This document shows positions 1-64,000 of a DNA stretch of 64,000 bases, piece after piece (the stretch's first letter is position 1; each line of letters starts with the position of its first letter). Source of the stretch: Pseudanabaena sp. PCC 6802 (GTDB taxonomy: Bacteria > Cyanobacteriota > Cyanobacteriia > Pseudanabaenales > Pseudanabaenaceae). The translations under genes were made by a program, and so were the position numbers. Below the pieces are notes generated by a model. It had not been told where the DNA came from, made no database searches, and saw only the letters and a program-made list of their open reading frames with translations. The stretch spans positions 1,799,368 through 1,863,367 of the forward strand of contig NZ_KB235914.1 of NCBI RefSeq assembly GCF_000332175.1, given 5' to 3'.

Positions 1-2847
1 GCGATCGACATCTGGCCCAGCCATTCGATCGGTTACTCTGTCAGTTACTCTGTTTGCCAAAGCATCAATACTGGCTTCCGAAATGCTCAGATCCTGAGGT
101 TCTGGCTGCGTTGGAGCTTGGTTTGCGAACTGCTCGGTCAGACGTTCGTTTAGCCGATCGCTTAACTCAACATTTAACCTGGCATTCGATTGACTCAATT
201 CCTGGATGGCATTTAATATTTCCGCAGTCTGCTCCTGTTGGTGTTGCCGCTCGGCGTATTGCTGCTCGACTAGCTGTTGCAGAGCTTGCAAGCGATCGCC
301 GATCTCCGGCTGGGCGATCCGTGCCTGCACTCTCTCTGCCATGGAATTAATACTAGCTTCAGAAATGGTAAGTTCCTGGAGTTCTGGCTGGGTTGGCGCT
401 TGGCTTGCAGTTTGCGCGATTAATCGATCGCTTAACTGGTTATTCGATTGACTGAGGGCTTGCAATGCGCTCAATATTTCTGCGGACTGCCGCTGGAGCC
501 TCTCTTGCTCTGCTTGCTGCCGCTCGGCTAATTGCAACAACAACTCGCTGATGTCGCGCTGTCCGATCTGAGCCTGTACCCTCTCCGCGAGGGAGTTGAG
601 ACTGCGATCGGAAATCGTTATTTCTTGAGGTTCTTGGGAACTTGTATCGGATCGGTTTAGGGCTTGAATCGCGTGCAATATTTCTGTAGTTTGCTGTTGC
701 AGCCGATCGCGTTCCGCACGTTGTTGGTCGATTAATTGCAGCACCAGATCGCCAATCTCTTGCCCACCTTGCTCGCTCGTTAGGGTATTGGGGACAGTAT
801 TGGTTCGATCGAACTGGGCTACTCTTGCAGCGATCGCGTCAATACTGCGATCGGAAATTGTCAGCTCTCCAGGCTCCGATCGTGCGTCCGTTGAAGTTGT
901 TAAACGTCCGATCTGGGCAATTGTTTGGGCGATCGCCTCGGAGTTGGAGCGGTTGAGTTCCTGAATTGTATGCAAGATGGCGGTGGACTGCTGTTGTCGC
1001 CTTTCCTGGTCGGCATGTTGTTGAGCGATCAGTTGTTGTAGGTATGCGATATCTTTGCTGTCCCGTTGGGCAAGCTGTGCCTGGACTTTTTCCACCAGAA
1101 AACTAATACTCTCGTTAGAGATTTGCAGATCCGCAGTCTCCACCTGAGCTAGCTTTTGTAGGGCTTTAAACAGTTGCGTCCTCTGCTGTTGCAGGTGTTG
1201 TCCCTCTATTGTTTGCTGCTCGAACAAATCCTGCAAATTGGCAATTTCTTCTACGCCTTTAAGTAAGGCATCGAGATCGTCTCGAGCGTTGTCTAAATTG
1301 GCACGATCCGCCAAAACTTCCTCCACTGTATTTTTGGCAGTCCTGATGCGATTAATCCATAGGCGGGAGATGAAATAAGCGATCGCTCCTACCAGAATTA
1401 GAGATAAAACTGCACCGATCAGGCACAGTTCCCATACTCCCCTTAAAGAAGCCAGTGCCTTGTTTTCATCGATACTGGTCAGCGATCGCCAATTTAGTTC
1501 TGGTAAGCCCGCCAGTTGGACTGGTGGCACATAGGACAATAGTTTTTTCTCCCCATCCAGGATCGCTTCTTTGGTATCGATGGAGTTTGCCGCCAGTAAC
1601 TCTTTAAGCACGACGGGGTAGTTCCCCGTAGCATCTTTGCCAATTAAACTCGTATCGGTCGCCAGGACATAATTACCATCGGCGTTAACCACAAAGAAGT
1701 TACCAGCTTCATTACCCCCCAGCGCGTCAAGCAAGTGAGGCAACGTCATACGGGCTTGGATTGCTAATTCGACTCGCTGGGTGGCAGGATTAGCAATGGG
1801 AGCAGCAAAGTCTATGACATAGGTTTGCTCCACGGCTGTGGGTTTGGCAATTACAGTCGTGTTCCCTCGCATCACCCTTTGCAGAGTTTTTGGGTCGATG
1901 GTGCTGGGAATGGAGTTACCTGAAGACTGCGCCACCAATTTGCCACTGGTATCGAATATGGCAATGCCATCAAAACTTTTGTAGGCTTGCTTGTAAAGAT
2001 TTAAGCGATTTTGAAGCTGGAGTTTCTGACGCAGCTTGGGTTTAGCTGGCGTGTCAGAGTTTGTAAACAGCCCCCCCAGCATTTTGGCATTTTCATACTG
2101 GTTCAGTAAAAAGCGGTGCAGGTTCCTGGACAGGCTGGTTGCTTTATACTCCTGAGCGCGCTTAACTTCTTGTCGCAGCGATTGACTGCTCAGGTAGTAG
2201 GCCGTAAGCCCAACTGCCGTAACGGGAATAGCCGCAAGCGCGATCGCCAAACCCACAACTTTAAGATGTAGTTGAGTGGAACGATCGCTTTTCTTATGCT
2301 TTTGACGAGTCGACCTAGCACTTGTTTTGGTCGAATGCCCTGGATTGGCAGGAGTATCGACAGATATTGCTGGTTTGGGGCTATCTGCGCCGTCGTTGGC
2401 ATCGCTACTCATAGGACTCGGTAGGTGACTTAGGTCTGCAAAGTCGCTGTCAACATCATCCAGTTCGTCGCTCCGTGCAGAATCCCGATCTGCGGCACGC
2501 GCAGGGCGATCGCTACTTTGATTGTGTTCGACACCTTTGGGGTTAGATTTAGGTTCGCTAGAGCGATCGCTTGCAGCAACTTTCTCTCGCGACACCTGCG
2601 CGCTAGGTACCACTGCCCCCACAGCATAGCTGATTAATTCAGGATCGTCGCTCAGTTTAAATACTTGCTGATAATGCCAATTGGCATTATCAACTTGACC
2701 GGCATAACGATAAGAGTCGGCTAGGGAGACATGCAACTCCGGATTTTCGGGATCTTCGCGCAAAAGCTCTAGGAGCTGTTGGATGGCATCCTCATAGCGA
2801 CCTGCTCTGTAAGCTTCTAAGGCTCCCTCATAACGGGCATTGCTCAT
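1..2847 (-). CDS. TPR / Cache-domain membrane sensor with tandem coiled-coil repeats (3' end outside window)
   Basis: The frame is open from an ATG at 2847 to base 1 (949 codons visible) with no stop, so the C-terminus lies outside. Residues 1-60 form a TPR-like helix pair (MSNARYEGALEAYRAGRYED). A low-complexity acidic linker follows, then a membrane segment near residues 194-219, a periplasmic region of about 250 residues with double-Cache character (FDGIAIFDTSGKLVAQ; GNFFVVNADGNYVL), and a second membrane segment near 471-497. The remainder is Gln-rich coiled coil holding about five copies of an 80-95 residue repeat keyed by ISxxSIxxxAxRVQA. This architecture fits a transmembrane sensor, possibly a chemotaxis-type receptor, but the signalling domain is not visible, so the output is unknown. 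Domain naming is by eye. Confidence 0.8.
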   Translation of the reverse strand, partial: MSNARYEGALEAYRAGRYEDAIQQLLELLREDPENPELHVSLADSYRYAGQVDNANWHYQQVFKLSDDPELISYAVGAVVPSAQVSREKVAASDRSSEPKSNPKGVEHNQSSDRPARAADRDSARSDELDDVDSDFADLSHLPSPMSSDANDGADSPKPAISVDTPANPGHSTKTSARSTRQKHKKSDRSTQLHLKVVGLAIALAAIPVTAVGLTAYYLSSQSLRQEVKRAQEYKATSLSRNLHRFLLNQYENAKMLGGLFTNSDTPAKPKLRQKLQLQNRLNLYKQAYKSFDGIAIFDTSGKLVAQSSGNSIPSTIDPKTLQRVMRGNTTVIAKPTAVEQTYVIDFAAPIANPATQRVELAIQARMTLPHLLDALGGNEAGNFFVVNADGNYVLATDTSLIGKDATGNYPVVLKELLAANSIDTKEAILDGEKKLLSYVPPVQLAGLPELNWRSLTSIDENKALASLRGVWELCLIGAVLSLILVGAIAYFISRLWINRIRTAKNTVEEVLADRANLDNARDDLDALLKGVEEIANLQDLFEQQTIEGQHLQQQRTQLFKALQKLAQVETADLQISNESISFLVEKVQAQLAQRDSKDIAYLQQLIAQQHADQERRQQQSTAILHTIQELNRSNSEAIAQTIAQIGRLTTSTDARSEPGELTISDRSIDAIAARVAQFDRTNTVPNTLTSEQGGQEIGDLVLQLIDQQRAERDRLQQQTTEILHAIQALNRSDTSSQEPQEITISDRSLNSLAERVQAQIGQRDISELLLQLAERQQAEQERLQRQSAEILSALQALSQSNNQLSDRLIAQTASQAPTQPELQELTISEASINSMAERVQARIAQPEIGDRLQALQQLVEQQYAERQHQQEQTAEILNAIQELSQSNARLNVELSDRLNERLTEQFANQAPTQPEPQDLSISEASIDALANRVTDRVTDRMAGPDVDR

Positions 2848-3387
2848 AAAATAACCAGCTGACCTGAATAAGGCATAAAATCTACTCCTCTATAGCAACT
2901 TTGATGCATTTTCTCAAGTAGGTGGTATTATTATTTTGCCCTGTTGTTTTTAATTGTATAAACAAAAATTGAACAGACTACTGCATATTCAGGGATGCGC
3001 GTGGCATCTAACCATTAAACTAGATGAACGCAGGCAGTCTGATCCCGCTCTTTCCTGGGACGACAGCTGTGAAGGACCTAGTATACGCCGATCGGCCTGG
3101 TAACTTTTAGGGTTGTGGCTACCTTCCTGTAATCGCGAAGCCAGCAACCTTGGTCGATCGCTTATCTAGCTCACAAGAGCGAAATCTTTTCTACAACTAA
3201 TAACTTCGGAAACTCATCCGCGATGCTGAAGCGACTCGCTTGCAGCACAAATAACCTGGCGTTAAGCAATCGATCTGATGCCTTGCTATTTTCGTGCCGA
3301 GACGACTTGCTCGTGAGGTGTTTCGTGGGTTGCCGATTCTACCATTTCGTCTATGCCTACATTCGTTTAGGGAATATTTAAAGATTC
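2848..3387. other. 540-bp intergenic region between divergent genes, with a possible structured segment
   Basis: No credible ORF is seen. It must hold the divergent promoters of the sensor and the deoxyhypusine synthase-like gene. Around 3111-3151 an imperfect stem can be drawn (GGTTGTGGCT pairing with AGCCAGCAACC across an 18-base loop), and the GC-richer part 2995-3160 could be a small RNA or leader. No known riboswitch or 6S pattern could be recognised. Confidence 0.3.
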
Positions 3388-4440
3388 ATGAAACGCGAAC
3401 AGTTACTTACTCAAACCGTAGAACACATTGATATCAAGGCTTTTGATGTTGTGGGGTTAGTCGATGCTATGGCGCAAACCGCATTTCAAGGCAGAAATTT
3501 GGGGCGCGCCGCCCGCATCTACGATGAAATGATCCGGGACAAAGACTGCGCCATTATTTTATGCCTGGCTGGTTCTTTGTTCAGCGCTGGTTTGAAGGGG
3601 GTAGTGTACGACCTGATCGAAAACAATATGGTGGATACGATCGTTTCCACTGGAGCCAATATTGTCGATCAGGACTTTTTTGAGGCGCTCGGCTTCCGTC
3701 ATTATGTTGGCGATCCGTTGGCAAATGATGAGGTGCTGCGCGAGGAGCGCATCGATCGCATCTACGACACCTACATCGACGAAGATCAGTTGCGCGTTTG
3801 CGATATGACGATCGCAGAAATTGCCGAGTCGTTGCCGCCGCGCCCCCATTCTTCGCGGGAGTTCATCCATGCTATGGGCGAATATCTCGACAAACACGCT
3901 AAGAATCGGCATTCCGTGGTGCTGGCTGCTTACAAGCATCAGGTGCCTATTTTCGTACCAGCCTTTAGCGATTGCTCGGCTGGGTTTGGCCTGGTACACC
4001 ATCAGTGGTACTCGCCCGAATCGCATCTGACCATAGACTCGGTACGCGACTTCCGCGAACTGACTCAATGCAAGCTGGCTTCGCCCCATACGGGTCTATT
4101 TATGATCGGTGGCGGCGTGCCCAAGAACTTTGCGCAGGATACGGTGGTTGCCGCCGAACTGTTGGGCTTTGAAACCGCCATGCACAAGTACGCCGTCCAG
4201 GTTACCGTAGCCGACGAGCGCGATGGCGCTTTGTCTGGTTCTACCCTGCGCGAAGCTCATTCCTGGGGTAAGGTAGACATCGTCACCGAGCAAATGGTAT
4301 TTGCCGAAGCAACCTTGGCAATGCCGCTAATTACTGGCTATGCCTATGGCAAAGGTAACTGGCGCGATCGCCCAGCCCGCCGTCTGACCAAGCTGTTCCA
4401 GTCACAACCAAACAAGGTACTGGCCACCGCTGGGGTTTAG
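3388..4440 (+). CDS. Deoxyhypusine synthase-like protein
   Basis: This is a 350-residue member of the deoxyhypusine synthase fold. The family transfers an aminobutyl group from spermidine using NAD and an enzyme lysine. The signature GSTLREAHSWGK is present, with the lysine that forms the imine intermediate at about residue 295, and the NAD-contacting stretches STGANIVDQD and FMIGGGVPKN are intact. Bacteria lack the eIF5A substrate, so the acceptor is probably a free polyamine (homospermidine-type chemistry), but that is inference. Length and start agree with cyanobacterial homologues. It is transcribed alone and ends 56 bp before the convergent AAA ATPase gene, with a perfect palindrome between them. 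Confidence 0.9.
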   Translation: MKREQLLTQTVEHIDIKAFDVVGLVDAMAQTAFQGRNLGRAARIYDEMIRDKDCAIILCLAGSLFSAGLKGVVYDLIENNMVDTIVSTGANIVDQDFFEALGFRHYVGDPLANDEVLREERIDRIYDTYIDEDQLRVCDMTIAEIAESLPPRPHSSREFIHAMGEYLDKHAKNRHSVVLAAYKHQVPIFVPAFSDCSAGFGLVHHQWYSPESHLTIDSVRDFRELTQCKLASPHTGLFMIGGGVPKNFAQDTVVAAELLGFETAMHKYAVQVTVADERDGALSGSTLREAHSWGKVDIVTEQMVFAEATLAMPLITGYAYGKGNWRDRPARRLTKLFQSQPNKVLATAGV

Positions 4441-4453
4441 GTATAGATATCCC

Positions 4454-4487
4454 ACAGGATTTTAGGGCTTAAGCCCTAAAATCCTGT
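4454..4487. terminator. 34-bp perfect palindrome between convergent genes
   Basis: Two 17-base arms (ACAGGATTTTAGGGCTT and its exact complement) meet without a loop, so in RNA the central AAGCTT-like bases would open. It sits between the stop of the deoxyhypusine synthase-like gene and the stop of the convergent ATPase gene, and each arm gives a short T-run on its strand. A bidirectional terminator is the likely role. Confidence 0.7.
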
Positions 4488-4495
4488 ACTGGATA

Positions 4496-5695
4496 TCATG
4501 GCTGAGAAAAGCTAAAGAGATCTTCCTGACTGATTAGATTTTTTGCCAAGCCACTCATAATTACATACGGTTGCATCATGGGATTGACAAATCGAAATTT
4601 GTAATTTCTTTCACTTCCTCTCTTACACAAAACCTTGCCTCTTTTATCTTCACAGAAATCACTAAGATGACGAGCAAAACCTGAAGTGCGATACTTTTTA
4701 CCCATGATTAGAGACATGGGAGTTACAACATCAGGTGGGACAAAGAAACCCAAATTATCTTTTTTGGCTAAAGCACAGGCTAGTAAGACTTGTGCATAAA
4801 TAGTTTCCCTAGAACTAGATGTAGCCTGATGATAAGCATTAAGAATACTTTGATAGGCTTTATCAACAGCTACTCGAATTGCTGAATCCAAGTCTGAATC
4901 TTCGATACTTTTAGAGCTTCTAGCAATTGCTTTTTGGGAAGCATGTAGTGCTAGCAAATGCGTGTAGCTTGGTAAACCTTGGGACAAAAACGCAATACGT
5001 TTCTTAATTTGTTCCGGCACCTCTATTTTGAGCAAGCCAAATCTCTTATCAAGTAGTTCATATAGCTCGCTTACAGACATTCTAGGCATTTGAACTTGAA
5101 CTAAAGACCTTTCTATCGATGCATGTTCGGCAATGAGTTCATTAACGGAATCAGCAACACCAACAAGAATGAGAGTGGTATCAACCAGGTGATCGGATAG
5201 CGTTTTAATTGTGTCAGCTAATAACTCAGTAGCAACACGCCCGTTACCAAGTCTGTCTAGCTCATCAATAACAACAATGGTTTTACCAGGATTTCTTTGC
5301 AGAATATATCTAATAGATTCTGGTGTAATTTCTTGGGGAGGAGTGTCAGCATGTGCTCTCAAAGAATCTACCTCACGGAATATTTTTTGCCATAGAGAGG
5401 TGAAGTCATCTATGCCATCACAATTTACGATAGCAGAATGAACTTCCTGTCCTGAAACGCTACGCATAATCTGAGAAATAACATTAGCAAGTGAGGTTTT
5501 TCCTACTCCCCGCTCGCCGTACAGGATGACATGCTGACCTTTTTGAGATACAGCGCTAATGACCTGGCTAATTTGTTCAAATCTCCCAGCAAATAGGTCT
5601 TGACTATCAATCGGAGCGCTTGGGGTAAATACCGCAGCAGCTTGTACGTAACGTTGTAGCTCCTCAGGACTAGATGGCACAAAGTTTCGATCCAC
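4496..5695 (-). CDS. Orc1/Cdc6-like AAA ATPase with C-terminal helical/winged-helix region
   Basis: The protein is 399 residues. Walker A is GERGVGKT (residues 60-67) and Walker B is TIVVIDELDR (about 139-148). The order of P-loop, Walker B, sensor region and a basic C-terminal domain of about 140 residues resembles Orc1/Cdc6-type or STAND-like AAA proteins. The only suitable start is GTG, with no clear ribosome binding site. The gene is AT-richer than its neighbours and stands alone. Upstream lies an unusual cluster of repeats (5757-5967) that could bind this protein or its regulator. Related ATPases occur as orphan bacterial genes of unknown role; replication initiation, defence and regulation all remain possible. 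Confidence 0.75.
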   Translation of the reverse strand: MDRNFVPSSPEELQRYVQAAAVFTPSAPIDSQDLFAGRFEQISQVISAVSQKGQHVILYGERGVGKTSLANVISQIMRSVSGQEVHSAIVNCDGIDDFTSLWQKIFREVDSLRAHADTPPQEITPESIRYILQRNPGKTIVVIDELDRLGNGRVATELLADTIKTLSDHLVDTTLILVGVADSVNELIAEHASIERSLVQVQMPRMSVSELYELLDKRFGLLKIEVPEQIKKRIAFLSQGLPSYTHLLALHASQKAIARSSKSIEDSDLDSAIRVAVDKAYQSILNAYHQATSSSRETIYAQVLLACALAKKDNLGFFVPPDVVTPMSLIMGKKYRTSGFARHLSDFCEDKRGKVLCKRGSERNYKFRFVNPMMQPYVIMSGLAKNLISQEDLFSFSQP

Positions 5696-5756
5696 TATTA
5701 TTGTTTAAATGACTACAATCATCTAAAACTATAGCATTATCTGTAAAAATGACAGT

Positions 5757-5967
5757 GATAACATCTAAAAATAGGGCATCAGCATCTAGTTAAGCAGAGT
5801 TAACATCTAATTAAGCCAGCTTAACGTCTAATTAAGTTGCGGAGGTTGTACGAACCCAGGACTCACCTCATCCTCGCTCAACTGCTGTTTATGTTGTACG
5901 TTGATATTATTTAACGTCTAATTAAATGGGGCTAACGTCTAATTAAGCTGCATAGGTTGTACAAACC
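5757..5967. promoter_or_regulatory. Iteron-like repeat cluster upstream of the AAA ATPase gene
   Basis: The 15-mer TAACGTCTAATTAAG or a one-to-two-base variant occurs at 5801-5815, 5822-5836, 5912-5925 and 5933-5946, with weaker copies at 5757-5769 and 5782-5794. Two copies continue into a near-palindrome, GGTTGTACGAACC (5844-5856) and GGTTGTACAAACC (5955-5967), making two similar units of about 38 bp spaced 111 bp apart. A partial third palindrome, TGTTGTACGTTGA, lies at 5893-5905. The cluster occupies the ATPase promoter side. Operator array or initiator-binding iterons are the two readings; function is inferred. Confidence 0.6.
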
Positions 5968-6627
5968 ATATCTTTAACTGCTAATTGCGTTCTGCAAAAT
6001 ACGGTGCGCGATCGCGATCGCACAGAACTATTTCTGCTCTTGCTAAGATCGAATCGCCAAGTGGTTCTACAACCAACTTATTTAAACTCGGATCTCAGTC
6101 GATGAAAGCTAAAAATCTGGCTGTGTTTATCCCATCCATAGCTGTGCTATGGGGACTAACAGCAACAGGCGCGGCGGCATCGAAATCGTGTCCAATTGCT
6201 CAAAGCATTTACCGCGATGGTGATGGCAAGGGTTTTCAATTGGTTTTCAGACCACCACTTCCAGGTAGTACGGCTCATGCCACAGCAGCGATCGCTCACC
6301 CACAACAGGGGCAGCTTTATCAATTTCAAGTGACTCAATCAAGCGGCTATGGTTCTATCTGGTTATCAGACATGGATGCTTCCAACTCAAAGCGCTCCAA
6401 GAGTTTGTGGATGGCATTTTTCGATCGGAACTTGAAATCTGCCACGCCGACTTTCCTAGGAGAAGAAACAGAAGCACCTGAATATGCCGTTATCTCCGAG
6501 TTAGGCAGTTACGACGGGAGCATCTCAACTTTGCACTGAGTAATAATGCTTAATATAGATGGGTAGCCAAAAGGGGGAAGAAATCAGAAGATAGGAATAC
6601 GAGAAACCAACCCCAAGGAGAGCAACC

Positions 6628-6894
6628 ATGACTCCAGAGCAGGAAAAAGAAATGCAAGCGCACGTTCAAGCTATTGCCGCCATCCTTTATCAGAATACAC
6701 CATCGGAACAACTAACCAGCTTGGAAGGGATCGAAATCGCTGTGCGGCAGCAAATCCTCGAACATGTCAGCCCAGAAATAGGGAGTTTTTTATCCGCACA
6801 GTTACGGGCACAGAAGCAGGACGCCGCAGGCGAGTGCAAAGCAGCATCGGACAGCTCCACCTCACGCAAAAGCAAGCGCAGAAGCTCAAAGTAG
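6628..6894 (+). CDS. ISKra4-like transposase, N-terminal part (frame 0)
   Basis: This 88-residue ORF begins MTPEQEKEMQAHVQAIAAILYQ, the usual start of ISKra4-family transposases. A good Shine-Dalgarno (AAGGAG) lies 9 bases upstream of the ATG. It overlaps the second ORF by 61 bp in the -1 register. The C-terminal basic tail (SRKSKRRSSK) is probably read only when ribosomes do not shift. An A-rich CGCAAAAGC tract at 6866-6874 is a plausible slip site. The product alone lacks all catalytic residues. Confidence 0.75.
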   Translation: MTPEQEKEMQAHVQAIAAILYQNTPSEQLTSLEGIEIAVRQQILEHVSPEIGSFLSAQLRAQKQDAAGECKAASDSSTSRKSKRRSSK

Positions 6895-7703
6895 CCCCCT
6901 ATAGCCAGGTGAGCCCGTATGTGGAAAGATGTAGCCTGATCTTGAGTGCGAATGTATCCTACGAACAAGCCGCCAAAGACTTAGCCATGTTGATGGGAGT
7001 GCAAATATCGCGCAGTACACAACAGCGCCTGGTGCATCGCCATGAATTTAGCCCCCTAGAGGTAGAAGAGTCGGTCGAGGAATTAAGTGTCGATGGAGGC
7101 AGAATCAGACTGCGCACGCCACTTGGACAGCCAAGTGAGTGGAAGGACTATAAAGCTGTGAACTTGCATGGACAAGCCATATTTGCCACATTTCAAGATA
7201 ACATTGCCTTAACAGACTGGGTAAATCGACAGCCTTTAGCAGATATGGTTACCTGTATTGGGGATGGACATGATGGGATTTGGAATATTATTGCCCAGAT
7301 CTCTATACCTGATAGTCGCTATGAAATCTTGGACTGGTTCCATTTGGTGGAAAACCTGCATAAAATTGAGGCTACAGCTCAACTTTTGACTGGGGTCGAA
7401 GCTTTTTTGTGGCGGGGTAATGTAACTGCAGCTATTGCTGAGCTCAATCACTTAGCTAGTCCTCAGAGCATCAATTTTATTGCTTATCTGCACAAGCATC
7501 GCCATCGTATTCCTGATTATTGGTATTTCCAAACCGAGCAGATTTGCTCTATTGGTTCTGGCGCAGTGGAATCTGCTGTTAAGCAAATCGCTAGACGCAT
7601 CAAAATCTCTGGCGCTCAATGGAACCGTGATAATGTGCCACAAGTCCTCAAACACCGTTCTGCTTACCTTAATGGCTCTCTTAACCTTGCCTTGCAAAAC
7701 TGA
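6834..7703 (+). CDS. ISKra4-like transposase, catalytic part (-1 frame)
   Basis: This ORF carries the DDE catalytic core: the first Asp in SVDGGRIRLRT, the second in CIGDGHDGIWN, followed by the family-typical EILDWFHLVENLHK, and the Glu in GSGAVESAVKQIARR. The region after about 6866 is what would be joined to the upstream ORF by a -1 shift; the nominal ATG at 6834 is probably not used. Combined length would be about 360 residues. The ORF stops inside the right terminal repeat. Everything needed for mobility seems present, so the element is probably active or only recently silent. Confidence 0.8.
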   Translation: MQSSIGQLHLTQKQAQKLKVAPYSQVSPYVERCSLILSANVSYEQAAKDLAMLMGVQISRSTQQRLVHRHEFSPLEVEESVEELSVDGGRIRLRTPLGQPSEWKDYKAVNLHGQAIFATFQDNIALTDWVNRQPLADMVTCIGDGHDGIWNIIAQISIPDSRYEILDWFHLVENLHKIEATAQLLTGVEAFLWRGNVTAAIAELNHLASPQSINFIAYLHKHRHRIPDYWYFQTEQICSIGSGAVESAVKQIARRIKISGAQWNRDNVPQVLKHRSAYLNGSLNLALQN

Positions 7704-7832
7704 GATGCTCCCGTTACGACTATTATAAAAGGAGAGGCACTGTCGCGCCAAGCACCTTACTATTGCGAGATGTAATCTGGATTCGCGATCGCTGCCAAGC
7801 TTCTTGACAACAGAGGGCATAAACAGACTTCA

Positions 7833-9173
7833 TTAGGCAGGAAAACACTTGCCAAACGCTTGAAGTAGCTTAGGAGAGCCGCTGAAGCGAATTTTACCCC
7901 TTAGTAACGCCCAAATTAGATTCTGCTCCTTAGCAAGAAAGCCCAACCAGTTTCTGCTATCCGCCGTAACAGAAAGATTGGCGTTCCCTACATGACCTTC
8001 CTGAACTCGTACCGTTTTATTTTGAATTTTCACCGTTGCACGATAGAACTCAGAACCAGTGAATGTGAAGTGGTAAATGGCATTCAATCCCTCCGATCGC
8101 TCGCGTTGAAATAGCAATGGCAATCCAAACAGAAAACCTTGAATCGACTGGGGGCGAATGCCGCTGCTGACTCGTTTAACTGTTTTATGGGGGAAACGCC
8201 GCGCCACGTAGGTTTCCGCGTCCGATCCCGGAATCGCATAGATAGTTTCGGGTTTATCCTGTAATGGCTTGACTACATCTTGAATAAATGCCTTGCGATC
8301 GCTCAAGAACGCCCCAATTACATCTTCTCCAGCAGGACAGACAGCCATGCAATAGGCGGCTTTATAGTTCGCTTTGAAAGACAAACTCTGCCACAGAGAA
8401 GCTGATTCAGAATCGCTCACTTTTTGACGATAATCGCGGGCGCTCTTACTTTCAGCGATCGTCTCTGCCCAATCGGTAAACCCGCTCATAAACTCGCGGT
8501 AATTATGGGTGTAACATGCTGAGAAACTAAAATGCCCATCTGCACCAATCGCACCTACCGGACAAGCTGCTACGCATAACTTGCACTCCAGGCAGGGATT
8601 GTAGTCGATGGGATGAGTATATTCCGTCACTTCTGCATCTATTAAAATCGTTCCCAGGGAGATGAAATTGCCAAATTTGGGATGGATGACCAGTCGATGA
8701 ATTCCCATATATCCCAAGCCTGCGGCAACCGCAACTGGCTTATGGGAAACCACCCACACTTTCCCAGGGAATCGATCCATCTCCATTGGGAAACTAGCTC
8801 CAGGCACCATTGCCCTTACTCCGACCTGTTCCAATGTTTTGGCAATACTTAGCGCCACCTCATTGGCGCGATCGTAGTTGGCGTGAAATTCAACATTTGT
8901 TGCAGACCGAACTGGAGTGCGAATATTTTCCCGATTCATGCGACAGACAAAGCTAATCAGGGTTTTGGTCGGTGGAAAGGCAGCCAGGATGTCTGCACGT
9001 TGATCTGCGATCGCAGATCGGTGAATTTCCACAAATCCCACATCATCAGCACCAGCCTCCAAGCACAGCGCTCTCAACGAGTCTGAATTTAGCACGGCTG
9101 GACTTGTCGAACGGTCATTTATTGACTGCTCGCGCCACCATTTTACTGTGGGATGACGATCGAATTTAGCCAT
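7833..9173 (-). CDS. 4Fe-4S reductase with C-terminal SCP2-like domain (QueG/reductive dehalogenase-like)
   Basis: The N-terminal 190 residues resemble the substrate/cofactor region of QueG and reductive dehalogenase-like proteins (GADDVGFVEI; AAGLGYMGIHRLVIHPKFG). A ferredoxin-type cluster motif CLECKLCVAACPVGAI follows at about residue 195, and a second Cys set sits in YCMAVCPAGED. The last 100 residues look like an SCP2 sterol-carrier domain (VRVQEGHVGNANLSVTADS...LLRGKIRFSG). A strong Shine-Dalgarno (GGAGG) precedes the ATG. The gene lies downstream of a MarR gene with the same orientation, and both have the same palindromic operator in front. The substrate is unknown; a small hydrophobic or xenobiotic molecule would fit domain and regulator, as inference. 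Confidence 0.8.
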   Translation of the reverse strand: MAKFDRHPTVKWWREQSINDRSTSPAVLNSDSLRALCLEAGADDVGFVEIHRSAIADQRADILAAFPPTKTLISFVCRMNRENIRTPVRSATNVEFHANYDRANEVALSIAKTLEQVGVRAMVPGASFPMEMDRFPGKVWVVSHKPVAVAAGLGYMGIHRLVIHPKFGNFISLGTILIDAEVTEYTHPIDYNPCLECKLCVAACPVGAIGADGHFSFSACYTHNYREFMSGFTDWAETIAESKSARDYRQKVSDSESASLWQSLSFKANYKAAYCMAVCPAGEDVIGAFLSDRKAFIQDVVKPLQDKPETIYAIPGSDAETYVARRFPHKTVKRVSSGIRPQSIQGFLFGLPLLFQRERSEGLNAIYHFTFTGSEFYRATVKIQNKTVRVQEGHVGNANLSVTADSRNWLGFLAKEQNLIWALLRGKIRFSGSPKLLQAFGKCFPA

Positions 9174-9196
9174 TCAAACCTCCAGAACCGATGGTT

Positions 9197-9212
9197 ATAT
9201 GTATATACATAT
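9197..9212. promoter_or_regulatory. Palindromic operator candidate in front of the Fe-S reductase gene
   Basis: ATATGTATATACATAT is a perfect 16-bp palindrome 24 bp upstream of the reductase start. It matches the site in front of the MarR gene at 14 of 16 positions, pointing to MarR binding. Confidence 0.65.
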
Positions 9213-9230
9213 TTTGGGGAAATTTTTTAC

Positions 9231-9686
9231 CTAGTTCACAGTTGTTACATCAGACAATAGAGATAGCAGGGCTTGCCACTTCTGTTGTCCAAAGTGCTGC
9301 ATCACTTCAGCTTGAGCCTGCTCCCACAGTGGGAGCGCTTGAGCCAGAATAGCTTGCCCCTCAGCCGTCAGGGATACTAATTTAACTCGCCGATCTTCAC
9401 CAGGTGCGATCGCTACTAATCCTCTTTTCTCTAATAACTTGAGATTTCGGGTTAAGGTGGTTTGATCGGTAAATAACTCTTGAGCCAGACGAGTAATTGG
9501 CGTGAACTCAGCCAGGTGAATCGCTACCAGCAGCGTAAATTGGTTTAGCACCAGTCCCACTGGGCGCAATGCCGAATCATACACCTGCGTCATAATGCGC
9601 GAAGCACGACGAACGTGCATACCCATACATGTTGCAGGCACCTCGCCTACCTTGGCAAGTTTAGCTTTGAGCAAACGATCTCTCAT
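9231..9686 (-). CDS. MarR-family transcriptional regulator
   Basis: The 151-residue protein has the MarR winged-helix layout: a recognition helix region (ITRLAQELFTDQTTLTRNLKLLEKRGLV), then the wing with the conserved GEDRRVKLVSLTAEG. An early cysteine (ATCMGMHVRRASR) could sense oxidants or electrophiles, but this is inference. The ATG at 9684-9686 is only 3 bases from a palindrome that matches the one before the downstream Fe-S reductase gene. Autoregulation together with control of the reductase is therefore likely. Confidence 0.85.
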   Translation of the reverse strand: MRDRLLKAKLAKVGEVPATCMGMHVRRASRIMTQVYDSALRPVGLVLNQFTLLVAIHLAEFTPITRLAQELFTDQTTLTRNLKLLEKRGLVAIAPGEDRRVKLVSLTAEGQAILAQALPLWEQAQAEVMQHFGQQKWQALLSLLSDVTTVN

Positions 9687-9689
9687 ATA

Positions 9690-9705
9690 ACATGTATATA
9701 CATAT
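9690..9705. promoter_or_regulatory. Palindromic operator candidate overlapping the MarR gene leader
   Basis: ACATGTATATACATAT contains the perfect 12-bp palindrome ATGTATATACAT (9692-9703), directly upstream of the MarR start codon. It is a near copy of 9197-9212. Binding here would block the promoter or ribosome loading site of marR itself. Confidence 0.65.
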
Positions 9706-9960
9706 AAATTAGAGTTGTCAAGAGGAATATGCTTTAAGGGCTTAGCGAGTTCTACTAGTTTGAATGCGATTGTGAGGAGATAACCTCAACCAACACGTCA
9801 GCCTTAATCTACGGTTGTTTTGAGCATGACTAGCGATCGCTTTTGAGCGGAGACAAATTTTGTGGGCTTGAGCAACCTCAAGTCAGGTCTAGGCTGGGGA
9901 TCAAAAACTATAGGTTAAAATGCAGAGACACAAAATTAAGCAAGTAAACATTCGGCGATT

Positions 9961-11118
9961 ATGGAAGATAAATTAATGCTCATGATCCCAGGCCCGACAC
10001 CAGTGCCCGAACAGGCATTGTTGGCTCTGGCAAAAGCACCAATCGGCCACCGCAGCGGTGACTTTAGTAAGGTCATGGCAGATGTAACCGAGAAATTGAA
10101 ATGGCTGCACCAAACCCAGAATGACGTGCTGATTCTCACATCCAGCGGAACGGGGGCAATGGAAGCGGGCATCATTAATTTTCTGAGCAAAGGCGATCGC
10201 GTTTTAGTTGGAGATAATGGTAAGTTTGGCGAGCGCTGGGGCGATGTCTGCGATGCCTATGGCATTAATGCCGAAAGGATTAAAGCGGAATGGGGTAAGC
10301 CATTAGATCCCGAAGCGTTCAGAGCTAAGCTAGAAGCGGATACAAATAAAGAGATCAAGGCTGTAATTATTACCCACAGCGAAACCTCTACGGGTGTAGC
10401 CAACGATCTAGAAACGATTAACCGTCATGTCAAAGCCCACGGACAAGCATTGATTATCGTGGATGCCGTGACCAGTCTGGGGGCGATGAACGTGCCGATC
10501 GATGCATGGGGTCTGGATGTTGTCGCATCCGGTTCGCAAAAGGGTTACATGATCCCGCCTGGTTTGGGTTTTGTTGCCGTGGGGCCAAAGGCATGGGAAG
10601 CATACAAAACCGCGAATCTGCCTCGCTACTACCTGGATTTAGGCAAAGCCCGCAAAGATGCTGCCAAAAACTCCACCCCATTTACCACCTCAGTCAATAT
10701 GGTGATGGCTTTGCAAGTAACCCTGCGCATGATGCAAACAGAAGGGTTGGAAAATATCTTTGCTCGCCATCTGCGCCATCGCAACGCCACCCGCGCCGCA
10801 GTTAAAGCAATGGGACTGACGCTATTTGCAGATGATGCCGCTGCCAGTGCCTCGATTACCGCCGTAATACCACCCGAAGGACTGGATGCGGAAAAAATTC
10901 GCGCTACGATTAAAAAGCACTTTGACATCGTGATGGCAGGCGGACAGGATCATCTCTCCGGTAAAGCTTTTCGCATTGGGCATCTCGGCTTTGTCAACGA
11001 TCGCGATATCCTCAGCGCGATCGCCGCTCTAGAAGCAACCGTGCAAATGTTGGGTTATGAAGCTTCGATCCCAGGCGCTGGCACTAAAGCTGCCATTCAG
11101 GTTTTGCATCAGGGATAA
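9961..11118 (+). CDS. Class V aminotransferase (alanine-glyoxylate / serine-pyruvate type)
   Basis: The 385-residue protein has the PLP enzyme features of the alanine-glyoxylate aminotransferase group: N-terminal IPGPTPVPEQAL, a glycine-rich SSGTGAMEAG phosphate-binding turn (about residues 61-70), the pyridine-nitrogen Asp in IIVDAVTS (D168) and the Schiff-base lysine in SGSQKGYMIPPG (K194). Cyanobacterial proteins of this family have often been labelled soluble hydrogenase 42-kDa subunit, an old name not supported by the motifs. A photorespiratory or glycine/serine role is the likely one. It is a single gene followed by a hairpin terminator. Confidence 0.9.
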   Translation: MEDKLMLMIPGPTPVPEQALLALAKAPIGHRSGDFSKVMADVTEKLKWLHQTQNDVLILTSSGTGAMEAGIINFLSKGDRVLVGDNGKFGERWGDVCDAYGINAERIKAEWGKPLDPEAFRAKLEADTNKEIKAVIITHSETSTGVANDLETINRHVKAHGQALIIVDAVTSLGAMNVPIDAWGLDVVASGSQKGYMIPPGLGFVAVGPKAWEAYKTANLPRYYLDLGKARKDAAKNSTPFTTSVNMVMALQVTLRMMQTEGLENIFARHLRHRNATRAAVKAMGLTLFADDAAASASITAVIPPEGLDAEKIRATIKKHFDIVMAGGQDHLSGKAFRIGHLGFVNDRDILSAIAALEATVQMLGYEASIPGAGTKAAIQVLHQG

Positions 11119-11140
11119 AGAACTAATTATTCAATTAACA

Positions 11141-11174
11141 AGGATGTGTTCTCAGCCTATTCAGGGCACATCCT
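11141..11174 (+). terminator. Hairpin terminator after the aminotransferase gene
   Basis: AGGATGTG (11141-11148) pairs with CACATCCT (11167-11174) across an 18-base loop containing a smaller CTCAG/TCAGGG pairing. It begins 22 bp after the stop codon and is followed by CTTAATTT, a weak T-rich tail. Confidence 0.6.
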
Positions 11175-11308
11175 CTTAATTTCCCCGGCGGCATAATAAA
11201 GTAAAGTATTCGCGTCAGTTGACTCGATTGTGGCTCTCAATCCGAATGCGATGCAATCTATGGAGTTTAGTTTAAACTTGGCTTAAGCCAAACAGATGTT
11301 AAGCCAGT

Positions 11309-11584
11309 ATGTTGCAACTACTATATCCAGTCATACATTTCATACAGCCTCTGCTAGTGCCAATCTGCGCGGGTTTTGCCTGGCTATTTACGTTTTTGCT
11401 GGTTTGGAGCTTGTTTTCAACACTTACTAGAGGTGCCGCTCAGGTCAAACGACTGCATCAAATTCCTTGCCCTAATTGTCAGTTCTTTTCAGGTGACTAT
11501 CGCCTGAAATGCACGATTCGCCCCTCCACTGCTCTTAGCGAAGAGGCAATTAATTGTATTGATTACAAGCTCAAGGGTTACTAG
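11309..11584 (+). CDS. Small membrane-anchored cysteine-containing protein
   Basis: The 91-residue protein starts with a long hydrophobic N-terminal region (residues 5-40, one or two membrane passes). A basic stretch (RGAAQVKRLHQ) follows, then a short soluble tail with four cysteines: CPNCQFF, KCTIRP and INCIDYK. The CPxC pair and spaced cysteines could bind metal or form disulfides. I recognise the pattern as a small conserved cyanobacterial protein but know no function. It is transcribed alone between the aminotransferase gene and a convergent NTF2-like gene. Confidence 0.65.
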   Translation: MLQLLYPVIHFIQPLLVPICAGFAWLFTFLLVWSLFSTLTRGAAQVKRLHQIPCPNCQFFSGDYRLKCTIRPSTALSEEAINCIDYKLKGY

Positions 11585-11607
11585 CTTTTGATTAGGACGC
11601 TCGGAAA

Positions 11608-11964
11608 TTAATTACTAGTAGCAAGGCGAACTTCGAGGGCGCGAATTTTGCCTTCAGTATCTAGCTGTGCCAAATGTATGCCCTGAACTGCAAATACATT
11701 GCCATCTTTGTGAAGACCTGCGATCGCCCAGGTAGCTTCTAAGCCATTTTCCGTCTTTTGGGTTGACCAGACGTGCTGGATTTTGCCATACATCTGGAAA
11801 AACAATTTGTAGAGCTGCTCGATCGCTTCTCTGCCACTAACTTTAGAACCTCCGGCAGGCTGAACTTCAGCTTGCTCGGCAAATAGATTGACTAATTCTT
11901 TAAATGCGGCCTCATCAAAACTAGCACGATCTGATAACTCGAAATACCTATCCAGAACGGTCAT
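11608..11964 (-). CDS. NTF2-like / SnoaL-type small protein
   Basis: The 118-residue protein has the length and alternating pattern of the NTF2-like cone fold: an N-terminal helix (VLDRYFELSDRASFDEAAFKELVNLFAEQAEVQPAG; cut here), then beta strands with VWSTQKTENGLEATWAIAGLHKDG and the closing strand KIRALEVRLA. Such proteins act as small-molecule isomerases, hydrolases or binding modules, and sequence alone does not tell which. A Shine-Dalgarno (AAGGAA) lies upstream of the ATG. It converges on the small membrane protein gene. Confidence 0.7.
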   Translation of the reverse strand: MTVLDRYFELSDRASFDEAAFKELVNLFAEQAEVQPAGGSKVSGREAIEQLYKLFFQMYGKIQHVWSTQKTENGLEATWAIAGLHKDGNVFAVQGIHLAQLDTEGKIRALEVRLATSN

Positions 11965-12124
11965 GATGATTCCTTACCTTACAATTGCTTGAGTTGATAG
12001 ATGGAGCTTAGACAAACCCGAGACTGTTTGTTAAGTTATCTAAACTTAAAGATTAAGGCGTGTTAATAATTTTTACATCACCCGTTGGAATTAGCCATTA
12101 GTGATGATTTTGGCGGTTTTTTGG

Positions 12125-12190
12125 TAGCTATAGCCGTAGACAGATCTGTTAGGACGGGGTACCCCGTCCTAAGCCTATTGGCTATAGCTA
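12125..12190. repeat. MITE-like repeat, family A, short form
   Basis: The ends TAGCTATAGCC are inverted copies, and the centre TAGGACGGGGTACCCCGTCCTA is a 22-bp palindrome. The two arms differ in between (GTAGACAGATCTGT versus AATAGGCT), as in every family A copy of this window (27400-27548, 38471-38620, 60867-60933). It lies 4 bp beyond the phytol-kinase-like gene and may also end its transcript. Confidence 0.8.
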
Positions 12191-12194
12191 TAAA

Positions 12195-12878
12195 TTAACC
12201 AATTAGACTCAGACCGTAACATAGCGATGCGCTAGTTAAAGGTACGGTGAGGTTATCAGTGCCGCCAGGGGAAACAGATTCCAAAACCGCAGCCACAGCA
12301 GCAACTGGCAAAGGAATCAGAAAGGTTTCTAGATTTATACCCTGAGCTATGCCCAGAATTAAGCAGGTGGCAGCGTAACTCGTGACTAGCATTGCTAGCG
12401 AGCCTTCCAGCGTTCGTTTATTGCCCATAAAGTGATAGGCGTGTTGCCCCCATCTTTGCCCTACGAGTGCAGCCAAACCATCCCCCCATGCCATCACAAT
12501 AATGCCAACCACAGCGTACTGCGGCAGACCTATACTCCAGAACCAGGTGACCAGACAGGTGATACTGACAGCGTAGTAAAAAACCCCGTGCGTCTTACGT
12601 CCCACATCGTCCAGCATGGGTAAAACAGGTAAAAAGTAAGATAGTAAAGCGATCGCCGTAAAAGTAACCGAAGCCCCAAAGCATAGCCACAAAGGAATAT
12701 TCAACCCCCAGGCCAAAAATAGAACGTTGCCAGTCCCAATATGTACGACCTTGCGGACTAGCTCGGGTTCGTGCCCGAGACGGCGCATAATCGTAGAAGT
12801 CAAAAATACAAACCCCAGCCATAGGCCCACAGCAGTAATCTGGAGCCAGAGAGGGATAGGTTCAGCGATCGCAAACAT
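12195..12878 (-). CDS. Phytol kinase-like / polyprenol phosphokinase membrane protein
   Basis: The 227-residue protein is an integral membrane protein with about six or seven hydrophobic segments. The family motifs are visible: RKVVHIGTGNVLFLAW, GDGLAALVGQRWG (CTP-site region) and GNKRTLEGSLAM. These define the cyanobacterial and plastid VTE5/farnesol kinase group, which phosphorylates phytol released from chlorophyll for tocopherol or chlorophyll reuse. Substrate specificity cannot be read from sequence; a general dolichol/polyprenol kinase is the alternative. It stands alone, preceded by an AT-rich leader. Confidence 0.8.
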   Translation of the reverse strand: MFAIAEPIPLWLQITAVGLWLGFVFLTSTIMRRLGHEPELVRKVVHIGTGNVLFLAWGLNIPLWLCFGASVTFTAIALLSYFLPVLPMLDDVGRKTHGVFYYAVSITCLVTWFWSIGLPQYAVVGIIVMAWGDGLAALVGQRWGQHAYHFMGNKRTLEGSLAMLVTSYAATCLILGIAQGINLETFLIPLPVAAVAAVLESVSPGGTDNLTVPLTSASLCYGLSLIG

Positions 12879-13034
12879 TAGCTACTTAACATATCTTGGT
12901 AATCCTTTTAAATCCTTGCGGAAAAAGTATGCTTTGGCAACAGCCATAGTGTTTTATTTCAATAACTTTTACTTAGGCACAAGATGCGAGTTTGTTAAAA
13001 TATGGGTGCGAGGTAGAGAGATTAAGTATAGATA

Positions 13035-13346
13035 ATGAATCCACTAACTCCTGAAATCGAGCATAGAGTGACTGCCCTTGAGGCTCAAGCTGTAGTCAAT
13101 GATTTTTTGAGTAACTGTCTACCAGATTGTTTTACAGCGAATATAGCAAAGTGGGCAGACGATCGCTGGCGAGTTCCAGTTATTTTGACATATCCTCGAA
13201 TTGGCTCTGTAGGGGAAGTAGGCGAAGTGCAGGTAGATGCAGAAATGGCTGCAATACTAAGTCATACACCCTTAGAGCTAATTAAACAAAAAGGGATAGA
13301 CCTATATAAAGCAAATCAGGATGCCATCGAAGCTGCCTTTCTATAG
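13035..13346 (+). CDS. Small acidic protein paired with a C39-like peptidase
   Basis: The 103-residue protein has no signal peptide or membrane segment. It contains a strand-rich middle (WRVPVILTYPRIGSVGEVGEVQVDAEM) and ends in a helix (PLELIKQKGIDLYKANQDAIEAAF). The stop lies inside the next gene: the ORFs overlap by 26 bp, so translation is coupled. I recognise no named family. The pairing with a papain-like cysteine peptidase suggests an inhibitor, substrate or adaptor role, which is inference only. Confidence 0.65.
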   Translation: MNPLTPEIEHRVTALEAQAVVNDFLSNCLPDCFTANIAKWADDRWRVPVILTYPRIGSVGEVGEVQVDAEMAAILSHTPLELIKQKGIDLYKANQDAIEAAFL

Positions 13347-13761
13347 ACAAGAAAAGCCATACTCCTGTGTTCCAGCTTGTTTGCGAATGGTTTTAGCCGC
13401 AAGGGGTTGCGTTTTGAGTGAGATGGAATTGCGAGAACGTTGCGATTGCACTATTTTAGGAACGGAGGCATTGAAAGCAGTAGATGTATTGAGGTTGATG
13501 GGATTTATCAATTCCAATAAATATACATTAGGAATTATGGAATTGACGGAGGAGATAAAGGCGGGGTTTTACCCAATTGTGTTTGTTAATTTGTTACCAA
13601 TTGATGGGGTTAATGATGCTCACGCAATGGTAGTAATTTCAATAGATGAAGATTGGATAAGGGTGTGCGATCCACTTCAAGGAGAAAGGATTCTACCTAG
13701 ATCTACATTCGAGCCAGCATGGGCAATGATGCGGAATTTGACAATTATAGTACGGGATTAG
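13321..13761 (+). CDS. C39-like (papain-fold) cysteine peptidase
   Basis: The 146-residue protein has the minimal catalytic arrangement of peptidase C39: Cys16 in EKPYSCVPACLRMVLAARG with Gln10 before it as oxyanion residue, His101 in NDAHAMVVISI, and Asp117 in VCDPLQGER. It has no transporter domain, unlike bacteriocin-processing ABC transporters, and no export signal, so it would act in the cytoplasm. It overlaps the preceding small gene by 26 bp. The substrate is unknown. Confidence 0.75.
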   Translation: MPSKLPFYRQEKPYSCVPACLRMVLAARGCVLSEMELRERCDCTILGTEALKAVDVLRLMGFINSNKYTLGIMELTEEIKAGFYPIVFVNLLPIDGVNDAHAMVVISIDEDWIRVCDPLQGERILPRSTFEPAWAMMRNLTIIVRD

Positions 13762-13774
13762 CTACTTGCATCGC

Positions 13775-14899
13775 CTAGATTTCATCGGCGGCAAGATAAG
13801 ATAACCCCGTCGCCACAAAGCGATCGCGATCTACACCCGCCGGTAATTCCTGCTGTTGTAAAAATTCTCTCGCCTGCTCCAATAGACTGCCTTGTCGCTT
13901 TTCTGTCTCATTGCCATCGCTTTCTCTCGTATTCGCTTCTGGCGATCGCGCCTCGAATAGATAATGGGTCGCTCTGGTTTGCAAAGCACGAATCGTTTGA
14001 TAGTCCAATTGTCGCTGGATCGACTTTGGTAGATTAATTAGTCGTTGTCGTACGATTTTATCCGTGATGTCTACTTGTTGGGCGCGATCGCTAATCAATC
14101 GATCGATCTCTTCCGCTTCTTTCCCGTGTGCGTCGATTGCTGGTAGATCGATGGTCGGGCGAGGCGTAGTGAGGGCGTGGAAATTGGCTGCGTGAGTTTC
14201 TAAGTTGAATTCTACAAATCCCTTCGACTCGTTTGCCTCTTTCCAAATGTCGTTGCTGGTACGCTCGATCGCGCCCGCATAGTAGGCATTACGTCCGAGA
14301 TGAGTAAAGCTATGGTAATGTCCGCAGGCAACGTAATCCCAGGGCATCTCCATCAAATCTGCGGGGATATCGTAGCCGCCGTAGTCATTAATGCGATCGC
14401 TGTCCACCGTGCCGTGCAGCATCAGCAGGTTATAGGTGAAATCTGGATCGGGACGAATTTGCACTGGGTCAAATTGCTCTAAGGCGCTATGGGGCAGGCA
14501 AAATATCTTGGCATGGCGATCGTCAGTGGCTATTGCTTCTGGCTTTTGCGTGACTACGCTAACATCGGGGATCAGACTGAGTAATTCCAAAATGCAGCGG
14601 TTGTCGGAGGATTTAACTGATTCGTGATTACCAGCAATTACGACAATCTTAGCATCGCACTTTTGACGGAATTTGACTAATTCTCTCTGCGTTTGCACTA
14701 CGGCTAAATTGCCAGGACGGGGGACGTGGAAAACATCGCCAGCAATCAATACGATATCTGGTTGCAGGGATACAGTGCGTTCCAATGCTTCTCGAAACGC
14801 ATTAAAGACATCGGCTTCCCGCCGATTCACGCCCTGACTGGTCATGCGGCTGTAAGCACGATATCCCAAATGCAGATCGGCAAGATGAACCAGGCGCAT
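13775..14899 (-). CDS. SbcD/Mre11-type metallophosphoesterase (DNA repair exonuclease subunit)
   Basis: The 374-residue protein carries the metallophosphoesterase motifs in order: ADLHLG (Asp8, His10), AGDVFH (residues 53-58), AGNHES (about 89-94), MLHGTV and CGHYHSF. These bind the two metal ions of Mre11/SbcD nucleases, which process hairpins and double-strand ends. The C-terminal third is an Asp/Glu-rich helical region that may contact an SMC-type ATPase. No sbcC/rad50-like partner is present nearby, so the partner must be encoded elsewhere. It is followed on the same strand upstream by the xisH-xisI pair, 18 bp from the xisI stop. Confidence 0.85.
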   Translation of the reverse strand: MRLVHLADLHLGYRAYSRMTSQGVNRREADVFNAFREALERTVSLQPDIVLIAGDVFHVPRPGNLAVVQTQRELVKFRQKCDAKIVVIAGNHESVKSSDNRCILELLSLIPDVSVVTQKPEAIATDDRHAKIFCLPHSALEQFDPVQIRPDPDFTYNLLMLHGTVDSDRINDYGGYDIPADLMEMPWDYVACGHYHSFTHLGRNAYYAGAIERTSNDIWKEANESKGFVEFNLETHAANFHALTTPRPTIDLPAIDAHGKEAEEIDRLISDRAQQVDITDKIVRQRLINLPKSIQRQLDYQTIRALQTRATHYLFEARSPEANTRESDGNETEKRQGSLLEQAREFLQQQELPAGVDRDRFVATGLSYLAADEI

Positions 14900-14917
14900 A
14901 TGTTTTTCGCTCCATAA

Positions 14918-15253
14918 TTAACCAACTGCAAACTCGGTAAACTTGCGTTTTGAGGGAGACTGAAATCCTAACACAATGTCTTGCTTAGCCACTCCCAATG
15001 CCACTAGATCGTCAGCAACTTGCCGTTCTGTTCCATTGTGCTGCAGCCATATTTTGCCATCCTTAATATCGAGATGAAGAATACAACCATAGACTCGGCG
15101 ATCGTTTTGCCATCCCACCTGAACTAACTGATAGTGATGATGTTTGACATCAGCGATCGTTTCAGTCTCAACCTCTGAATCCGATGACCTCAGTTGACAG
15201 TACTGACTTAAAAGCATTTGAATGATTTTTGCATATTTCTCTAACTTTTCCAT
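14918..15253 (-). CDS. xisI: XisI-family protein
   Basis: The 111-residue protein matches the XisI family (start MEKLEKYAKIIQMLLSQY; HHHYQLVQVGWQNDRRVYGCILHLDIKDGKIWLQHNGTE; VALGVAKQDIVLGFQSPSKRKFTEFA). XisI was named for control of fdxN element excision in Anabaena, where it acts with XisH and the recombinase XisF. Its start overlaps the end of xisH by 13 bp, so the two are translationally coupled. No xisF-like recombinase or excision element is visible, which suggests another role here. Confidence 0.9.
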   Translation of the reverse strand: MEKLEKYAKIIQMLLSQYCQLRSSDSEVETETIADVKHHHYQLVQVGWQNDRRVYGCILHLDIKDGKIWLQHNGTERQVADDLVALGVAKQDIVLGFQSPSKRKFTEFAVG

Positions 15254-15657
15254 TTCACAATGACCTCCCGATTGATGTCATACACTAACAACTTCATTTG
15301 ATTCTGTTGTACGATCTCTTGAGTAAAAGGCAGCTTAAAGAAAGTATCGTAAGTATCCAATGGTACTGCTAAATATAAGGTGCGCTCTGCTTCTTGCTGT
15401 TGCAATACTGCTCGATAATTGATGAACTGTCCCAAAGCTAAATGAAATTCATAAATTGCCGACTGTCCTAAAAAGCTTTTCACCTCAACAGCGATTTTCT
15501 CACCGTTGCGCTCTGCTCCAATTACCTTTTCAGCACCTAGATCGATATACATTTCCACTGCTCCCCAACGAATTTCGAGGGGATCGGCCGTGATGTTCCA
15601 GCCTTCATTTTGTAATGCAACTTTAACTACTTGATGAAAGGCATCTTTGGCAGACAT
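15241..15657 (-). CDS. xisH: XisH-family protein (endonuclease-like fold)
   Basis: The 138-residue protein starts MSAKDAFHQVVKVALQNEGW and contains YIDLGAEKVIGAERNGEKIAVEVKSFLGQS. That stretch has the D...E-V-K pattern of PD-(D/E)xK nuclease folds, as known for the family. Members are scattered in many copies through cyanobacterial genomes, usually paired with XisI. The overlap with xisI and the lack of recombination genes argue for a self-contained pair, perhaps toxin-antitoxin-like; this is inference. Confidence 0.9.
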   Translation of the reverse strand: MSAKDAFHQVVKVALQNEGWNITADPLEIRWGAVEMYIDLGAEKVIGAERNGEKIAVEVKSFLGQSAIYEFHLALGQFINYRAVLQQQEAERTLYLAVPLDTYDTFFKLPFTQEIVQQNQMKLLVYDINREVIVKWKS

Positions 15658-15774
15658 TGTATAAACTTGGTATATATAACTTGCTTAAAATCTAGTGGTC
15701 TAACAGATAGAGCTTCACAGGCGGCAAGTGCATAACTCAGCATGAGCGTGTACCGACCGCCCTGTGCAAGAGCT

Positions 15775-17934
15775 TTATGGGAGCGGGAGACCAGCGGAGC
15801 GAATAGCAAGTTTGACAACCCCTTTTACAACATCGCTTATTGTTGCGCTTATTGCTGCATCTCCTAGAGACTGACCCCACTTGAGCAACTTATCACGGAT
15901 AGAGGGATTACTCTCAACTTGCAGTGCTAAGTCTTGAGCAATCTGAGTTGAAGCAACATCAATTGGAACACCGCTATTGTGCAACTGGTTAAGTAAATCC
16001 TGAATTTGAGCCGCCGCTTGAGTCAAATTCTGACTCATACTAATAAAATCACCTTGAACATAGGTTCCAGTGTTAGATTCAATGTAATTGCCACCGCCTG
16101 TATTGATGATTCGATTTTGTTGTCCTGTCATGTGATTCATAGCCTCAAATGATTTGTAACAACGCATGAAGTCGCTGTGAATTTTTATTGTATCTGCTTC
16201 TGGAGGAACGCTAACCCTAATTACAACAACTCCGTCTCCTTTATTTTCAATACTCTGGATGGCTAGTCTGACTCCTTCATTCTTGACTTGTATATTATTA
16301 AATGAGTATTCAAAAGCATTCCATTTAATAATATTCTCAAAAACAAGGTCAAAAGTTTCTAATGGTTTTTGAACTAACTTACCAAATTCTCCAGGTAAGA
16401 AATTGCTACTACTAGGACGACGTTCGTAGTAAGTACCAGAGTTGTAATCATATTTTAAATATATATATTCACAAACAACTTCTTCAAGATTTGTATTATT
16501 ATCAATATTCCAATTAGCGATACAAGCTCCTGTTAAATTAGCACCTTCAAAATTAGTACTAAGTGCTTGTGCTTCTGCTAAATTCGCACCACTAAGATTG
16601 ACATGTTTAAAGGTAGCTTCACTAAGAACAGAACGAAATATGCTAACTCCTTTAAGATCGAATCCTTCAAGGTTAGCACCTCTAAGATTCAGATTATCAA
16701 ACATATTCTCGCTGCAATCGCCTTTTGTCAGTAGGTTACGAACTTTCGAGTTACTGAGAATAGTTCCGTAAAGGAGAGATTTATGCAGATTCCGACTGTC
16801 TAAAAAGCGAGTTCTAGTTAAAATTGCATCCCTAAAATCTGTATTTGCAAGATCGGCTCCTGTAAAATTTGCTCCTGTAAGATCTGTACCTCTAAAACTT
16901 GTTCCAAAAACAGTAGATATCCTTAGAACAACATTAGTAATAAGAGTATATCTTGGATCGCCGACCAAGACTCTCCAGGAAATATAGAAGCATAGAAGTA
17001 TACAAATCAAAATGCTGGCTATTACTACCTCATATGAGCAAAAATGTGTCCGACCACCTGGAAGGCAATTTTGGCTAATATACATTACTGCTTTAGCAAA
17101 TCCAAATGCTAAAGAACCATTAGTTGCAACTGCCTTAGTATCAACAAATGCTAGTGATATAGGAGTAAAAGCACTAGCTGCAAAAATTAAAGATGACAAC
17201 AAATAGCTTGCAGTCATTGAAAATTTTTTATTAAATATAGTTGCTGAACATGCGATGGCAACTAAACCTAAAATAGCTCCAATATAGGCACTGCTAAAAG
17301 CGGATATGAATGAACTAGCAATAACAAAAGAATTAATCAATCCACTCTTAATAGAGTCGATATATGCACTAGTAAAAAAAGACAAAAAAGAACCTATTAT
17401 GCCTACTATAACGATGTTTAAATTGGGATTTAATCGAATTTTACTTTGAATAAAACTCTCGTTGGCTATGAGGTATATTATCCAAGCAATTATATATGGA
17501 ATACCTAAAGGATTACAAAGTCCAATACATGAGGATGAGCTTGGATCGATTGGACAAGCTATTAATGATTGACGCTGAATGTAATCTAATATCAGCCCAG
17601 TACTGCATCCAATGGCTGTTAAAGCTCGATTAATATTGATGTGAAACTTGAATGTTACTGCACATACCATTACAAGGAAAGTAATTGGTACTATTAACCC
17701 AGAACATCTTGTAACTAATGTTACTAATGTGAGAGTACTAGAAATACCAAAGACACTTCCTGATAGGGCAGATAAAAAACAGGTAAAAAGTAATATTAAT
17801 ATAACATTAGAGGCTTCGATTCCTGCTTGAGCCTTCTCAAAGTTAGCGTTATTTAGTACCAATCGAGAGAAATTTTTACCCTTAATGTTGTCCCCCAAGA
17901 AATTGACTTTTTTGTTGGTGCGTAAGTTCTGCAT
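15775..17934 (-). CDS. Multi-pass membrane protein with pentapeptide repeats and a cyanobacterial C-terminal domain
   Basis: The 719-residue protein has an N-terminal pentapeptide start (DNIKGKNFSRLVLNNANFEKA), then eight or more hydrophobic segments (about residues 40-340). A pentapeptide-repeat stretch follows (GTDLTGANFTGADLANTDF; LNLRGANLEGFDLKGVSIF; VNLSGANLAEAQALSTNF), which would fold as a right-handed beta helix. The last 150 residues contain an Asn/Gly-rich hinge (NRIINTGGGNYIESNTGTYVQGD) and a helical end, a pattern I associate with C-termini of other cyanobacterial multidomain proteins. Codon usage and base content are clearly AT-richer than the neighbours, suggesting transfer. Function unknown; membrane stress or effector-like roles are possible. 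Confidence 0.75.
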   Translation of the reverse strand: MQNLRTNKKVNFLGDNIKGKNFSRLVLNNANFEKAQAGIEASNVILILLFTCFLSALSGSVFGISSTLTLVTLVTRCSGLIVPITFLVMVCAVTFKFHININRALTAIGCSTGLILDYIQRQSLIACPIDPSSSSCIGLCNPLGIPYIIAWIIYLIANESFIQSKIRLNPNLNIVIVGIIGSFLSFFTSAYIDSIKSGLINSFVIASSFISAFSSAYIGAILGLVAIACSATIFNKKFSMTASYLLSSLIFAASAFTPISLAFVDTKAVATNGSLAFGFAKAVMYISQNCLPGGRTHFCSYEVVIASILICILLCFYISWRVLVGDPRYTLITNVVLRISTVFGTSFRGTDLTGANFTGADLANTDFRDAILTRTRFLDSRNLHKSLLYGTILSNSKVRNLLTKGDCSENMFDNLNLRGANLEGFDLKGVSIFRSVLSEATFKHVNLSGANLAEAQALSTNFEGANLTGACIANWNIDNNTNLEEVVCEYIYLKYDYNSGTYYERRPSSSNFLPGEFGKLVQKPLETFDLVFENIIKWNAFEYSFNNIQVKNEGVRLAIQSIENKGDGVVVIRVSVPPEADTIKIHSDFMRCYKSFEAMNHMTGQQNRIINTGGGNYIESNTGTYVQGDFISMSQNLTQAAAQIQDLLNQLHNSGVPIDVASTQIAQDLALQVESNPSIRDKLLKWGQSLGDAAISATISDVVKGVVKLAIRSAGLPLP

Positions 17935-18071
17935 ACATTAGCAACTTAGAAAATCTGACTTGATTAAAATGATTAAAATATTTATAGCACTTGTAAAACT
18001 GTTCAGCTTGTAGCTGTTGGCTCGATCGCTGGCAGTTATGTCCGTAAATAAATTCTCAATAACTTAAAGCC

Positions 18072-18614
18072 ATGCGCGTTCCATCACTCACACTCATACC
18101 AACTTTTATCGCTGCTTCCGCATCTTTGTACCTATACCTGCCACAGCAAGTAAGAGCGCAAACCACAACTTCCTTCACTAACCAGTGCTTCAATGAAGCC
18201 GTAGCCAAGTATGGCTTAGCCAGGGCGCAACAAATCTGCCAGAATGCCACTCCTTCCACCTCGTCGTGCTTTAACGAAATGGCTCCTAGATACGGCGTTG
18301 CCCAGGCACAGCAAATCTGTCAGGGTGCTACCCCTTCTACATCGTCGTGTTTTAGCCAGATGGCACCCAGATATGGCGTTGCCCAGGCACAGCAAATCTG
18401 TCAGGGTGGTGCAACATCAGCGACTTCCCAATGCTTTAACGAGAATGCCGCTCGCTTTGGCATCCAGCGCGCTCAACAATTATGCTCGCCGACTCCCAAC
18501 GACCCACTGGCAATTCAAGAGTGCATTAAATCTTACCTATTCGATGCCCAGGGCAGGCGCACAAACATCTCCGAAAGTGCAGCGGCGATCGCTTGCCAAA
18601 GAAGCGTGCGCTAA
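18072..18614 (+). CDS. Secreted protein with four tandem cysteine-containing repeats
   Basis: The 180-residue protein begins with a signal peptide (MRVPSLTLIPTFIAASASLYLYL...VRA). Four copies of a 29-30 residue repeat follow, each reading C-F-(N/S)-x-x-A-x-(K/R)-(Y/F)-G-(V/L/I)-A-(R/Q)-A-Q-Q-(I/L)-C. Two cysteines per repeat suggest disulfide-braced helices in the periplasm or outside. The two middle copies are nearly identical at DNA level, so the array probably grew by duplication. No known family is assigned. Confidence 0.75.
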   Translation: MRVPSLTLIPTFIAASASLYLYLPQQVRAQTTTSFTNQCFNEAVAKYGLARAQQICQNATPSTSSCFNEMAPRYGVAQAQQICQGATPSTSSCFSQMAPRYGVAQAQQICQGGATSATSQCFNENAARFGIQRAQQLCSPTPNDPLAIQECIKSYLFDAQGRRTNISESAAAIACQRSVR

Positions 18615-18718
18615 AATCGGGGGAGCCAACCAAAATATTTAACCCGAGGTAACTTATCGAAACCATCTACGGCAACCTGCAAGGTCTGAAGTCCAGTCAA
18701 CTCAAGCAGCTACAACGC

Positions 18719-20308
18719 TTGTACAGGCAACGGCTGCCGTTGTCTAGTTTTACTACGCCTGAATTTGCCCAACGCCTGGCTGCTATCAGTACGGAAATTA
18801 AGCAGCCGATCTGTGCCTTTGTCAATCGGCGGGGGCAGATTATTCGAGTCGGTCTGGGTACTCCCAATCAGGCCAAAATCCCGCCGCTCGAACTTCCCCG
18901 CTACGGTGAAGAGCGCTTGAGCGGTCTGCGCTGCATTTCCACCAGCCTCAAGCCAGAACCCCCCAGCACTGCCGATCTGACCGCGATGGCAATGCAACGT
19001 TTGGATGCCTTAGTGGTGCTTACCTTAAATGCAGATGGGTATGTCAATCGCTCCTATCTGGCGCACCTCCTCCCGGAGTCGATGGCGGAACGCGATGCCG
19101 CATTCTGGACAGTGTCACCGCCTCAGAGCTTAGACGCGATCGCCAAACAAGATTTCCTCGATCTCGTGGCAGGTTTAGAAGATGAGTTTCGCCGCGAATT
19201 TGTAGCTCAGGTGGTTGAGGAAGATCGCGAAAGAGCGATCCTGGTGGGATTAGTCACCAATGACAGAACGCAGGGCGATCTCGATCCGTTGGTGGAACTG
19301 CGACAACTGGTAGAAAGTGCTGGTGGTGTGGTGTTGGATGCCATCTCGCAAAAACGCGATCGCCCCCATCCTCAAACTGTGCTGGGCGAAGGCAAAATCC
19401 AGGAAATCGCCCTGATCGCCCAAAACCAGAGGGCAAATCTGGTGGTATTCGACCGCGAACTTTCCCCAGCACAAATCCGTAATTTAGAGCGACTAATCGG
19501 CCTACGGGTCAGCGATCGCACCGAAGTCATCCTCGATATTTTTGCCCAACGCGCCCAGTCTGCCGCTGGAAAACTCCAGGTCGAGCTAGCGCAGTTGGAA
19601 TATCGTTTACCGCGCTTGGCAGGCAGAGGGGCAACCCTATCGCGCCTGGGTGGTGGGATCGGTACGCGCGGCCCTGGGGAAACCAAATTAGAAACCGATC
19701 GCCGTGCGATCGAAAAACGGATCGCCCACCTGCAACAACAGGTAAATCAATTGCAGGCACATCGCTCGCGCTTGCGCCAACAACGCATAGATCGAGAAAT
19801 TCCCAACGTGGCGATCGTGGGCTATACAAATGCGGGTAAATCGACATTGCTGAATGCCCTGACCAAAGCTGATGTATTTGTCGCCGATCGCCTGTTTGCC
19901 ACGCTCGACCCTACAACCCGCCGCCTGCATCTGGGCAATAACGAAACAATTCTCTTGACCGATACAGTGGGATTTATCCACGAACTCCCACCCCCGCTCG
20001 TAGACGCATTCCGCGCCACGCTCGAAGAGGTAACGGAAGCCGACGCTCTGATTCATCTCGTCGATGCCTCCAATCCAGCTTGGGAGGCACAAGTGGGATC
20101 GGTGAAGCAAATCCTGGCGGATATGCCGATTGTGGTAGGCCCAACTTTACTGGTGTTTAACAAAGTAGATCGCGTTGTAGATTTGGATGCTTTCAAAGCT
20201 AAGGTGCAAGCAAACTATCCTGATGCGATCGTGCTCTCCGCTGTCAAACGTCAGGGTCTGGACATCCTTTGTCAAGCATTGTCAAAAATGCTGAAGGAAA
20301 ACTTGTAA
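18719..20308 (+). CDS. hflX: GTPase HflX
   Basis: HflX is a ribosome-associated GTPase that rescues or splits stalled ribosomes. The N-terminal domain, the HflX motif region (AQLEYRLPRLAGRGATLSRLGGG-like; cut), and a G domain with GYTNAGKST (about residue 367), DTVGFI and NKVD are all present. The length of 529 residues fits the cyanobacterial long form. The earliest standard start is TTG at 18719. The family N-terminus (ETIYGNLQGLK) is however encoded in frame upstream from 18656, preceded by a GAGG ribosome binding site, but opens with ATC/CTT and not ATG. The true start is therefore doubtful. Confidence 0.9.
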   Translation: MYRQRLPLSSFTTPEFAQRLAAISTEIKQPICAFVNRRGQIIRVGLGTPNQAKIPPLELPRYGEERLSGLRCISTSLKPEPPSTADLTAMAMQRLDALVVLTLNADGYVNRSYLAHLLPESMAERDAAFWTVSPPQSLDAIAKQDFLDLVAGLEDEFRREFVAQVVEEDRERAILVGLVTNDRTQGDLDPLVELRQLVESAGGVVLDAISQKRDRPHPQTVLGEGKIQEIALIAQNQRANLVVFDRELSPAQIRNLERLIGLRVSDRTEVILDIFAQRAQSAAGKLQVELAQLEYRLPRLAGRGATLSRLGGGIGTRGPGETKLETDRRAIEKRIAHLQQQVNQLQAHRSRLRQQRIDREIPNVAIVGYTNAGKSTLLNALTKADVFVADRLFATLDPTTRRLHLGNNETILLTDTVGFIHELPPPLVDAFRATLEEVTEADALIHLVDASNPAWEAQVGSVKQILADMPIVVGPTLLVFNKVDRVVDLDAFKAKVQANYPDAIVLSAVKRQGLDILCQALSKMLKENL

Positions 20309-20441
20309 GAATTTGGGGAAATAGTTGGTCTGCGAAGAGCTAGATGCTGGTGGGCAAGACGCGCAATCTGACGACAGGAAGTTCAGGTGTGGCGATCGCT
20401 CTCAGTTAGAGATTGGCTGACTTAGTCTTCTTCCCAGGCTG

Positions 20442-20477
20442 AACTTGAGACATGGTCTCAAGTTGCGCTTGTATAAT
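20442..20477 (+). promoter_or_regulatory. Palindromic operator overlapping the promoter of the metal-exporter-like gene
   Basis: AACTTGAGAC (20442-20451) and GTCTCAAGTT (20455-20464) form a perfect 10-bp inverted repeat around ATG. Seven bases after it is a consensus -10, TATAAT (20472-20477). The palindrome covers the -35 position; TTGAGA to TATAAT spacing is 21 bp, longer than usual, as in MerR-type promoters. The regulator is not in the window. Confidence 0.55.
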
Positions 20478-20534
20478 TTAGCCACTGTGCAATCGCTCAA
20501 TTAAAATCGATCGCATAAAATCGATCGCAAACAG

Positions 20535-21896
20535 ATGAAACATCGTCCTCGGTGGCTTCAAGGGCTGGAAAATCCGATCTTTGTCCGACTGTATCTGGCT
20601 CAAACCATTAACCTCGTAGGAGACTCGCTGACTTGGGTTGGGTTAGCTCTATTGGCGTTTGAGCTAGCGGGAGAGCAAGCGGGAACAGTTTTAGCAGGGG
20701 CGCTGACGCTGCGCGTAATGGCATTTGTCGTGTTATCTCCGATTGCGGGGGCGATCGCCGATAGAGTCGATCGCAAACGCCTGATGATTGCGACTCATTT
20801 AGCGCGGATGGGAATCGTCTGTCTGCTCCCCTTCGTCACTCAAGTCTGGCAAATCTACGCGATCGTGCTGTCGCTGAACGTGTTTTCGGCATTCTTCACT
20901 CCGACTTATACAGCAACCATTCCACTCGTGACAAAGGAAAAGGAGCGTTCGCAAGCGATCGCGCTATCCAGCGCAACTTACCAGCTACTCGGCATTCTAG
21001 GTCCCGGTTTGGCTGGCAGTATCGCGGCATTTATAGGCACGAGACAAATCTTTTTCTTGGATGGCATCACCTTTTTGGTTGCCTCGATCTCGATCTTCAG
21101 GTTACCTGGAGAATTAATGGTAGATCGAGATCGAAAAACAACCCAAACCGTTAGCAGAACATTACAAGACATCCGCACCGGAACCAGTTGTCTTTTTCTC
21201 GACCCGCCAATTCGGTATGCCCTGGCACTGCAACTGATTGCGGCGATCGCCGGTGCAGAAATTCTGGTTAATACTGTCGGCTACGTTCGAGGTACGCTCA
21301 GTTTGGACAAGCTTGAATATGGTTGGGTGATGGCGGCATTCGGCATGGGGGCAACTGTAGCATCCGTTGGGTTGGGTAATATCCAGAAAATTAGCCCTGT
21401 TTTGTTGACGAGCATTGGAGCGTTTTTAATTACGGTGGCTTTGTTACCTGCCAATCTAGTCAACCTTAGTGGATTATTGCTGCTGTGGGCGATCGCGGGA
21501 GTCGGACAAACGTTGGTGAACGTCCCAACTCAAACGGCGATCGCCGATCGAGTTGCCGTTGAAGTGCAGGGGCGAGTGTACGGCGCTCATTTTGCCTGGA
21601 GCCACTTATGGTGGGGATTCTCTTATCCATTGGCTGGGTGTATGGTCAGCCATTTTCCCAACCAGAATTTTTTCTACAGTAGTCTGATAGGTCTTGCGTT
21701 GCTGGCGATCGTATATCTAGCCTTCAAGCCACGAAATTTGGACGACTTAGAGGATGGACTGTGGCACGAGCATCATCACAGGCATGACGAGCAACATATG
21801 CACATTCATTCGCCGAATACAATAATCCAAGATTCTCACAGTCACTTACATTTCCACTCCATTACACAAGCTACCAGAAGTAGTCAGGCTAGCTAG
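20535..21896 (+). CDS. MFS exporter with histidine-rich C-terminal tail (NrsD/NreB-like nickel or cobalt efflux)
   Basis: The 453-residue protein has the 12-segment layout of the major facilitator superfamily, with the loop 2-3 motif GAIADRVDRKRLM. The last 50 residues are a hydrophilic tail very rich in histidine (HEHHHRHDEQHMHIH and HSHLHFHS). This tail is typical of NrsD of Synechocystis and NreB of Cupriavidus-type bacteria, which export nickel. The metal is inferred from the tail only. The gene is single and preceded by a palindrome-overlapped promoter, consistent with metal-responsive control. Confidence 0.75.
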   Translation: MKHRPRWLQGLENPIFVRLYLAQTINLVGDSLTWVGLALLAFELAGEQAGTVLAGALTLRVMAFVVLSPIAGAIADRVDRKRLMIATHLARMGIVCLLPFVTQVWQIYAIVLSLNVFSAFFTPTYTATIPLVTKEKERSQAIALSSATYQLLGILGPGLAGSIAAFIGTRQIFFLDGITFLVASISIFRLPGELMVDRDRKTTQTVSRTLQDIRTGTSCLFLDPPIRYALALQLIAAIAGAEILVNTVGYVRGTLSLDKLEYGWVMAAFGMGATVASVGLGNIQKISPVLLTSIGAFLITVALLPANLVNLSGLLLLWAIAGVGQTLVNVPTQTAIADRVAVEVQGRVYGAHFAWSHLWWGFSYPLAGCMVSHFPNQNFFYSSLIGLALLAIVYLAFKPRNLDDLEDGLWHEHHHRHDEQHMHIHSPNTIIQDSHSHLHFHSITQATRSSQAS

Positions 21897-22219
21897 AGCT
21901 AAGCAAACTGCAAACTACTGCCACAAACTGCAACCAAAGTATCATCTAATACCAAAAAAGTTGTGGCTATAGATGGGGGTTAAGGGGGATGCGCCCCCTT
22001 ATGAGAACGTCCCACACCCCCTTTCGCCAATGTGTAGTTTTAATTGGGAGAATTGGTATAAATTTCTTAAAATGTTCTTCACATTTAGTTGGTAAATCTC
22101 ATCTTAAGATATAGGCAGTAATGGCAGCCGATCGCTAGCTCGGGTGATATTTACCACTGGCTAATTGATACTAATTGATAACCGACTAATTGATAACCGA
22201 CTGAAAGAGGGGAAGTGTT
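21897..22219. other. Intergenic region with GC-rich hairpin
   Basis: No ORF of note. TAAGGGGGATGCGCCCCCTTA (about 21979-21999) is a strong hairpin preceded by GGCTATAG, resembling a decayed family A repeat. The remainder holds the promoter of the 67-residue GspE-N-like gene, with short direct repeats CTAATTGATA and CGACTAATTGATAACCGACT (22161-22202). Confidence 0.5.
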
Positions 22220-22423
22220 ATGAAATTGGGGGAAATTTTGGTGCGTAAAGGGCTGATTTCGCCACTACAGCTTGAAAATGCTGTGGCAATGCAAAATAAG
22301 AATGGAAAACATCAGAAATTAGGCGAGTTGCTGATGTTTCAAGGTTTAATTTCCAAGAATCAGTTGAATGACTCTTTGCTAGAGCAGCAGTGGCGACAGC
22401 AAGGGTTGTGGGTAATTGACTAA
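22220..22423 (+). CDS. Stand-alone GspE/PilB N-terminal-like domain protein
   Basis: The 67-residue protein repeats the short helical motif of the type II secretion ATPase N-domain (MshEN): MKLGEILVRKGLISPLQLENAV, then KLGELLMFQGLISKNQLNDSL. Both halves follow LGE-L-x-x-x-G-L-I-(S/T)-x-x-Q-L. In PilB-type ATPases this domain binds c-di-GMP or partner proteins; here it stands alone without an ATPase domain. A good Shine-Dalgarno (GAGGGGAAG) precedes the ATG. Function as an adaptor or nucleotide sensor is inferred. Confidence 0.7.
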   Translation: MKLGEILVRKGLISPLQLENAVAMQNKNGKHQKLGELLMFQGLISKNQLNDSLLEQQWRQQGLWVID

Positions 22424-22485
22424 AAGTAACGTAAAGTTAATAACTGGTAGTTAATTACTAGCTTTATTAACCGTTAGCAGAAGTC

Positions 22486-23157
22486 ATGACCACAAACGAT
22501 AAGCAAATTGTTCGCGATTATTTTAACTCTGTTGGTTTTGACCGTTGGCAGCGCATCTATGGTGATGGTGAAGTCAATCGCGTGCAAAAGGATATCAGGG
22601 TTGGGCATCAACAAACAGTAGATAAACTACTGGGGTGGCTAAAAGATGATGGCAATCTTGCTAGCCTCACAATTTGCGATGCGGGGTGCGGTGTGGGTAG
22701 CCTCAGCCTGCCTCTGGCGGCGGCAGGTGCCAGAGTGTTTGCCAGCGACATTTCCGAGAAAATGACGAATGAAGCAAAAAGCCTTGCCACCGATCCTGAT
22801 AACCCCAAGTTTACAGTCGGCGATCTAGCCGCTCTTACGGGCGAATACGACACTGTTATTTGTCTGGACGTTCTGATCCATTACCCGCTAGAAGAAGCAG
22901 AGGCAATGATTGCCCATCTTGGTTCGCTAGCAAAATCGCGTTTGATCCTCAGCTTTGCGCCCTACACGCCCTTTTATGGCGGACTCAAAAAAATCGGTGA
23001 ATTTTTCCCTGGGCCGAGCAAAGCTACCCGCGCCTATTTGCACCCAGAAAAAGAAATTAAAGATATGATGGCAAGGGCGGGCTTTCGGGTAAAGCGCGAA
23101 ACCATGACCAGTACGCGCTTCTATTTCTCGCAGATGCTAGAAGGATTGCGTTGGTAA
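22486..23157 (+). CDS. chlM: Magnesium-protoporphyrin IX O-methyltransferase
   Basis: ChlM transfers a methyl group from S-adenosylmethionine to the 13-propionate of Mg-protoporphyrin IX in chlorophyll synthesis. The 223-residue length and the N-terminus (QIVRDYFNSVGFDRWQRIYGDGEVNRVQ) are characteristic of the family. The SAM-binding motif DAGCGVGSLSLPLA lies at about residues 65-78, followed by FASDIS and the post-motifs TVICLDVLIHYP. It lies 62 bp after the GspE-N-like gene and upstream of hemC on the same strand, so two tetrapyrrole genes are grouped. Confidence 0.95.
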   Translation: MTTNDKQIVRDYFNSVGFDRWQRIYGDGEVNRVQKDIRVGHQQTVDKLLGWLKDDGNLASLTICDAGCGVGSLSLPLAAAGARVFASDISEKMTNEAKSLATDPDNPKFTVGDLAALTGEYDTVICLDVLIHYPLEEAEAMIAHLGSLAKSRLILSFAPYTPFYGGLKKIGEFFPGPSKATRAYLHPEKEIKDMMARAGFRVKRETMTSTRFYFSQMLEGLRW

Positions 23158-23480
23158 ATTTATAGGTTGCTAGTTTTTTTAAAAGCTGACTGCTGCAAGC
23201 TAATTCAAAGCCTGTCGCAATACTTAACAATTATGCGATCGGCTAGCCCTTTAAGATTTAGACTGAATAAACACTCTCTATAAAGCCTGGCAATAAATTG
23301 CAGGCTAAGAGCTAAAACCTGTTGAGACAGGTTATTCGTAGCTGTCTATTTTAGTCTGCTCTAGCTGACTTTAGCTCTGAGTCAGGAAATCAATTTCTTG
23401 GCTGGCGATGCGTAATTCCTAAAACCTCGACGTTCTAACTTTCGTAAACTTTGTAATCAAAATTTTTCAGCTTTATTCAT
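23158..23480 (+). other. hemC leader region with nested inverted repeats
   Basis: No ORF. AACCTGTTGAGACAGGTT (23315-23332) is a hairpin with 7-bp arms. It is enclosed by AAGAGCTAAA (23307-23316) and its near complement TTTAGCTCT (23370-23378), allowing alternative foldings. This is compatible with a chlM terminator or a hemC leader structure; no known riboswitch was recognised. Confidence 0.4.
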
Positions 23481-24428
23481 ATGCTTACTACTCGCACTGT
23501 CCGCATCGGCTCCCGCAAAAGTCAACTCGCCCTGGTTCAAAGCCATTGGGTACAAGCGGAATTGCAGAAAGCGCATAGCGATCGCACATTTGAAGTAAAA
23601 ACCATGAGCACGCAGGGCGATAAAATCCTCGACGTGCCGCTAGCCAAAATTGGCGACAAGGGTTTATTTACCAAAGAGCTAGAAGTTGCCATGCTGGCAA
23701 ATGAAGTGGACTTTGCCGTACATAGTCTCAAGGATCTGCCCACCAATTTACCCGAAGGCTTAATGCTGGGTGCAGTGACAGAACGCGAGGATCCCGCCGA
23801 CGCTATGGTCGTGCATCCCAAGTATCAAGATCTGAAACTAGAAACCCTACCTGCGGGTGCAGTAGTTGGCACGTCGTCGTTACGCCGCCTCGCCCAGTTG
23901 CGCCATCACTACCCCCACCTCACGTTTAAAGATATTCGCGGCAATCTGAATACGCGCCTGCAAAAGCTGGATGAGGGCGAATACGATGCAATTATCCTCG
24001 CCGTAGCAGGTTTGCAGCGACTGGGGATGGGCGATCGCATCCATCAGATCATCGACCCAGATATATCCCTACACGCCGTCGGCCAGGGTGCCTTGGGGAT
24101 CGAATGCCGCGCCGATGACGCAGAAATTCTGGCATTGTTTGCACCGATTTCCCACTATCCCACCACGCAGCGTTGTTTGGCCGAACGCGCTTTCTTGCGA
24201 GAATTAGAGGGCGGATGTCAGGTGCCAATTGGCGTTAACACTGCGATTGAAGGCGATCGCCTGACGCTGAAAGGGATTGTGGCGACATTAGACGGTCAAA
24301 CCCTGGTGCGCGGCGAGGTACAGGGTAGCGTTACCCAATCCGAAGAAATCGGCACTGAATTAGCAAACCAGCTTAAAGGCAAAGGCGCTCAAGCCATCCT
24401 TGATGCGATCGTCGCCGAATTTCGCTGA
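23481..24428 (+). CDS. hemC: Hydroxymethylbilane synthase (porphobilinogen deaminase)
   Basis: HemC joins four porphobilinogens into the linear tetrapyrrole precursor of haem, chlorophyll and bilins. The 315-residue protein shows the family pattern: [14 protein letters not shown] near the N-terminus, the substrate-binding Asp region [17 protein letters not shown], Arg-rich [31 protein letters not shown], and the dipyrromethane cofactor cysteine in [10 protein letters not shown]. All catalytic residues are present. It is the last gene before a strand switch. Confidence 0.97.
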
Positions 24429-24465
24429 CTTAGGGAGGTGCGGTTAAATAATGTCCCCATCGTAG

Positions 24466-24494
24466 GATGTGTTAGGCAATAGCCGTAACGCATC
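24466..24494. terminator. Inverted repeat between convergent hemC and FAD/NAD(P)-binding gene
   Basis: GATGTGTTA (24466-24474) pairs with TAACGCATC (24486-24494), one G-T pair, loop GGCAATAGCCG which itself contains GGC/GCC. It lies midway between two converging stops. This sequence type is a widespread cyanobacterial repeat and may serve as a two-way terminator. Confidence 0.5.
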
Positions 24495-24525
24495 ATGGGA
24501 ATCTTATTTTCATGCAAGTCCCTTA

Positions 24526-25947
24526 TTACGATAGACCTGTTTTAACTAGGGCGAGTAACTCCCGAGCGATCGCCGCAGCCTGCTGCCGAATTTCAGGCAC
24601 AGCTGTTGTTTCCCAGAGATTACCTTTGCACGGAGAACCCAGTGTAAATAAAACCTGTGATGCGGTTCCTTGAGTATCTAAGATCGCACCATTGTCTGCA
24701 ACATCCAGACCGAGGTGTAAAAGATCGGGGCGAGACAACCCCGATCTAAATAGAGCGGCAATTAAAGGATGCTGAAACTTCCGATAGTCGCATTCTGGCC
24801 CCGTACAGTTGATGACTCGACCGACTCGAATAACCGTTGATTCGGCATAACTGCGCTTGCGAATCAAAACATCTACACCATCGGCATCTTCTCGAAAAGC
24901 TTGAATGCACCCCGCGCAAATAACGAGTCGATGGAGGTTTCGCATTGTCGCGATCGCTTCTGAGATCGCCGGAGCCATGCGATGTCGATGTACCTCCCAG
25001 TAAGGGCGAACGTGGCGAAGAAATCGTCGCTTTTCCTCGATTGGTAAAGCTTGCCAAATTTGTTGGGTAATTGGACGCAACGAATCAATTACTGCACGCC
25101 AGTCATGTCCTTGTGTAGCCGCCGCCTCAACTTCCCTGCGCACTCGTTTTAATAATGTCCGGGTATTTAGCGCAGCTAGATCGATATCTAGAAATGGAGG
25201 GTAAGGGAATGTTGCTTGATGGCGATTAGGGAGCAGCCCATGCCGAGATACAACATAAATCTTTCCCATGTGGCCTTTATCGTGGAGGGCGATCGCCCAA
25301 TCCAGCATAGTCAGTCCCGAACCAATTAGCAGTACGGGATCGTCGCGATCGATGTCATCAAACGCATCGCTAGCCCAGGCGTAGCTAATATAGCGTTTAC
25401 TGCTGTAGAACGACCGATCCGATATAGCAGGATCGCTAGGGGGAAAGTTGCCCAATGCCAAAATGACTTTATCTGTTCGTATCGTTTTTCCACTTTGCAA
25501 TTTCACGATCGCGCCCTCCAGGTGGGGCTGGATGGAGATTGCCTCATCTGCGATTCTTTGTAACGTTACATCCGTGCGAGCATGGGATTCTGCTCGAGCG
25601 AGAATTGCTTGCACGTATTCTCCAAACAGAAAGCGGGGGACATAGGCAGTTGCGTCCAGATTCTCTAACCTTGGCGATCGCTCTTGCAACCAGTATAAGA
25701 AGTGGTTGGGAAGATCGGGGAAAGCGCTCATTTTGCCGACAGGAACGTTCAATAGATGACAGGGGAAGGGAGTGCTATACGCAACCCCCAAACCGATCGG
25801 ATTCCTGCGTTCGATTAGTTTGATATCGAGAGGAGAATTAGCATGTTCGAGCAGGTGAACTGCCACGATCGCTCCACTGAAGCCGCCCCCAACTATAGCA
25901 ATTGTAGGGATGGAAGTTGCATTTGATATTTTGTGGATTTTATTCAT
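24526..25947 (-). CDS. FAD/NAD(P)-binding oxidoreductase-like protein
   Basis: The 473-residue protein begins with a dinucleotide-binding fold (TIAIVGGGFSGAIVAVHLLEH, residues 15-35) followed by IKLIERRNPIGLGVAYSTPFPCHLLNVPVGKMSAFPD, typical of the FAD-NAD(P)-binding (NAD_binding_9 / HpaO-like) family. A second glycine motif, LLIGSGLTMLDWAIAL, and the ATG-like motif VGRVINCTGPECDYR follow. The substrate is unknown. It is the last gene of a minus-strand run of flavin-linked sulfur-scavenging genes, although two MITE-like repeats (25951-26184) separate it from the next one, so co-transcription is uncertain. Confidence 0.75.
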   Translation of the reverse strand: MNKIHKISNATSIPTIAIVGGGFSGAIVAVHLLEHANSPLDIKLIERRNPIGLGVAYSTPFPCHLLNVPVGKMSAFPDLPNHFLYWLQERSPRLENLDATAYVPRFLFGEYVQAILARAESHARTDVTLQRIADEAISIQPHLEGAIVKLQSGKTIRTDKVILALGNFPPSDPAISDRSFYSSKRYISYAWASDAFDDIDRDDPVLLIGSGLTMLDWAIALHDKGHMGKIYVVSRHGLLPNRHQATFPYPPFLDIDLAALNTRTLLKRVRREVEAAATQGHDWRAVIDSLRPITQQIWQALPIEEKRRFLRHVRPYWEVHRHRMAPAISEAIATMRNLHRLVICAGCIQAFREDADGVDVLIRKRSYAESTVIRVGRVINCTGPECDYRKFQHPLIAALFRSGLSRPDLLHLGLDVADNGAILDTQGTASQVLFTLGSPCKGNLWETTAVPEIRQQAAAIARELLALVKTGLS

Positions 25948-25950
25948 GCA

Positions 25951-26065
25951 ATATAGCGTTTTTCAATTGAGAACAGGTTTTATTGACGAGGTGAAAGAGT
26001 GGAACCCCTTCTTGGGGGCAACGCCCCCAAACCCCCTTCTTGTTTTCATCTGAAAACCGCTATAT
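25951..26065. repeat. MITE-like repeat, family B, short form
   Basis: One end reads ATATAGCGTTTTTCAATTGA and the other, inverted, ATATAGCGGTTTTCAGATGA. The centre contains the hairpin CTTGGGGGCAACGCCCCCAA. It lies 3 bp upstream of the ATG of the FAD/NAD(P)-binding gene, so it occupies that gene's leader. It lacks the GC-rich core present in the long copies at 30259-30416 and 47313-47469. Confidence 0.8.
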
Positions 26066-26073
26066 CTCAATGT

Positions 26074-26184
26074 CATAGCGGTTTCACTTGAGAATGGGTT
26101 TTATGTTTGGGGTGAAGGGGTTTCACCCCTTCTTGGGGCGCAGCCCCCAACCTCCCTACTCTGTTCGATCTGAAAACCACCATA
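26074..26184. repeat. Second, diverged family B repeat in tandem
   Basis: It starts CATAGCGGTTTCACTTGAGA and ends TCTGAAAACCACCATAG, with the inner hairpin GGGGTTTCACCCC and TTGGGGCGCAGCCCCAA. It is separated by 8 bp from the copy at 25951-26065. Sequence divergence from the other copies suggests it is older. Confidence 0.65.
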
Positions 26185-26197
26185 GAACGCCTCGAAT

Positions 26198-27409
26198 TTA
26201 CGAATAAAAGCTAGGATCTGGGTACTTCCCATTCAGCGCCCAATCGCCGATCGCCCGAACCTTATAGGCCACCGGATCGTGTAGCGTGAAGGTGCGCAGG
26301 TTCCGCCAGTAGCGATCGAAGCCGTACTGGCCAGCAGTCGCTCTCGCTCCCATTGCTTCAAAAATGCGACTGGTAATCTCTAAGCCTACTTTCGTCGCTG
26401 CAACTTTAGCCGTGGCGATCGCCACCGCACATTCCCCTCTCTGTTCTGCTGGCATCGACGATCCCAATTCCCAGGTAGCTTGCAGCAGTTCTCCCGCTTT
26501 GTCCGTCAGGCAAGTGGCTGCTTGCAGGTCAACCCACATATCGCCGTAATGCTGGAGGATGTAGGGATCGTCTGCAGCACTTTCTACCCCAGAGTTGAGC
26601 CAGGGTCTGGTGAAGGCGCGCGTATATTCTCTCGCCGCATCGTACGCTCCTGCGGCAATACCAAGGTAGATGTTGGTAAAGTTTAGCTGCGTCAAACAAG
26701 CACGAAAGGTTTTGAAGGGTTCGTTCGCGCTACTTCTACCGCCAAATATCTCTTCTGGGAAAATCCGCACGCGATCGAAGCTGACGCTACCGCTGTCCGT
26801 TTGCCGCTGTCCCATATTATCCCAATCATCGTGGATGGTAATCCCCTCTCGCTGGCTGGGAATGGCAAGGGCGATTAATTCGGAAGTCTCGGGATAGACC
26901 GCCGTAACTGGCATCATATCCGAATCTTTAGAGCCAGAACAAAAGCTTTTCTTGCCGTGCAAGCGAAAGTTCTCTCCGTCAGGCACGAGAATTGTTCTGC
27001 GATCGAGCGGGTTGAGGGCATTACACCAGAACCAATTTCGCTTGACAGTTTCTACATAAAATCTCTCCTTTTGTGCGGGGGAACCAAAGATATGAGGTAT
27101 GGTTAACCCCAAATGATGGTAGGAATATACGTGAGCAATAGAAGCATCAACCTTTGCGAATTCGCGTGCAATTTTCATTGCTAGAATCCAAGACTCCCCA
27201 ATCCCTCCATACTGTTTGGGAATTATTAAGTGTAGCAACCCGCTGTCTCGAATGCGATCGCGTTCGTATTTTGGCGTTCCTCCTGCTTTATCCCGCTCTA
27301 CCGCTGTCGTCGCAAACTCCTGCGCTAAAGAAATTGCTACTGCCAGATAATCCTTGGAGGTACTGAGTTCTTCCACTTGCTTCTCGATAGTTTTTTCATA
27401 TATAGCCAT
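26198..27409 (-). CDS. Acyl-CoA-dehydrogenase-fold flavin monooxygenase (SfnB/DszC-like)
   Basis: The protein has the acyl-CoA dehydrogenase fold: N-terminal helices with LHLIIPKQYGGIGESW, the middle flavin domain with LHGKKSFCSGSKDSD and WDNMGQRQTDSGSVSFDRV, and a C-terminal helical part ending RNLRTFTLHDPVAYKVRAIGDWALNG. These features match the SfnB/DszC group, which are FMN- or FAD-linked enzymes acting with reduced flavin on sulfur compounds. The ATG at 27409 is preferred over the in-frame upstream codon at 27451, which lies deep in a MITE-like repeat. Even so, this ATG and the first residues (MAIY) derive from the repeat end. No Shine-Dalgarno is visible. Confidence 0.8.
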   Translation of the reverse strand: MAIYEKTIEKQVEELSTSKDYLAVAISLAQEFATTAVERDKAGGTPKYERDRIRDSGLLHLIIPKQYGGIGESWILAMKIAREFAKVDASIAHVYSYHHLGLTIPHIFGSPAQKERFYVETVKRNWFWCNALNPLDRRTILVPDGENFRLHGKKSFCSGSKDSDMMPVTAVYPETSELIALAIPSQREGITIHDDWDNMGQRQTDSGSVSFDRVRIFPEEIFGGRSSANEPFKTFRACLTQLNFTNIYLGIAAGAYDAAREYTRAFTRPWLNSGVESAADDPYILQHYGDMWVDLQAATCLTDKAGELLQATWELGSSMPAEQRGECAVAIATAKVAATKVGLEITSRIFEAMGARATAGQYGFDRYWRNLRTFTLHDPVAYKVRAIGDWALNGKYPDPSFYS

Positions 27410-27548
27410 AGACAGATCTGTTAGGAGGGGTTGTGGGGGCTGCGCCCCCACGCAGGGGAGGCAGGGCGGTCTTGGGGGTTCCCCGCTAGAGCCACTGCCG
27501 TGTGAAACCCCTGCACCCCGTCCTAAGCCTATTGACTATAGCTATAGT
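27400..27548. repeat. MITE-like repeat, family A, long form, overlapping a start codon
   Basis: The ends are TATAGCCATAGACAGATCTG (27401-27420) and, inverted, CTATAGCTATAGTCAATAGG. The interior carries a GC-rich core with GGCAGTGGCTCTAGCGGGG on the minus strand and the hairpin GGGGGCTGCGCCCCC. It overlaps the first codons of the acyl-CoA-dehydrogenase-like gene. Family A copies without the core are at 12125 and 60867. Confidence 0.85.
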
Positions 27549-27600
27549 TTTCTCATATATAGCATTACACTGTTTTGTGGTAATCGTTAGATTCTCAGTC

Positions 27601-27650
27601 TGCGCAGGCGGACTTCGTTTGTGTAGCCTTTGTTTCAACTGCCAGGCAAC
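27601..27650. repeat. Family C interspersed repeat, copy 1
   Basis: TGCGCAGGCGGACTTCGTTT followed by GTGTAGCC...CAACTGCCAGGCAA. Related copies are at 42473-42526 and 60091-60143. All three lie directly after, or overlap, the 3' end of a minus-strand gene. Here it sits 6 bp beyond the ribBA stop. Confidence 0.7.
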
Positions 27651-27655
27651 TCGCG

Positions 27656-28981
27656 TTAGGTAAGCGATGGTAGAAGGTGCCCCAGTTTCTCTTGCTTGGT
27701 TGCCAAGTAGCGGGCGCTATAGTTGTTCGCTCGCACCAACAATGGGATGCGTTCGACGATGTTCAAATCCCAACCGCTCAGACCTACAACTTTGAGAGGA
27801 TTGTTAGTCAGCAAGCGGATATCTCGCACTCCCAAGTCCTTAAGAATTTGCGCTCCCACGCCATAGGTTCGCAAATCTGCCTTGAAGCCGAGTTGCTCGT
27901 TCGCCGCAACCGTATCCAAACCATTGTCCTGTAGCGAATAGGCTTTGATTTTGTTGACCAATCCAATCCCGCGACCTTCCTGTCGCAGGTAGACGACAAC
28001 TCCCTGTCCCTCTGCTTCGATCGCCTTGAGAGCAGTATGCAATTGTTGGCGACAGTCACAGCGCAGCGAACCAATTGCATCTCCTGTAAAGCATTCGGAA
28101 TGAATCCGCACTAGCGTCGGCTGTAGGGAAAAACGAGCTGGATCGCCCTTAACGATCGCTGTTGCTTCCGAGCCATCCAGGTCATTGCGATAGCCATAGA
28201 TTTGGAAATTCCCGAATTCGGTAGGTAAATTAGCGATCGCTTCTCTGCGCACAAAGCGATCGGATCTCAAACGATAGCGAATTAAATCTGCAATGCTGAT
28301 AATTTTGAAGTCGTGCGTTCGGGCATAGGCAAATAATTCCGGCAAGCGCGACATCGACCCATCTCTATTTTGGATCTCGCAAATAACACCAGCGGGATAC
28401 AATCCCGCTAGCTTTGCCAGGTCAACTGCTGCCTCAGTATGTCCGGCTCGTTTTAAGACTCCTCCTGCCTGCGCGCGTAGCGGAAAGATGTGTCCCGGCC
28501 TTCTCAGATCGCTGGGGCGAGTGTTGGGGTCGATCGCGACCTGAATTGTGCGAGCGCGATCCATCGCCGAGATGCCAGTGCTAACTCCCAGATGGGCAGC
28601 AGCATCAATGCTGACAGTGAAAGCAGTTTGATGGCTTTCTGTATTGGTTTGCACCATGAGCGGTAACTGGAGCCGATCGAGGCGATCGCCCGTCATGGCC
28701 AGACAAATCAGCCCGCGCGCGTGAACTGACATAAAGTTGATCGTGCTGGGAGTAGCAAACTCAGCCGCGCAGATCAGGTCACCCTCGTTCTCGCGATCTT
28801 CATCATCCACTACCACTACAGGTCGTCCATCTTTTATGTCTTCAATAGCACTAGAGATGGAATCAAATGAGTGAGAACTCACTACTGCATCAGTTTGTGA
28901 TAAATCTGACGAGAGCGAGCAAGCGACTGATGCGGGTGACTCGGTCAAAATGGTTTGCTTGGGCATACTGGATAGAGGCAT
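27656..28981 (-). CDS. ribBA: Bifunctional riboflavin biosynthesis protein RibBA
   Basis: The N-terminal half is 3,4-dihydroxy-2-butanone 4-phosphate synthase (VVVVDDEDRENEGDLICAAE; HARGLICLAMTGDRLDRL; RRPGHIFPLRAQAGGVLKRAGHTEAAVDL). The C-terminal half is GTP cyclohydrolase II with zinc cysteines in HSECFTGDAIGSLRCDCRQQL and the catalytic YLRQEGRGIGLVNKIKAY. Together they supply both precursors of riboflavin. I start it at the ATG at 28981 because the longer reading would overlap the upstream sfnB-like gene by about 100 bp. It sits 13 bp after that gene's stop, inside a run of flavin-dependent sulfur genes, so it probably raises FMN supply for them. A housekeeping copy may exist elsewhere. 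Confidence 0.93.
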   Translation of the reverse strand: MPLSSMPKQTILTESPASVACSLSSDLSQTDAVVSSHSFDSISSAIEDIKDGRPVVVVDDEDRENEGDLICAAEFATPSTINFMSVHARGLICLAMTGDRLDRLQLPLMVQTNTESHQTAFTVSIDAAAHLGVSTGISAMDRARTIQVAIDPNTRPSDLRRPGHIFPLRAQAGGVLKRAGHTEAAVDLAKLAGLYPAGVICEIQNRDGSMSRLPELFAYARTHDFKIISIADLIRYRLRSDRFVRREAIANLPTEFGNFQIYGYRNDLDGSEATAIVKGDPARFSLQPTLVRIHSECFTGDAIGSLRCDCRQQLHTALKAIEAEGQGVVVYLRQEGRGIGLVNKIKAYSLQDNGLDTVAANEQLGFKADLRTYGVGAQILKDLGVRDIRLLTNNPLKVVGLSGWDLNIVERIPLLVRANNYSARYLATKQEKLGHLLPSLT

Positions 28982-28994
28982 ATAGATGTGGATA

Positions 28995-30209
28995 TTACAG
29001 CCACGGATGGCGGGGAGGATTGACCCCGTTGAGGAAGTAATTGCCAACGGCATAGTATTTCCAGCGCACGGGATCGTGTAGTGTATGTGCTCTGGCATTC
29101 CGCCAGTGACGGTCGTAGTTGAATTCTTGCAAGGTAGACTTGGTACCTGCTAGTTCGAACAGCTTGTTGGTTGCCAGTAGAGATGCTTCTGTTGCTAGAG
29201 CTTTGACTTCAGCAACGGCGATGGATGACTCGACCACCTTCGATTCCTCAAGCCCTGACTCATAGGCGAGATCGATGAACTCGCCAGCACGACGCAGGAG
29301 TTCTTCCGACGCATGAACTTGAATAATGACATTGCCCAGATTGTAGAGAGTCAGAGGGTCTTCATATCCCTTTTCTAAGTTGCTATCTACCCAGGGACGA
29401 GTGTGGTTTCTCACAAAATGAAGCGTATCGCGGAGAGCAGCTTTGGCAATACCTACATCCACCGCTGCCTGGATAATCTGTGCTACGGCTCCCATTGGCG
29501 TTGCGCGTTCAAATGCCAGATAGTGAGGGATGACATGCTCTGGCTTCACCTTGACATTTTCTAAAATGGTCGTACCGCTAGCTGTAGTCCTCTGTCCGAA
29601 GCTCGTCCAATCATCCAACAGGGTCAGCCCTTCGGCATCTCGTTCGACAAATGCCACGACTGTTTTGCCATCTTCGTCAGCGGCGATCGTGGGAATCCAG
29701 TGAGCCAAAAGCGCTCCAGCCGAATAGTATTTGCGCCCGTTGAGTACGAAGCTGTCGTCCGATCGCGTCAACCTGGTTTGCACGTCGGTTACGGATTTAG
29801 TCCCGATTTCGGAAAAGGCGTTGCCAAAGCGTTTGCCTTGTAACACCAGATCGAAGAAGAAGCGTTTCTGCTCTTCGGTGCCATCTAGCTTGATAGCTTC
29901 CACCATGTAGAGATGATTTTGCGGAATTTGTCCCAGACTAGAATCCGCTTCCGCAACGATCTTAATTACCTCTGCTAGCGTGGCATTCGAGACTCCCGCC
30001 CCGCCATATTGCTTGGGAACGATGATGCCCCACAGTCCGCTTTGTGAAAACCTCTTGACTTCTTCTACGGGCAATTTCCGATCGCGATCGCGATCGGAGT
30101 CACCTTTGCGAAATTCGGCTGCCAACTCTTTGGCAATGGCGATCGCCTCGCGATCGTCTCGAATGATGTGGGCTTTCGGTTCTGTTTCAATGTTGACTAG
30201 TGCTGTCAT
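28995..30209 (-). CDS. sfnB: SfnB-family sulfur acquisition oxidoreductase
   Basis: The protein has the acyl-CoA dehydrogenase fold with features of SfnB: GLWGIIVPKQYGGAGVSNATLAEV, FSEIGTKSVTDVQTRL, LNGRKYYSAGALLAHWIP, WTSFGQRTTASGTTIL and the C-terminal RNARAHTLHDPVRWKYYAVGNYFLNG. SfnB is linked to dimethylsulfone utilisation together with SfnG. The ATG at 30209 has a Shine-Dalgarno (AGGA) and removes a non-conserved 15-residue extension. It lies between the sfnG-like gene and ribBA on the same strand, though a 158-bp family B repeat separates it from sfnG. Confidence 0.85.
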   Translation of the reverse strand: MTALVNIETEPKAHIIRDDREAIAIAKELAAEFRKGDSDRDRDRKLPVEEVKRFSQSGLWGIIVPKQYGGAGVSNATLAEVIKIVAEADSSLGQIPQNHLYMVEAIKLDGTEEQKRFFFDLVLQGKRFGNAFSEIGTKSVTDVQTRLTRSDDSFVLNGRKYYSAGALLAHWIPTIAADEDGKTVVAFVERDAEGLTLLDDWTSFGQRTTASGTTILENVKVKPEHVIPHYLAFERATPMGAVAQIIQAAVDVGIAKAALRDTLHFVRNHTRPWVDSNLEKGYEDPLTLYNLGNVIIQVHASEELLRRAGEFIDLAYESGLEESKVVESSIAVAEVKALATEASLLATNKLFELAGTKSTLQEFNYDRHWRNARAHTLHDPVRWKYYAVGNYFLNGVNPPRHPWL

Positions 30210-30258
30210 AGATATTTTTCCTAGTGATGTATGTATGTTGTGTGCATTCTGCAAGTGG

Positions 30259-30416
30259 TATAGCGGTTTTCATCTGAAAACGAGAAGGGGGTTTGGGGGC
30301 GTTGCCCCCAAGAAGGCGAGGCAGGGCGGTCTTGGGGGTTCCCCGCTAGAGCCACTGCCGTGGGGAACCCCTTCACCCCGTCAATAAAACCTGTTCTCAA
30401 TTGAAAAACGCTATAT
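30259..30416. repeat. MITE-like repeat, family B, long form, between sfnG and sfnB
   Basis: The ends TATAGCGGTTTTCATCTGAA and, inverted, ATATAGCGTTTTTCAATTGA match the other family B copies. The interior holds the same GC-rich core (CCCCGCTAGAGCCACTGCCG) as the long family A copies. It lies 50 bp upstream of the sfnB start and 20 bp downstream of the sfnG stop, so a read-through transcript would contain a strong hairpin. Confidence 0.85.
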
Positions 30417-30435
30417 TTCACTTCCAAGCCAATCC

Positions 30436-31536
30436 TTAAGCTACTCCAACCAATTCTGGGGTCGCTTGACGGTGAGATTTAAGCTCGCGAACGAGGGGAA
30501 TTACCTCCCGTCCAAAGGCTGGCAGATCGTCCGTGTAGTGTAAAAAGCCGCCGAGAATTAGATCGACACCAACGCTATGAAACTGTTGAATCTTTTCAGC
30601 CACCTGCTCCTTGGTTCCAATCAAACCAGAACGGAATCCATCGTTGTACTGAACTAAATCTTCAAAATTGGAATTTGCCCACATCCCAGTTTTCTCGAAG
30701 GTAGATGCGCCAGCTTGCTTTACAGCTTCTCCAAAGCCTTCTACAGCTTCGGTATCGGCACGAGCAATAATCTCGCGCAGTACCTCGTGGGCTTCCTTTT
30801 CAGTATCGCGCACGAGGATAAAAGAGTTCAAACCAAACTTAATCGTGCGTCCTGCCGCATGCGCTAGAGCCGAAACTTCTTCAATCTGCTCCCGTACGCC
30901 TTCGATAGTGTTGCCGTTCATAAAGTACCAGTCAGATACCCGACCTGCCATCTGGCGTGCGGCTTTTGAGTTGCCGCCTTGGAAAATCTCTGGATGGGGG
31001 TTCTGGTTGATAGGTCTGGGTTTGACCCAACCTCCATTAATGCGGTAGAAGTCGCCTTTGAAATGGAAGTCATTTTCCGTCCACAAACCCCTGAGAATGC
31101 GAATGAACTCTTCAGAGCGACGATAGCGCTCGTCGTGCTCTAACCAGGGTTCGCCGTAAATGGTGAATTCTCCTTTGAACCAACCACTGACGATGTTCAA
31201 AGCAAAACGTCCCTTGGAAATGTTGTCGATAGTTGCCCCTAGCTTAGCGACGACACCAGGATGCCACAGTCCGGGGTGAACCGCCGCAATCAATTTGATG
31301 CGTTCGGTGACTGGAGCCAGCGCCGCAACTGTTGCTAGAGCCTCAAGCTGATACTCTGCTCCATAACTGGCAATAAAGCGAGCCTGTGCCAGCGCGTATT
31401 CAAACCCTACTTGTTCTGCGATTTGCGCTAACCAGGTGTTATAGTCGTAGGTCCAGTCCGTATTTTGGGCGATTTTACTAATGACTAAACCGCCGCTGAC
31501 GTTAGGAACCCAATACGCGAACTTGATATCAACCAT
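30436..31536 (-). CDS. sfnG: SfnG-like FMNH2-dependent dimethylsulfone monooxygenase
   Basis: The 366-residue protein is a luciferase-like flavin monooxygenase: KFAYWVPNVSGGLVISKI at the N-terminus, AAVHPGLWHPGVVAKLGATID, SKGRFALNIVSGWFKGEF and GGNSKAARQMAGRVSDWYFMNG. The closest named type is SfnG, which converts dimethylsulfone to methanesulfinate using reduced FMN. The ATG at 31536 has a strong Shine-Dalgarno (AGGAG, 5-base spacing), while the longer reading starts in non-conserved sequence. Reduced flavin probably comes from SsuE, encoded beyond the IS element. A regulatory motif shared with the ssuD promoter region lies 191 bp upstream. Confidence 0.88.
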   Translation of the reverse strand: MVDIKFAYWVPNVSGGLVISKIAQNTDWTYDYNTWLAQIAEQVGFEYALAQARFIASYGAEYQLEALATVAALAPVTERIKLIAAVHPGLWHPGVVAKLGATIDNISKGRFALNIVSGWFKGEFTIYGEPWLEHDERYRRSEEFIRILRGLWTENDFHFKGDFYRINGGWVKPRPINQNPHPEIFQGGNSKAARQMAGRVSDWYFMNGNTIEGVREQIEEVSALAHAAGRTIKFGLNSFILVRDTEKEAHEVLREIIARADTEAVEGFGEAVKQAGASTFEKTGMWANSNFEDLVQYNDGFRSGLIGTKEQVAEKIQQFHSVGVDLILGGFLHYTDDLPAFGREVIPLVRELKSHRQATPELVGVA

Positions 31537-32003
31537 TTTTACTCCTACATACTTGCAGTTTGTTTTCGAGTTGTTTAGGTGTGTTGTTCGGAAAAGCTTA
31601 TAGAGCTTAAGAAAAAATGCTGAAGCCGATCTCCTGAATCGAGGGGTGAACCCCTGCACCCCGTCCTAACACGACTTCGTAGTGCTATGAAAATGCTAGA
31701 GATATCGTAGATTGCAATTTAACAATCTACGATATATTGATAGAGATACTGTAGATTTGATGCTAGATTGTAACCTATCACGATTATTTCTGGAGGGCAA
31801 GTTATATTCACTACATTTCCGACTAATTCTGGGCACAGCGATCTGGCACAAGAGGTGGCAATCCCATTTGCATCGTAAAGGTAAGGTGGTTTATGTTACT
31901 TGAGTTTTTATGACTGCATCAATGAGGAAAGCAGCCAGATGCATCTGTCTCATCTCATAGCTACCTCACGCAATCTCCGCGAGCGATCGCTCGTCAATAG
32001 AAA
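31537..32003. promoter_or_regulatory. sfnG upstream region with palindrome and shared motif
   Basis: ATCGTAGATTG (31705-31715) and CAATCTACGAT (31723-31733) form a perfect 11-bp inverted repeat. Overlapping it, the 33-bp stretch 31727-31759 beginning CTACGATATATTGAT resembles two sites upstream of ssuD (35550-35582 and 35641-35673). A remnant of a family A repeat (GGGGTGAACCCCTGCACCCC) lies at about 31642-31662. This looks like the control region of a sulfur-responsive promoter; the regulator is unknown. Confidence 0.55.
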
Positions 32004-33487
32004 CTGGAGTTTAGACTAAAAGGCAACAAGAAGCATCTCGCTAGATAGAAACTAGCGAGAGAGAGGATAAAAGGGAAGAAGTTGAGCTAAGCAGTTGCAG
32101 CGGAAGCTTTTTTGAGGGGCTTGGCATAGCGTTTTTTGACAGTAGGATAACGAATCCGTTGGGTTCGTTTTTTCCCAAGAGGCCAACCTGGAGACTTACC
32201 GCGAGGTTTAGGGTCAGGGGAAGGAGAGCCAATCCTGACCAAAACTAAAGCAAAAGCATTTGCAACTCGACCAGGAGACAATTTAGTCATCGGTTTCTGC
32301 CAAGGCAGAGGAGAGTCTTGGACAAGTTCACGAGCGAGCCACAATTGCCAAGTAAGTAAAGGCATCAAGTCCGACCAAGTCTCCATCTGAGCAGGGGTAG
32401 AAAGCTGAGGGATTGTCCAATGGAGACGTTGACGCACCAAGCGATACCAATGCTCAATGGCAAATCTGCGCAGATATTTTTGCCATACCTCACTCAAGAT
32501 TGGCTCGTCTTTAGCGACCCAAATCAACCACAGGGGTTTCGATTCAGGCATATCAAGACGTTCGACCAGAATGAGTGTAAAGGGATGGTCTGCGGCTTGC
32601 TTTAAGTGCAGGTTTGGCCATCGACGAATTTGCAATCGTCCCAGTTTAGGCTCTGCAATTGTGATGTCTGCTTGGGGAATAGACCAAGTGTCAGAGTCTT
32701 TGAGGCTAAATTTCTCTCCATGCTTATGGGGTCGCCCATGCCCCTCGTAATCCTTTGGGGCATGATACAGAACCCGGTTGGGGCGTAGCCTGAGCAGCTT
32801 GATACACGGGATGTCTGCTGTTTGCTGCAAAAATGGTGCGCACCCATACTCGCCATCCCCCAGGAAAAGCACAGTCCCAGGAATTTCCGCACAAACCAAG
32901 CGTAACTGACTAGCGGCTTTCTGAATCGGGTTCTCGAAACTGGTGATCCGCTCATGCCGCAACGGTAAGGCAAAACTCCCTTCTGACTCTGGAATCCAGG
33001 CAATTGTGCTGTATCCTTGCCCCACCGTAACAGGTTTGCTTCCTACTCCCGGTTGAGGTTGATGTTCGTAGGTGCGTTCTTGTAATGTCACCGCATAGGG
33101 ACGCGACCAGGCTGTATGGCCCCCCGCCAATATCGTCACCTCTGCTGCCGGCATTTGCTGTATGTATTGCTTCATCAAGTCTTCACGTGGAGGATGACTA
33201 TCTTGCAGTGCTTCATAGATACTCGACCACTCCCTCCGAAATAATGGGCTTAACGAAAGTTCCACAAACGATGAAACACTCCGACTCGTCAGTACCGCAT
33301 CCATCAAGTCGAACAGCGCATCTCTCCCGTTCCCTATAATTTCGTACGTGTACTTGCGAAATTGCTCAAGTTTATCCAAACTAATCATGATGAAGCTGTT
33401 GATTTTATAGTCTTTTCAGCTTCCATCATCAAGCGGTCAGTCTGCAATGGCTGGCTGCTTTTTACCACTTTTTAGTCTAAACTCCAG
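32004..33487 (-). mobile_element. IS701/IS4-like insertion sequence, 1484 bp, with 6-bp target duplication
   Basis: Both ends carry the 18-bp inverted repeat CTGGAGTTTAGACTAAAA (32004-32021 and 33470-33487 inverted). The flanking sequence TAGAAA is repeated at 31998-32003 and 33488-33493. One full-length transposase gene occupies the interior. The element sits between ssuE and the sfnG upstream region, splitting what may once have been a single sulfur gene run. Perfect ends and an intact ORF point to recent insertion. Confidence 0.9.
32087..33388 (-). CDS. DDE transposase (IS701/IS4-like)
   Basis: The 433-residue protein has a DDE fold layout: an Asp in FLGDGEYGCAPFLQQ, downstream basic strands KLLRLRPNRVLYHAP, and the region RFAIEHWYRLVRQRLHWTIPQLS containing the likely catalytic Glu followed by family-typical helices. 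The C-terminus is very basic (KKRTQRIRYPTVKKRYAKPLKKA). Codons are intact throughout and there is no frameshift. The precise IS family was not confirmed by search. Confidence 0.85.
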   Translation of the reverse strand: MISLDKLEQFRKYTYEIIGNGRDALFDLMDAVLTSRSVSSFVELSLSPLFRREWSSIYEALQDSHPPREDLMKQYIQQMPAAEVTILAGGHTAWSRPYAVTLQERTYEHQPQPGVGSKPVTVGQGYSTIAWIPESEGSFALPLRHERITSFENPIQKAASQLRLVCAEIPGTVLFLGDGEYGCAPFLQQTADIPCIKLLRLRPNRVLYHAPKDYEGHGRPHKHGEKFSLKDSDTWSIPQADITIAEPKLGRLQIRRWPNLHLKQAADHPFTLILVERLDMPESKPLWLIWVAKDEPILSEVWQKYLRRFAIEHWYRLVRQRLHWTIPQLSTPAQMETWSDLMPLLTWQLWLARELVQDSPLPWQKPMTKLSPGRVANAFALVLVRIGSPSPDPKPRGKSPGWPLGKKRTQRIRYPTVKKRYAKPLKKASAATA

Positions 33488-33534
33488 TAGAAAGATCCAG
33501 GACATTCAGTAATTTCTCTTTCCAATGTTGGAAG

Positions 33535-34143
33535 CTAAGATCGTTGTGCTGGCGCGGTCTGGGTAAATCGAGAACTAACTCCTGATGAATGCGTCGAGGA
33601 TCTTTGCGGAGAGAGACTAACTGCTAGCAGCAGATCGTCGATCGCCTGTTTGAGTCTTTGCTCGATTTCCTCCTCAAGTTGAACGCTAGTATTGTTATCG
33701 TTCCATGCAATCTGCTTGTCTACGGCGTAGACACCACCCAGGATATGCCTCGCCCCCAGTTCGGATAGTAAGGGTTTCAGGGTGAAATCAATAGAGAGTA
33801 AGTGGGCAATGGTACCACCAGTGGCAATGGGAAGAATTACTTTGTCTGATAGAGCTTGCTGCGGAAGCAAATCTAAAAATGCTTTTAGCACGCCAGTATA
33901 CGCTGCTTTATAGATGGGAGTGGCAACGATCGCGCCATCAGCTTCTGCCAGTAGAGCCTTTGGTTCTTCCAAAGATGGGCTGTTATAGCGTCCAAATACT
34001 AGATCCTCAGGAGGTAGGTTGCGCACAGCGATGAGATTCGTCTTTACTCCTTGTTGTAACAAAAGCGCGTTCGCGTACTCCAATAAGCCGTGCGTTTTAG
34101 AAGGGTGAGATGGACTGCCACTGATTAAGAGAATACTTGTCAT
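33535..34143 (-). CDS. ssuE: NADPH-dependent FMN reductase SsuE
   Basis: The 202-residue flavodoxin-like protein starts ILLISGSPSHPSKTHGLLEYA, binds FMN phosphate there, and has the conserved IVATPIYKAAYTGVLKAFLDLLPQQALSDKVILPIATGGT. SsuE/MsuE reductases supply reduced FMN to the monooxygenase SsuD. The start has a Shine-Dalgarno (AGGAGA) and lies 51 bp after the ssuD stop on the same strand, forming an operon. The last 25 residues are a Ser/Thr-rich tail not typical of the family. An IS element lies 48 bp downstream. Confidence 0.93.
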   Translation of the reverse strand: MTSILLISGSPSHPSKTHGLLEYANALLLQQGVKTNLIAVRNLPPEDLVFGRYNSPSLEEPKALLAEADGAIVATPIYKAAYTGVLKAFLDLLPQQALSDKVILPIATGGTIAHLLSIDFTLKPLLSELGARHILGGVYAVDKQIAWNDNNTSVQLEEEIEQRLKQAIDDLLLAVSLSPQRSSTHSSGVSSRFTQTAPAQRS

Positions 34144-34194
34144 ATATAATGTCTCCTTTGATGAATTGGAAAATGTACGCGCGTTTTAGCTTTG

Positions 34195-35358
34195 TCAATC
34201 TACTGTTGTAGCCTCTTTCTCCCTGGCTTGCTGTTTGGGAAAGGCATCGTTGGCGACAATCTCTCCGAAGGGACTCAGCACGTGTTGCTTTTCTGCTACT
34301 GGCAGATTTTCTAATGGCAATCGAGGGAACAGTAATTCTGCTACGCGATATGCCTCCTCTAAATGGGGATAACCAGAGAGGATAAAGGTTTCGATCCCTA
34401 AATCGACATACTCTAGCATTCGAGCTGCAACTGTCTCTGGATCGCCTACTAGAGCAGTTCCCGCTCCTCCGCGCACCAGTCCAATACCTGCCCACAGATT
34501 TGGACTAATTTCCAGCGCTTCTCGACTGCCATTGTGCAATTGAGTCATGCGACGCTGTCCTTCCGAATCCATGCGGGCGTATGCTTTTTGCGCTGTAGCG
34601 ATCGCCTCTTCATCCACATAGCGAATCAGGCGGTTAGCGGCATCCCAGGCTTCGCTCTCAGTTTCTCGCACGATAACGTGCAGCCGAATGCCAAAGCGCA
34701 AGGTACGTCCTTCTCGCTCTGCCAGTTGCCGCACTGCCTCGATCTTTTCTGCTACTTGAGCGGGAGGTTCGCCCCAGGTCAAATAGACATCGACATGTTT
34801 GGCAGCAATGCGCTGAGCAATAGGAGAAGAACCGCCAAACCAGAGTGGTGGATGGGGAGTTTGCACGGGATGGAAAAGCAACTTTCCTCCCTTAATCTGG
34901 AAGTATTTGCCCGCCAAGTGAGATTCCTTGCCAGCAGAGATTTCCCGCCAAACAGTTAAGAATTCATCAGTTAACTCATAGCGATCGTCGTGGGATAAAT
35001 GTAACCCATCACCCTCCAGTTCCACAGGATCGCCACCTGTTACGACGTTAATTAACAGTCTTCCTTTTGACATGCGATCGAAGGTGGCAGCCATACGAGC
35101 CGCTGTTCCTGGTGACATCAGACCAGGTCGAATTGCCACTAGAAATTTCATCCGTTGGGTAATCGATGCCAGGGTCGCAGCGACGATCCAGGCATCTTCG
35201 CAAGAGCGCCCAGTTGGTAATAATGCCCCCGTGTAGCCCAGGCGATCGACGGCTTGCGCAATCTGACTTAAGTAGCCGTGTTCTGTTGCGCGCCCGCCGA
35301 TCGCCGTACCTAAATAGCGTCCGTCTCCATGAGTGGGAATGAACCATAACAATTCCAT
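34195..35358 (-). CDS. ssuD: Alkanesulfonate monooxygenase SsuD
   Basis: The 387-residue luciferase-like monooxygenase matches Ssu[75 protein letters not shown] and [25 protein letters not shown]. It releases sulfite from alkanesulfonates with reduced FMN from SsuE. The Shine-Dalgarno (AAGGAT) is well placed. No ssuABC transporter genes are present in the window. Upstream lie a tandem repeat, a short Cys-ending ORF and two copies of the motif also found before sfnG. Confidence 0.95.
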
Positions 35359-35448
35359 TGCTTCTATCCTTATCTCTGTCTCTAAATGCGATATATAGCG
35401 CTTATCAGATCGGAACGATATAGGTGGTTTTGGGGCTGCGCCACTGAA

Positions 35449-35490
35449 TTAACAATAGTTAGCCCTCCATTTATTCCTAAGAACCTCCAT
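35449..35490 (-). other. Candidate 13-codon leader ORF ending in Cys, upstream of ssuD
   Basis: ATG at 35490 preceded by AGGA (AGGAATAAATG) opens MEVLRNKWRANYC followed by TAA. It starts within the second copy of a 20-bp tandem duplication that carries this ribosome binding site. It ends 90 bp before ssuD. A Cys codon directly before the stop could report cysteine supply; this is inference and no clear attenuator hairpin follows. Confidence 0.3.
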
Positions 35491-35503
35491 TTATTCCTAA
35501 GAA
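35464..35503. repeat. 20-bp tandem duplication in the ssuD leader
   Basis: CCTCCATTTATTCCTAAGAA occurs twice in exact tandem (35464-35483 and 35484-35503). On the minus strand each copy reads as a ribosome binding site followed by ATG. Confidence 0.85.
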
Positions 35504-35549
35504 AAATTGGGAACACAAGCTAAACAAATGAAAACTTTGAAAACAAAAA

Positions 35550-35673
35550 CTACGATAAATTGATCGGAATATAGTGGTTTGTTGCAAGCCATAGTATGGC
35601 ACAAGCGATCGCCAAAGATCAAGATGCAAGCAGCCTGAATCTACGATATGTATGTCGGGATGCTGTATATTCG
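35550..35673. promoter_or_regulatory. Two copies of a motif shared with the sfnG upstream region
   Basis: CTACGATAAATTGATCGGAA starts at 35550 and CTACGATATGTATGTCGGGA at 35641. Both resemble the sfnG upstream site beginning CTACGATATATTGATAGAGA at 31727; the third also shares the later CTGTA block. The first lies 192 bp upstream of ssuD, matching the 191 bp seen for sfnG, in the same relative orientation. They are probably activator sites. Confidence 0.55.
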
Positions 35674-35748
35674 GGTATTAGTAAAAAATCTCAAAGGGCG
35701 ATCGCCCTCTGCTAAATTTATGAAGGCTTATTTTTGGCTTTGGGTGGT

Positions 35749-37047
35749 ATGGAATTAGCAGAGCTAGATTTAACGCATCATCCGGTACTACTGAAACAAG
35801 TACGCATTATCGATGCCACAGAATCCGATCTCTCCGATCGCTTCGCCGACGTTTTAATTTCGACCGATGATGTCATGCATGTTGGGGTTCAGGATGCCGA
35901 TCTCCCAGCCGACGCACGCATACTAGATCGATCTGGTCTAGTTTTGGGGACTGGTCTGGTGGATTTGTACAGCACCAGTGGCGAACCGGGGTTTGAACGC
36001 CGCGAAACGATCGCTTCTTTAACTAAAGCCGCTCAGTGTGGTGGTTTTAGTAGGGTGGGAATTTTACCGCATACTAAACCCGCGATCGATAATCTGACTG
36101 CCTTAGAATTTTGGAGCAGGCACGATCGCGCGCGATCGCCACATCATCCCCAACTAATGCCCTGGGGGGCAATTACCCTGGATTGTGCCGGGAACCAACT
36201 TACAGACCTGGCTGAGATGGCAGAGGCGGTAATTGGATTTACAGATGCCAAACCGCTCCCAAATCTCATGCTTGTCCGCCGCGCTATGGAATACATTAAG
36301 CCCCTTGGCAAACCGCTGATGCTATGGGCATACGATCCCAATTTGGCGGGCAGTGGCGTAATGAGAGAGGGGAAGCGATCGCTGCAATATGGTCTGACGG
36401 GTAGCAGCGCCACGGCGGAAACGGCGGCACTGGCGGCGTTGATTGAGTTAGTCGCACTGATTGGCACGCCCACCCACTTCATGCGAATTTCTACAGCCCG
36501 CAGCGTGGAATTAATTGCCCAGGCCAAGTCGCAAGGGTTACCCATTACCGCTAGTGTTGCCTGGATGCACCTGTGGCTTACAGATAAAGACTTACATACC
36601 TACGATCCCAGCCTGCATCTGAAGCCACCATTGGGCAGCGACACCGATCGCGATGCTCTGATCGCCGCCGTCAAGTCAGGCATCATCGATGCGATCGCCG
36701 TTGACCATGCCCCCTACACCTACGAAGAAAAGACCGTCGCCTTTGAGGTATCGCCGACGGGAGCGATCGGTCTGGAGTTTGCCTTGCCCGTGCTTTGGCA
36801 AGAATTGGTGGAAACTGGTTTGCTGAGCGGGCTGGAGCTATGGCGATCGCTCAGCTCCGGAGCGGCACGATGTCTTGGGATAGATACTAAAGAAGAAAGC
36901 TTACCTCTAGCTACGCTATTTGACCCCAGTTTAAGCTGGACGGTGACATCTGAGGCGATCGCCTCACTAGCTCAAAATACACCCTGTCTCGGCAAGTCTA
37001 TCGTCGGGAAAGTCATTCCCATTGCTAATCTATCAAGTTCTGCTTAG
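35749..37047 (+). CDS. Dihydroorotase homologue lacking metal ligands
   Basis: The protein aligns along its length with class I dihydroorotases (LGTGLVDLYSTSGEPGFERRETIASLTKAAQCGGFSRVGILPHTKP..., cut; MREGKRSLQYGLTG; AVDHAPYTYEEK). The metal-binding positions have changed: the usual DxHxH is DLYST, the usual cHVST is MRIST and TPHHL is VAWMHL. Only the DHAP aspartate survives. It is therefore probably not an active metal-dependent hydrolase, and may be a structural partner, as inactive dihydroorotase homologues are for aspartate carbamoyltransferase in other bacteria. I prefer the ATG at 35749 to the TTG at 35734. It overlaps the next, convergent gene by 23 bp. Confidence 0.8.
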   Translation: MELAELDLTHHPVLLKQVRIIDATESDLSDRFADVLISTDDVMHVGVQDADLPADARILDRSGLVLGTGLVDLYSTSGEPGFERRETIASLTKAAQCGGFSRVGILPHTKPAIDNLTALEFWSRHDRARSPHHPQLMPWGAITLDCAGNQLTDLAEMAEAVIGFTDAKPLPNLMLVRRAMEYIKPLGKPLMLWAYDPNLAGSGVMREGKRSLQYGLTGSSATAETAALAALIELVALIGTPTHFMRISTARSVELIAQAKSQGLPITASVAWMHLWLTDKDLHTYDPSLHLKPPLGSDTDRDALIAAVKSGIIDAIAVDHAPYTYEEKTVAFEVSPTGAIGLEFALPVLWQELVETGLLSGLELWRSLSSGAARCLGIDTKEESLPLATLFDPSLSWTVTSEAIASLAQNTPCLGKSIVGKVIPIANLSSSA

Positions 37048-37255
37048 AAGCCTTGAGTTCTTTCCATAGCTTCTTGATTTGTTCGTAGGCTTCACCAGGA
37101 GGAAGCTTACCACCATTTTCGAGGGCGCAAATAATTGATATGCGGTTGGCAAACTCCTGTAAATTCGCATCAAATACCAAATTTTCTGGAGTGAATTCCC
37201 CTTGATAGCGACTTGTAGGGTTGAGAAACTCTTCTTTGCTTGGCTTGTCAGACAT
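37025..37255 (-). CDS. Small conserved cyanobacterial protein
   Basis: The 76-residue acidic/basic soluble protein (MSDKPSKEEFLNPTSRYQGE; FDANLQEFANRISIICALENGGKLPPGEAYEQIKKLWKELK) is probably an all-helical bundle. I recognise this as a small cyanobacterial family without known function. Its 3' end overlaps the convergent dihydroorotase-like gene by 23 bp, and its last codons are antisense to that gene's end. Nothing notable follows in 37256-37520 except its promoter and A/T-rich sequence. Confidence 0.7.
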   Translation of the reverse strand: MSDKPSKEEFLNPTSRYQGEFTPENLVFDANLQEFANRISIICALENGGKLPPGEAYEQIKKLWKELKASKQNLID

Positions 37256-37520
37256 TAAATTTCTCTCAATAGTAGTTGGTAATAGAGAGCGATCGGGTTG
37301 CAGCTTTAGCGTAGAAACTTACCCAGTAGCATTACCCAGCAAGAGCGTAGAAATGCTCATTTATTCAATAGATATATTGTAGTTCCTCAACGGATGGTAG
37401 GGGTCAATTTGAAGGGGTTGTTTGCTTTATTAGATGCAACCAGAATGTTAGCTGAGACGTACGCCGTGCATTTTTATCCCTATGAATATTATGACCCCCA
37501 TCGTCGAAGGTTGGCGAGGT

Positions 37521-38327
37521 TTACATAATCAAAATGTTAGCGCTGCTTAACAAAGGAATGCTAAACCCTGTAGATAGCGTTGCTATTTGCATTTGGGGAG
37601 CCAAACCAGTACCATCTATATCTGAGAATAGGGCACCTGTACGGGTATCGTAAATGAAGCGATCGTCAGCATCAAGTGCTGTCGTACCGAGGACAAACTG
37701 ATTTTCCAGCAACCCCCTAATAGATCCGGGCACGCCACCTTGTCCTAAACCGAAAGCTTGACCGAGCACGAGGATACTATCTTCGGTAACAGAGAAGTCG
37801 GTAATGTTGTCAACTCCTACAATTGGACTATCGAAATAAAAGCTATCGGAACCGAAACCGCCAGTCAGCGTGTCGTTCCCAATTCCACCAACTAGCCTGT
37901 CGTTGTCTCCCCCACCCCAAAGCATATCATTACCCCCTCTACCTTCGAGCGTGTCGCGACCCAGTCCACCGTCAAGGGTATCGTCGCTAATGAGATCGCT
38001 GTCGAAGAGAAAGTCATTGCCTGTACCACCATCAAGGATGTCACTGCCCGCTTGACCGTCGAGAGTATCGTTACCAACCCCTCCTCTAAGGGTATCGTTG
38101 CCATCGCCGCCCTGCAAACCATCATTGCCGGATAAGCCGACGAGGGAGTCATTCCCAGCTAAACCCAGAATAGTGTCGTCTCGCAAGTCGTTGCCAATGA
38201 GGGTGTCGTCGTTATTAGTACCAACAATTTGTGTTACAGGTGGAGGTGGTTCGTCTATGACAATTATAGGAGGGCGTAGAGGAGGAATTAGTCTGCCACC
38301 TAAGTTATTAAGCTCGAAAGTTTCCAT
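37521..38327 (-). CDS. RTX-type calcium-binding repeat protein
   Basis: The 268-residue protein has a Pro-rich N-terminal stretch ([18 protein letters not shown]). About ten nonapeptide repeats of the GGxGNDTLxG type follow ([51 protein letters not shown]). These bind calcium in a parallel beta roll after export. The C-terminal 80 residues ([16 protein letters not shown]...) resemble the secretion-signal region of type I secreted proteins. No transporter genes are nearby. The Shine-Dalgarno (AGGAAAAAA) is good. Confidence 0.85.
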
Positions 38328-38470
38328 GTCGTTTTTTCCTGTTTAGCTATGGTTAATTTCGGGTTTTAACCCGTTAACCGTTAGCTTGTCTCAAACCATT
38401 ACTCACTTTCCAGACCAATAAGTGTTCACTTTTTGCTTATTTTTGTTAGCTTCACGTTCACATGGTATTG

Positions 38471-38620
38471 ATATAGCTATAGCCAATAGGCTTAGGACGG
38501 GGTGCAGGGGTTCCACACGGCAGTGGCTCTAGCGGGGAACCCCCAAGACCGCCCTGCCTCCCCTGCGTGGGGGCGCAGCCCCCACACCCCCTGTCCTAAC
38601 AGATCTGTCTACGGCTATAA
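38471..38620. repeat. MITE-like repeat, family A, long form
   Basis: The ends are ATATAGCTATAGCCAATAGG and, inverted, TATAGCCGTAGACAGATCTG. The interior contains the GC-rich core CGGCAGTGGCTCTAGCGGGG and the hairpin GGGGGCGCAGCCCCC. It is about 150 bp long and in the opposite orientation to the copy at 27400-27548. Confidence 0.85.
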
Positions 38621-38679
38621 TTACCGGGAATTTTCAGGCCAGTCCATGAAAAACTTACACGTATAATCTCATTGCAAAT

Positions 38680-38715
38680 CGGGCTTTGCCCGATCAACAA
38701 AGCCCGTTTCTTTTA
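38680..38715 (+). terminator. Rho-independent terminator, plus strand
   Basis: CGGGCTTTG (38680-38688) pairs with CAAAGCCCG (38698-38706) over a 9-base loop, followed by TTTCTTTTAAT. No plus-strand gene precedes it. A consensus TATAAT lies only 13 bp upstream of the stem, so it may end a very short RNA. Confidence 0.65.
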
Positions 38716-38869
38716 ATATTTTTTAGGATGAGCCTGCTGGCGTTTTTTAGCAAGCTATCACTTCGACTATCAAGCTGGCAACCACGCTAGAGCAACAAAG
38801 AGTTGGCGAACCTGATGAATTGCCAACCAGAAATCTTGAAGGTTCCTGTCGTAAATGCTGACTAATAGC

Positions 38870-39157
38870 TTATGCTTCTATTGCCTTGATTGCTTGGGCT
38901 AGTCTGGCTTTACGACGAGCGCCGGTGTTGCGATGCAATACTCCCCGCTTAACGGCTCTGTCAATTTTGCTATAAGCCAGAGACATTTTGTCCTGTACCG
39001 TCTGCATGGCTTCAGTGCTGGGGGAGGACTGATATGCTGTTACAGCCTCAAAATAATTTTTCATCAGGGTTCTTACCGCTGATTTGTATGCTTTATTTCG
39101 CAATCTATTGCGCTCGCTAATTTGAGCGCGTTTGGCTGCGGATTTGATGTTTGCCAC
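38870..39157 (-). CDS. rpsT: 30S ribosomal protein S20
   Basis: The 95-residue basic, helical protein begins [33 protein letters not shown], the hallmark of S20, and ends with the conserved [22 protein letters not shown]20 binds 16S rRNA early in 30S assembly. The gene stands alone with a Shine-Dalgarno (GAGGTAA) before the ATG. Confidence 0.97.
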
Positions 39158-39349
39158 AGGTTACCTCTTGGGAAAATTAAAATAAGGCGAATGTTATTGT
39201 AGCATTTCAGTCGGCGATTAGAACCTTCAATTTTTTGGGGTCAGTTAGGGGAGGTAGGTTATACCTATTGTCCATGCTAGCTTTTTGGCACCTCCAAGGG
39301 TGAAAATTGTATTTTTAGAGCAATTCTCTTTATTGCAGGGCAAGACTTT

Positions 39350-39628
39350 ATGGATGCTTTTGAGCTAATTCCACCCGACTGGACGAGATCGGCTACCCAC
39401 GCTCGTAGTTTTTGTTGTCCGAGCTGCAATCTGCCGCCCAAACAGGCTAAAGCCGTCTGGATCAATCGTCGATCGCCAGTATATACAGACGATCGCCGCA
39501 GAAAGTGGCAAGAGTTTTACCTTTGCGAGTGCGATCGCGTGTGGTGGGCGTGGAGTAGCGATCGTCCACCCAGCGAGTTTAGCAATCGTCCCAGCTTTGA
39601 GGAAATTATTCCAGATGACTGGGTTTAA
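39350..39628 (+). CDS. Small cysteine-containing protein (possible zinc-binding)
   Basis: The 92-residue protein has CCPSCNLPPKQAK and, 30 residues later, FYLCECDRVWWAW, giving a C-x2-C...C-x-C arrangement that could form a zinc site. Between them is an Arg-rich loop (NRRSPVYTDDRRRKWQ), and the tail is acidic (FEEIIPDDWV). No named family was recognised; the appearance is that of a small cyanobacterial zinc-ribbon-like protein. It stands alone. Codon usage is normal for the window, with several HIP1-like GCGATCGC words inside. Confidence 0.6.
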   Translation: MDAFELIPPDWTRSATHARSFCCPSCNLPPKQAKAVWINRRSPVYTDDRRRKWQEFYLCECDRVWWAWSSDRPPSEFSNRPSFEEIIPDDWV

Positions 39629-39866
39629 GCATGAAGATTTGACTCTCCATAACGCCTCTACTAAACCTGCCCTTACACCTAGGTATATTGTTTCGTAGAA
39701 ATCTCCTAAGTCTCCGGGGCGCGGCGATCGTATGGGACAGATCCATCGCAAACCAATTTGACGTATATCCCTATTGAAAACGTTAAGCAGCACCGTTGCG
39801 CGCAGCCTCAACGCAGGATATGCAAGTACCAACGATCGCATTTAGTAAAGAATTCGGGAGTTATGC

Positions 39867-41171
39867 ATGGAACGCCCACTTGGTGCATTGGAGCATTCGT
39901 TTTGGTTATACGACCAAATTCACCCCATCCATTTTGCCCTCACTGCCAGACTCGAAGGCCAGTTCGACCTCGATCGACTCCGTCAATCCCTCCAACAAGC
40001 ACAACAGCAACATCCACTGCTGAGAGTACGCATCGAGACCGATCGTACGGGGCAACCAAAGTTTGTAGAACAAACTGCAGAGATTCCCCTCAGAATAGTT
40101 GACCGACTGGACGATCGCCAATGGGAGCAGGAGTTAGAGGTGGAACTATCGAGATCGTTTCATTGGATGACGGCTCCGTTGGTGAGGGTAGTAGTGCTGC
40201 ATTCCCAGCGCATATCCGAGCTAATTGTGACGTGCCATCATGCGATCGCAGACGGACTGTCGATGGCGTATCTAATTCGAGACATCGTGCGAGGGTTGGA
40301 AATGCCTTCCCAGAAGCAGAGACATCTATCCGAATCCTTAGCGATCGAGCATCTAATTCCAGACACGTACAAACTAGATACCGCAGTATATAACACCGAA
40401 CAGATGGCTCCAACTGAAACTCAATGCGATTATAATTTTGAGGTCTCCACGCGATCGCGTCCGCACATTAGAACGGTATTACTATCGGTCGAACTAACTC
40501 AATGGCTCCACAGACGCTGTCGAGAAGAGGCAACCAGCGTGCATAGTGCCATTAGCGCCGCTTTTTTGCTAGCGCTCTCTAGTCGAAAGCAATCCCCCTC
40601 CTCTCTTAAATGTTTGTCACCAGTGAGCGTGAGAGAACATCTATCGCAGTCGGTAGGCGAATCCGTAGGTCTGTACGTTGCATTTGCAGTCACAAACCAC
40701 GATCTAAATTTAGATGCATGTTTGTGGGAGACGGCGCGATCGCTGAAATCCCAGCTATCAGAGGCGGCTACACCACAGCGATTATTTGCAGAGGCTCGCT
40801 ATCGTCAGGCAGCGATCGCAAAGCTTCCCAAGGCCGAAATGGTGGTACAGGGAATGCGGCAACAGCGCCGCTACGATCTTTTGGTGACAAATCTAGGACG
40901 CTTGCATTTGGAGCAACAGTTTGGCACGCTGAGGATTGCGGAGTTTTATGGGCCAACAGTAATGTCGGAGGTAGAACAAGAGCGCGTAGTTGGAGTCGCA
41001 ACGTTAGGCGATCGCCTGTCTTTAACAGTCGCTTTCCCTTCAGCTACCACCTCGGATGCGGAAGCAACTGAATTTTTAGCGGAAGCATTGCAGATCCTGC
41101 GCCAGGACAAGGGTTTGCCGCCAATCGATCGCTCGATCCCCAGAGCATTGGCAAATGTCGCGATCGCTTAA
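39867..41171 (+). CDS. Condensation/PapA-type acyltransferase
   Basis: The 434-residue protein belongs to the CoA-dependent acyltransferase/condensation-domain superfamily. The active-site motif CHHAIADGLSMAYLIRDI (HHxxxDG) lies at about residues 125-142. An N-terminal FWLYDQIHPIHFALTARLEGQFDLDRLRQSL and the C-terminal YDLLVTNLGRLHLEQQFG fit the group. No carrier-protein or adenylation domains are adjacent, so it looks like a stand-alone acyltransferase of the PapA5 or alcohol acetyltransferase type, perhaps esterifying a lipid. The start ATG is in good context. An alpha/beta hydrolase gene follows on the same strand. Confidence 0.75.
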   Translation: MERPLGALEHSFWLYDQIHPIHFALTARLEGQFDLDRLRQSLQQAQQQHPLLRVRIETDRTGQPKFVEQTAEIPLRIVDRLDDRQWEQELEVELSRSFHWMTAPLVRVVVLHSQRISELIVTCHHAIADGLSMAYLIRDIVRGLEMPSQKQRHLSESLAIEHLIPDTYKLDTAVYNTEQMAPTETQCDYNFEVSTRSRPHIRTVLLSVELTQWLHRRCREEATSVHSAISAAFLLALSSRKQSPSSLKCLSPVSVREHLSQSVGESVGLYVAFAVTNHDLNLDACLWETARSLKSQLSEAATPQRLFAEARYRQAAIAKLPKAEMVVQGMRQQRRYDLLVTNLGRLHLEQQFGTLRIAEFYGPTVMSEVEQERVVGVATLGDRLSLTVAFPSATTSDAEATEFLAEALQILRQDKGLPPIDRSIPRALANVAIA

Positions 41172-41249
41172 CCTGACACGGGCGACAACTGAAGTTAAAC
41201 TGTTATGCAACCAGGTTAGTTGAAAAGACAAAGCAAAGACATAACAGAT

Positions 41250-42170
41250 ATGGTTGGCAATCTCCAGGGCGACACTAGGGACAAAACCGATTGCGAAACG
41301 CAGTTTTGGCTATGGCGGGGATATCGGATTAGTTACCAAACTAGAGGCGATCGCACCGATCGCGATCTTCCTGCTGCGATCCTGATTCACGGTTTCGGTG
41401 CTTCATTGGGGCATTGGCGCAAAAATATGGAGGCTTTGGCAGAAGTCAGTCGAGTATTTGCCATTGACCTGATTGGTTTTGGTGCTGCGGATAAGCCTAC
41501 CCCCGGTCAAGAGATCGACTATACGTTTGAGACATGGGGCACGCAAATAGTAGATTTCTGTCGAGAGGTTGTCGGTAGTGCGGCGATTTTGGTGGGAAAT
41601 TCCATTGGCGCGATCGTGGCGATGCAGGCGGCGGTGCTGGCACCGGAATTAGCGAGTAAGGTTATTGCGATCGACTGCTCTTTACGCTTACTGCAAGAGC
41701 AAAAACAATTAGGACTGCCCTGGTACAAGCGCTTAGCCGCAAAAGCAGCACAACAAATTCTGGGCAATCGAGCGATCGCGCAGTTATTTTTTGACCAGGT
41801 ACGCAAACCCTCTGCTGTGCGTAAAATTCTCAGCCAGGCCTATGCGCGATCGGATGCCGTTACCGACGAACTAGTTGACATGCTGATCGAGCCTGCTCGC
41901 GATCCGGGTGCGATGGATGTATTTATGGCATTTGTGCGATATTCCCAAGGCCCCACGCCAGAGGAATTGCTGGCCAACTTACCATGCCAGGCGACTTTGC
42001 TGTGGGGCGAACAAGACCCGTGGGAGCCAATTGCCCTGGGACGGGAACTGGCAAAGTACGACTGCGTAAAGGAATTCATCGCGATCGCAGATGCCGGACA
42101 TTGTCCCCAGGACGAAGCACCAGAAATGGTCAATCCAATTCTGGTGCGACAAATTCAATCGCTGAAGTGA
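41250..42170 (+). CDS. Alpha/beta hydrolase (pheophytinase/haloperoxidase-like)
   Basis: The protein has the alpha/beta hydrolase order: oxyanion motif ILIHGFGASLGHWRKN, FAIDLIGFGAADKP, nucleophile elbow VGNSIGAIVA (Ser), acid in LLWGEQDPWEPI (Asp) and His in ADAGHCPQDEAPE. All three catalytic residues are present. The sequence resembles cyanobacterial proteins near plant pheophytinase, but the substrate is not determined. An in-frame TTG at 41220 would add ten residues; I chose the ATG at 41250. The gene is 78 bp after the acyltransferase gene, and a pair acting on the same ester is conceivable. Confidence 0.8.
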   Translation: MVGNLQGDTRDKTDCETQFWLWRGYRISYQTRGDRTDRDLPAAILIHGFGASLGHWRKNMEALAEVSRVFAIDLIGFGAADKPTPGQEIDYTFETWGTQIVDFCREVVGSAAILVGNSIGAIVAMQAAVLAPELASKVIAIDCSLRLLQEQKQLGLPWYKRLAAKAAQQILGNRAIAQLFFDQVRKPSAVRKILSQAYARSDAVTDELVDMLIEPARDPGAMDVFMAFVRYSQGPTPEELLANLPCQATLLWGEQDPWEPIALGRELAKYDCVKEFIAIADAGHCPQDEAPEMVNPILVRQIQSLK

Positions 42171-42440
42171 CATCCTCCCCGCCGCAAGCGGACGGGACAT
42201 CCTAACCTCACGATTAGACATTTCTGCCCAACGCCACTGATCTAGAGCCGCCTCATGACGTACTCCCCGACAGACCGACTTGACAGACTGTTTCCCTTCC
42301 CCAGAGTCCCTGGTTACAATACAATTCCCGAACTTTGGAGGTCCCGGCAATGCCTGACTTTCACTCTCAATCGGTGGGCTGCGAACCACAACAATTTTAT
42401 CACGCCCCAAGGGGCGGGGAATTCGACCCTTAGCGATTAA
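42168..42440. mobile_element. Remnant resembling an IS200/IS605-type element end
   Basis: The stretch begins GTGACATCCTCCCCGCCGCA and continues with GGACATCC...CACGATTAGACATT, closely like the start of the remnant at 56148 (GTGACATCCTCCCGACGCTC...CACGATAGGATATT). It ends near the small hairpin CGCCCCAAGGGGCG (42403-42416). No transposase or TnpB remains. Such sequences occur at the tnpB-distal end of IS605-type elements in cyanobacteria. Confidence 0.55.
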
Positions 42441-42472
42441 AGAGGTGTCAGTTTGTCCCCTTTTCTCCAAGT

Positions 42473-42526
42473 TTGCGCAGGCAGACTTTGTTTGTCTAGC
42501 CGCGACTTCTAGTCGCCAGGCAATAT
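42473..42526. repeat. Family C interspersed repeat, copy 2
   Basis: TTGCGCAGGCAGACTTTGTT then TGTCTAGCCGCGACTTCTAG and TCGCCAGGCAATA. It is the longest match to copy 3 at 60091-60143. It lies 39 bp beyond the stop of the DUF4019 gene. Confidence 0.7.
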
Positions 42527-42564
42527 AGGGATAATTCGTACGGATTTGGGATGAGAGGCATTCC

Positions 42565-42984
42565 TCACTTAATGTAATAGCCTGCGACTCTCCAGGAGCC
42601 ATCCTTTTCGTGCATCGGTGTAACTGTTTCAACAGCAGAAGCCTTATTGGCAAATTGGGTATTGAACTGAATGACTACATATTCGCCATCAGGAGCGCCA
42701 GGGAGCGTGCGGGTAAACGTTGCAGACTTAACAGTACGGGATTTAAGGATTCCCAGAGGAGAACGAACAGATCGAACCGCCTTCACCCAATCGGACTGTG
42801 TAATAGATGACTTAAACAGAGAAGCGGCACTATCCCAACTCAGATCGTACTTGCCAGCATCCGTAAGTGCCAGCCATGTCTTAGCAGCGGTTTGGGCCTT
42901 GGCAACCGCATCGGTCTCTCCCGCACGGACGGGCAATGCAGTTAGTGTAAGTGCAGCTACAAAAATGGGAATGGCTGTTTTCAA
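42565..42984 (-). CDS. DUF4019-type secreted protein
   Basis: A TTG codon at 42984 preceded by GGAGG (9-base spacing) starts a protein with a clean signal peptide, MKTAIPIFVAALTLTALPVRA after the first residue is read as Met (cut after ALPVRA). The longer ATG-started reading places 21 non-conserved residues, partly from a MITE remnant, before it. The mature 118 residues (AKAQTAAKTWLALTDAGKYDLSWD; VETVTPMHEKDGSWRVAGYYIK; each cut) match the DUF4019 family of unknown function. It is probably periplasmic. Confidence 0.75.
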   Translation of the reverse strand: MKTAIPIFVAALTLTALPVRAGETDAVAKAQTAAKTWLALTDAGKYDLSWDSAASLFKSSITQSDWVKAVRSVRSPLGILKSRTVKSATFTRTLPGAPDGEYVVIQFNTQFANKASAVETVTPMHEKDGSWRVAGYYIK

Positions 42985-43021
42985 GGTGTTCGCCCTCCGA
43001 ATGAAGTGGTAATTTGTATTA

Positions 43022-43053
43022 GTATAGCTGCAGACAGATCTGTCCACAGCTAT
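43022..43053. repeat. Remnant of a family A repeat
   Basis: GTATAGCTGCAGACAGATCTG followed by TCCACAGCTAT reproduces the outer end of family A with its partner end directly joined. It lies between the ktrA stop and the DUF4019 gene. Confidence 0.55.
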
Positions 43054-43055
43054 GC

Positions 43056-43784
43056 CTATACAACCTTCTCGTTTTGCTTGGAGCTACAGACGGCAGTAAG
43101 GCGCGAGATATCCTTGTTATTCCCAATTACCACCATTGCCGTACCTCGACATAACCTGTACGTCGGTTCGGGATTGATTTCAAACTTTTCGTCTCGGCTG
43201 ACGGCCAGAACGTTGATACCGTATTTTCTACGCAATTCTAATTCGATAATAGTTTTGCCATGAAACTCATTGGGCACCATGACTTCCACGATGCTGTTGT
43301 CTGGATCTAGCTCGAAGCGATCGATAATACCTGGCTGGGTCAGCGATCGCGCTAGGGCAGCTCCCGTCTCTGCTTCGGGATACACGACCAGATCGGCTCC
43401 CACCTTTTTGAGTAAAGTGCCGTGTACTTCCGAGGAGGCTTTGGCTACTACGTGCTTGACCCCTGCTTCCTTGACGTTGAGCGTAGTGATGATGCTTTCT
43501 TCTAAATAATTCCCGATCGCTATAACTACAGTATCGAGGTCGAGCAAACCAGCTTCGCGCAGAGCGTGGGGATTGGTGGAATCAATTTTGACGCAATGGG
43601 CAGCTAACCGCTCTGAGATAATCTGCGCTACGCGTTCGTCATCGTTATCGGCACCAAATACCTCAAAGCCCAATCCCGTGAGCGTACTGCAAACTGACCG
43701 ACCAAAGCGCCCCAATCCAATCACGCCATATTGCTTGTTGTCCGAACGCAGGCTTTTAAAGAAGTTCAAAGACGATAGATCCAC
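43056..43784 (-). CDS. ktrA: KtrA-type potassium uptake regulatory subunit
   Basis: The 242-residue cytosolic protein has an RCK N-domain Rossmann fold (YGVIGLGRFGRSVCSTLTGLG, residues 19-39; DNDDERV) that binds NAD(H) or ATP, followed by an RCK-C domain (VMVPNEFHGKTIIELELRRKYGINVLAV). It gates the membrane subunit KtrB, encoded 39 bp upstream on the same strand. In Synechocystis the Ktr system drives sodium-dependent potassium uptake during osmotic stress. Family A repeat remains lie just downstream. Confidence 0.92.
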   Translation of the reverse strand: MDLSSLNFFKSLRSDNKQYGVIGLGRFGRSVCSTLTGLGFEVFGADNDDERVAQIISERLAAHCVKIDSTNPHALREAGLLDLDTVVIAIGNYLEESIITTLNVKEAGVKHVVAKASSEVHGTLLKKVGADLVVYPEAETGAALARSLTQPGIIDRFELDPDNSIVEVMVPNEFHGKTIIELELRRKYGINVLAVSRDEKFEINPEPTYRLCRGTAMVVIGNNKDISRLTAVCSSKQNEKVV

Positions 43785-43823
43785 AGAAATATACCCTTAT
43801 TAATCCTTATTAATAGTTAATAT

Positions 43824-45161
43824 CTAACCTACAAGCAAAGTCTCTTCAGGATATTCAACAAGACTGGGTTTAGGCGATCTGACCAGAGCGGCAATCAGCA
43901 GTAATACCCCTACACGACCGATGTACATTGTAGCAACTAGAATTAATTGTCCCACTTCTGTCACCTTAGGCGTGATGCCAGTTGATAAACCCACTGTCCC
44001 GAATGCCGATACTGCCTCAAACAAAATTTGGATAAATGTAAAATTCTTTTCCGTTACTGATAGTAAAGCGGTAGAGCCAATCACTGTAAGCATCGAACCT
44101 AACGCTACCCCCACTGCTTTAAAAATAAGACTGCTAGGTACCTGCCGTTTGTACAGATAGATGGCTTCTTTACCCTGAAGAGTTGTCCTCGTGCAAGCTC
44201 CGAGCAACCGTGCTGTCGTAGTTTTAATCCCGCCGCCCGTACCCCCTGGCGAAGCCCCAATGAACATCAGAGCGATTGTGACAAACAAACCCGTTGGAGT
44301 CATGAGGCCATTATCGATCGTATTAAAGCCTGCCGTGCGGCTAGTGACAGACTGGAACCACGCCGCCATAATTTTATCCGGCCAGGATAGTGCAGCAAAG
44401 GTGTCAGTGCGATACTCTGTCAACAAAATCGCCAGAGTGCCGATCGTCAAAAGCGCGATCGTCGTGCTCACCGCCACTCTGAACGTAAGGCTAAAGTGAA
44501 TGCGATCGCTCCTGCGTCCGATCTTGGCACGCAACCACAGAAACGCTTCCAAAATCACCTGATAGCCAATACCGCCGAAAATAATCAGTCCTGTAATCGT
44601 AAAGTTCATGACAGGCGAACTGACATAATCCATGAGGTTATTAGTAAACAGACTGAAGCCCGCATTATTAAACGCGCTGACACTGTGAAAGATGGCTAGC
44701 CAAATGCTGTGTCCCCAGTCATATTTCTCCAGGAAAACAGGGATGAGGAGAAAAACACCTGTCAACTCAAAGATAAGTGTGGTGGCAATAATCGATCGCA
44801 CCAATTGCACGCTACCGCGCAGTCCTGGTAGATCGAGGGATTGCTGGAGGGCGATTTTTTCGCGCAGGCTGAATTTTCTGCCAACTAGCAGTAACAGGAA
44901 GGTAGTGGCCGTCATGTACCCCAGACCGCCGATCTGCGTTAGCATGGCAATGAATCCCTGTCCGGTAGGCGAGTAAAACTTACCGACATCAACAACAGCA
45001 AGCCCAGTGACGCAGACCGCCGATGTAGAAATAAATAAAGCTGTAATTGGATTCGACCATTGCCCATTGCTGGTGGAAATTGGTAAGGTTAGCAGCAGGG
45101 CACCGATTGTAATTACTGCCAGAAAGCCCAGACAAATAGTCCTAGCTGGTGTCACGTTCAC
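43824..45161 (-). CDS. ktrB: KtrB-type potassium transporter membrane subunit
   Basis: The 445-residue membrane protein has four M1-P-M2 units. The pore loops carry the single-glycine filters of the family: STSAVCVTGLAVVD, SAFNNAGFSLFTNN, SRTAGFNTIDNGL and SAFGTVGLSTGITP. The first hydrophobic segments begin immediately after the start (RTICLGFLAVITIGALLLTL). It forms the ion path regulated by KtrA, encoded directly downstream. It ends 39 bp before ktrA and begins 22 bp after the tsaD stop on the same strand, so tsaD-ktrB-ktrA may be co-transcribed. Confidence 0.95.
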   Translation of the reverse strand: MNVTPARTICLGFLAVITIGALLLTLPISTSNGQWSNPITALFISTSAVCVTGLAVVDVGKFYSPTGQGFIAMLTQIGGLGYMTATTFLLLLVGRKFSLREKIALQQSLDLPGLRGSVQLVRSIIATTLIFELTGVFLLIPVFLEKYDWGHSIWLAIFHSVSAFNNAGFSLFTNNLMDYVSSPVMNFTITGLIIFGGIGYQVILEAFLWLRAKIGRRSDRIHFSLTFRVAVSTTIALLTIGTLAILLTEYRTDTFAALSWPDKIMAAWFQSVTSRTAGFNTIDNGLMTPTGLFVTIALMFIGASPGGTGGGIKTTTARLLGACTRTTLQGKEAIYLYKRQVPSSLIFKAVGVALGSMLTVIGSTALLSVTEKNFTFIQILFEAVSAFGTVGLSTGITPKVTEVGQLILVATMYIGRVGVLLLIAALVRSPKPSLVEYPEETLLVG

Positions 45162-45183
45162 CTCTCACAAAAAACAGCTATTG

Positions 45184-46212
45184 CTAAATATACAACCTGT
45201 AGCTGTCGGAAATATTCAGGCGCGACTGGGCTGCCAGGTTAAGCGACGACACGTCTCCTCGTGCCAGGTGCATCGCTCCCGCACAACCAATCATGGCAGC
45301 ATTATCGGTACAAAGATGGAGTGGAGGAAAGACGATTCGTAGGTTTTGCGCGATCGCTGCTCGTTGTAAATGCGATCGCAAAGCACTATTTGCTGCCACA
45401 CCACCCACCGCCACAATAGTATTCAGGTTATGCGCTAAGGCACAGTTAATCGTGCGGCTGGCTAAGGCGATCGCTACGGTCTCCTGGAAACTAGCGGCAA
45501 TATCGGCGGTCGGCAATGGCTGCTGACCTTCGCGCTCTAGCTTTTCTGTAAGGCGCAGTACCGCCGTTTTTAAGCCGCTAAAACTAGAGTCAAACGGGCG
45601 ATCGGCAATTTTACCCTGGGGTAAAGCAAATGCCTTGGGGTTACCCGTAACAGCCAGGCGATCGATCGCGGGGCCGCCTGGATAGCCTAAACCTAGCAAT
45701 CTAGAGACTTTATCAAATGCTTCGCCCGCCGCATCGTCGCGGGTTTGTCCCACGATTTCGTACTTGCCGTAGTCTTGCATTAAAATCAAGCTGCTGTGAC
45801 CGCCGGACACTAACAAACACAGTAAAGGTGGTTCCAGAGCTGGATCTGCAAGGAAAGCCGAGAATATGTGCCCTTCCAGGTGATGTACGCCGATTAGGGG
45901 TTTGCGATGCAGTAAAGCTAGCGTCTTTGCCGCCGTTACACCTACCATCAGTGCGCCAATTAGTCCTGGCGCTGCGGTGACGGCAATACCATCGATTTCT
46001 GCCCAGGTTGTGCCGGATTCTAAATAAGCTCGGGCAATTACCTGATTAATAGTCTCTACATGGCTGCGAGCGGCGATTTCTGGCACTACACCACCATAGG
46101 GTGAATGCAATTGAATTTGCGATGCCACGACGCTACTGAGGCAGTGGCGATCTCTAACCACCGCCGCTGCCGTTTCATCACAGCTTGTCTCAATTGCAAA
46201 AACAGTTGCCAT
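45184..46212 (-). CDS. tsaD: tRNA N6-threonylcarbamoyladenosine transferase TsaD
   Basis: TsaD transfers the threonylcarbamoyl group to A37 of ANN-decoding tRNAs, with TsaB and TsaE. The 342-residue protein carries [28 protein letters not shown], the metal-binding histidines of [43 protein letters not shown] and [11 protein letters not shown]. Length is standard. The gene is divergent from psaF, a neighbourhood seen in other cyanobacteria. Confidence 0.97.
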
Positions 46213-46488
46213 TTTAAATGTAATTGTAAACTAATATTAAATTTTGGTAAGCATAAATCAATAGCCTACCTTAGATATAGTAACAACCTGGATTTACTCG
46301 CTCAAGGCGATCGAAGTCCGATCGGGCTTAGCTTTCAGCTTTTAAAAAGAAGCTAGGTGAAGTACGAATTAAATTTACAGCTTGTGAAGTTTGCTTTACC
46401 TAGATACACGCGCAGAGCTATCATTAACAGCCAAGTTCTTAACAAGAATAACCAGTTTAGCTTTACTTATCTTTACAGAAGCAAATCT

Positions 46489-47058
46489 ATGCGAAGATTG
46501 TTTGCTCTTATTCTAGTAATTTGCTTGTGGTTTGGCGTTGGCCTTACCACAGCTCCTGCTGCCCTAGCAGATTTAAATCATCTTACTCCCTGTGGTTCCT
46601 CCGCAGCTTTTAAAGACAACTTGGCCTCCCGAGTTGACAGTCTCCAAGAACGCTTGGCTTTGTATAAAGCTGGTACGCCTCAGTACGATGCGATCCAGGC
46701 TACGATCGCCAGGACTAAGGCGCGCTTTGATAGTTATGGCAAATCTTCACTACTCTGTGGTGATGATGGTCTACCACATTTGATCTCAGATGGTCGTTGG
46801 AGCCATGCTGGTGAATTTATCTTCCCCAGCTTGCTGTTCCTCTATATCACTGGCTGGATCGGCTGGGTAGGTCGCGACTATCTACGCGCCACGGCTAAAG
46901 ATCCCGATACCGCTTGCGAGAAGGAAATCATTATTGATACCAGTCTCGCTCTGAAGTTTATGTTTACTGGCTTCATTTGGCCATTGGCAGCACTGAAAGA
47001 ATTTGGTACTGGCGAACTGCTGGCATCAGATAAGGAAGTTTCGGTATCTCCTCGTTAG
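46489..47058 (+). CDS. psaF: Photosystem I reaction centre subunit III (PsaF)
   Basis: The 189-residue precursor starts MRRLFALILVICLWFGVGL and has a signal peptide ending at APAALA, giving a lumenal N-domain beginning DLNHLTPCGSS. Cysteines in TPCGSS and LLCGDDG form the known disulfide. The membrane segment GEFIFPSLLFLYITGWIGWVG follows. PsaF lies at the edge of photosystem I and, in plants, docks plastocyanin. I use the ATG at 46489; a reading from 46357 adds a non-conserved extension. psaJ follows 32 bp downstream. Confidence 0.97.
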   Translation: MRRLFALILVICLWFGVGLTTAPAALADLNHLTPCGSSAAFKDNLASRVDSLQERLALYKAGTPQYDAIQATIARTKARFDSYGKSSLLCGDDGLPHLISDGRWSHAGEFIFPSLLFLYITGWIGWVGRDYLRATAKDPDTACEKEIIIDTSLALKFMFTGFIWPLAALKEFGTGELLASDKEVSVSPR

Positions 47059-47090
47059 TTTAAATTTTATCTTTGGAGACATCTGTAAAT

Positions 47091-47207
47091 ATGCAAAGAT
47101 TTTTCGCCTCAGCCCCTGTGCTGGCAACAATTTGGATGTTCATCACGGCTGGTATCCTAATCGAAGCTAATCGCTTCGCCCCAGACCTATTGATCTTTCC
47201 TTTTTAA
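47091..47207 (+). CDS. psaJ: Photosystem I subunit IX (PsaJ)
   Basis: A 38-codon ORF encodes [20 protein letters not shown] and [18 protein letters not shown], a single membrane helix with the conserved glutamate and ANRF(A/F)PD region of PsaJ. It is too short for routine ORF calling. It follows psaF in the same operon, with GGAG 15 bases before the ATG. PsaJ packs against PsaF in photosystem I. Confidence 0.95.
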
Positions 47208-47312
47208 CCGATCGCTGCGCCTAGTCTGTAGCGCATAAATTTTTAATTTAAGGTTTTATTCGAGGGAGTGCATTTTGACACTTCCTTTTTTGTGGCTCAA
47301 ATTAATTTGGGG

Positions 47313-47469
47313 TATAGCGTTTTTCAATTGAGAACAGGTTTTATTGACGGGGTGAAGGGGTTCCACACGGCAGTGGCTCTAGCGGGGAACCTCCAAGACC
47401 GCCCTGCCTCCCCTTCTTGGGGGCAACGCCCCCAAACCCCCTTCTCGTTTTCATCTGAAAACCGCTATA
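47313..47469. repeat. MITE-like repeat, family B, long form
   Basis: The ends are TATAGCGTTTTTCAATTGAG and, inverted, TATAGCGGTTTTCAGATGAA. The interior contains the shared core CGGCAGTGGCTCTAGCGGGG and the hairpin CTTGGGGGCAACGCCCCCAA. It is nearly identical to 30259-30416 in opposite orientation. Confidence 0.85.
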
Positions 47470-47577
47470 TAGCCATAGACAGTGTGAGTACAGGAGAAGT
47501 GGAGGCTGTGTCTCCCTTAACCAACATCTGTAGCCACAATTTTTGGACTTAGAATAAGTCTATTGGCTATAGCTATA
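47466..47577. repeat. Family A-like repeat with unrelated interior
   Basis: TATATAGCCATAGACAG at one end and, inverted, TATAGCTATAGCCAATAGAC at the other match family A ends. The interior of about 70 bp does not match the GC-rich core and forms no clear hairpin. It abuts the family B copy before it. Confidence 0.6.
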
Positions 47578-47683
47578 AAAAATAAAACTAACTATTGTAA
47601 ACTGGCTAGGAAATTGTGCCAGGTAATGTATAAGCAATTTTTTGCATATGTAATGCACGTATAAACTGCACGTTTAGGCTCAA

Positions 47684-49723
47684 ATGCAAAAGTCTCAAGT
47701 AGTAGAAGCTAATCCCCAAAATACCGTCGTCGATCCCGTTCGCCGCTGGCAGCTTGGCGTAGAAGAAATCTTGCAAGCAGTTCAGAAGCAAGAAATTCTC
47801 TATTTGCGCTGTCAGGGCGATCGACCGCATAAAATTCTCACTGCGATCGCCGACAACTATTTTGTTGGCATGCAGGCAAAGGGAATTAAGCACATCAAAT
47901 TTTACAGTCAGACCTGGTTGCTGGGTGTCGATTTGCCGATTAATCCATCTGCGGTGGTAGCAGCAGAAATTACCCAATATTTACTACTAGACAAACGTAT
48001 TGGGAGTATTGCAGTTAAGGTATTGCTCAAGCAGGGGCACCTCCATATTCTCTGCGAGAAAGCCACAGACATATCTAAGGCATTGATGGTACTACCTATT
48101 CTCGATGCCTTAAAGCAAACTCAGACTGAGAATTATCTGCGCGGCATTACCGTTTATGGCAAACTCACGCAGTCAAAATCAAACTCTTGGAAGTTTGATA
48201 TCGATCCCGCCACGATTGGGATGCGACCTGTCACTGTGCGATCGGGTTCTCATGCTAACGGATCGACAACGGCAAAGCCGCCATCACCTGCAAGTAATAA
48301 GGTAGGCACAACAGTTGCCAAAGGCACTAAAGCTAGTGCTAAAGAGGCCAAAGTAGCTGGAGTTCCGAAGGCTCAACCGAGATTACAACCTAAAACCCAT
48401 CTCAAGCCTCAACCTAAGCCTCAAGTCAAGCCTCAAATCTCCAGGCAGCCTGCTTCCATTTTTACACCGGCCTATCAAGCCGCTCAAAACTTTTTCCTGC
48501 TTAAGTGGCTTGGAGAACGTAGCGATCCAAGCGATACTTCTACCACCACTGCCACAAATTTAAAGATTGCTTCCGGTATTGCTAGCGTAGCGATCGGTGC
48601 AATCGCGATCGCTGCGATCGATCGGTCGATTGCTATGTTGAATAAGAAAGATGCGGAGTTGCAACCACAGAGAATTATAAGTGCAGTCAATTCGAGTATC
48701 AACGATCGCCATCAAATTATTGACTATAACAACCCTTTCCTCAACCAAAAGTTGATTCTGATTGATTCGTACATGGCATCAATAGGGCGGGCTCCCGATG
48801 TGATGATTGTAGGCAGTTCGCGGGCATTAAGGGGAATCGAGCCGCATACTCTAGAGCAATCTCTTGCCCGGCGGGGATATCATGGCATCAGAGTATTCAA
48901 TATGGGAGTTAATGGTGCTACTGCCCAAGTGGTACAACTCCAGATTATGAGGATTCTCAGCAGCCAGCAACTACCAAGATTAATTATCTGGGCGGATGGA
49001 GTGCGAGCCTTCAACAGCAATCGCGTAGATGAGACCTTTGACGCGATTGCGAGTTCTCACGGTTATACCTTGCTGCAAGAAACTGAAAAAAAGGGGGAGC
49101 AACCTGGCCGTGCCCTCGCACCGAATATGTCGCCACTGGCTGATTTCCTCGATCGAACTTTAGCTACCTGGTTGCCCGCCTATGCCAATCGCGAGCAAAT
49201 CAGGTCGTCGATCGTGTCAAATTACAATCGTTTAACTGCGAGATTTACCAATGGTGCCTTAACCACTACGACGACTTTAGCTAATGCTTTGAGAATGGAT
49301 AAAAACGGATTTGTCAGCGTCGATGTCCGTTTCGATCCGCAAACATATTTTAAAACCTATCCTAAGGTATATGGAGACTACGATCTAGACTATCGCGATT
49401 TTGATATGAATGGCAAGCAATTGGATGCTTTGCATGCAATTATCGAGTTCTGCAATCGCCACAAGATCGCACTGGTATTTGTGAACATGCCCATGCATAG
49501 TTCCTATCTCGATTCCAGCCGGCTGCGCCGCGAGAAAATACTCACGCAACGCATGGAAGAATATTCCCAGCAGGGCAATTTAATCTACATCGACCTTAGC
49601 TCGATCTGGAAGCATCAGCCCCAGTATTTTTCCGATCCCAGTCACCTCAACTATACAGGAGCGATCGCGATCGCTTCAAAACTAGCAGCAAATCCTAAAA
49701 TGCCCTGGCAACTGTTTCGCTAA
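47684..49723 (+). CDS. DUF1574 / SGNH-hydrolase-like protein with N-terminal extension
   Basis: The 679-residue protein has three parts. Residues 1-170 form a soluble domain (GVEEILQAVQKQEILYLRCQ; ITQYLLLDKRIGSIAVKVLL). Residues 180-270 are a Lys/Pro/Thr-rich linker (LQPKTHLKPQPKPQVKPQ). A membrane segment (IASGIASVAIGAIAIAAI) follows. The C-terminal 350 residues resemble SGNH hydrolases, with VGSSRALRGIEPHTLE for the serine block, NMGVNGATAQVVQLQ and DPSHLNYTGAIAIA for the Asp/His block. This is the cyanobacterial DUF1574 group; acyl transfer to surface polysaccharide is a common inference, not shown. Confidence 0.75.
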   Translation: MQKSQVVEANPQNTVVDPVRRWQLGVEEILQAVQKQEILYLRCQGDRPHKILTAIADNYFVGMQAKGIKHIKFYSQTWLLGVDLPINPSAVVAAEITQYLLLDKRIGSIAVKVLLKQGHLHILCEKATDISKALMVLPILDALKQTQTENYLRGITVYGKLTQSKSNSWKFDIDPATIGMRPVTVRSGSHANGSTTAKPPSPASNKVGTTVAKGTKASAKEAKVAGVPKAQPRLQPKTHLKPQPKPQVKPQISRQPASIFTPAYQAAQNFFLLKWLGERSDPSDTSTTTATNLKIASGIASVAIGAIAIAAIDRSIAMLNKKDAELQPQRIISAVNSSINDRHQIIDYNNPFLNQKLILIDSYMASIGRAPDVMIVGSSRALRGIEPHTLEQSLARRGYHGIRVFNMGVNGATAQVVQLQIMRILSSQQLPRLIIWADGVRAFNSNRVDETFDAIASSHGYTLLQETEKKGEQPGRALAPNMSPLADFLDRTLATWLPAYANREQIRSSIVSNYNRLTARFTNGALTTTTTLANALRMDKNGFVSVDVRFDPQTYFKTYPKVYGDYDLDYRDFDMNGKQLDALHAIIEFCNRHKIALVFVNMPMHSSYLDSSRLRREKILTQRMEEYSQQGNLIYIDLSSIWKHQPQYFSDPSHLNYTGAIAIASKLAANPKMPWQLFR

Positions 49724-49750
49724 GTTTATTCGCTAAGTTTAGCGGGATCG

Positions 49751-50293
49751 CTAGGAAAACAAAACTAGCACATGTGGCAATAGCAGCGTACCCGCAACCA
49801 TGAGAGCAGCGATCGCGGCAATTAGCACAGCCGCCGCCGCACAGTCTTTGGCAATTTTAGCAAGGGTATGGTATGTCTGGCCGATGGTTAGATCTACAAC
49901 TGCTTCGAGAGCCGTATTTAGTAGTTCCATCATTAACACGGCACCAACGGTAAGACTAACTACTGCTAACTCCATTGCCGATAGATGAAAATACAGGCTC
50001 ATCCCAAGAGCTAGCGAACCGATCGAGACGTGGATGCGAAAATTGCGCTGAGTCGCAAACGCATAGCTCACACCCGCCCACGCAAACCTGAAACTAGCTA
50101 GTAGATTTGGGGCAATCTGGAGAGCCTCAATGCGTCTGTGGAGCATTTTAGCTTTAAACTTTTGTTCGAGAATAGCCTCATCTAAATCTAAGGTACCGAG
50201 CTTAGCACTGTGGCTCAGGTCTGGCGATAGATTCGCTGAAATTGAAAAGTTAGATTTCATATGCTCTGAATAGTTGAGATAGATTTTCTGCAC
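49751..50293 (-). CDS. dgkA: Diacylglycerol/undecaprenol kinase (DgkA family)
   Basis: The C-terminal 115 residues form the three-helix membrane kinase, with the motif MELLNTALEAVVDL that binds Mg-ATP and the following IAKDCAAAAVLIAAIAAL. The N-terminal 60 residues are a soluble extension seen in some cyanobacterial versions. The GTG start overlaps the TAG stop of ybeY (50293-50295) by one base, so translation is coupled; an ATG at 50260 is the alternative. The ybeY-dgkA order is widespread in bacteria. Confidence 0.9.
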   Translation of the reverse strand: MQKIYLNYSEHMKSNFSISANLSPDLSHSAKLGTLDLDEAILEQKFKAKMLHRRIEALQIAPNLLASFRFAWAGVSYAFATQRNFRIHVSIGSLALGMSLYFHLSAMELAVVSLTVGAVLMMELLNTALEAVVDLTIGQTYHTLAKIAKDCAAAAVLIAAIAALMVAGTLLLPHVLVLFS

Positions 50294-50844
50294 TACTTGT
50301 GCGCTATTTCTGACAAACTTGTAACTTTCCTAACAGGTTGCACGCTCCATCGATCTGGTTCTTTGATATTAATTAGACCCAATAAGGCTTCCTGTTGTGC
50401 CAACATTTTTTCCAAGCTAGCGGCATCGGGATGATCCCACCCTAACAGGTGCAGCAATCCGTGTGCTGCCAGCCAGGCTAGCTCGTACCGATGTGAATGC
50501 CCCCGCTCCCGAGATTGTGCCAAAGCAGTAGGTGCCGAAATGACTATGTCACCCAAATATGTCGGTTCTAATTCTACTGCGATCGCTAAATCTGGAGGTA
50601 ATTCTGGTATGTCTGCTTCCAGGGCAGCAAACGCTAAGACATCGGTGGGGCGATTCTGTTGACGGTATCGGGCATTTAGCGATCGGATCTCATCATCATC
50701 GGTTAAACGCAAGGCAATTTCGCAGTCACGTTCGGGTTGGAGATGTTGGAGCCAGACTTGAAACCACTCCTGCCAATCCTGGACTGAAATGGGATCTAGA
50801 TCGGTAATAGTAGGATTTCGCTCTAGATGAAGATCTATACTCAA
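50293..50844 (-). CDS. ybeY: Endoribonuclease YbeY
   Basis: YbeY is a zinc-dependent endoribonuclease in 16S rRNA maturation and ribosome quality control. The metal motif HGLLHLLGWDH is complete, and the upstream conserved LNARYRQQNRPTDVLAF is present. I chose the TTG at 50844 (LSIDLHLERNP aligns with the usual family start, and GGGAG lies before it); a GTG at 50892 gives 16 more residues. The gene is followed directly by dgkA. Confidence 0.9.
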   Translation of the reverse strand: MSIDLHLERNPTITDLDPISVQDWQEWFQVWLQHLQPERDCEIALRLTDDDEIRSLNARYRQQNRPTDVLAFAALEADIPELPPDLAIAVELEPTYLGDIVISAPTALAQSRERGHSHRYELAWLAAHGLLHLLGWDHPDAASLEKMLAQQEALLGLINIKEPDRWSVQPVRKVTSLSEIAHK

Positions 50845-50946
50845 AACTTGGGTCTCCCAAAGCTTAGACTTTCTGGAATGAAGTATACCCACTCAGCGTT
50901 TTTTGCTGTCGCTGATGTGGAAATGGCAAGTCTAATACCACAATAT

Positions 50947-51129
50947 TCAATGAAACACCACTGCTAAACCGATTAGCAATCCTAATACACCTAAGATGGT
51001 TAAACCGAAATGTACTAGAGAAGTACTGCCGTTTTTCACCATGTTGCGCATCGCCAGCTTGACATAGCTGGAGTCTGCCTCTGATGCTAAAGGCTTTGGT
51101 TTGCTAGTTGCAGTAGGATCTGATGCCAT
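50947..51129 (-). CDS. DUF3285-type small membrane protein
   Basis: The 60-residue protein has a Ser/Thr/Lys-rich N-terminus (MASDPTATSKPKPLASEADS), a conserved SSYVKLAMRNMVKNGSTSLVHFGLT and one membrane helix (ILGVLGLLIGLAVVF). This is the pattern of the cyanobacterial DUF3285 family, function unknown. It is flanked by ybeY and recF on the same strand with separate short spacers. Confidence 0.8.
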   Translation of the reverse strand: MASDPTATSKPKPLASEADSSYVKLAMRNMVKNGSTSLVHFGLTILGVLGLLIGLAVVFH

Positions 51130-51208
51130 TGCGACCGAGATGATGGTTAAGACTATAACTTGGCTCGATGCGAAGCTAGTGGGTTCGATCTGGCTTAATT
51201 ATGCTTAA

Positions 51209-52333
51209 CTAAACTTTACTTACTACTTTACCACTTTCAACCTGGAAAATTTGCGCAGAATTTAACCATTGAGCATCAAATGAACCCAGATGCGTAGTTG
51301 TCACGATTGTTTGCACCCGATCTTGAATGGCATTGAGCAGTTGATTTTGTCTTTGCAGGTCTAGCTCCGCCAGTACATCATCCAATAGCAACAGGGGGGG
51401 TTCTCCAATTACGGACTCAATTAGTTCTAATTCCGCCAGCTTCAGCGCCAGGACGAGGGTACGCTGCTGTCCTTGGGAGCCATATTCGCGGGCTGGGGTT
51501 TGGTTTATGGTCATGATTACCTCATCGCGGTGCGGCCCCACTAGACTGCTGCCTTGTTGCTGCTCCGCGATCGCCTTATTTTTTAGTTCCAGTAAAAATG
51601 CTTCCCGAACCTCCTCAACGGAGTGGCGATCGGCAAAGTTAAATTTGGGGGCATAGGCAAGGTGCAAGCGCTCGCTCCCCCCGCTGATTGCCTGATGCCA
51701 GCGATCGGCAATGGGTGTTAGTCGTAGTAGTAAACGCGATCGCCGTCTGGTTAAGCGCGTTCCAGTCATTGCTAATTGGGCATCCCACAGCGCCATCTGT
51801 TCGGGATCGAAAACAGTTTTACCCTGGCGAATTGACTTGAGTAAAGCATTGCGCTGCCGCAGTACCTGTTGATATTGCTGGAGCAGGCTGGAGTAAATTG
51901 GTTCTAACTGGATCAAGACGCTATCGAGCCAATCGCGGCGGCAGTCAGGACTGCCTCGCACCAAATCCAAATCCAGGCTCGAAAATAGCACCGCATTAAT
52001 TTGCCCCAAAAACTCAACGTGACGGGTTAAACTCACACCATTAATCGACAGCGATCGCCGTCCGCTCCTGCGCAAGCTCATCGATATCTCTATCGGCACC
52101 TGCGATCGCTTACATACCGCCTTGATTTCTCCCATGGCCTCGCCTTCCTGGACGAGATCGCGATCGCGGCTCACGCGATGCGATCTCAAGGTAGCCAGCA
52201 GTTGAATTGCCTCTAATAAGTTGGACTTGCCCTGGGCATTATTACCAACCACAATAGTCTTAGGAGCGGTAAACTGCACTGTTAGATCGGTATAATTGCG
52301 AAAATGCTTGAGGCTCAGGCTATTTAAATACAT
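51209..52333 (-). CDS. recF: DNA replication and repair protein RecF
   Basis: RecF loads RecA at gaps with RecO and RecR. The 374-residue protein starts MYLNSLSLKHFRNYTDLTVQ and has Walker A VVGNNAQGKSNLLEA (about residues 30-45), the ABC-type signature YGSQGQQRTLVLALKLAE and Walker B PLLLLDDVLAELD. The reading that begins at 52426 adds 31 non-conserved residues and would overlap the divergent gene at 52348. The two starts face each other across 14 bp. Confidence 0.96.
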   Translation of the reverse strand: MYLNSLSLKHFRNYTDLTVQFTAPKTIVVGNNAQGKSNLLEAIQLLATLRSHRVSRDRDLVQEGEAMGEIKAVCKRSQVPIEISMSLRRSGRRSLSINGVSLTRHVEFLGQINAVLFSSLDLDLVRGSPDCRRDWLDSVLIQLEPIYSSLLQQYQQVLRQRNALLKSIRQGKTVFDPEQMALWDAQLAMTGTRLTRRRSRLLLRLTPIADRWHQAISGGSERLHLAYAPKFNFADRHSVEEVREAFLLELKNKAIAEQQQGSSLVGPHRDEVIMTINQTPAREYGSQGQQRTLVLALKLAELELIESVIGEPPLLLLDDVLAELDLQRQNQLLNAIQDRVQTIVTTTHLGSFDAQWLNSAQIFQVESGKVVSKV

Positions 52334-52347
52334 CCAGGGTACAAAAA

Positions 52348-53025
52348 ATGAGGGCGCGTAAAAGGAAGTGCGCGATCGCACTTTGCTTGGGAATTGTAAG
52401 CATACTAACAGCAATTTTCCTGCCATTTTGCCCTACACCGTCGCCGGGACTGTTCCCACCCCAGGCTGGTAAACCAACCCGTTCTGTTTATATCATTCAG
52501 CACGATTGGCACACGGGCTTAGCCTGGTCGCAGCGGGGGCTAGTCCCCATCGGGCCAGAAGGATGGCGAGATGCACCCTATGTGGAGGTAGGTTGGGGCG
52601 ATCGCAATTTCTACTATGCCGGTGACAGATCGATTGTCACGATCTTCAAAGCATTTTTCTTACCTACACCCAGCGCTCTCCACGTAGTTGGTTTTGGCGA
52701 ATCGCCAGAAGCATACTTTCAAAAAGACAAGTCGGTTTGGCGTTTAGATCTGTCCGAACCGGGCTTTCTCGGTTTGATTGGCTATGTGGAGGACACGTTT
52801 AGCAAGAATACCAAGGGCGATCGCTTACCACCTTTACCTGGTAGCGGTCAGTATGGGGTCAGTAATTTCTATGCAGCGGTACCGCAATACGGTTTTTGGT
52901 TAACCTGCAACGCCTGGACGGCCAGTGCCCTGAATGCGGCAGGTGTATCTGCCTGTCCCAGTCGGATTTTGCTCCCATTTCATCTGATCGATCGGATTCG
53001 GGATGTGGGAACGCGGTTGCGTTGA
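52348..53025 (+). CDS. DUF2459 / TIGR02117-type secreted protein
   Basis: The 225-residue protein has an N-terminal membrane anchor or signal (KCAIALCLGIVSILTAIFLPF). It then has the family motifs IIQHDWHTGLAW, WGDRNFYYAGD and YGVSNFYAAVPQYGFWLTCNAWTA..., cut; the His, Cys-Asn-W-T block resembles a papain-like arrangement but activity is not known. Members of this group are sometimes near urease genes; here the neighbour is recF, in divergent orientation. Confidence 0.75.
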   Translation: MRARKRKCAIALCLGIVSILTAIFLPFCPTPSPGLFPPQAGKPTRSVYIIQHDWHTGLAWSQRGLVPIGPEGWRDAPYVEVGWGDRNFYYAGDRSIVTIFKAFFLPTPSALHVVGFGESPEAYFQKDKSVWRLDLSEPGFLGLIGYVEDTFSKNTKGDRLPPLPGSGQYGVSNFYAAVPQYGFWLTCNAWTASALNAAGVSACPSRILLPFHLIDRIRDVGTRLR

Positions 53026-53043
53026 TGGAGGTTGGGGGGGTAG

Positions 53044-53071
53044 CGCATGACGCATGACGCATGACGCATGA
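53044..53071. repeat. Four tandem copies of a 7-bp unit
   Basis: CGCATGA is repeated four times without interruption just after the DUF2459 gene and before a long inverted repeat. Such heptamer arrays are typical short tandem repeats of cyanobacteria and can vary in number. Confidence 0.85.
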
Positions 53072-53080
53072 CGGACGCAG

Positions 53081-53144
53081 GGGTTTAGCATTTGTCAATA
53101 ATGCTGACATTTGATGCGTAGGTTATCGGACAAATGCTAAACCC
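53081..53144. terminator. 16-bp inverted repeat between convergent genes
   Basis: GGGTTTAGCATTTGTC (53081-53096) and its exact complement GACAAATGCTAAACCC (53129-53144) are separated by 32 bp. It lies between the DUF2459 gene and a convergent small membrane gene, 3 bp from the latter's stop. Terminator or small mobile repeat. Confidence 0.65.
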
Positions 53145-53147
53145 TTA

Positions 53148-53351
53148 CTATCGGTTCCACCAGAGGAGGAGGGCGAAGAGGCCGATGGGGAGACCGATCG
53201 CGCCAAGGGCGATCGCGTTTAGATCCCAGACACTGAGGGAAATGTTGACGATCGCCGGGATGTAGGGACAGACGTATTTAATTACGGCTGAGGCGATCGC
53301 GGAAATAACCATTACTTTAATTACAAATATAGCGTTCGATCTCATAATCAA
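53148..53351 (-). CDS. Small two-helix membrane protein coupled to the S2P-like gene
   Basis: The 67-residue protein consists of two hydrophobic segments (IFVIKVMVISAIASAVIKYV; LNAIALGAIGLPIGLFALLLW). Its ATG overlaps the TGA stop of the upstream S2P-like gene (ATGA, 4 bp), so the two are translated together. No named family was recognised; a small partner of the membrane protease-like protein is inferred from the overlap. Confidence 0.7.
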   Translation of the reverse strand: MIMRSNAIFVIKVMVISAIASAVIKYVCPYIPAIVNISLSVWDLNAIALGAIGLPIGLFALLLWWNR

Positions 53352-54889
53352 CCACCTATACCTAATTGTTCTGCTACTGCTGAAGTCATGGGTAAAAGCG
53401 TGACCAGCATCCAGAATAGGGCAAATATGCCAAGGGCATCGCGATCGCCGTCCAGTTCGGATACCTCATTCAGTAGCGGACGCTCTAAATCGCGCAGCAG
53501 GACTAAAATAATGCCGCCCCAGTATAGAGCCAGGGAGTTAATCAAAGCGGCGATCGCTAGAAAGATCAGCGTGGCGATCGTCGTCCAGCCTGCGGTTTTG
53601 CGACCGTAGACTGCCTGGACGATTCGGCCTCCGTCAAGCTGACCGGCAGGCATCAGGTTAAGTGCGGTGATGACCAGCCCCAACCAACCCAGGATGACGA
53701 GCGGGTTAATATCGACTAACTCGATCCGCAATAGATCGCCCATAATCAACTTCGCCAGACCACCCACCAACACGGAGGCATGTAAAATCTGCGTGGGAAT
53801 TTCGACACCGCCGTTATGGTTGGCAGACAGAAATAAGCCCGTTACCAAAAGTACGAGGGAGAGCAAACCGCCAGCTACGGCGGGGGCGATGCCCAGGTCG
53901 AATAAAACTTGACGATTGGGCAAATTGGACAGGACTCGACTAAACGCGCCAAATGAACCTAGCTGCAAAGATGGCAAGCATGAGGGCAAACTTAAGTTCA
54001 CGTTATACTTGCGCGACATCCAGCGTAATGCCGCCTCTCGACAAGCCAGGATCGAGATAATACCTAAGGCAAACGGCACTGTGGCTAGATACTGCTCCGG
54101 GTGTTGGGACAGATCGATCTTCTGTAGTTCTGCACCTAGAGATATGGCGGTAAATACATTGGCAAAAAACAAAATGCCAATCAGAATTTTTTGCGGCACG
54201 GTCATGATGAATTGTCCGGGATTGTGGGGCAAAACTATCACTACCGGCTTTTCCTCCTGCCCTTCCACTAAAAATAGATCGTATTTATCGCCCAGGCGAT
54301 CGCGCAGTGTAGAAGATAGCCGCTGATGCACCTCCGCAGGTTCGCCCCGCATATTACCTTTAAAAATGATGCCTTCCATATACGGTAGCGTCTCGGTGGC
54401 GTAAAAGGTTTCGATGCCAAAAATCCCTTGGATCGACTTCAGATCTTCACCGACTTTGAATTTATTCTCTTTAATCTCCCTATCCTCAGTTATTTGAGGT
54501 TTAGCAGCGTCGTTGGCAGTTTGGGATGGGGTGCCAGTGGGTTCTGGCATATCAGTAGTCGGTGCCGATGGAGGATTATCCCTACCTTTAGCTAGTGGGT
54601 TGTTTTTGTCATTCAGCGCGATCTTGCGCATTTGATTGCCGATCGCGATATAGGCCACAGACGAAATTACCAGCAGCACCAGAAGCAGCGTAAAGCTAAT
54701 GAAAGCACCGGAGAGGAATAGACCAAAGTAGGCAATCCAGGGGAGTAGGAGCGCTACAAGTTGCAACCAGGCGAGAATGCCTGGCTTGCCCAGCTTGCGG
54801 GCGCGATAAAAACCCCAACCCAGCAGTGATAGCGAGATGGCAAAAACTACCAGTGGAATAATCGGAATAGTAGGTGTGGATGGCATCAA
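53348..54889 (-). CDS. Site-2-protease-like (EGY-type) membrane protein lacking the HExxH motif
   Basis: The 513-residue protein has N-terminal membrane segments, a charged loop, then a central soluble part (FYATETLPYMEGIIFKGNM; RLSSTLRDRLGDKYDLFLVE) as in chloroplast EGY proteins. The C-terminal membrane domain holds LPSLQLGSFGAFSRV and the second metal motif NLMPAGQLDGGRIVQAVYG. Where active family members have HELGH, this protein reads CREAA, so both zinc-binding histidines are missing. It is probably a pseudoprotease like plant EGY3, and may bind or regulate substrates. A small membrane protein gene overlaps its stop. Confidence 0.82.
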   Translation of the reverse strand: MMPSTPTIPIIPLVVFAISLSLLGWGFYRARKLGKPGILAWLQLVALLLPWIAYFGLFLSGAFISFTLLLVLLVISSVAYIAIGNQMRKIALNDKNNPLAKGRDNPPSAPTTDMPEPTGTPSQTANDAAKPQITEDREIKENKFKVGEDLKSIQGIFGIETFYATETLPYMEGIIFKGNMRGEPAEVHQRLSSTLRDRLGDKYDLFLVEGQEEKPVVIVLPHNPGQFIMTVPQKILIGILFFANVFTAISLGAELQKIDLSQHPEQYLATVPFALGIISILACREAALRWMSRKYNVNLSLPSCLPSLQLGSFGAFSRVLSNLPNRQVLFDLGIAPAVAGGLLSLVLLVTGLFLSANHNGGVEIPTQILHASVLVGGLAKLIMGDLLRIELVDINPLVILGWLGLVITALNLMPAGQLDGGRIVQAVYGRKTAGWTTIATLIFLAIAALINSLALYWGGIILVLLRDLERPLLNEVSELDGDRDALGIFALFWMLVTLLPMTSAVAEQLGIGG

Positions 54890-54911
54890 TAAATCAGTAT
54901 CTATCTTCGAT

Positions 54912-56123
54912 CTAAGTCCGATGAGATCCTAGCCTATCATCGAATCGCGTTATCCATGCCTGCTTTATGTAGTCTCTAAATTCTTGCCGAAATCGCTCTG
55001 GCGCAAAACGTAGGGCGTTGGTGCGGCAAAATTCCGGATCGATCTGCGTTTGATGCTGCTCGAATGTAGCGATCGCAGCTTTAATACTGGCAGCAGTTTG
55101 CTCGTAGAAGAAAACGCCCGTAGGTTTCTCTATAGCTCGTTCTACATTAACCGCATTAACCGCCCGTACGGTCTCTAATGCCCCACCTTTCCCAAAGGCA
55201 ATTACGGGCGTGCCACAAGCCTGTGCTTCCACAATCGTGATGCCAAAATCCTCTTCTGCAGCAAATACAAACGCTCGCGCTTTTTGCATGTAGTGCTTGA
55301 GGACATCTGGCTCCTGATAGCCCAGCAGCGTAATATTGTTACTGAGCTTAGCGCGCACTTTATCTAGACCAGGGCCATCACCAATTACAACTAGTCGGCG
55401 ATCGCCGATCTGGCTAAATGCTTCGACGATTGAATCGACCTTTTTGTAGGGGACAAAGCGAGAAGCGGTTAGATAAAAATCCTCTTTAGGTATTTGTTTT
55501 GTATCTAGCGCGTCATCAGGGGGCGTGAATTTTGCCACATCGACGGGGGGATAAATTACCTGCGACTCGCGGCGATAGACTTTGCGAATGCGGCGGGCAA
55601 TAAACTGTGAGTTTGCCACAAACCCATCGACCCCGTTAGCCGTGCGCGCATCCCAGATCCGAATTTGATGCAGAAACCACCTGGCGATCGCACTTTGTAA
55701 ACCTCGATCTAAACCCGACTCCTTTAAATACTGGTGCTGCAAATCCCAAGCATACCGAATTGGTGAATGCACGTAGGAAATATGCAACTGATCCGGCCCC
55801 GTTAATACCCCCTTGGCAACGGCATGGCTGCTGGAAATAATCAGGTCGTAGCTGGATAGATCGAACTGCTCCACAGCGATCGGCATTAACGGTAAATATT
55901 GCCGATATTTAGTCCGTGCCAACGGCAACTTCTGAATGAATGAAGTACGAACCGACTTATTTTGAATAAACCCTCTGAGTTTGGGTGGCAGGAAATCGAC
56001 TAAAGCAAACAGGTCTGCTTGGGGAAACAGCAACAAAATTTGCTCCAGCACGCGCTCCGAGCCAGAATAGTCCACCAACCACTCATGGACAACCGCAACA
56101 CGCAAATCGCTCAAAAACGGCAT
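54912..56123 (-). CDS. GT4-family glycosyltransferase
   Basis: The 403-residue protein is a GT-B glycosyltransferase of family 4. The C-domain shows LTASRFVPYKKVDSIVEAF, VVIGDGPGLDKV and the donor-binding EEDFGITIVEAQACGTPVIA (E-x7-E). The N-terminal region LRVAVVHEWLVDYSGSERVLE fits polysaccharide mannosyl- or glucosyltransferases. The acceptor is unknown; no polysaccharide gene cluster surrounds it. It is on the same strand as, and 22 bp upstream of, the S2P-like gene. Confidence 0.85.
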   Translation of the reverse strand: MPFLSDLRVAVVHEWLVDYSGSERVLEQILLLFPQADLFALVDFLPPKLRGFIQNKSVRTSFIQKLPLARTKYRQYLPLMPIAVEQFDLSSYDLIISSSHAVAKGVLTGPDQLHISYVHSPIRYAWDLQHQYLKESGLDRGLQSAIARWFLHQIRIWDARTANGVDGFVANSQFIARRIRKVYRRESQVIYPPVDVAKFTPPDDALDTKQIPKEDFYLTASRFVPYKKVDSIVEAFSQIGDRRLVVIGDGPGLDKVRAKLSNNITLLGYQEPDVLKHYMQKARAFVFAAEEDFGITIVEAQACGTPVIAFGKGGALETVRAVNAVNVERAIEKPTGVFFYEQTAASIKAAIATFEQHQTQIDPEFCRTNALRFAPERFRQEFRDYIKQAWITRFDDRLGSHRT

Positions 56124-56147
56124 TACAGTATCTTATGCTTTGCTGTG

Positions 56148-56385
56148 ACATCCTCCCGACGCTCATCGCAAGCGATAGAGCGCGGGCTTCCTACCTCACG
56201 ATAGGATATTCCTGGTTCCTTCCCCAAAAGGGGTGTTTCGCCTACAGGTATTTTATTCTCTAGGGGGTAGATTTCCCGCAGCTCTGTAGCGAAGAAGACA
56301 AAATGCAATCCGATTCTTCAGATTTGGGAGCAGTTCCACTGCTATACCCCGCTGCAAGCAGGCGGGGTATGTTTCGGGCTAAGCA
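56148..56385. mobile_element. Second IS200/IS605-like remnant with end hairpin
   Basis: Starts GTGACATCCTCCCGACGCTC, has ATCGCAAGCGAT and CCCCAAAAGGGG small hairpins, and ends near ATACCCCGC...GGCGGGGTAT (about 56343-56370), a strong hairpin with loop TGCAAGCA. No coding remnant. Start similarity to 42168 indicates a shared origin. Confidence 0.55.
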
Positions 56386-56487
56386 GAGGGCAGTTCGTAC
56401 AAATTTAAAGAAAATATTAAAATATTAAGTTTTATGACATATGTTAAATATACTGATTAATAAAGGCAAGTTTATATCGCTAATTGC

Positions 56488-56520
56488 GTCAGGCTGTTAC
56501 CTACATGGAAACAGCCTGAC
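56488..56520. promoter_or_regulatory. 11-bp inverted repeat upstream of the DUF1830 gene
   Basis: GTCAGGCTGTT and AACAGCCTGAC enclose an 11-base loop. It lies 52 bp before the ATG of the DUF1830 gene, with no T-run after it, so an operator or leader hairpin is more likely than a terminator. Confidence 0.5.
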
Positions 56521-56571
56521 GAACAGGCATGTTAGCTGTCATTAATTTAAGCTCATTTATATTTCCAATTT

Positions 56572-56832
56572 ATGTCTGTTACTGAAGTTACGAAAGCATC
56601 GCAACGCTGTCTTTGCCGCTATCGTAATGTTGAGAGAAATGTGAGAGTGGTACGTGCTTCTAACAGCAAAAACAGCTATATTGAGCGCACCGTATATCCA
56701 CAACAGTATTTTGTATTCTGGGCCGATCGCGATGCCACATTAGAGGTTTACTCTAGCGTTTCCGCGCATCTACTCTTAGAAGATAGAATATCTTGCGATC
56801 GCCTGGAAGTAGGGGCGAGCGATCGGGATTGA
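56572..56832 (+). CDS. DUF1830-type small protein
   Basis: The 86-residue protein (RCLCRYRNVERNVRVVRASN; YIERTVYPQQYFVFWADRDATLEVYS; each cut) matches the cyanobacterial DUF1830 family: short, beta-rich, with an early cysteine pair and aromatic FWA motif. Function is unknown. It stands in front of leuS, 46 bp upstream, on the same strand. Confidence 0.8.
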   Translation: MSVTEVTKASQRCLCRYRNVERNVRVVRASNSKNSYIERTVYPQQYFVFWADRDATLEVYSSVSAHLLLEDRISCDRLEVGASDRD

Positions 56833-56878
56833 CAGTCTCTATAAGCCGATCTCGTAATTACATTTCGCAACTGACGAT

Positions 56879-59458
56879 ATGGAAACACAGGAACCCAAGA
56901 AATACAATCCGCAAGAACTTGAACCAAAGTGGCAGAAAATCTGGGAGCAAGCAGGTCTAGATCTGACCCCAGAGCAGGATAGCCGTCCCAAGTTTTATGC
57001 CCTGTCAATGTTTCCCTATCCCTCCGGCAACCTGCATGTCGGCCACACCCGCAACTACGTGATTACCGATGTCGTGGCTCGCCTCAAACGCATGCAGGGC
57101 TACCGCGTATTGCAACCGATGGGTTGGGATGCCTTTGGTTTGCCTGCGGAAAATGCCGCGATCGATCGCGGTATCCACCCAGCCGGATGGACGTTGCAAA
57201 ATATTACCCAAATGCGATCGCAACTGAAGCGCATGGGGTTGTCCTACGACTGGTCGCGGGAAGTGACCACCTGCCTACCAGATTATTACCGCTGGACGCA
57301 GTGGTTATTCTTGCAATTTCTCCAGGCGGGGTTGGCGTACCAAAAAGAAGCCACGGTTAACTGGGATCCCATCGACCAGACCGTGCTAGCGAACGAACAG
57401 GTGGATAATGAGGGTAAATCCTGGCGATCGGGCGCAAAGGTAGAAAAGCGCCAGCTAAAGCAATGGTTTCTCAAAATTACCGACTACGCCGAGCAATTAT
57501 TGCAAGATTTAGACAAATTACCCCATTGGCCAGAGCGGGTTAAAACCATGCAAGCCAACTGGATTGGCAAGTCGGTGGGTGCGGAACTTAATTTCGAGAT
57601 AGTTGGCAAGAATAGCGGCAAATCCAAGCAAAAATCCAAGAGTTTACCTAAAATAACCGTCTTTACCACCCGCCCCGATACGGTGTACGGCGTTACCTAT
57701 GTCGTGCTAGCGCCGGAACATCCCCTGGTCAAACAGATCGCTACGCCAGATCGGAAAAAAGCGGTAGAAGCATTTGTCGCGGAAGTAGCCAATATCAGCG
57801 AAATCGATCGCACCGCTGAAGACAAACCCAAACGCGGCGTACCTACAGGTGCGATCGCGATTAATCCCTTTACTGGCAAAGAAATACCGATCTGGATTGC
57901 CGATTACGTCCTCTACGAATACGGCACGGGTGCGGTGATGGGCGTACCAGCCCACGATGTCCGCGATTTCGCCTTTGCCAAGCAGTACGATCTAGCAATT
58001 CAAACTGTAATTTTGCCGACAGCGGATGCACCGCAAGAGTTAACCGCAGCCTACGTGGAACCAGGCATCATGGTCAATTCCGGTGAATTTGATGGTTTAG
58101 ATTCGCCTACAGCTAAAACCAAAATTGTGGAATTAGCGGAAAGCAAAGTTTGGGGTAAAGCACGGGTGCAGTATCGCCTCCGAGATTGGCTAATTTCGCG
58201 CCAGCGCTATTGGGGTTGCCCGATTCCCGTCGTGCACTGTCCTGAATGCGGTGTCGTCCCCGTACCCGATGCCGACTTGCCCGTGCAACTTCCCGAGGAC
58301 GTGAAATTCACGGGTAGGGGTGGCAATCCATTGGCACAGTTAGAGACCTGGTTGAACGTGCCTTGTCCCTCCTGCGGCACGCCTGCCAAGCGCGAAACCG
58401 ATACGATGGATACTTTTATCGATTCCTCCTGGTACTATCTTCGCTATAGCGATGCCGGTAACGATCGCGCCGCATTTGATATCGACAAAGTCAACGATTG
58501 GATGCCCGTAGATCAGTATGTGGGCGGCGTGGAGCACGCTATTTTGCATTTGCTCTATTCGCGCTTTTTTACTAAGGTGCTGCGCGATCGCGGTTTGCTC
58601 AAATTCGACGAACCATTCCAACGGCTATTGACACAGGGCATGGTTCAGGGCTTGACGTACAAAAATCCCAAGACTGGGAAGTTTATCCCTGCCGAGCAGG
58701 TCGAGATCGACCGGCCAGTCGACCCCGAAACCGGAGATGCTCTGGTACGGGTATACGAAAAAATGTCCAAATCCAAATATAACGGTGTCAGTCCCGACGA
58801 CGTAATCGCTAAATATGGTGCGGATACGGTGCGAATGCTGACATTATTCAAAGCTCCCCCTGAGAAAGACTTGGAATGGGATGATGCCGACGTAGAAGGC
58901 CAATTCCGGTTCTTGAACCGCGTGTGGCGCTTGGTGACGGAATTTGCCGCACAAAAAGGAGCGATCTCAAAAACTGTGGATAAGGATTTACGCCGCGCCA
59001 TCCATACCGCAATTAAGGAAATCAGCGACGATCTAAGCGGAGATTATCAATTTAATACAGCGATTTCGGAATTGATGAAACTGAGCAACGCCTTGCAGGA
59101 TAACAAGGACAAGACTTCTGCTACTTACGCTGAAGGCATAGATACCCTGATGCGTCTCATGGCTCCCTTTGCGCCTCACATCACCGACGAGCTATGGTCT
59201 CTACTCGAGCGATCGGAATCCATCCATACCCAACCCTGGCTAGAACTCGATCCCGAAGCTCTAGTGGTGGATGAAATTACGCTAGTGATTCAAGTGAATG
59301 GCAAGGTGCGGGGTAATATTCAAGTGCCATCGGGTGCGGACAAAGCCGCCCTCGAAGCCTATGCTCGCGCATCTGAGGTAGCGCAGCGATATCTCGAAGG
59401 TCAGGAAATCAAGAAGGTAATTGCTGTACCTGGCAAACTCGTAAATTTCGTAATTTAG
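56879..59458 (+). CDS. leuS: Leucyl-tRNA synthetase
   Basis: The 859-residue class I synthetase shows the HIGH motif as [16 protein letters not shown] (about residue 43-58), the CP1 editing domain ([40 protein letters not shown]), the zinc-like CPECG and CPSCG pairs, and KMSKS as [16 protein letters not shown]. The C-terminal anticodon and tail domains ([15 protein letters not shown]) are complete. Length is normal for bacteria. Confidence 0.98.
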
Positions 59459-59547
59459 CGATTATGTCGCAGTTAACAACCAGGTTTCAACAGTTTGCTT
59501 TTTAATAGCCTTATGCTGTCATGCGCTTCTAGGAGTTAGGAAAAACA

Positions 59548-59988
59548 ATGACCTCAAAACTTTACGATACAGATTTCTATGCTTGGGCTATCGAGCAATC
59601 GCAGTTTTTGCAAGAGGGCAAGTGGCAAGCACTGGATATTACAAATTTGGTAGAGGAGATCGAGGCATTGGGTAAGCAACAAAGGCAAGAATTAAGAAAT
59701 CGACTTGGTGTTTTAATCGGACATCTTCTGAAGTGGGACTACCAGAGCGATCTGCGCGGCAAAAGCTGGAAAGCAACAATTCGAGAACAGCGCAAAGAAG
59801 TACTGAGATTATTAAAAGAAAGTCCTAGTTTAAAGTCTTATCTGCAAGAAGGAGTCATCGATGCTTATGAATCAAGCCTGGCTCTTGTTGTTCGAGAAAC
59901 ACCCCTGGATTATCAAGACCTTCCTTCAGAATGCCCCTACTCTAACGAACAAATTCTCGATCCTGCTTTCCCCAAGGGATTATTATAA
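59548..59988 (+). CDS. DUF29-family protein
   Basis: The 146-residue helical protein has the DUF29 pattern YDTDFYAWAIEQSQFLQEGKW, ALDITNLVEEIEALGKQQRQ and LLKWDYQSDLRGKSWKATI. Members are abundant in cyanobacteria, often in many copies, and of unknown function. A strong Shine-Dalgarno (AGGAGTTAGGA) precedes the ATG. A Uma2-family gene lies on the opposite strand beyond a family C repeat. Confidence 0.88.
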   Translation: MTSKLYDTDFYAWAIEQSQFLQEGKWQALDITNLVEEIEALGKQQRQELRNRLGVLIGHLLKWDYQSDLRGKSWKATIREQRKEVLRLLKESPSLKSYLQEGVIDAYESSLALVVRETPLDYQDLPSECPYSNEQILDPAFPKGLL

Positions 59989-60090
59989 TGCTGGAGATTG
60001 CCCTTGCAATCCAACCCTATCGATTCAAGGCGATCGCACTATACCAGTTTATACCAAATCCTATTTAGTTACCCCCTTTTACTTGAAGTT

Positions 60091-60143
60091 CGCGCAGGCG
60101 GACTTTGCTTGTGTAGCCGCGACTTTCAGTCGCCAGGCAATAT
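60091..60143. repeat. Family C interspersed repeat, copy 3, overlapping a gene end
   Basis: CGCGCAGGCGGACTTTGCTT, GTGTAGCCGCGACTTTCAGT and CGCCAGGCAATA. The stop codon of the Uma2-family gene (60126-60128) and its last residues (LPGD) are encoded by the repeat. Confidence 0.75.
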
Positions 60144-60752
60144 TTTCAAGATCTGCTCGGCTGCGATCGCAAGCTCTGGGAAAGTGCGCGACACGATCCG
60201 TTCTTCTCCTCGATACGGTTTAACCTGATAAACGCCATTCTCATCGAGTAAGTAAACAAAAACAGTCGGCACTTTGGGATTCCCCAGATAATTTCTGCTA
60301 CCCAGAGCCAAATAATCTACAATCCAATATTCAAGGATGCCAAGGCGCTGATATTCATCTAGTTTGTCAATATAGTCATCTTCCCAATTTGTCGAGACAA
60401 CTTCCACTACGAGTTGCAGCGGATCGAGCATGGCAGAGTATGCCTGCGGTTGTGCCTCCCACTGTGCCTTATCCACCACGCTAACATCGGGATGACGAGC
60501 TTGCTCCTTTCCATCCTGAGTTAACGTCCTCACGACAATTCTACCTGAAACCCTATAGTTTAAACTGAGGCGTTCAACCTCTCGGTCAAAGAGCTTTGCA
60601 ATAAGATCTGCTCTATCTTCATGCTCTCTGGTTGCTAATATTCTCATTATTTCTCCGTTTACAAGCTCGTAGCGCCCTTCTTCATCGGGTAACCCTTCGA
60701 TGAATTGCAAAAAAGTAAGAGATTGCTTAGGCGAGCTAATCGTTGTTATCAT
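60126..60752 (-). CDS. Uma2-family putative endonuclease
   Basis: The 208-residue protein belongs to the Uma2 (DUF820) group with a restriction-endonuclease-like core. Visible are YELVNGEIMRI (conserved Glu), RHPDVSVVDK (Asp), LQLVVEVVSTNWEDDYIDKLDEYQRLGILEYWIVD with the E-V-V-S and K-x3-Y positions. These proteins are highly duplicated in cyanobacteria and are thought to be nucleases linked to mobile DNA, role unproven. The last four residues and stop come from a family C repeat. Confidence 0.88.
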   Translation of the reverse strand: MITTISSPKQSLTFLQFIEGLPDEEGRYELVNGEIMRILATREHEDRADLIAKLFDREVERLSLNYRVSGRIVVRTLTQDGKEQARHPDVSVVDKAQWEAQPQAYSAMLDPLQLVVEVVSTNWEDDYIDKLDEYQRLGILEYWIVDYLALGSRNYLGNPKVPTVFVYLLDENGVYQVKPYRGEERIVSRTFPELAIAAEQILKILPGD

Positions 60753-61116
60753 GGCTGTCGCTCCTGAATTATCCCTATTTTACTAATGGCGATCGCTTTG
60801 CCAAAATATATTCGGGAAACCCCGAAAGGTTGTTGTCAGTGCTTGGTGACTCCACAAAATTAAATGTATAGCCGTAGACAGATCTGTTAGGACGGGGTGG
60901 CACCCCGTCCTAAGCTTATTGGCCATAGCTGTACTACCTGGTGTGACGCGGAACTATAATCTTTCCTAAACTGCATGTAACTACATTAAAGGGGCGCAGG
61001 GGCGCGTACGGAACGTAGGCGTAGCCGATAGCCCCCGTTCTGGGCCTGTTCTCTTCTCCCTCCGGGTGAAGGGTGAGGAGAACAGGCTCTTCCACGTAAG
61101 GTCAGCAATATAAATA
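60753..61116. other. Intergenic region with a short MITE-like repeat and a long hairpin
   Basis: It contains a family A short repeat (60867-60933) and, at 61044-61087, GCCTGTTCTC with its complement GAGAACAGGC around 24 bases rich in CTCCC/GGGTGA pairing. No ORF of note. Confidence 0.6.
60867..60933. repeat. MITE-like repeat, family A, short form
   Basis: TATAGCCGTAGACAGATCTG at one end and, inverted, TACAGCTATGGCCAATAAGC at the other, with centre TTAGGACGGGGTGGCACCCC then GTCCTAA. It is the same size and layout as 12125-12190. Confidence 0.8.
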
Positions 61117-61188
61117 TCCTGGGTGTGGGAATTGAACCCACATATCAACGATTATGAGTCGTTTGCTTTACCAATCAGCCAACCCAGG
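61117..61188 (-). tRNA. tRNA with CAT anticodon (probably elongator Met)
   Basis: On the minus strand a full cloverleaf folds. The acceptor CCTGGGT pairs with ACCCAGG, a 3-bp D stem GCT/AGC encloses ATTGGTAA-type loop, the anticodon stem is AACGA/TCGTT with loop CTCATAA, and the T arm is GTGGG-TTCAATT-CCCAC. Length is 72 nt with discriminator A; CCA is not encoded. The anticodon stem lacks the three G-C pairs of initiator tRNA, so elongator Met is likely; Ile with modified C34 is the alternative. Confidence 0.9.
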
Positions 61189-61398
61189 CTAAACCCACAT
61201 TTGTTTAATTCTGCTATAAGATTATATGCTATAGCTTAGGTAAACTATGCCTAAATGTTATAGCACCTAAAGGATTAGTTTGGATGGGGCATAGTGTAGA
61301 ACTCCTGTTTGGGGACTTGCACCCACAGCCCTGTCTAAAACTAGATCGGTTACCGCTATAAGTAGTATTCCGATCGATAAATTGGCTACTATGTTGTG

Positions 61399-61794
61399 AT
61401 GGCTAAAACTGAACCACAAGAATATTCTGCCAGGCGCGGAAAGAAAAAGCCAAAGGCCAAAGGCCAGATCAGCTACACTTTTGTCTTGCTTATCCTCATG
61501 CTAGCTATTGCCTGTATTAGCGGGGTAGTGGCGTTTGTATTTGGGCAGCAGGCTTTACAGGGAGTCAACCCAATTCCTTTGGGTGGTAAGTTGCCCAGAC
61601 AGATAGCCTCACCGGACAAGCCTACTGCAAAGCCCACATCAAAGCCCACATCAAAGCCAGCAAATACAGATAAAAGTTCTTTGGTGGACGACGATCGGCA
61701 AAGCATTGCCCGATCGCGGGAGGATGTCGCTGGTGCTGTGGCGAGCATTGCAGACGAAGAGCATCTCGGTGATGTGGTAGTACCTATTGACTAA
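61399..61794 (+). CDS. Small single-pass membrane protein upstream of a CNNM/CBS gene
   Basis: The protein of 131 residues has a basic N-terminus (ARRGKKKPKAKGQ), one membrane helix (YTFVLLILMLAIACISGVVAFVFG) and an extracytoplasmic Lys/Pro/Thr-rich linker with the repeated TSKP unit, then an acidic tail. The ATG at 61399 is preceded in frame by GTG at 61396. Its TAA stop touches the ATG of the next gene, so the two are coupled. No family was recognised. Confidence 0.65.
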   Translation: MAKTEPQEYSARRGKKKPKAKGQISYTFVLLILMLAIACISGVVAFVFGQQALQGVNPIPLGGKLPRQIASPDKPTAKPTSKPTSKPANTDKSSLVDDDRQSIARSREDVAGAVASIADEEHLGDVVVPID

Positions 61795-63222
61795 ATGGCA
61801 GTCATTTTTCCCCTCATAGCCGATCTGGCTCAGCCAGTTAGCAGTCCTAGTCTGGATACTGCAACCTATATTGGCGTTCTACTAACACTGGTAGCTATAA
61901 ATGCTTTCTTTGTGGCGGCGGAGTTTGCCATAGTTGCAGTTAGACGATCGCGAATTAATCAACTGGTAGAAGCGGGTTCTTCGAGAGCGCTGTCAGTGCA
62001 GCGGCTGCAACGACAAATCGATCGCTTTTTGTCTACAACCCAGTTAGGCATTACGCTGGCCAGCGTGGCTTTAGGGTGGCTGGGGAAAGATGCGATGGCG
62101 ATCGCTACAATGTCGTGGTTGCAAGCTTTACCCTTGCCATCTGACATTAGCACGCCTATGGCTCAAGGTTTGGCAGTGCCGATCGCTTTTTTGCTCATCG
62201 TCTATCTGCAGATCGTGCTGGGCGAGCTAGTGCCTAAATCAGTGGCTCTATTGAGTGCGGAAGGGGTGGCGCTTTGGCTTGGTAGACCCAGTGAAGCGCT
62301 TGCCGATGCGCTCAGTCCGTTTTTATGGGTTTTGAATCAATCCACGCGACTGCTGCTTAGAATTGTAGGGGTTGAATACACCTCTAAATCCTGGTATAGC
62401 GCTGTTAGTGCCGAAGAACTCCAGATGATCATCACTACCTCCACGGAGTCGAGCGGTCTAGAAGCCGAAGAAAGGGAGTTACTCAAAAATGTATTTGAGT
62501 TTGGCGAGGTAACCGTAGCAGAGGTGATGGTACCCCGCACCAGCATTCAGTATGTGGAATTTGACGCGACGGTACGAGAGCTGCTAGAAGCGGTGTCTGA
62601 CTCAAATCACTCTCGCTATCCTGCGGCGGGGGAATCGCTCGACGACATTCGCGGCATCGTGCATATTAAAGACATCATTGGCAAGCTCAGCGATCGCAGT
62701 TTCGATCTGGATCGGAGTATTAATGCCTTTATACGTCCCGTGCGCTTTGTATCCGAGGATACATATTTGGGCGATCTTCTGCCTCAAATGCAGCGATCGC
62801 TGCAATCTATAGTCATGATCGTTGATGAGTTTGGCGGTACGGCAGGTCTGGTTACGCTTGAGGATATCGTATCGGAGATTGTCGGTAATTTCAACGAGCC
62901 ATCTTCTAGCGCCACCCCTGATATTCACACTATTGATGAGAGAAATTTCCTGATCCAGGCGCAGGTGAATCTCGAAACCGTAAACGAATCCTTAGGGCTA
63001 GCTCTCCCTTTAACCGATGAATATCAAACCCTTGGTGGATTCGTGATTTATCATCTGCAAAAAATTCCGATACCAGGTGAAAAACTTGTCTACGAGGAGC
63101 TAGAAATGACAATTACTGCCACTGACGGGCCTCGCATCGAATGTATTCGACTGCACAGGCTAGAAAAGCTTTCAGAACAGGATTCAGCGGGATCGGCAAC
63201 ATCTCCTACTTCCGAATCTTAA
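61795..63222 (+). CDS. CNNM/DUF21 and CBS-domain membrane protein (hemolysin C / CorC-like)
   Basis: The 475-residue protein starts with a DUF21 membrane domain (GVLLTLVAINAFFVAAEFAIVAVRRSRI; GITLASVALGWLGKDAM; VLGELVPKSVAL). A CBS pair follows (VTVAEVMVPRTSIQYVEFDA; DDIRGIVHIKDIIG; QSIVMIVDEFGGTAGLVTLEDIVSEIVG), then a C-terminal CorC/HlyC domain (LPLTDEYQTLGGFVIYHLQKIP). Related proteins transport or sense magnesium or sodium; the old name hemolysin is not informative. Each quoted run is approximate to the domain edges. Confidence 0.88.
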   Translation: MAVIFPLIADLAQPVSSPSLDTATYIGVLLTLVAINAFFVAAEFAIVAVRRSRINQLVEAGSSRALSVQRLQRQIDRFLSTTQLGITLASVALGWLGKDAMAIATMSWLQALPLPSDISTPMAQGLAVPIAFLLIVYLQIVLGELVPKSVALLSAEGVALWLGRPSEALADALSPFLWVLNQSTRLLLRIVGVEYTSKSWYSAVSAEELQMIITTSTESSGLEAEERELLKNVFEFGEVTVAEVMVPRTSIQYVEFDATVRELLEAVSDSNHSRYPAAGESLDDIRGIVHIKDIIGKLSDRSFDLDRSINAFIRPVRFVSEDTYLGDLLPQMQRSLQSIVMIVDEFGGTAGLVTLEDIVSEIVGNFNEPSSSATPDIHTIDERNFLIQAQVNLETVNESLGLALPLTDEYQTLGGFVIYHLQKIPIPGEKLVYEELEMTITATDGPRIECIRLHRLEKLSEQDSAGSATSPTSES

Positions 63223-63309
63223 CCTTTTGATTACCCAAGCTTAACCTGCTGACTCTAAAGTTGGAAAAGTCTGCTTAATAACAAAAGCTATCTCCTGAAA
63301 ATTGATACC

Positions 63310-64000
63310 ATGACTCTTAAACGCAGAGATTTCCTTCTATTCCTTGGTGCGGGTACTGGCGCGATCGCATTTGATGCCATGTCTAATGTGAATCGCAAGT
63401 TCTCCATGCCTTTTATGGATAGAAGTGATGCACTGAAATTCTCCGATGCTGACAAGTTCGCCGAAGCTGCAACCCAGTCTAATCCATTCAGTTTCAAGCC
63501 TATACGCGGCACCATGCCTTTGGCAACTGACGGCATGACAAAGGAAAAGCAACAATCTGCCTACAGCACGTTTGAAGTAAAAGACGATCTAGTACTCCCA
63601 GAGGGCTATACCTACGACGTAATCGCTGCTTGGGGCGACAAGGTTGGCGATTCCCGCTTTGGCTACAACAATGACTACAATTCCTTCATTGAGACGAGTA
63701 AGAATGAAGGTTTCCTGACCGTGAATTTTGAATATATCAGCGCCCTACCTTGGGAGCAAGGATATGAGAAAATAATTGGTAAAACATTGCCGCTCCAAGA
63801 AATGAGAACCACATTCAAAGCTGTTGGAGAAGATGGCATGAATGTATTTGAGCTGTCAGATAGCGATCCGATGAAAGCTAATCTACAGAAAATCGCTAAA
63901 GAAGCTCTCATCGATCTCGGCATCGGCGTAATTTTGATCCGACAAACTCCTGAAGGTAAATGGGTGCGGGCAAATTCAAGTGCAGATCGTCGCATAACTG
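63310..64000 (+). CDS. PhoX-like secreted phosphatase, 5' part (gene continues past the window)
   Basis: The frame is open from the ATG at 63310 to the window end (230 codons). The N-terminus MTLKRRDFLLFLGAGTGAIA has a twin-arginine signal for Tat export. The following sequence (FKPIRGTMPLATDGMTKEK; LVLPEGYTYDVIAAWGDKVG; RFGYNNDYNSFI; EGFLTVNFEYIS) matches the DUF839/PhoX family of calcium-dependent phosphatases. The catalytic region lies beyond the window, so activity cannot be judged. A phosphate-starvation enzyme is the family expectation. Confidence 0.85.
   Translation, partial: MTLKRRDFLLFLGAGTGAIAFDAMSNVNRKFSMPFMDRSDALKFSDADKFAEAATQSNPFSFKPIRGTMPLATDGMTKEKQQSAYSTFEVKDDLVLPEGYTYDVIAAWGDKVGDSRFGYNNDYNSFIETSKNEGFLTVNFEYISALPWEQGYEKIIGKTLPLQEMRTTFKAVGEDGMNVFELSDSDPMKANLQKIAKEALIDLGIGVILIRQTPEGKWVRANSSADRRIT

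What the first reader, a model, noticed from the sequence alone, without database searches (positions are those of the whole stretch)
4496..5967. Orc1/Cdc6-like ATPase gene headed by iteron-like 38-bp units
An AAA ATPase of initiator-like layout lies next to at least four copies of TAACGTCTAATTAAG, two of which extend to a GGTTGTAC(G/A)AACC palindrome with conserved spacing. Iterons plus initiator ATPase is the logic of an origin or of an autoregulated mobile module; orphan ATPases of this kind in bacteria have no known role.
Basis: partly seen in the sequence, partly recalled or inferred. Interest (0 to 1): 0.6.

Follow-up and report, generated by a model that had tools for sequence, protein, structure and literature searches.

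The report
Mobile ORC-like ATPase with phased operator array
A rare, horizontally moving gene for an ORC/Cdc6-like ATPase carries in front of it a row of short DNA repeats spaced exactly 21 bases (two helix turns) apart, and the same spacing recurs in front of its relatives in phages, plasmids and transposons of many bacterial phyla, so the gene probably controls its own switch rather than starting DNA replication.

Summary
On the gene strand the core is TAATTAGA(C/T)GTTA. Copies sit in 21-bp register, and the module palindrome-R-R occurs twice, 111 bp apart. The proximal array runs down through the predicted promoter of the ATPase gene (4496-5695, -). The repeats are unique to this locus in the genome. 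They recur upstream of four cyanobacterial orthologues (78-81% identity) that lie at unrelated chromosomal places.

The larger result: the protein belongs to an uncharacterised family (phrog_6841) found on temperate phages, plasmids and IS1-type transposons. Across 32 non-redundant members, upstream DNA repeats itself at a lag of exactly 21 bp, far above shuffles, other lags, other genes and a distant sister family; about half of the members show it clearly. A shared core, about TTACTTGAAGCA, underlies it. In Proteobacteria the ATPase is carried in IS1-type transposons with perfect inverted repeats and 8-bp target duplications.

Best reading: a mobile cargo gene whose ORC/Cdc6-like protein binds its own phased operator array and represses itself; a function against other mobile DNA is plausible but unproven. 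An origin of replication is unlikely.

The parts
4496..5695 (-). ORC/Cdc6-like AAA+ ATPase gene (399 aa, GTG start; phrog_6841 family)
   Evidence: ORF; Pfam/NCBIfam; phrog_6841 E=3e-46; AlphaFold2 mean pLDDT 89; fold hits; dN/dS about 0.04-0.10 among five cyanobacterial orthologues
5717..5729 (-). gene-proximal weak repeat in 21-bp register (GTTTTAGATGATT), overlaps the predicted -10/+1 region
5728..5755 (-). candidate extended -10 promoter (CTGTCA-16-TATAGT with TG); the AGATAATGCTAT.ATTTTAGAT stretch is conserved in orthologues
   Evidence: (promoter-like sites not above shuffles), conservation
5759..5771 (-). repeat R4 (TTTTTAGATGTTA)
5780..5792 (-). repeat R3 (TAACTAGATGCTG)
5801..5813 (-). 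repeat R2 (TAATTAGATGTTA)
5822..5834 (-). repeat R1 of the proximal module (TAATTAGACGTTA)
5844..5856 (.). proximal palindrome-like site GGTTCGTACAACC (gene strand)
   Evidence: same site in L032 and, with two mismatches, L035
5912..5924 (-). distal module repeat 2 (TAATTAGACGTTA frame, TTTAATTAGACGTTA)
5933..5945 (-). distal module repeat 1 (TAATTAGACGTTA)
5955..5967 (.). distal palindrome-like site GGTTTGTACAACC (gene strand)
4446..4497 (.). 52-bp imperfect palindrome (34-bp perfect core 4454-4487) between the convergent ATPase and deoxyhypusine-synthase-like genes, probably a shared terminator; single copy in the genome

Best explanation
The locus is a single-gene mobile cargo module: an ORC/Cdc6-clade AAA+ ATPase with a C-terminal winged-helix domain, plus its own operator array. 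The ATPase (inferred) binds the 21-bp-phased repeats as a regular oligomer, one unit per two helical turns on one face of the DNA, and because the array runs through the core promoter it represses and buffers its own expression. Shown: gene, array, 21-bp register, linkage of array and gene through unrelated genomic contexts, family-wide recurrence of the register with a related core motif, carriage by transposons, prophages and plasmids, and purifying selection on the stand-alone cyanobacterial gene. Inferred: that the ATPase itself is the binder, that binding represses, and that the protein acts against competing mobile DNA when expressed.
For: Array conserved upstream of orthologues in Cyanosarcina, Pleurocapsa, Scytonematopsis and Calothrix MAGs, with modules 102-112 bp apart where complete, at unrelated loci. 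Lag-21 self-similarity in 32 representatives: mean best 12-bp match 8.25 against 6.48 sd 0.19 in 1000 shuffle sets (max 7.09); 14 of 32 loci reach 9/12 against 1.1 expected; next best lag is 42; control genes of the same contigs 7%. Signal only within 150 bp of the gene, absent at -300..-150. Newly fetched L163 shows four copies, and the 20-30% identity sister group shows none (6.53 v 6.44). Phased EM gives a shared core TTACTTGAAGCA. Nearest copies sit about 15-45 bp from the start codon. The only gene common to all these loci is the ATPase. Invariant Walker A, Walker B and an arginine at the base of strand 5 (R196), winged helix at 300-370. IS1-type transposons with near-perfect TIRs and 8-bp TSDs. 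dN/dS 0.04-0.10. GC 39% against 46-54% around it.
Against: No binding or expression data. Three 52-55% homologues in relatives of the host (L010-L012) and about half of the representatives show no clear array at the threshold used. The palindrome is confined to the cyanobacterial clade. The motif was fitted on a chosen subset of loci, so its information content is biased upward; the lag was noticed in these data before it was tested, and one of only two held-out loci (L259) shows no array.
Confidence: 0.6

Rival explanations
1. Anti-phage or anti-plasmid defence cargo: the ATPase is the sensor or effector of a stand-alone defence gene and the array sets its basal level. This is compatible with the best explanation and names its biological role.
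For: Kevin1 gp30 sits between lysis genes and integrase/repressor in the central variable region, which its authors flag for possible cluster N immunity (PMC6544188). Cashline gp34 lies between tail genes and integrase. L104 has the gene directly behind HmaB-HmaC, and the L103 transposon carries a HEC-09 NYN nuclease. ORC/Cdc6-clade ATPases with winged helices anchor BREX-like defence (PMC12839542). Rare, patchy distribution.
Against: No known defence model matches above 28 bits; two defence neighbours are anecdotal and no background rate was measured; no partner effector gene is conserved.
Confidence: 0.4
2. Transposition ATPase: a TniB/TnsC/IstB-like partner of an IS1-type transposase; stand-alone copies are leftovers.
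For: Inside IS1-type elements with TIRs and 8-bp TSDs in six loci; weak TniB and MuB-like profile matches.
Against: Most family loci have no transposase next to the ATPase; five stand-alone cyanobacterial copies are under purifying selection; the arrays lie between genes, not at element ends; phage copies lack a transposase.
Confidence: 0.15
3. Replication origin or plasmid-type initiator with iterons.
For: Fold similarity to Orc1/Cdc6, direct repeats beside an initiator-like gene.
Against: Chromosomal at unrelated places between housekeeping genes, carried inside small transposons and phage cargo regions; TIGR02928 score 43 against a cut-off of 181; no local GC-skew switch; repeats overlap the gene's own promoter.
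Confidence: 0.05
4. The array is bound by a host regulator and the ATPase is only its target.
For: The palindrome GGTTCGTACAACC is a separate kind of site, so a second binder is possible.
Against: The 21-bp array travels with the gene across phyla and is absent elsewhere in the genome, and in 386 genomes of the phylum appears otherwise only as simple heptamer repeats or chance matches.
Confidence: 0.15

Closest known systems
Archaeal Orc1/Cdc6 initiators with ORB/mini-ORB origin boxes
   Same: AAA+ plus winged-helix layout, best fold hits, repeated boxes next to the gene
   Different: TIGR02928 far below cut-off, no origin features, mobile cargo distribution, array covers the promoter
ORC/Cdc6-clade ATPases of BREX and related defence (BrxC, BrxD, DUF499/HmaC; PMC12839542)
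   Same: ORC/Cdc6-clade AAA+, winged helix in BrxC and DUF499, in bacterial mobile or defence contexts; one member is adjacent to HmaBC
   Different: Stand-alone 400-aa protein, no BREX/Hma profile match, own phased array
phrog_6841 (unknown function)
   Same: The window protein is a member (E=3e-46)
   Different: No function is given by the library; the 21-bp array is reported here
Tn7/Mu/IS21-type transposition ATPases (TnsC, MuB, IstB, TniB)
   Same: AAA+ ATPase inside transposons in some loci, weak TniB match
   Different: No transposase partner in most loci, repeats internal and promoter-proximal

Membership tests
phrog_6841 | profile match over AAA+ and C-terminal part | tested here: met
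   E=3.1e-46; all six members scanned match with E<=6e-40
ORC/Cdc6-clade AAA+ ATPases | Walker A/B and arginine finger at base of strand 5 | tested here: met
   G60..K66-T67, D144-E145 and R196 invariant in 16 sequences; strand 5 at 198-203; naming R196 as the finger is by position only
ORC/Cdc6-clade AAA+ ATPases | C-terminal winged helix | tested here: met
   helices 300-309, 320-331, 337-348 and wing strands 356-359, 366-369; Orc1/Cdc6 top fold hits
ORC/Cdc6-clade AAA+ ATPases | extra helical insert after strand 2 | tested here: inconclusive
   three helices between strands 2 and 3, not superposed
Archaeal Orc1/Cdc6 initiator (TIGR02928) | score above curated cut-off 181 | tested here: not met
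   43.3 bits
Replication origin / iteron replicon | autonomous replication or skew/marker-frequency signal | not testable with these tools
   only local GC skew seen, no inflection
Known anti-phage defence system (PADLOC) | significant profile match | tested here: not met
   best 28 bits among six members
Transposition ATPase (TniB/IstB type) | obligate linkage with a transposase | tested here: not met
   IS1-type transposase in 9 loci only, absent in the cyanobacterial and phage loci

The most novel reading that the evidence does not exclude
A widespread class of mobile ORC/Cdc6-like ATPases polymerises on a genetically encoded 21-bp-phased landing array at its own promoter, using origin-recognition logic outside replication, as a self-marking and self-limiting defence against competing mobile DNA.
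Probability: 0.25. Interest if true: 0.85.

Novelty: new variant of a known kind. Interest (0 to 1): 0.62.

Why it matters
It gives orphan ORC-like ATPases of bacteria a concrete, testable DNA partner. A 21-bp register kept across phyla while the letters drift is the mark expected of a protein oligomer reading one face of the helix, and it predicts binding sites for dozens of unnamed phage and transposon genes. If the protein is a defence factor, this is an origin-recognition module reused for regulation and immunity, carried by phages, plasmids and a class of IS1-type transposons.

Tried and rejected
Replication origin (see rivals). Repeats as a genome-wide or phylum-wide element: not found without the ATPase. 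Conserved RNA: only a chance miRNA match to the terminator palindrome. Empty-site comparison in relatives of the window's host: synteny downstream of the deoxyhypusine-synthase-like gene is lost, so the insertion boundary stays open. An equivalent test around L034 could not be run. The IS1-type TIR was not found around the cyanobacterial copies. Terminator palindrome as a dispersed element: single copy. Literature searches for this family, for IS1 elements carrying an ATPase and for such arrays found nothing direct.

Full report
Observation. The ATPase ORF is intact at 4496-5695 on the minus strand. The repeats are real: four near-exact copies and two palindromes, none elsewhere in the genome at 0-1 mismatch. 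Read on the gene strand the core is TAATTAGA(C/T)GTTA with a strict 21-bp period. Two modules, palindrome - 22 bp - R - 21 bp - R, lie 111 bp apart, and the proximal module continues with weaker copies in phase down to about 35 bp before the start codon, across the candidate promoter.

Relatives with the same DNA. Four cyanobacterial orthologues at 78-81% identity were found in genome contigs. All carry the same repeat upstream; three show the two-module plan with module spacing 111, 112 and 102 bp, and L033 is cut off by its contig end after two units. Their neighbours differ completely: glycogen synthase, murD, an RNA-binding protein gene, large signalling genes (names judged from the sequences). 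Array and gene therefore travel together. The gene is rare: 1 of 386 genomes of the phylum at E<=1e-30, and three more at 52-54% in the host's family, without a clear array. Pairwise dN/dS of 0.04-0.10 shows that the stand-alone gene is under purifying selection (dS is near saturation, so the ratios are approximate). The module has 39% GC in surroundings of 46-54%. In 386 genomes the doublet pattern turns up otherwise only as simple heptamer repeats and chance matches.

The protein. Pfam sees a generic AAA+ domain; NCBIfam's best is the orc1/cdc6 model at 43 bits against a cut-off of 181. PHROGs places it in phrog_6841, unknown function, E=3e-46. AlphaFold2 with 16 sequences gives mean pLDDT 89: AAA+ core, helical lid and a C-terminal winged helix; the best solved matches are ORC/Cdc6 proteins of Drosophila, Pyrobaculum, Sulfolobus and Aeropyrum, with RuvB and RFC next. 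TM-scores of about 0.5 say same architecture, not close kinship. No defence model matches well.

Family-wide array. Relatives were collected from viral contigs, plasmids and phages. A test for any repeated word showed pairs and triplets 21 bp apart again and again, with different letters: TTACTTGG in L104, ACTTGACGC in L101, AGTCAACGC in L103 and L106, TACTTGAAGC in L045, ATTAGATGAAC in L088, ATACTTGCAG in phage Kevin1 (spaced 42). I then tested the lag alone. In 32 representatives at 60% clustering the best 12-bp self-match at lag 21 averages 8.25; other lags average 6.46 (sd 0.28), the second best is 42; 14 of 32 loci reach 9 of 12. In 1000 sets of dinucleotide shuffles the mean is 6.48 (sd 0.19, max 7.09) and the count is 1.1, max 7. 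Upstream regions of 501 other ORFs of the same loci reach 9 of 12 in 7%. The signal is confined to the 150 bp before the gene. Lag 21 was noticed in these data before it was tested, so two loci fetched later are the only hold-out: L163 has four copies, L259 has none. A sister group at 20-30% identity shows nothing, which speaks against a general property of such promoters. A phased motif search on 26 selected loci gives the core TTACTTGAAGCA, of which the cyanobacterial TAATTAGATG is a variant.

Carriers. In Proteobacteria the ATPase is carried with a divergent IS1-type transposase inside elements of 2.6-3.4 kb with near-perfect inverted repeats (GGTAGTGTCTCAGTTTGAA) and 8-bp target duplications: L038 GGCTCTAA, L046 CGAAGCCG, L106 GACACCCC, L088 AAGTCAAC, L103 CAGTAGGC, and L041 with 7 of 8. 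The array lies between the two genes. In mycobacteriophage Kevin1 it is gene 30, in the central variable region between lysis and integration genes, singled out by its authors as an orpham of possible interest for cluster N immunity (PMC6544188). In Gordonia phage Cashline it lies between tail genes and integrase. Plasmid copies occur in Salinibacter and Clavibacter. One contig has it directly behind HmaB-HmaC, and one transposon adds a HEC-09 NYN nuclease. ORC/Cdc6-clade ATPases with winged helices are described as scaffolds of bacterial defence complexes (PMC12839542).

Mechanism. A fixed period of two helical turns with drifting letters implies a protein lattice on one face of the DNA. The only gene common to all loci is the ATPase, and it has a winged helix. 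The nearest copies lie 15-45 bp from the start codon, where bound protein would block the promoter. Hence: self-binding, probably ATP-dependent, and autorepression. Each of these steps is inferred. What the ATPase then does is open; a role against other mobile DNA fits the carriers but the evidence is contextual.

Verdict. A real and conserved regulatory architecture on a mobile ORC-like ATPase family, not described in the sources I could search. Interesting and directly testable; the origin reading is unlikely.

Noticed in passing
L103:4213-7652, L106:4965-7913, L046:4852-7646, L038:2016-4583, L088:4512-7413, L041:289-3049: IS1-type transposons (TIR GGTAGTGTCTCAGTTTGAA, 8-bp TSD) that carry an ORC-like ATPase, some with a small convergent KRKAIAKKAA protein and one with a NYN nuclease (HEC-09).
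   Followed up: partly
window 6628-7703: ISKra4-family transposase in two overlapping ORFs (88 and 289 aa), as after a frameshift, next to the module.
   Followed up: no
L112, L113, L115-L118, L120: Distant sister ATPases (23-25% identity) preceded by two conserved small genes (about 141 and 162 aa), a different operon plan without the 21-bp array.
   Followed up: no
L034:2711-2751: Three tandem copies at 14-bp spacing resembling (T/G)AATCAGACGTGA on the minus strand, away from the ATPase.
   Followed up: no
L010, L011 upstream of the ATPase: A conserved stretch about AGATATAGT..TAGACAAA.TAAGTCTCAGAAA in the 54% homologues, not in 21-bp register.
   Followed up: no
window 4446-4497: Long near-perfect palindrome at the junction of two convergent genes, single copy in the genome.
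   Followed up: yes

Follow-up and report, generated by a model that had tools for sequence, protein, structure and literature searches.

A second RibBA gene within a Pseudanabaena organosulfur island suggests that sulfur gene sets can carry their own flavin supply, with similar pairings in other bacteria

The window, a 64,000-nt stretch of contig NZ_KB235914.1 from Pseudanabaena sp. PCC 6802 to which all coordinates refer, carries on its minus strand (24526-35358) genes for SsuD, SsuE, SfnG, SfnB, RibBA, an MsuC-like enzyme and an FAD/NAD(P)-binding protein. Every gene that a sequence-only reading had named here is present where it was placed and on a single strand, but the row is interrupted by a multicopy IS element between SsuE and SfnG. 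Families were assigned by scores against curated NCBIfam cut-offs, and the features are as follows.

23481..24428, plus strand: hemC, left border gene (TIGR00212, 372.1 bits, cut-off 164)
24526..25947, minus strand: FAD/NAD(P)-binding protein, a recurrent neighbour (PF13454, 141.5 bits)
26198..27412, minus strand: predicted MsuC-like methanesulfinate monooxygenase (best solved relative 6u76, 441 bits)
27656..28966, minus strand: RibBA, island paralogue, DHBP synthase plus GTP cyclohydrolase II (NF006806, 790.8 bits, cut-off 764)
28995..30206, minus strand: SfnB, sulfur-acquisition oxidoreductase of the acyl-CoA-dehydrogenase-like (group D) monooxygenase kind (TIGR04022, 637.2 bits, cut-off 430.9)
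30436..31539, minus strand: SfnG, FMNH2-dependent dimethylsulfone monooxygenase (TIGR04021, 625 bits, cut-off 382.95)
31702..31735, no strand: perfect 13-bp inverted repeat, a weak candidate operator upstream of SfnG (sequence repeat)
32003..33488, minus strand: IS element of 1,486 bp with transposase NF041680 (32087-33388) and 33-nt terminal inverted repeats, 82% complementary
33535..34143, minus strand: SsuE (TIGR03567, 237 bits, cut-off 164.05)
34195..35358, minus strand: SsuD, FMNH2-dependent alkanesulfonate (or methanesulfonate) monooxygenase (TIGR03565, 617.5 bits, cut-off 518.2)
35734..37047, plus strand: pyrC (dihydroorotase), right border gene (NF005614, 549.3 bits, cut-off 456)

SsuD and SfnG are both members of the Pfam family Bac_luciferase, and SfnG scored 472 bits against the solved DMSO2 monooxygenase 8t0u. 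For SsuD the solved relatives MsuD (7jv3, 534 bits) and SsuD (1m41, 532 bits) scored nearly equally, so that these values do not distinguish an alkanesulfonate from a methanesulfonate substrate. The earlier assignment of two SfnB/DszC-type genes was right for 28995-30206, which exceeds the SfnB cut-off, but not for 26198-27412. The protein encoded by the latter shares the group D kind with SfnB, yet falls below the cut-offs for SfnB (TIGR04022, 303.4) and DszC (NF043015, 388.7 against 850), and its scores against solved DszC entries (at most 361 bits) compare with 441 bits against MsuC 6u76; no curated MsuC model was among its profile matches. Since relatives with solved structures exist, the folds of the island proteins can be regarded as settled. 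Homologues of the FAD/NAD(P)-binding protein, with about 50% identity, were observed in SfnB loci L082, L084 and L106, there on the strand opposite to SfnB, and a homologue fragment in SfnB locus L065; the protein is also 31.5% identical to a Paracoccus plasmid protein whose gene overlaps ribB after ssuD. Together, SfnG, the MsuC-like enzyme and SsuD could provide a route from DMSO2 to sulfite. As had been remarked from the sequence, no transporter appears among the profile and Pfam matches in the island. A genome-wide search for a sulfonate ABC transporter gave one SsuA-family match over the cut-off (244.5 bits, cut-off 163.5) and six below it; because DUF1989 proteins and a urea carboxylase (1889.7 bits against the TIGR02712 cut-off of 1303.85) are among the neighbours of this match, it was not counted as evidence of sulfonate uptake, although it may have such a role.

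Scoring 40 of 64 candidates elsewhere in the genome gave at least 30 further copies of the IS element that are close to full length, and AGAA is common to both flanks of the island copy, consistent with a 4-bp target duplication. It is not part of the sulfur system and now splits SsuD-SsuE from the remaining island genes. Its transposase had gone unmentioned in the sequence-only reading, as had a second, long RibBA. Island genes have a G+C content of 0.48-0.52, hemC and pyrC of 0.53-0.54 and the window of 0.48; a foreign composition of the island was considered, and G+C shows no sign of recent transfer. In genome G975, hemC adjoins pyrC and the island is absent. The refuting case of a ribBA kept here without the sulfur genes was sought in 10 same-family pyrC regions; hemC adjoins in just one of them, which has neither ribBA nor sulfur genes, so that this search is thin, though it does not speak against coupling.

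The island RibBA also exceeds the NF006803 cut-off (609.7 against 569), and both PF00926 and PF00925 match at full length. With the start chosen here, 28 nt separate the SfnB stop from the RibBA start (the mechanical reading frame opens earlier, at 29098, within SfnB), a gap that is only suggestive of co-transcription. The search for another ribBA that the earlier reading had proposed was successful: a longer copy lies elsewhere in the genome (G000:C5:3818960), 71% identical to the island copy over 399 residues and with a C-terminal extension that the latter lacks, which makes the island copy a paralogue. Of 100 columns invariant among 23 RibBA proteins (15 cyanobacterial non-island and 8 plasmid-encoded), the island copy retains 97, and 6 are changed in a Microcystis island copy. 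One histidine, invariant in the 23 comparison sequences, is replaced in all four cyanobacterial island copies, and these four form one clade in a 29-row RibBA tree (support 100/100). The genes ribD, ribE and ribH are absent from the island, and flux may therefore be limited at a later step of riboflavin synthesis.

A survey of 386 cyanobacterial genomes found SfnB over the cut-off in six, so that the rarity claimed for this gene set among cyanobacteria is right for SfnB. By RibA domain, full-length RibBA is duplicated in two of the 386 genomes, both among the six SfnB-positive ones and both times inside the SfnB island (Fisher p = 2e-4, no more than indicative, the genomes being related). The additional ribA genes of G127, G129 and G167 were rejected as full RibBA duplicates; no RibB domain was found with them, and they lie outside SfnB loci. 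The island RibBA clade is present in four cyanobacteria, each with some of the SfnG, SfnB, SsuE and MsuC-like genes. Besides the window, the clade thus occurs with sulfur partners in three other cyanobacteria; neighbouring genes differ among the four islands. A contig search gave 37 cyanobacterial SfnB loci, of which just 2 had ribBA within the stretch examined, and three of the six SfnB-positive survey genomes gave a single ribA match, which indicates that the pairing is optional.

The same search yielded 57 SfnB loci in total, 10 of them shorter than 15 kb. RibA and/or RibB was present in 16 of the 57, and RibA, RibB or RibBA in 14 of the 19 non-cyanobacterial loci. The control genes hemC, pyrC, tsaD and hflX were each found in none of the 57; given these controls, rib genes occur at SfnB loci more often than by chance. 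They accompany equivalent sulfur genes in Beta- and Gammaproteobacteria and, on one plasmid, in Alphaproteobacteria. Judged by mechanical reading-frame ends, Methylophilus has SsuD, an MsuC-like gene, an amidohydrolase and RibB separated by 9, 21 and 13 nt, as well as an MsuC-like gene, a sigma-54 activator and RibA with overlapping ends, and a Burkholderiales genome encodes SsuD, an MsuC-like enzyme, RibBA and CysK in a tight row. In a RibB tree, 14 proteobacterial island domains formed a clade that excluded 12 further RibB from genomes of this kind. The two proteobacterial full-length islands were not grouped in the 29-row tree, where the Methylococcaceae one joined three actinobacterial plasmid RibBA (96/85); a single proteobacterial island clade therefore depends on the sequences sampled. 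In a Burkholderiales sample, no rib gene lay in the stretch examined for 10 of the 15 genomes with SfnB and for 8 of the 15 of MsuC type. When the class around Methylophilus was surveyed, SfnB turned up in the centre genome alone (1 of 321). The coupling of riboflavin synthesis to sulfur release, first proposed from the window, gains support from the paralogue, the recurrence of its clade and the RibB, RibA or RibBA genes among equivalent proteobacterial sulfur genes.

Signals for regulation were also sought. No FMN riboswitch reached the gathering score in the window, in seven island loci or in a further set of 15 sources made up of 12 rib regions outside islands, the other ribBA region of this genome and two island loci, tRNA being the only RNA family to do so; since the scan had no positive control and non-island rib copies likewise gave no match, this result says little. 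A half-site of the inverted repeat recurs upstream of SsuD (35639-35647) and, at a distance, at 3517; with up to three mismatches the 13-mer had 20 matches in the window against 17.1 expected, not above chance. A shared operator was rejected, the half-site being present in 1 of 36 other SfnG upstream stretches (Elainella), and none conserved across the islands was found. The LysR-type regulator of relatives was likewise discarded as a candidate, this genome giving no more than three weak matches to its N-terminal region (best E 1.2e-7).

Reduced flavin is a diffusible co-substrate for SfnG, MsuC and SsuD and, as we assume, for SfnB, so that induction of the monooxygenases raises FMN demand. 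Judging from the genes, we consider it likely that the island RibBA is devoted to supplying FMN for the release of sulfur by FMNH2-dependent enzymes. The island would act as an accessory module that opens C1 organosulfur compounds as a sulfur source: SsuE would provide FMNH2, SfnG would convert dimethylsulfone to methanesulfinate, the MsuC-like enzyme methanesulfinate to methanesulfonate, and SsuD methanesulfonate to sulfite and formaldehyde, while the substrate of SfnB would probably be a sulfide, sulfoxide or sulfone related to these. As a second copy, RibBA would catalyse the two reactions with which riboflavin synthesis begins, one from GTP and one from ribulose 5-phosphate; its co-production with SfnB would expand the flavin pool at the time the cell produces the monooxygenases. 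The direct basis consists of gene identities, paralogy, the short SfnB gap, invariant residues, the island clade and recurrence across lineages; we infer the co-transcription, sulfur control, activity and benefit of the island RibBA. On a broader scale, we lean slightly towards the view that RibB, RibA or RibBA paralogues have become attached repeatedly, at least twice independently, to two-component FMNH2-dependent monooxygenase sets. Organosulfur scavenging would be a major case, with a supply gene that travels with the sulfur genes, forms its own clades apart from same-genome copies and places FMN supply within the sulfur-starvation response.

A duplicated ribBA might have landed in the island as a chance neighbour with no functional tie to sulfur release, as could be argued from the 35 of 37 cyanobacterial SfnB loci without ribBA in the stretch examined and from the adjacent genes that vary among the four islands. 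This is very improbable in view of the single RibBA clade with sulfur partners in four cyanobacteria, the rib genes in 14 of 19 non-cyanobacterial loci against 0 of 57 for four controls, and the operon-tight rib genes of some Proteobacteria. It also appears unlikely that the flavin serves another use, whether secreted or, as free reduced flavin, oxidising methanesulfinate without an enzyme, or that one RibBA domain has changed function: the window copy retains 97 of the 100 invariant columns and no flavin exporter was recognised among the island genes, although FMNH2-mediated methanesulfinate oxidation can occur without MsuC, as described in PMC13352529, and the same invariant histidine is replaced in all four cyanobacterial copies.

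The chances seem evenly balanced that extra RibBA proteins accompany two-component flavin monooxygenases of many kinds, with sulfur as one case. This is the same mechanism as dedicated FMN supply with a wider scope, and the two are mutually compatible. Of 14 cases considered, nine support it, one of which, Paracoccus, is itself a sulfonate cluster, and the lux-rib operon, as described in PMC6409340 and PMC10049116, shows the same pattern; on the other hand, the 14 were hand-picked and non-random, among the matches listed of 394 matching records, and five of them have no flavin-monooxygenase neighbour of that kind.

If dedicated FMN supply is correct, the genes for organosulfur assimilation would encode co-substrate provision as well as reductase and oxygenase, and the logic of lux-rib would extend to the sulfur cycle. 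An extra RibB, RibA or RibBA could then serve as a marker for finding FMNH2-dependent pathways, and such genes might be used to relieve flavin limits in biodesulfurisation. Some cyanobacteria, a Microcystis included, are predicted to use methylated sulfur compounds.

The ssu, msu and sfn systems of Pseudomonas obtain sulfur from DMSO2 and methanesulfonate (PMC13352529). The island resembles them in its SfnG, MsuC, SsuD/MsuD and SsuE/MsuE functions, leading from DMSO2 to sulfite, and differs from them in having no ABC transporter genes; the word riboflavin does not occur in the main text of that source. The DMS pathway of Acinetobacter baylyi ADP1 comprises Dms1-3, MsuC, MsuD, SsuD and one MsuE, and, like the island, has a single reductase that serves monooxygenases of both the group D and the luciferase type; its description in the same source mentions no flavin-synthesis gene. 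The arrangement in the window had been called little-described, which fits the open-access literature searched, but rib genes beside Photobacterium lux, another FMNH2-dependent luciferase-type system, are well described: rib E-B-H-A lies directly downstream of luxG, and the single ribB of Vibrio campbellii is a comparable case (PMC6409340, PMC10049116). The lux-rib genes are reported to be co-transcribed (as cited in PMC6409340), and those of the island may be; the island has the RibA and RibB functions only, fused as RibBA. In both systems, rib genes accompany an FMNH2-dependent monooxygenase of the luciferase type together with the flavin reductase that serves it, the island rib gene lying on the same strand and near both, with SsuE now separated by the IS element; in place of light, the output of the island would be the release of sulfur.

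24526-35358, minus strand: island encoding, from 35358 down, SsuD, SsuE, SfnG, SfnB, RibBA (fused DHBP synthase and GTP cyclohydrolase II), an MsuC-like monooxygenase and an FAD/NAD(P)-binding protein
26198-27412, minus strand: the MsuC-like monooxygenase
32003-32035 and 33456-33488: terminal inverted repeats bounding a 1,486-bp insertion sequence (IS) between SsuE and SfnG

The island is bordered by hemC and pyrC, both on the plus strand. SsuD, SsuE, SfnG, SfnB and RibBA passed curated NCBIfam cut-offs, and the organosulfur island with an embedded ribBA described in the sequence-only reading was found gene for gene. All genes lie on one strand, as it had stated, but the row is interrupted by the IS element. 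Of its two proposed SfnB/DszC-type oxidoreductases, one is SfnB; the other (26198-27412) fell below the cut-offs of both families and is named MsuC-like, since among solved structures methanesulfinate monooxygenase 6u76 outscores the DszC entries (441 versus at most 361 bits). Among solved structures SfnG is closest to 8t0u, an FMNH2-dependent dimethylsulfone monooxygenase (472 bits), and SsuD scored near-equally against MsuD (534 bits) and SsuD (532 bits) structures. SsuD and SfnG are members of Pfam Bac_luciferase, as is luciferase. The island holds no transporter gene, in agreement with the initial description; for DMSO2 and similar small neutral compounds a transporter may be unneeded.

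The IS transposase matched NF041680 (551.7 bits, cut-off 440), AGAA is common to both flanks, and at least 30 further near-full-length, near-identical copies were found in the genome among the 40 of 64 candidates scored. The element looks like a recent insertion, outside the system. To assess the island site in relatives, 30 genomes of the same family were searched for pyrC, which was present in 28, and its surroundings were examined in ten of these places. In nine, hemC was absent from the stretch, which is hence uninformative. In G975, a 74% complete genome of another genus, hemC and pyrC are adjacent on a 3.5-kb contig with no island gene between them, only a 184-aa open reading frame (ORF) on the opposite strand, by eye a Uma2-type nuclease; the island was either acquired in the lineage studied here or lost in that of G975. 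Beyond pyrC, the window encodes a 268-aa protein (37521-38327) made up of RTX-type calcium-binding nonapeptide repeats (PF00353), which scored far below every cut-off of the named RTX protein families.

The genome carries two GTP cyclohydrolase II genes, and the suggested search for a second ribBA yielded a long form at C5:3818960 (570 aa by ORF). The island RibBA (436 aa with the start chosen here) is 71% identical to it over 399 residues; the island riboflavin gene is a paralogue. RibA-domain matches occurred in 373 of 386 cyanobacterial genomes, and two matches in five (G000, the genome studied here, G127, G129, G167 and G237). The second copy is a full RibBA in G000 and G237 only, no RibB domain being found with those of G127, G129 and G167. 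SfnB exceeded its cut-off in six of the 386 genomes (G000, G237, G376, G167, G125, G382), and both RibBA duplicates lie inside an SfnB island (2/6 versus 0/380 other genomes; Fisher p = 2e-4, indicative only as the genomes are related).

Among the remaining second copies, that of G167 (G167:C3:6078756; L060, L121) extends far beyond its RibA domain at the C-terminus, and this extension by eye resembles a RibD reductase; this genome has an SfnB island, but without ribBA. Those at G127:C9:22155 and G129:C6:1400421 (L171, L172) are short stand-alone RibA-like genes (open frames of 217 and 213 aa), one of them lying roughly 4 kb away from a gene for an OprB-type porin.

Gene order at loci combining rib and organosulfur genes.
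Cyanobacterium G237 (L033), same arrangement in the Microcystis novacekii MAG (L066): SfnG, sodium:solute symporter, SfnB, 348-aa protein, SsuE, RibBA (in G237 37 nt past SsuE by ORF ends), OprB-type porin, MsuC-like
Leptolyngbya sp. FACHB-8 (L065): SfnG, SfnB, isochorismatase-family protein, homologue of the 348-aa protein, RibBA
Elainella saxicola (L169; SfnB locus L113 on a different contig): SfnG, symporter, 135-aa protein, SsuE, RibBA, NtaA/DmoA-family monooxygenase
Methylophilus sp. Leaf416 (L093), one strand: SsuD, MsuC-like, amidohydrolase, RibB (gaps of 9, 21 and 13 nt, mechanical ORF ends)
Methylophilus sp. Leaf416 (L093), other strand: MsuC-like, sigma-54 activator, RibA (ends overlap)
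Methylococcaceae MAG (L095): MsuC-type gene (protein 50% identical to the window's MsuC-like), sigma-54 activator, full RibBA
Burkholderiales G508 (L141): SsuD, MsuC-like (4-nt overlap), RibBA (37 nt on), cysteine synthase A
Paracoccus plasmid: NAD(P)H-dependent oxidoreductase, LLM monooxygenase, SsuD, RibB, FAD/NAD(P)-binding protein (4-nt overlap with RibB; 31.5% identical to the window's)

Rib genes recur among the sulfur genes of other bacteria, as a suggested look for like gene orders revealed. Relatives of the window's SfnB in an 84,980-species collection gave 57 loci, by title 37 cyanobacterial, one Gracilibacteria and 19 others, with RibA and/or RibB in 2/37, 0/1 and 14/19, respectively; some absences may be contig cut-offs, as ten loci are shorter than 15 kb. 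Rib genes were thus present in 16/57 SfnB loci, in 7/27 Burkholderiales loci and in 0/15 cyanobacterial loci whose SfnB relatives are all below the cut-off and mostly MsuC-like; the control genes hemC, pyrC, tsaD and hflX each gave 0/57, 0/27 and 0/15. The two larger sets overlap (L093, L094 and L107 in both; L124 on L103's contig). In a 250-genome sample of Methylophilus' order, centred on a genome picked because it carries the trait, SfnB exceeded its cut-off in 15 genomes, five with RibA or RibB in the stretch covered (about 10 kb per side, but just 6.3 kb overall for G410). Proteins of MsuC type (E up to 1e-90) likewise occurred in 15, seven with RibA or RibB (G390, G391, G400, G475, G508, G594, G607). 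A wider class sample had SfnB in 1/321 genomes, the centre genome alone. The proposed coupling of riboflavin synthesis to flavin-dependent sulfur release is supported by this pairing, which is optional but recurrent.

In a tree of 29 RibBA cores (six island, 15 cyanobacterial non-island, eight plasmid-borne), the four cyanobacterial islands formed one clade (100/100) separate from other cyanobacterial copies. One histidine, invariant in 23 comparison sequences, is replaced in all four; the window copy retains 97 of the 100 invariant columns, that of Leptolyngbya 99, that of Elainella 97 and that of Microcystis, the most changed, 94. The two proteobacterial full-length islands did not group: the Methylococcaceae RibBA joined three actinobacterial plasmid RibBA (96/85) and that of G508 stood at an ill-supported base (81/60). 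A second tree, of 45 RibB domains, comprised 17 from islands and 28 others, and excluded Elainella and the islands that carry RibA only. Here the island RibB of Proteobacteria, 14 in all, clustered together (100/100) and away from the 12 other RibB encoded by genomes of this kind; one of these 12, the third copy in Methylophilus sp. 42, may be something other than the housekeeping gene. The cyanobacterial islands lay beside the other cyanobacterial copies, and the program warned that long branches meet. On these trees, rib recruitment was separate in cyanobacteria and Proteobacteria, and in the latter may have taken one or several events. Among 19 genomes reached through loci, 12 have two or three RibB domains and seven have one, including the Methylobacillus genomes G391 and G396 with RibA-only loci.

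Further features were observed around these islands. The 348-aa protein (L033:10595-11641, L036:10770-11819, others) comes after SfnB in several cyanobacterial islands, has no Pfam or NCBIfam match and by eye resembles a membrane protein. A 672-aa protein (L033:17725-19743), whose sole recognised part is an N-terminal LysR-type HTH, has homologues in many Nostoc islands, several with a palindrome like ATTCCATTTTGGAAT upstream of SfnG, and is perhaps a local regulator; it has only weak HTH-level matches in the genome studied here. After the Leptolyngbya island come genes for an ABC transporter of MetQ/MetN/MetI type (L065:15278-18084), and in G508 CysK is followed by a MetN-type ATPase (L141:12990-14003); of these, only MetI exceeds a curated cut-off. 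The contig L089, titled Candidatus Gracilibacteria, encodes an SfnB with 77% identity to that of the window and has its SfnG divided over two frames; it is perhaps a misbinned cyanobacterial contig.

According to the introduction of PMC13352529, SfnG converts DMSO2 to methanesulfinate, MsuC converts this to methanesulfonate, and SsuD or MsuD releases sulfite and formaldehyde, with FMNH2 supplied by a reductase. Given these steps and the gene identities, SfnG, the MsuC-like protein and SsuD, with a reductase, could therefore constitute an entire island-encoded route from DMSO2 to sulfite. In the open-access literature searched, a scope that omits most subscription journals, no description of rib-organosulfur gene pairing was found, and passages of PMC8399692, PMC4418817, PMC8557817, PMC2864759, PMC13344012 and PMC13352529 do not describe it. 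PMC8399692 lists ribA and ribBA for Methylophilus but links riboflavin to electron transfer. An Acinetobacter cysteine-biosynthesis mutant had lower FMN and riboflavin with sfnG and sfnB-family genes upregulated (PMC13344012), which fits flavin shortage under sulfur starvation, although the experiment did not put this to the test.

The pairing rule may be wider than sulfur, since nine of 14 plasmid rib loci (hand-picked and non-random, 5 of 40 plus 9 of 40 rows among 394 matching records) have a flavin reductase, FMN-reductase-like oxidoreductase or LLM monooxygenase within two genes, and five do not. In PMC6409340, Photobacterium is cited as carrying rib genes directly downstream of luxG, co-transcribed with lux, and V. 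campbellii as having ribB alone; PMC10049116 also ties riboflavin synthesis to FMNH2. By analogy, the island's RibBA arrangement would work on the principle of the Photobacterium lux-rib operon; the mechanism and regulation of the rib-sulfur pairing are inferred.
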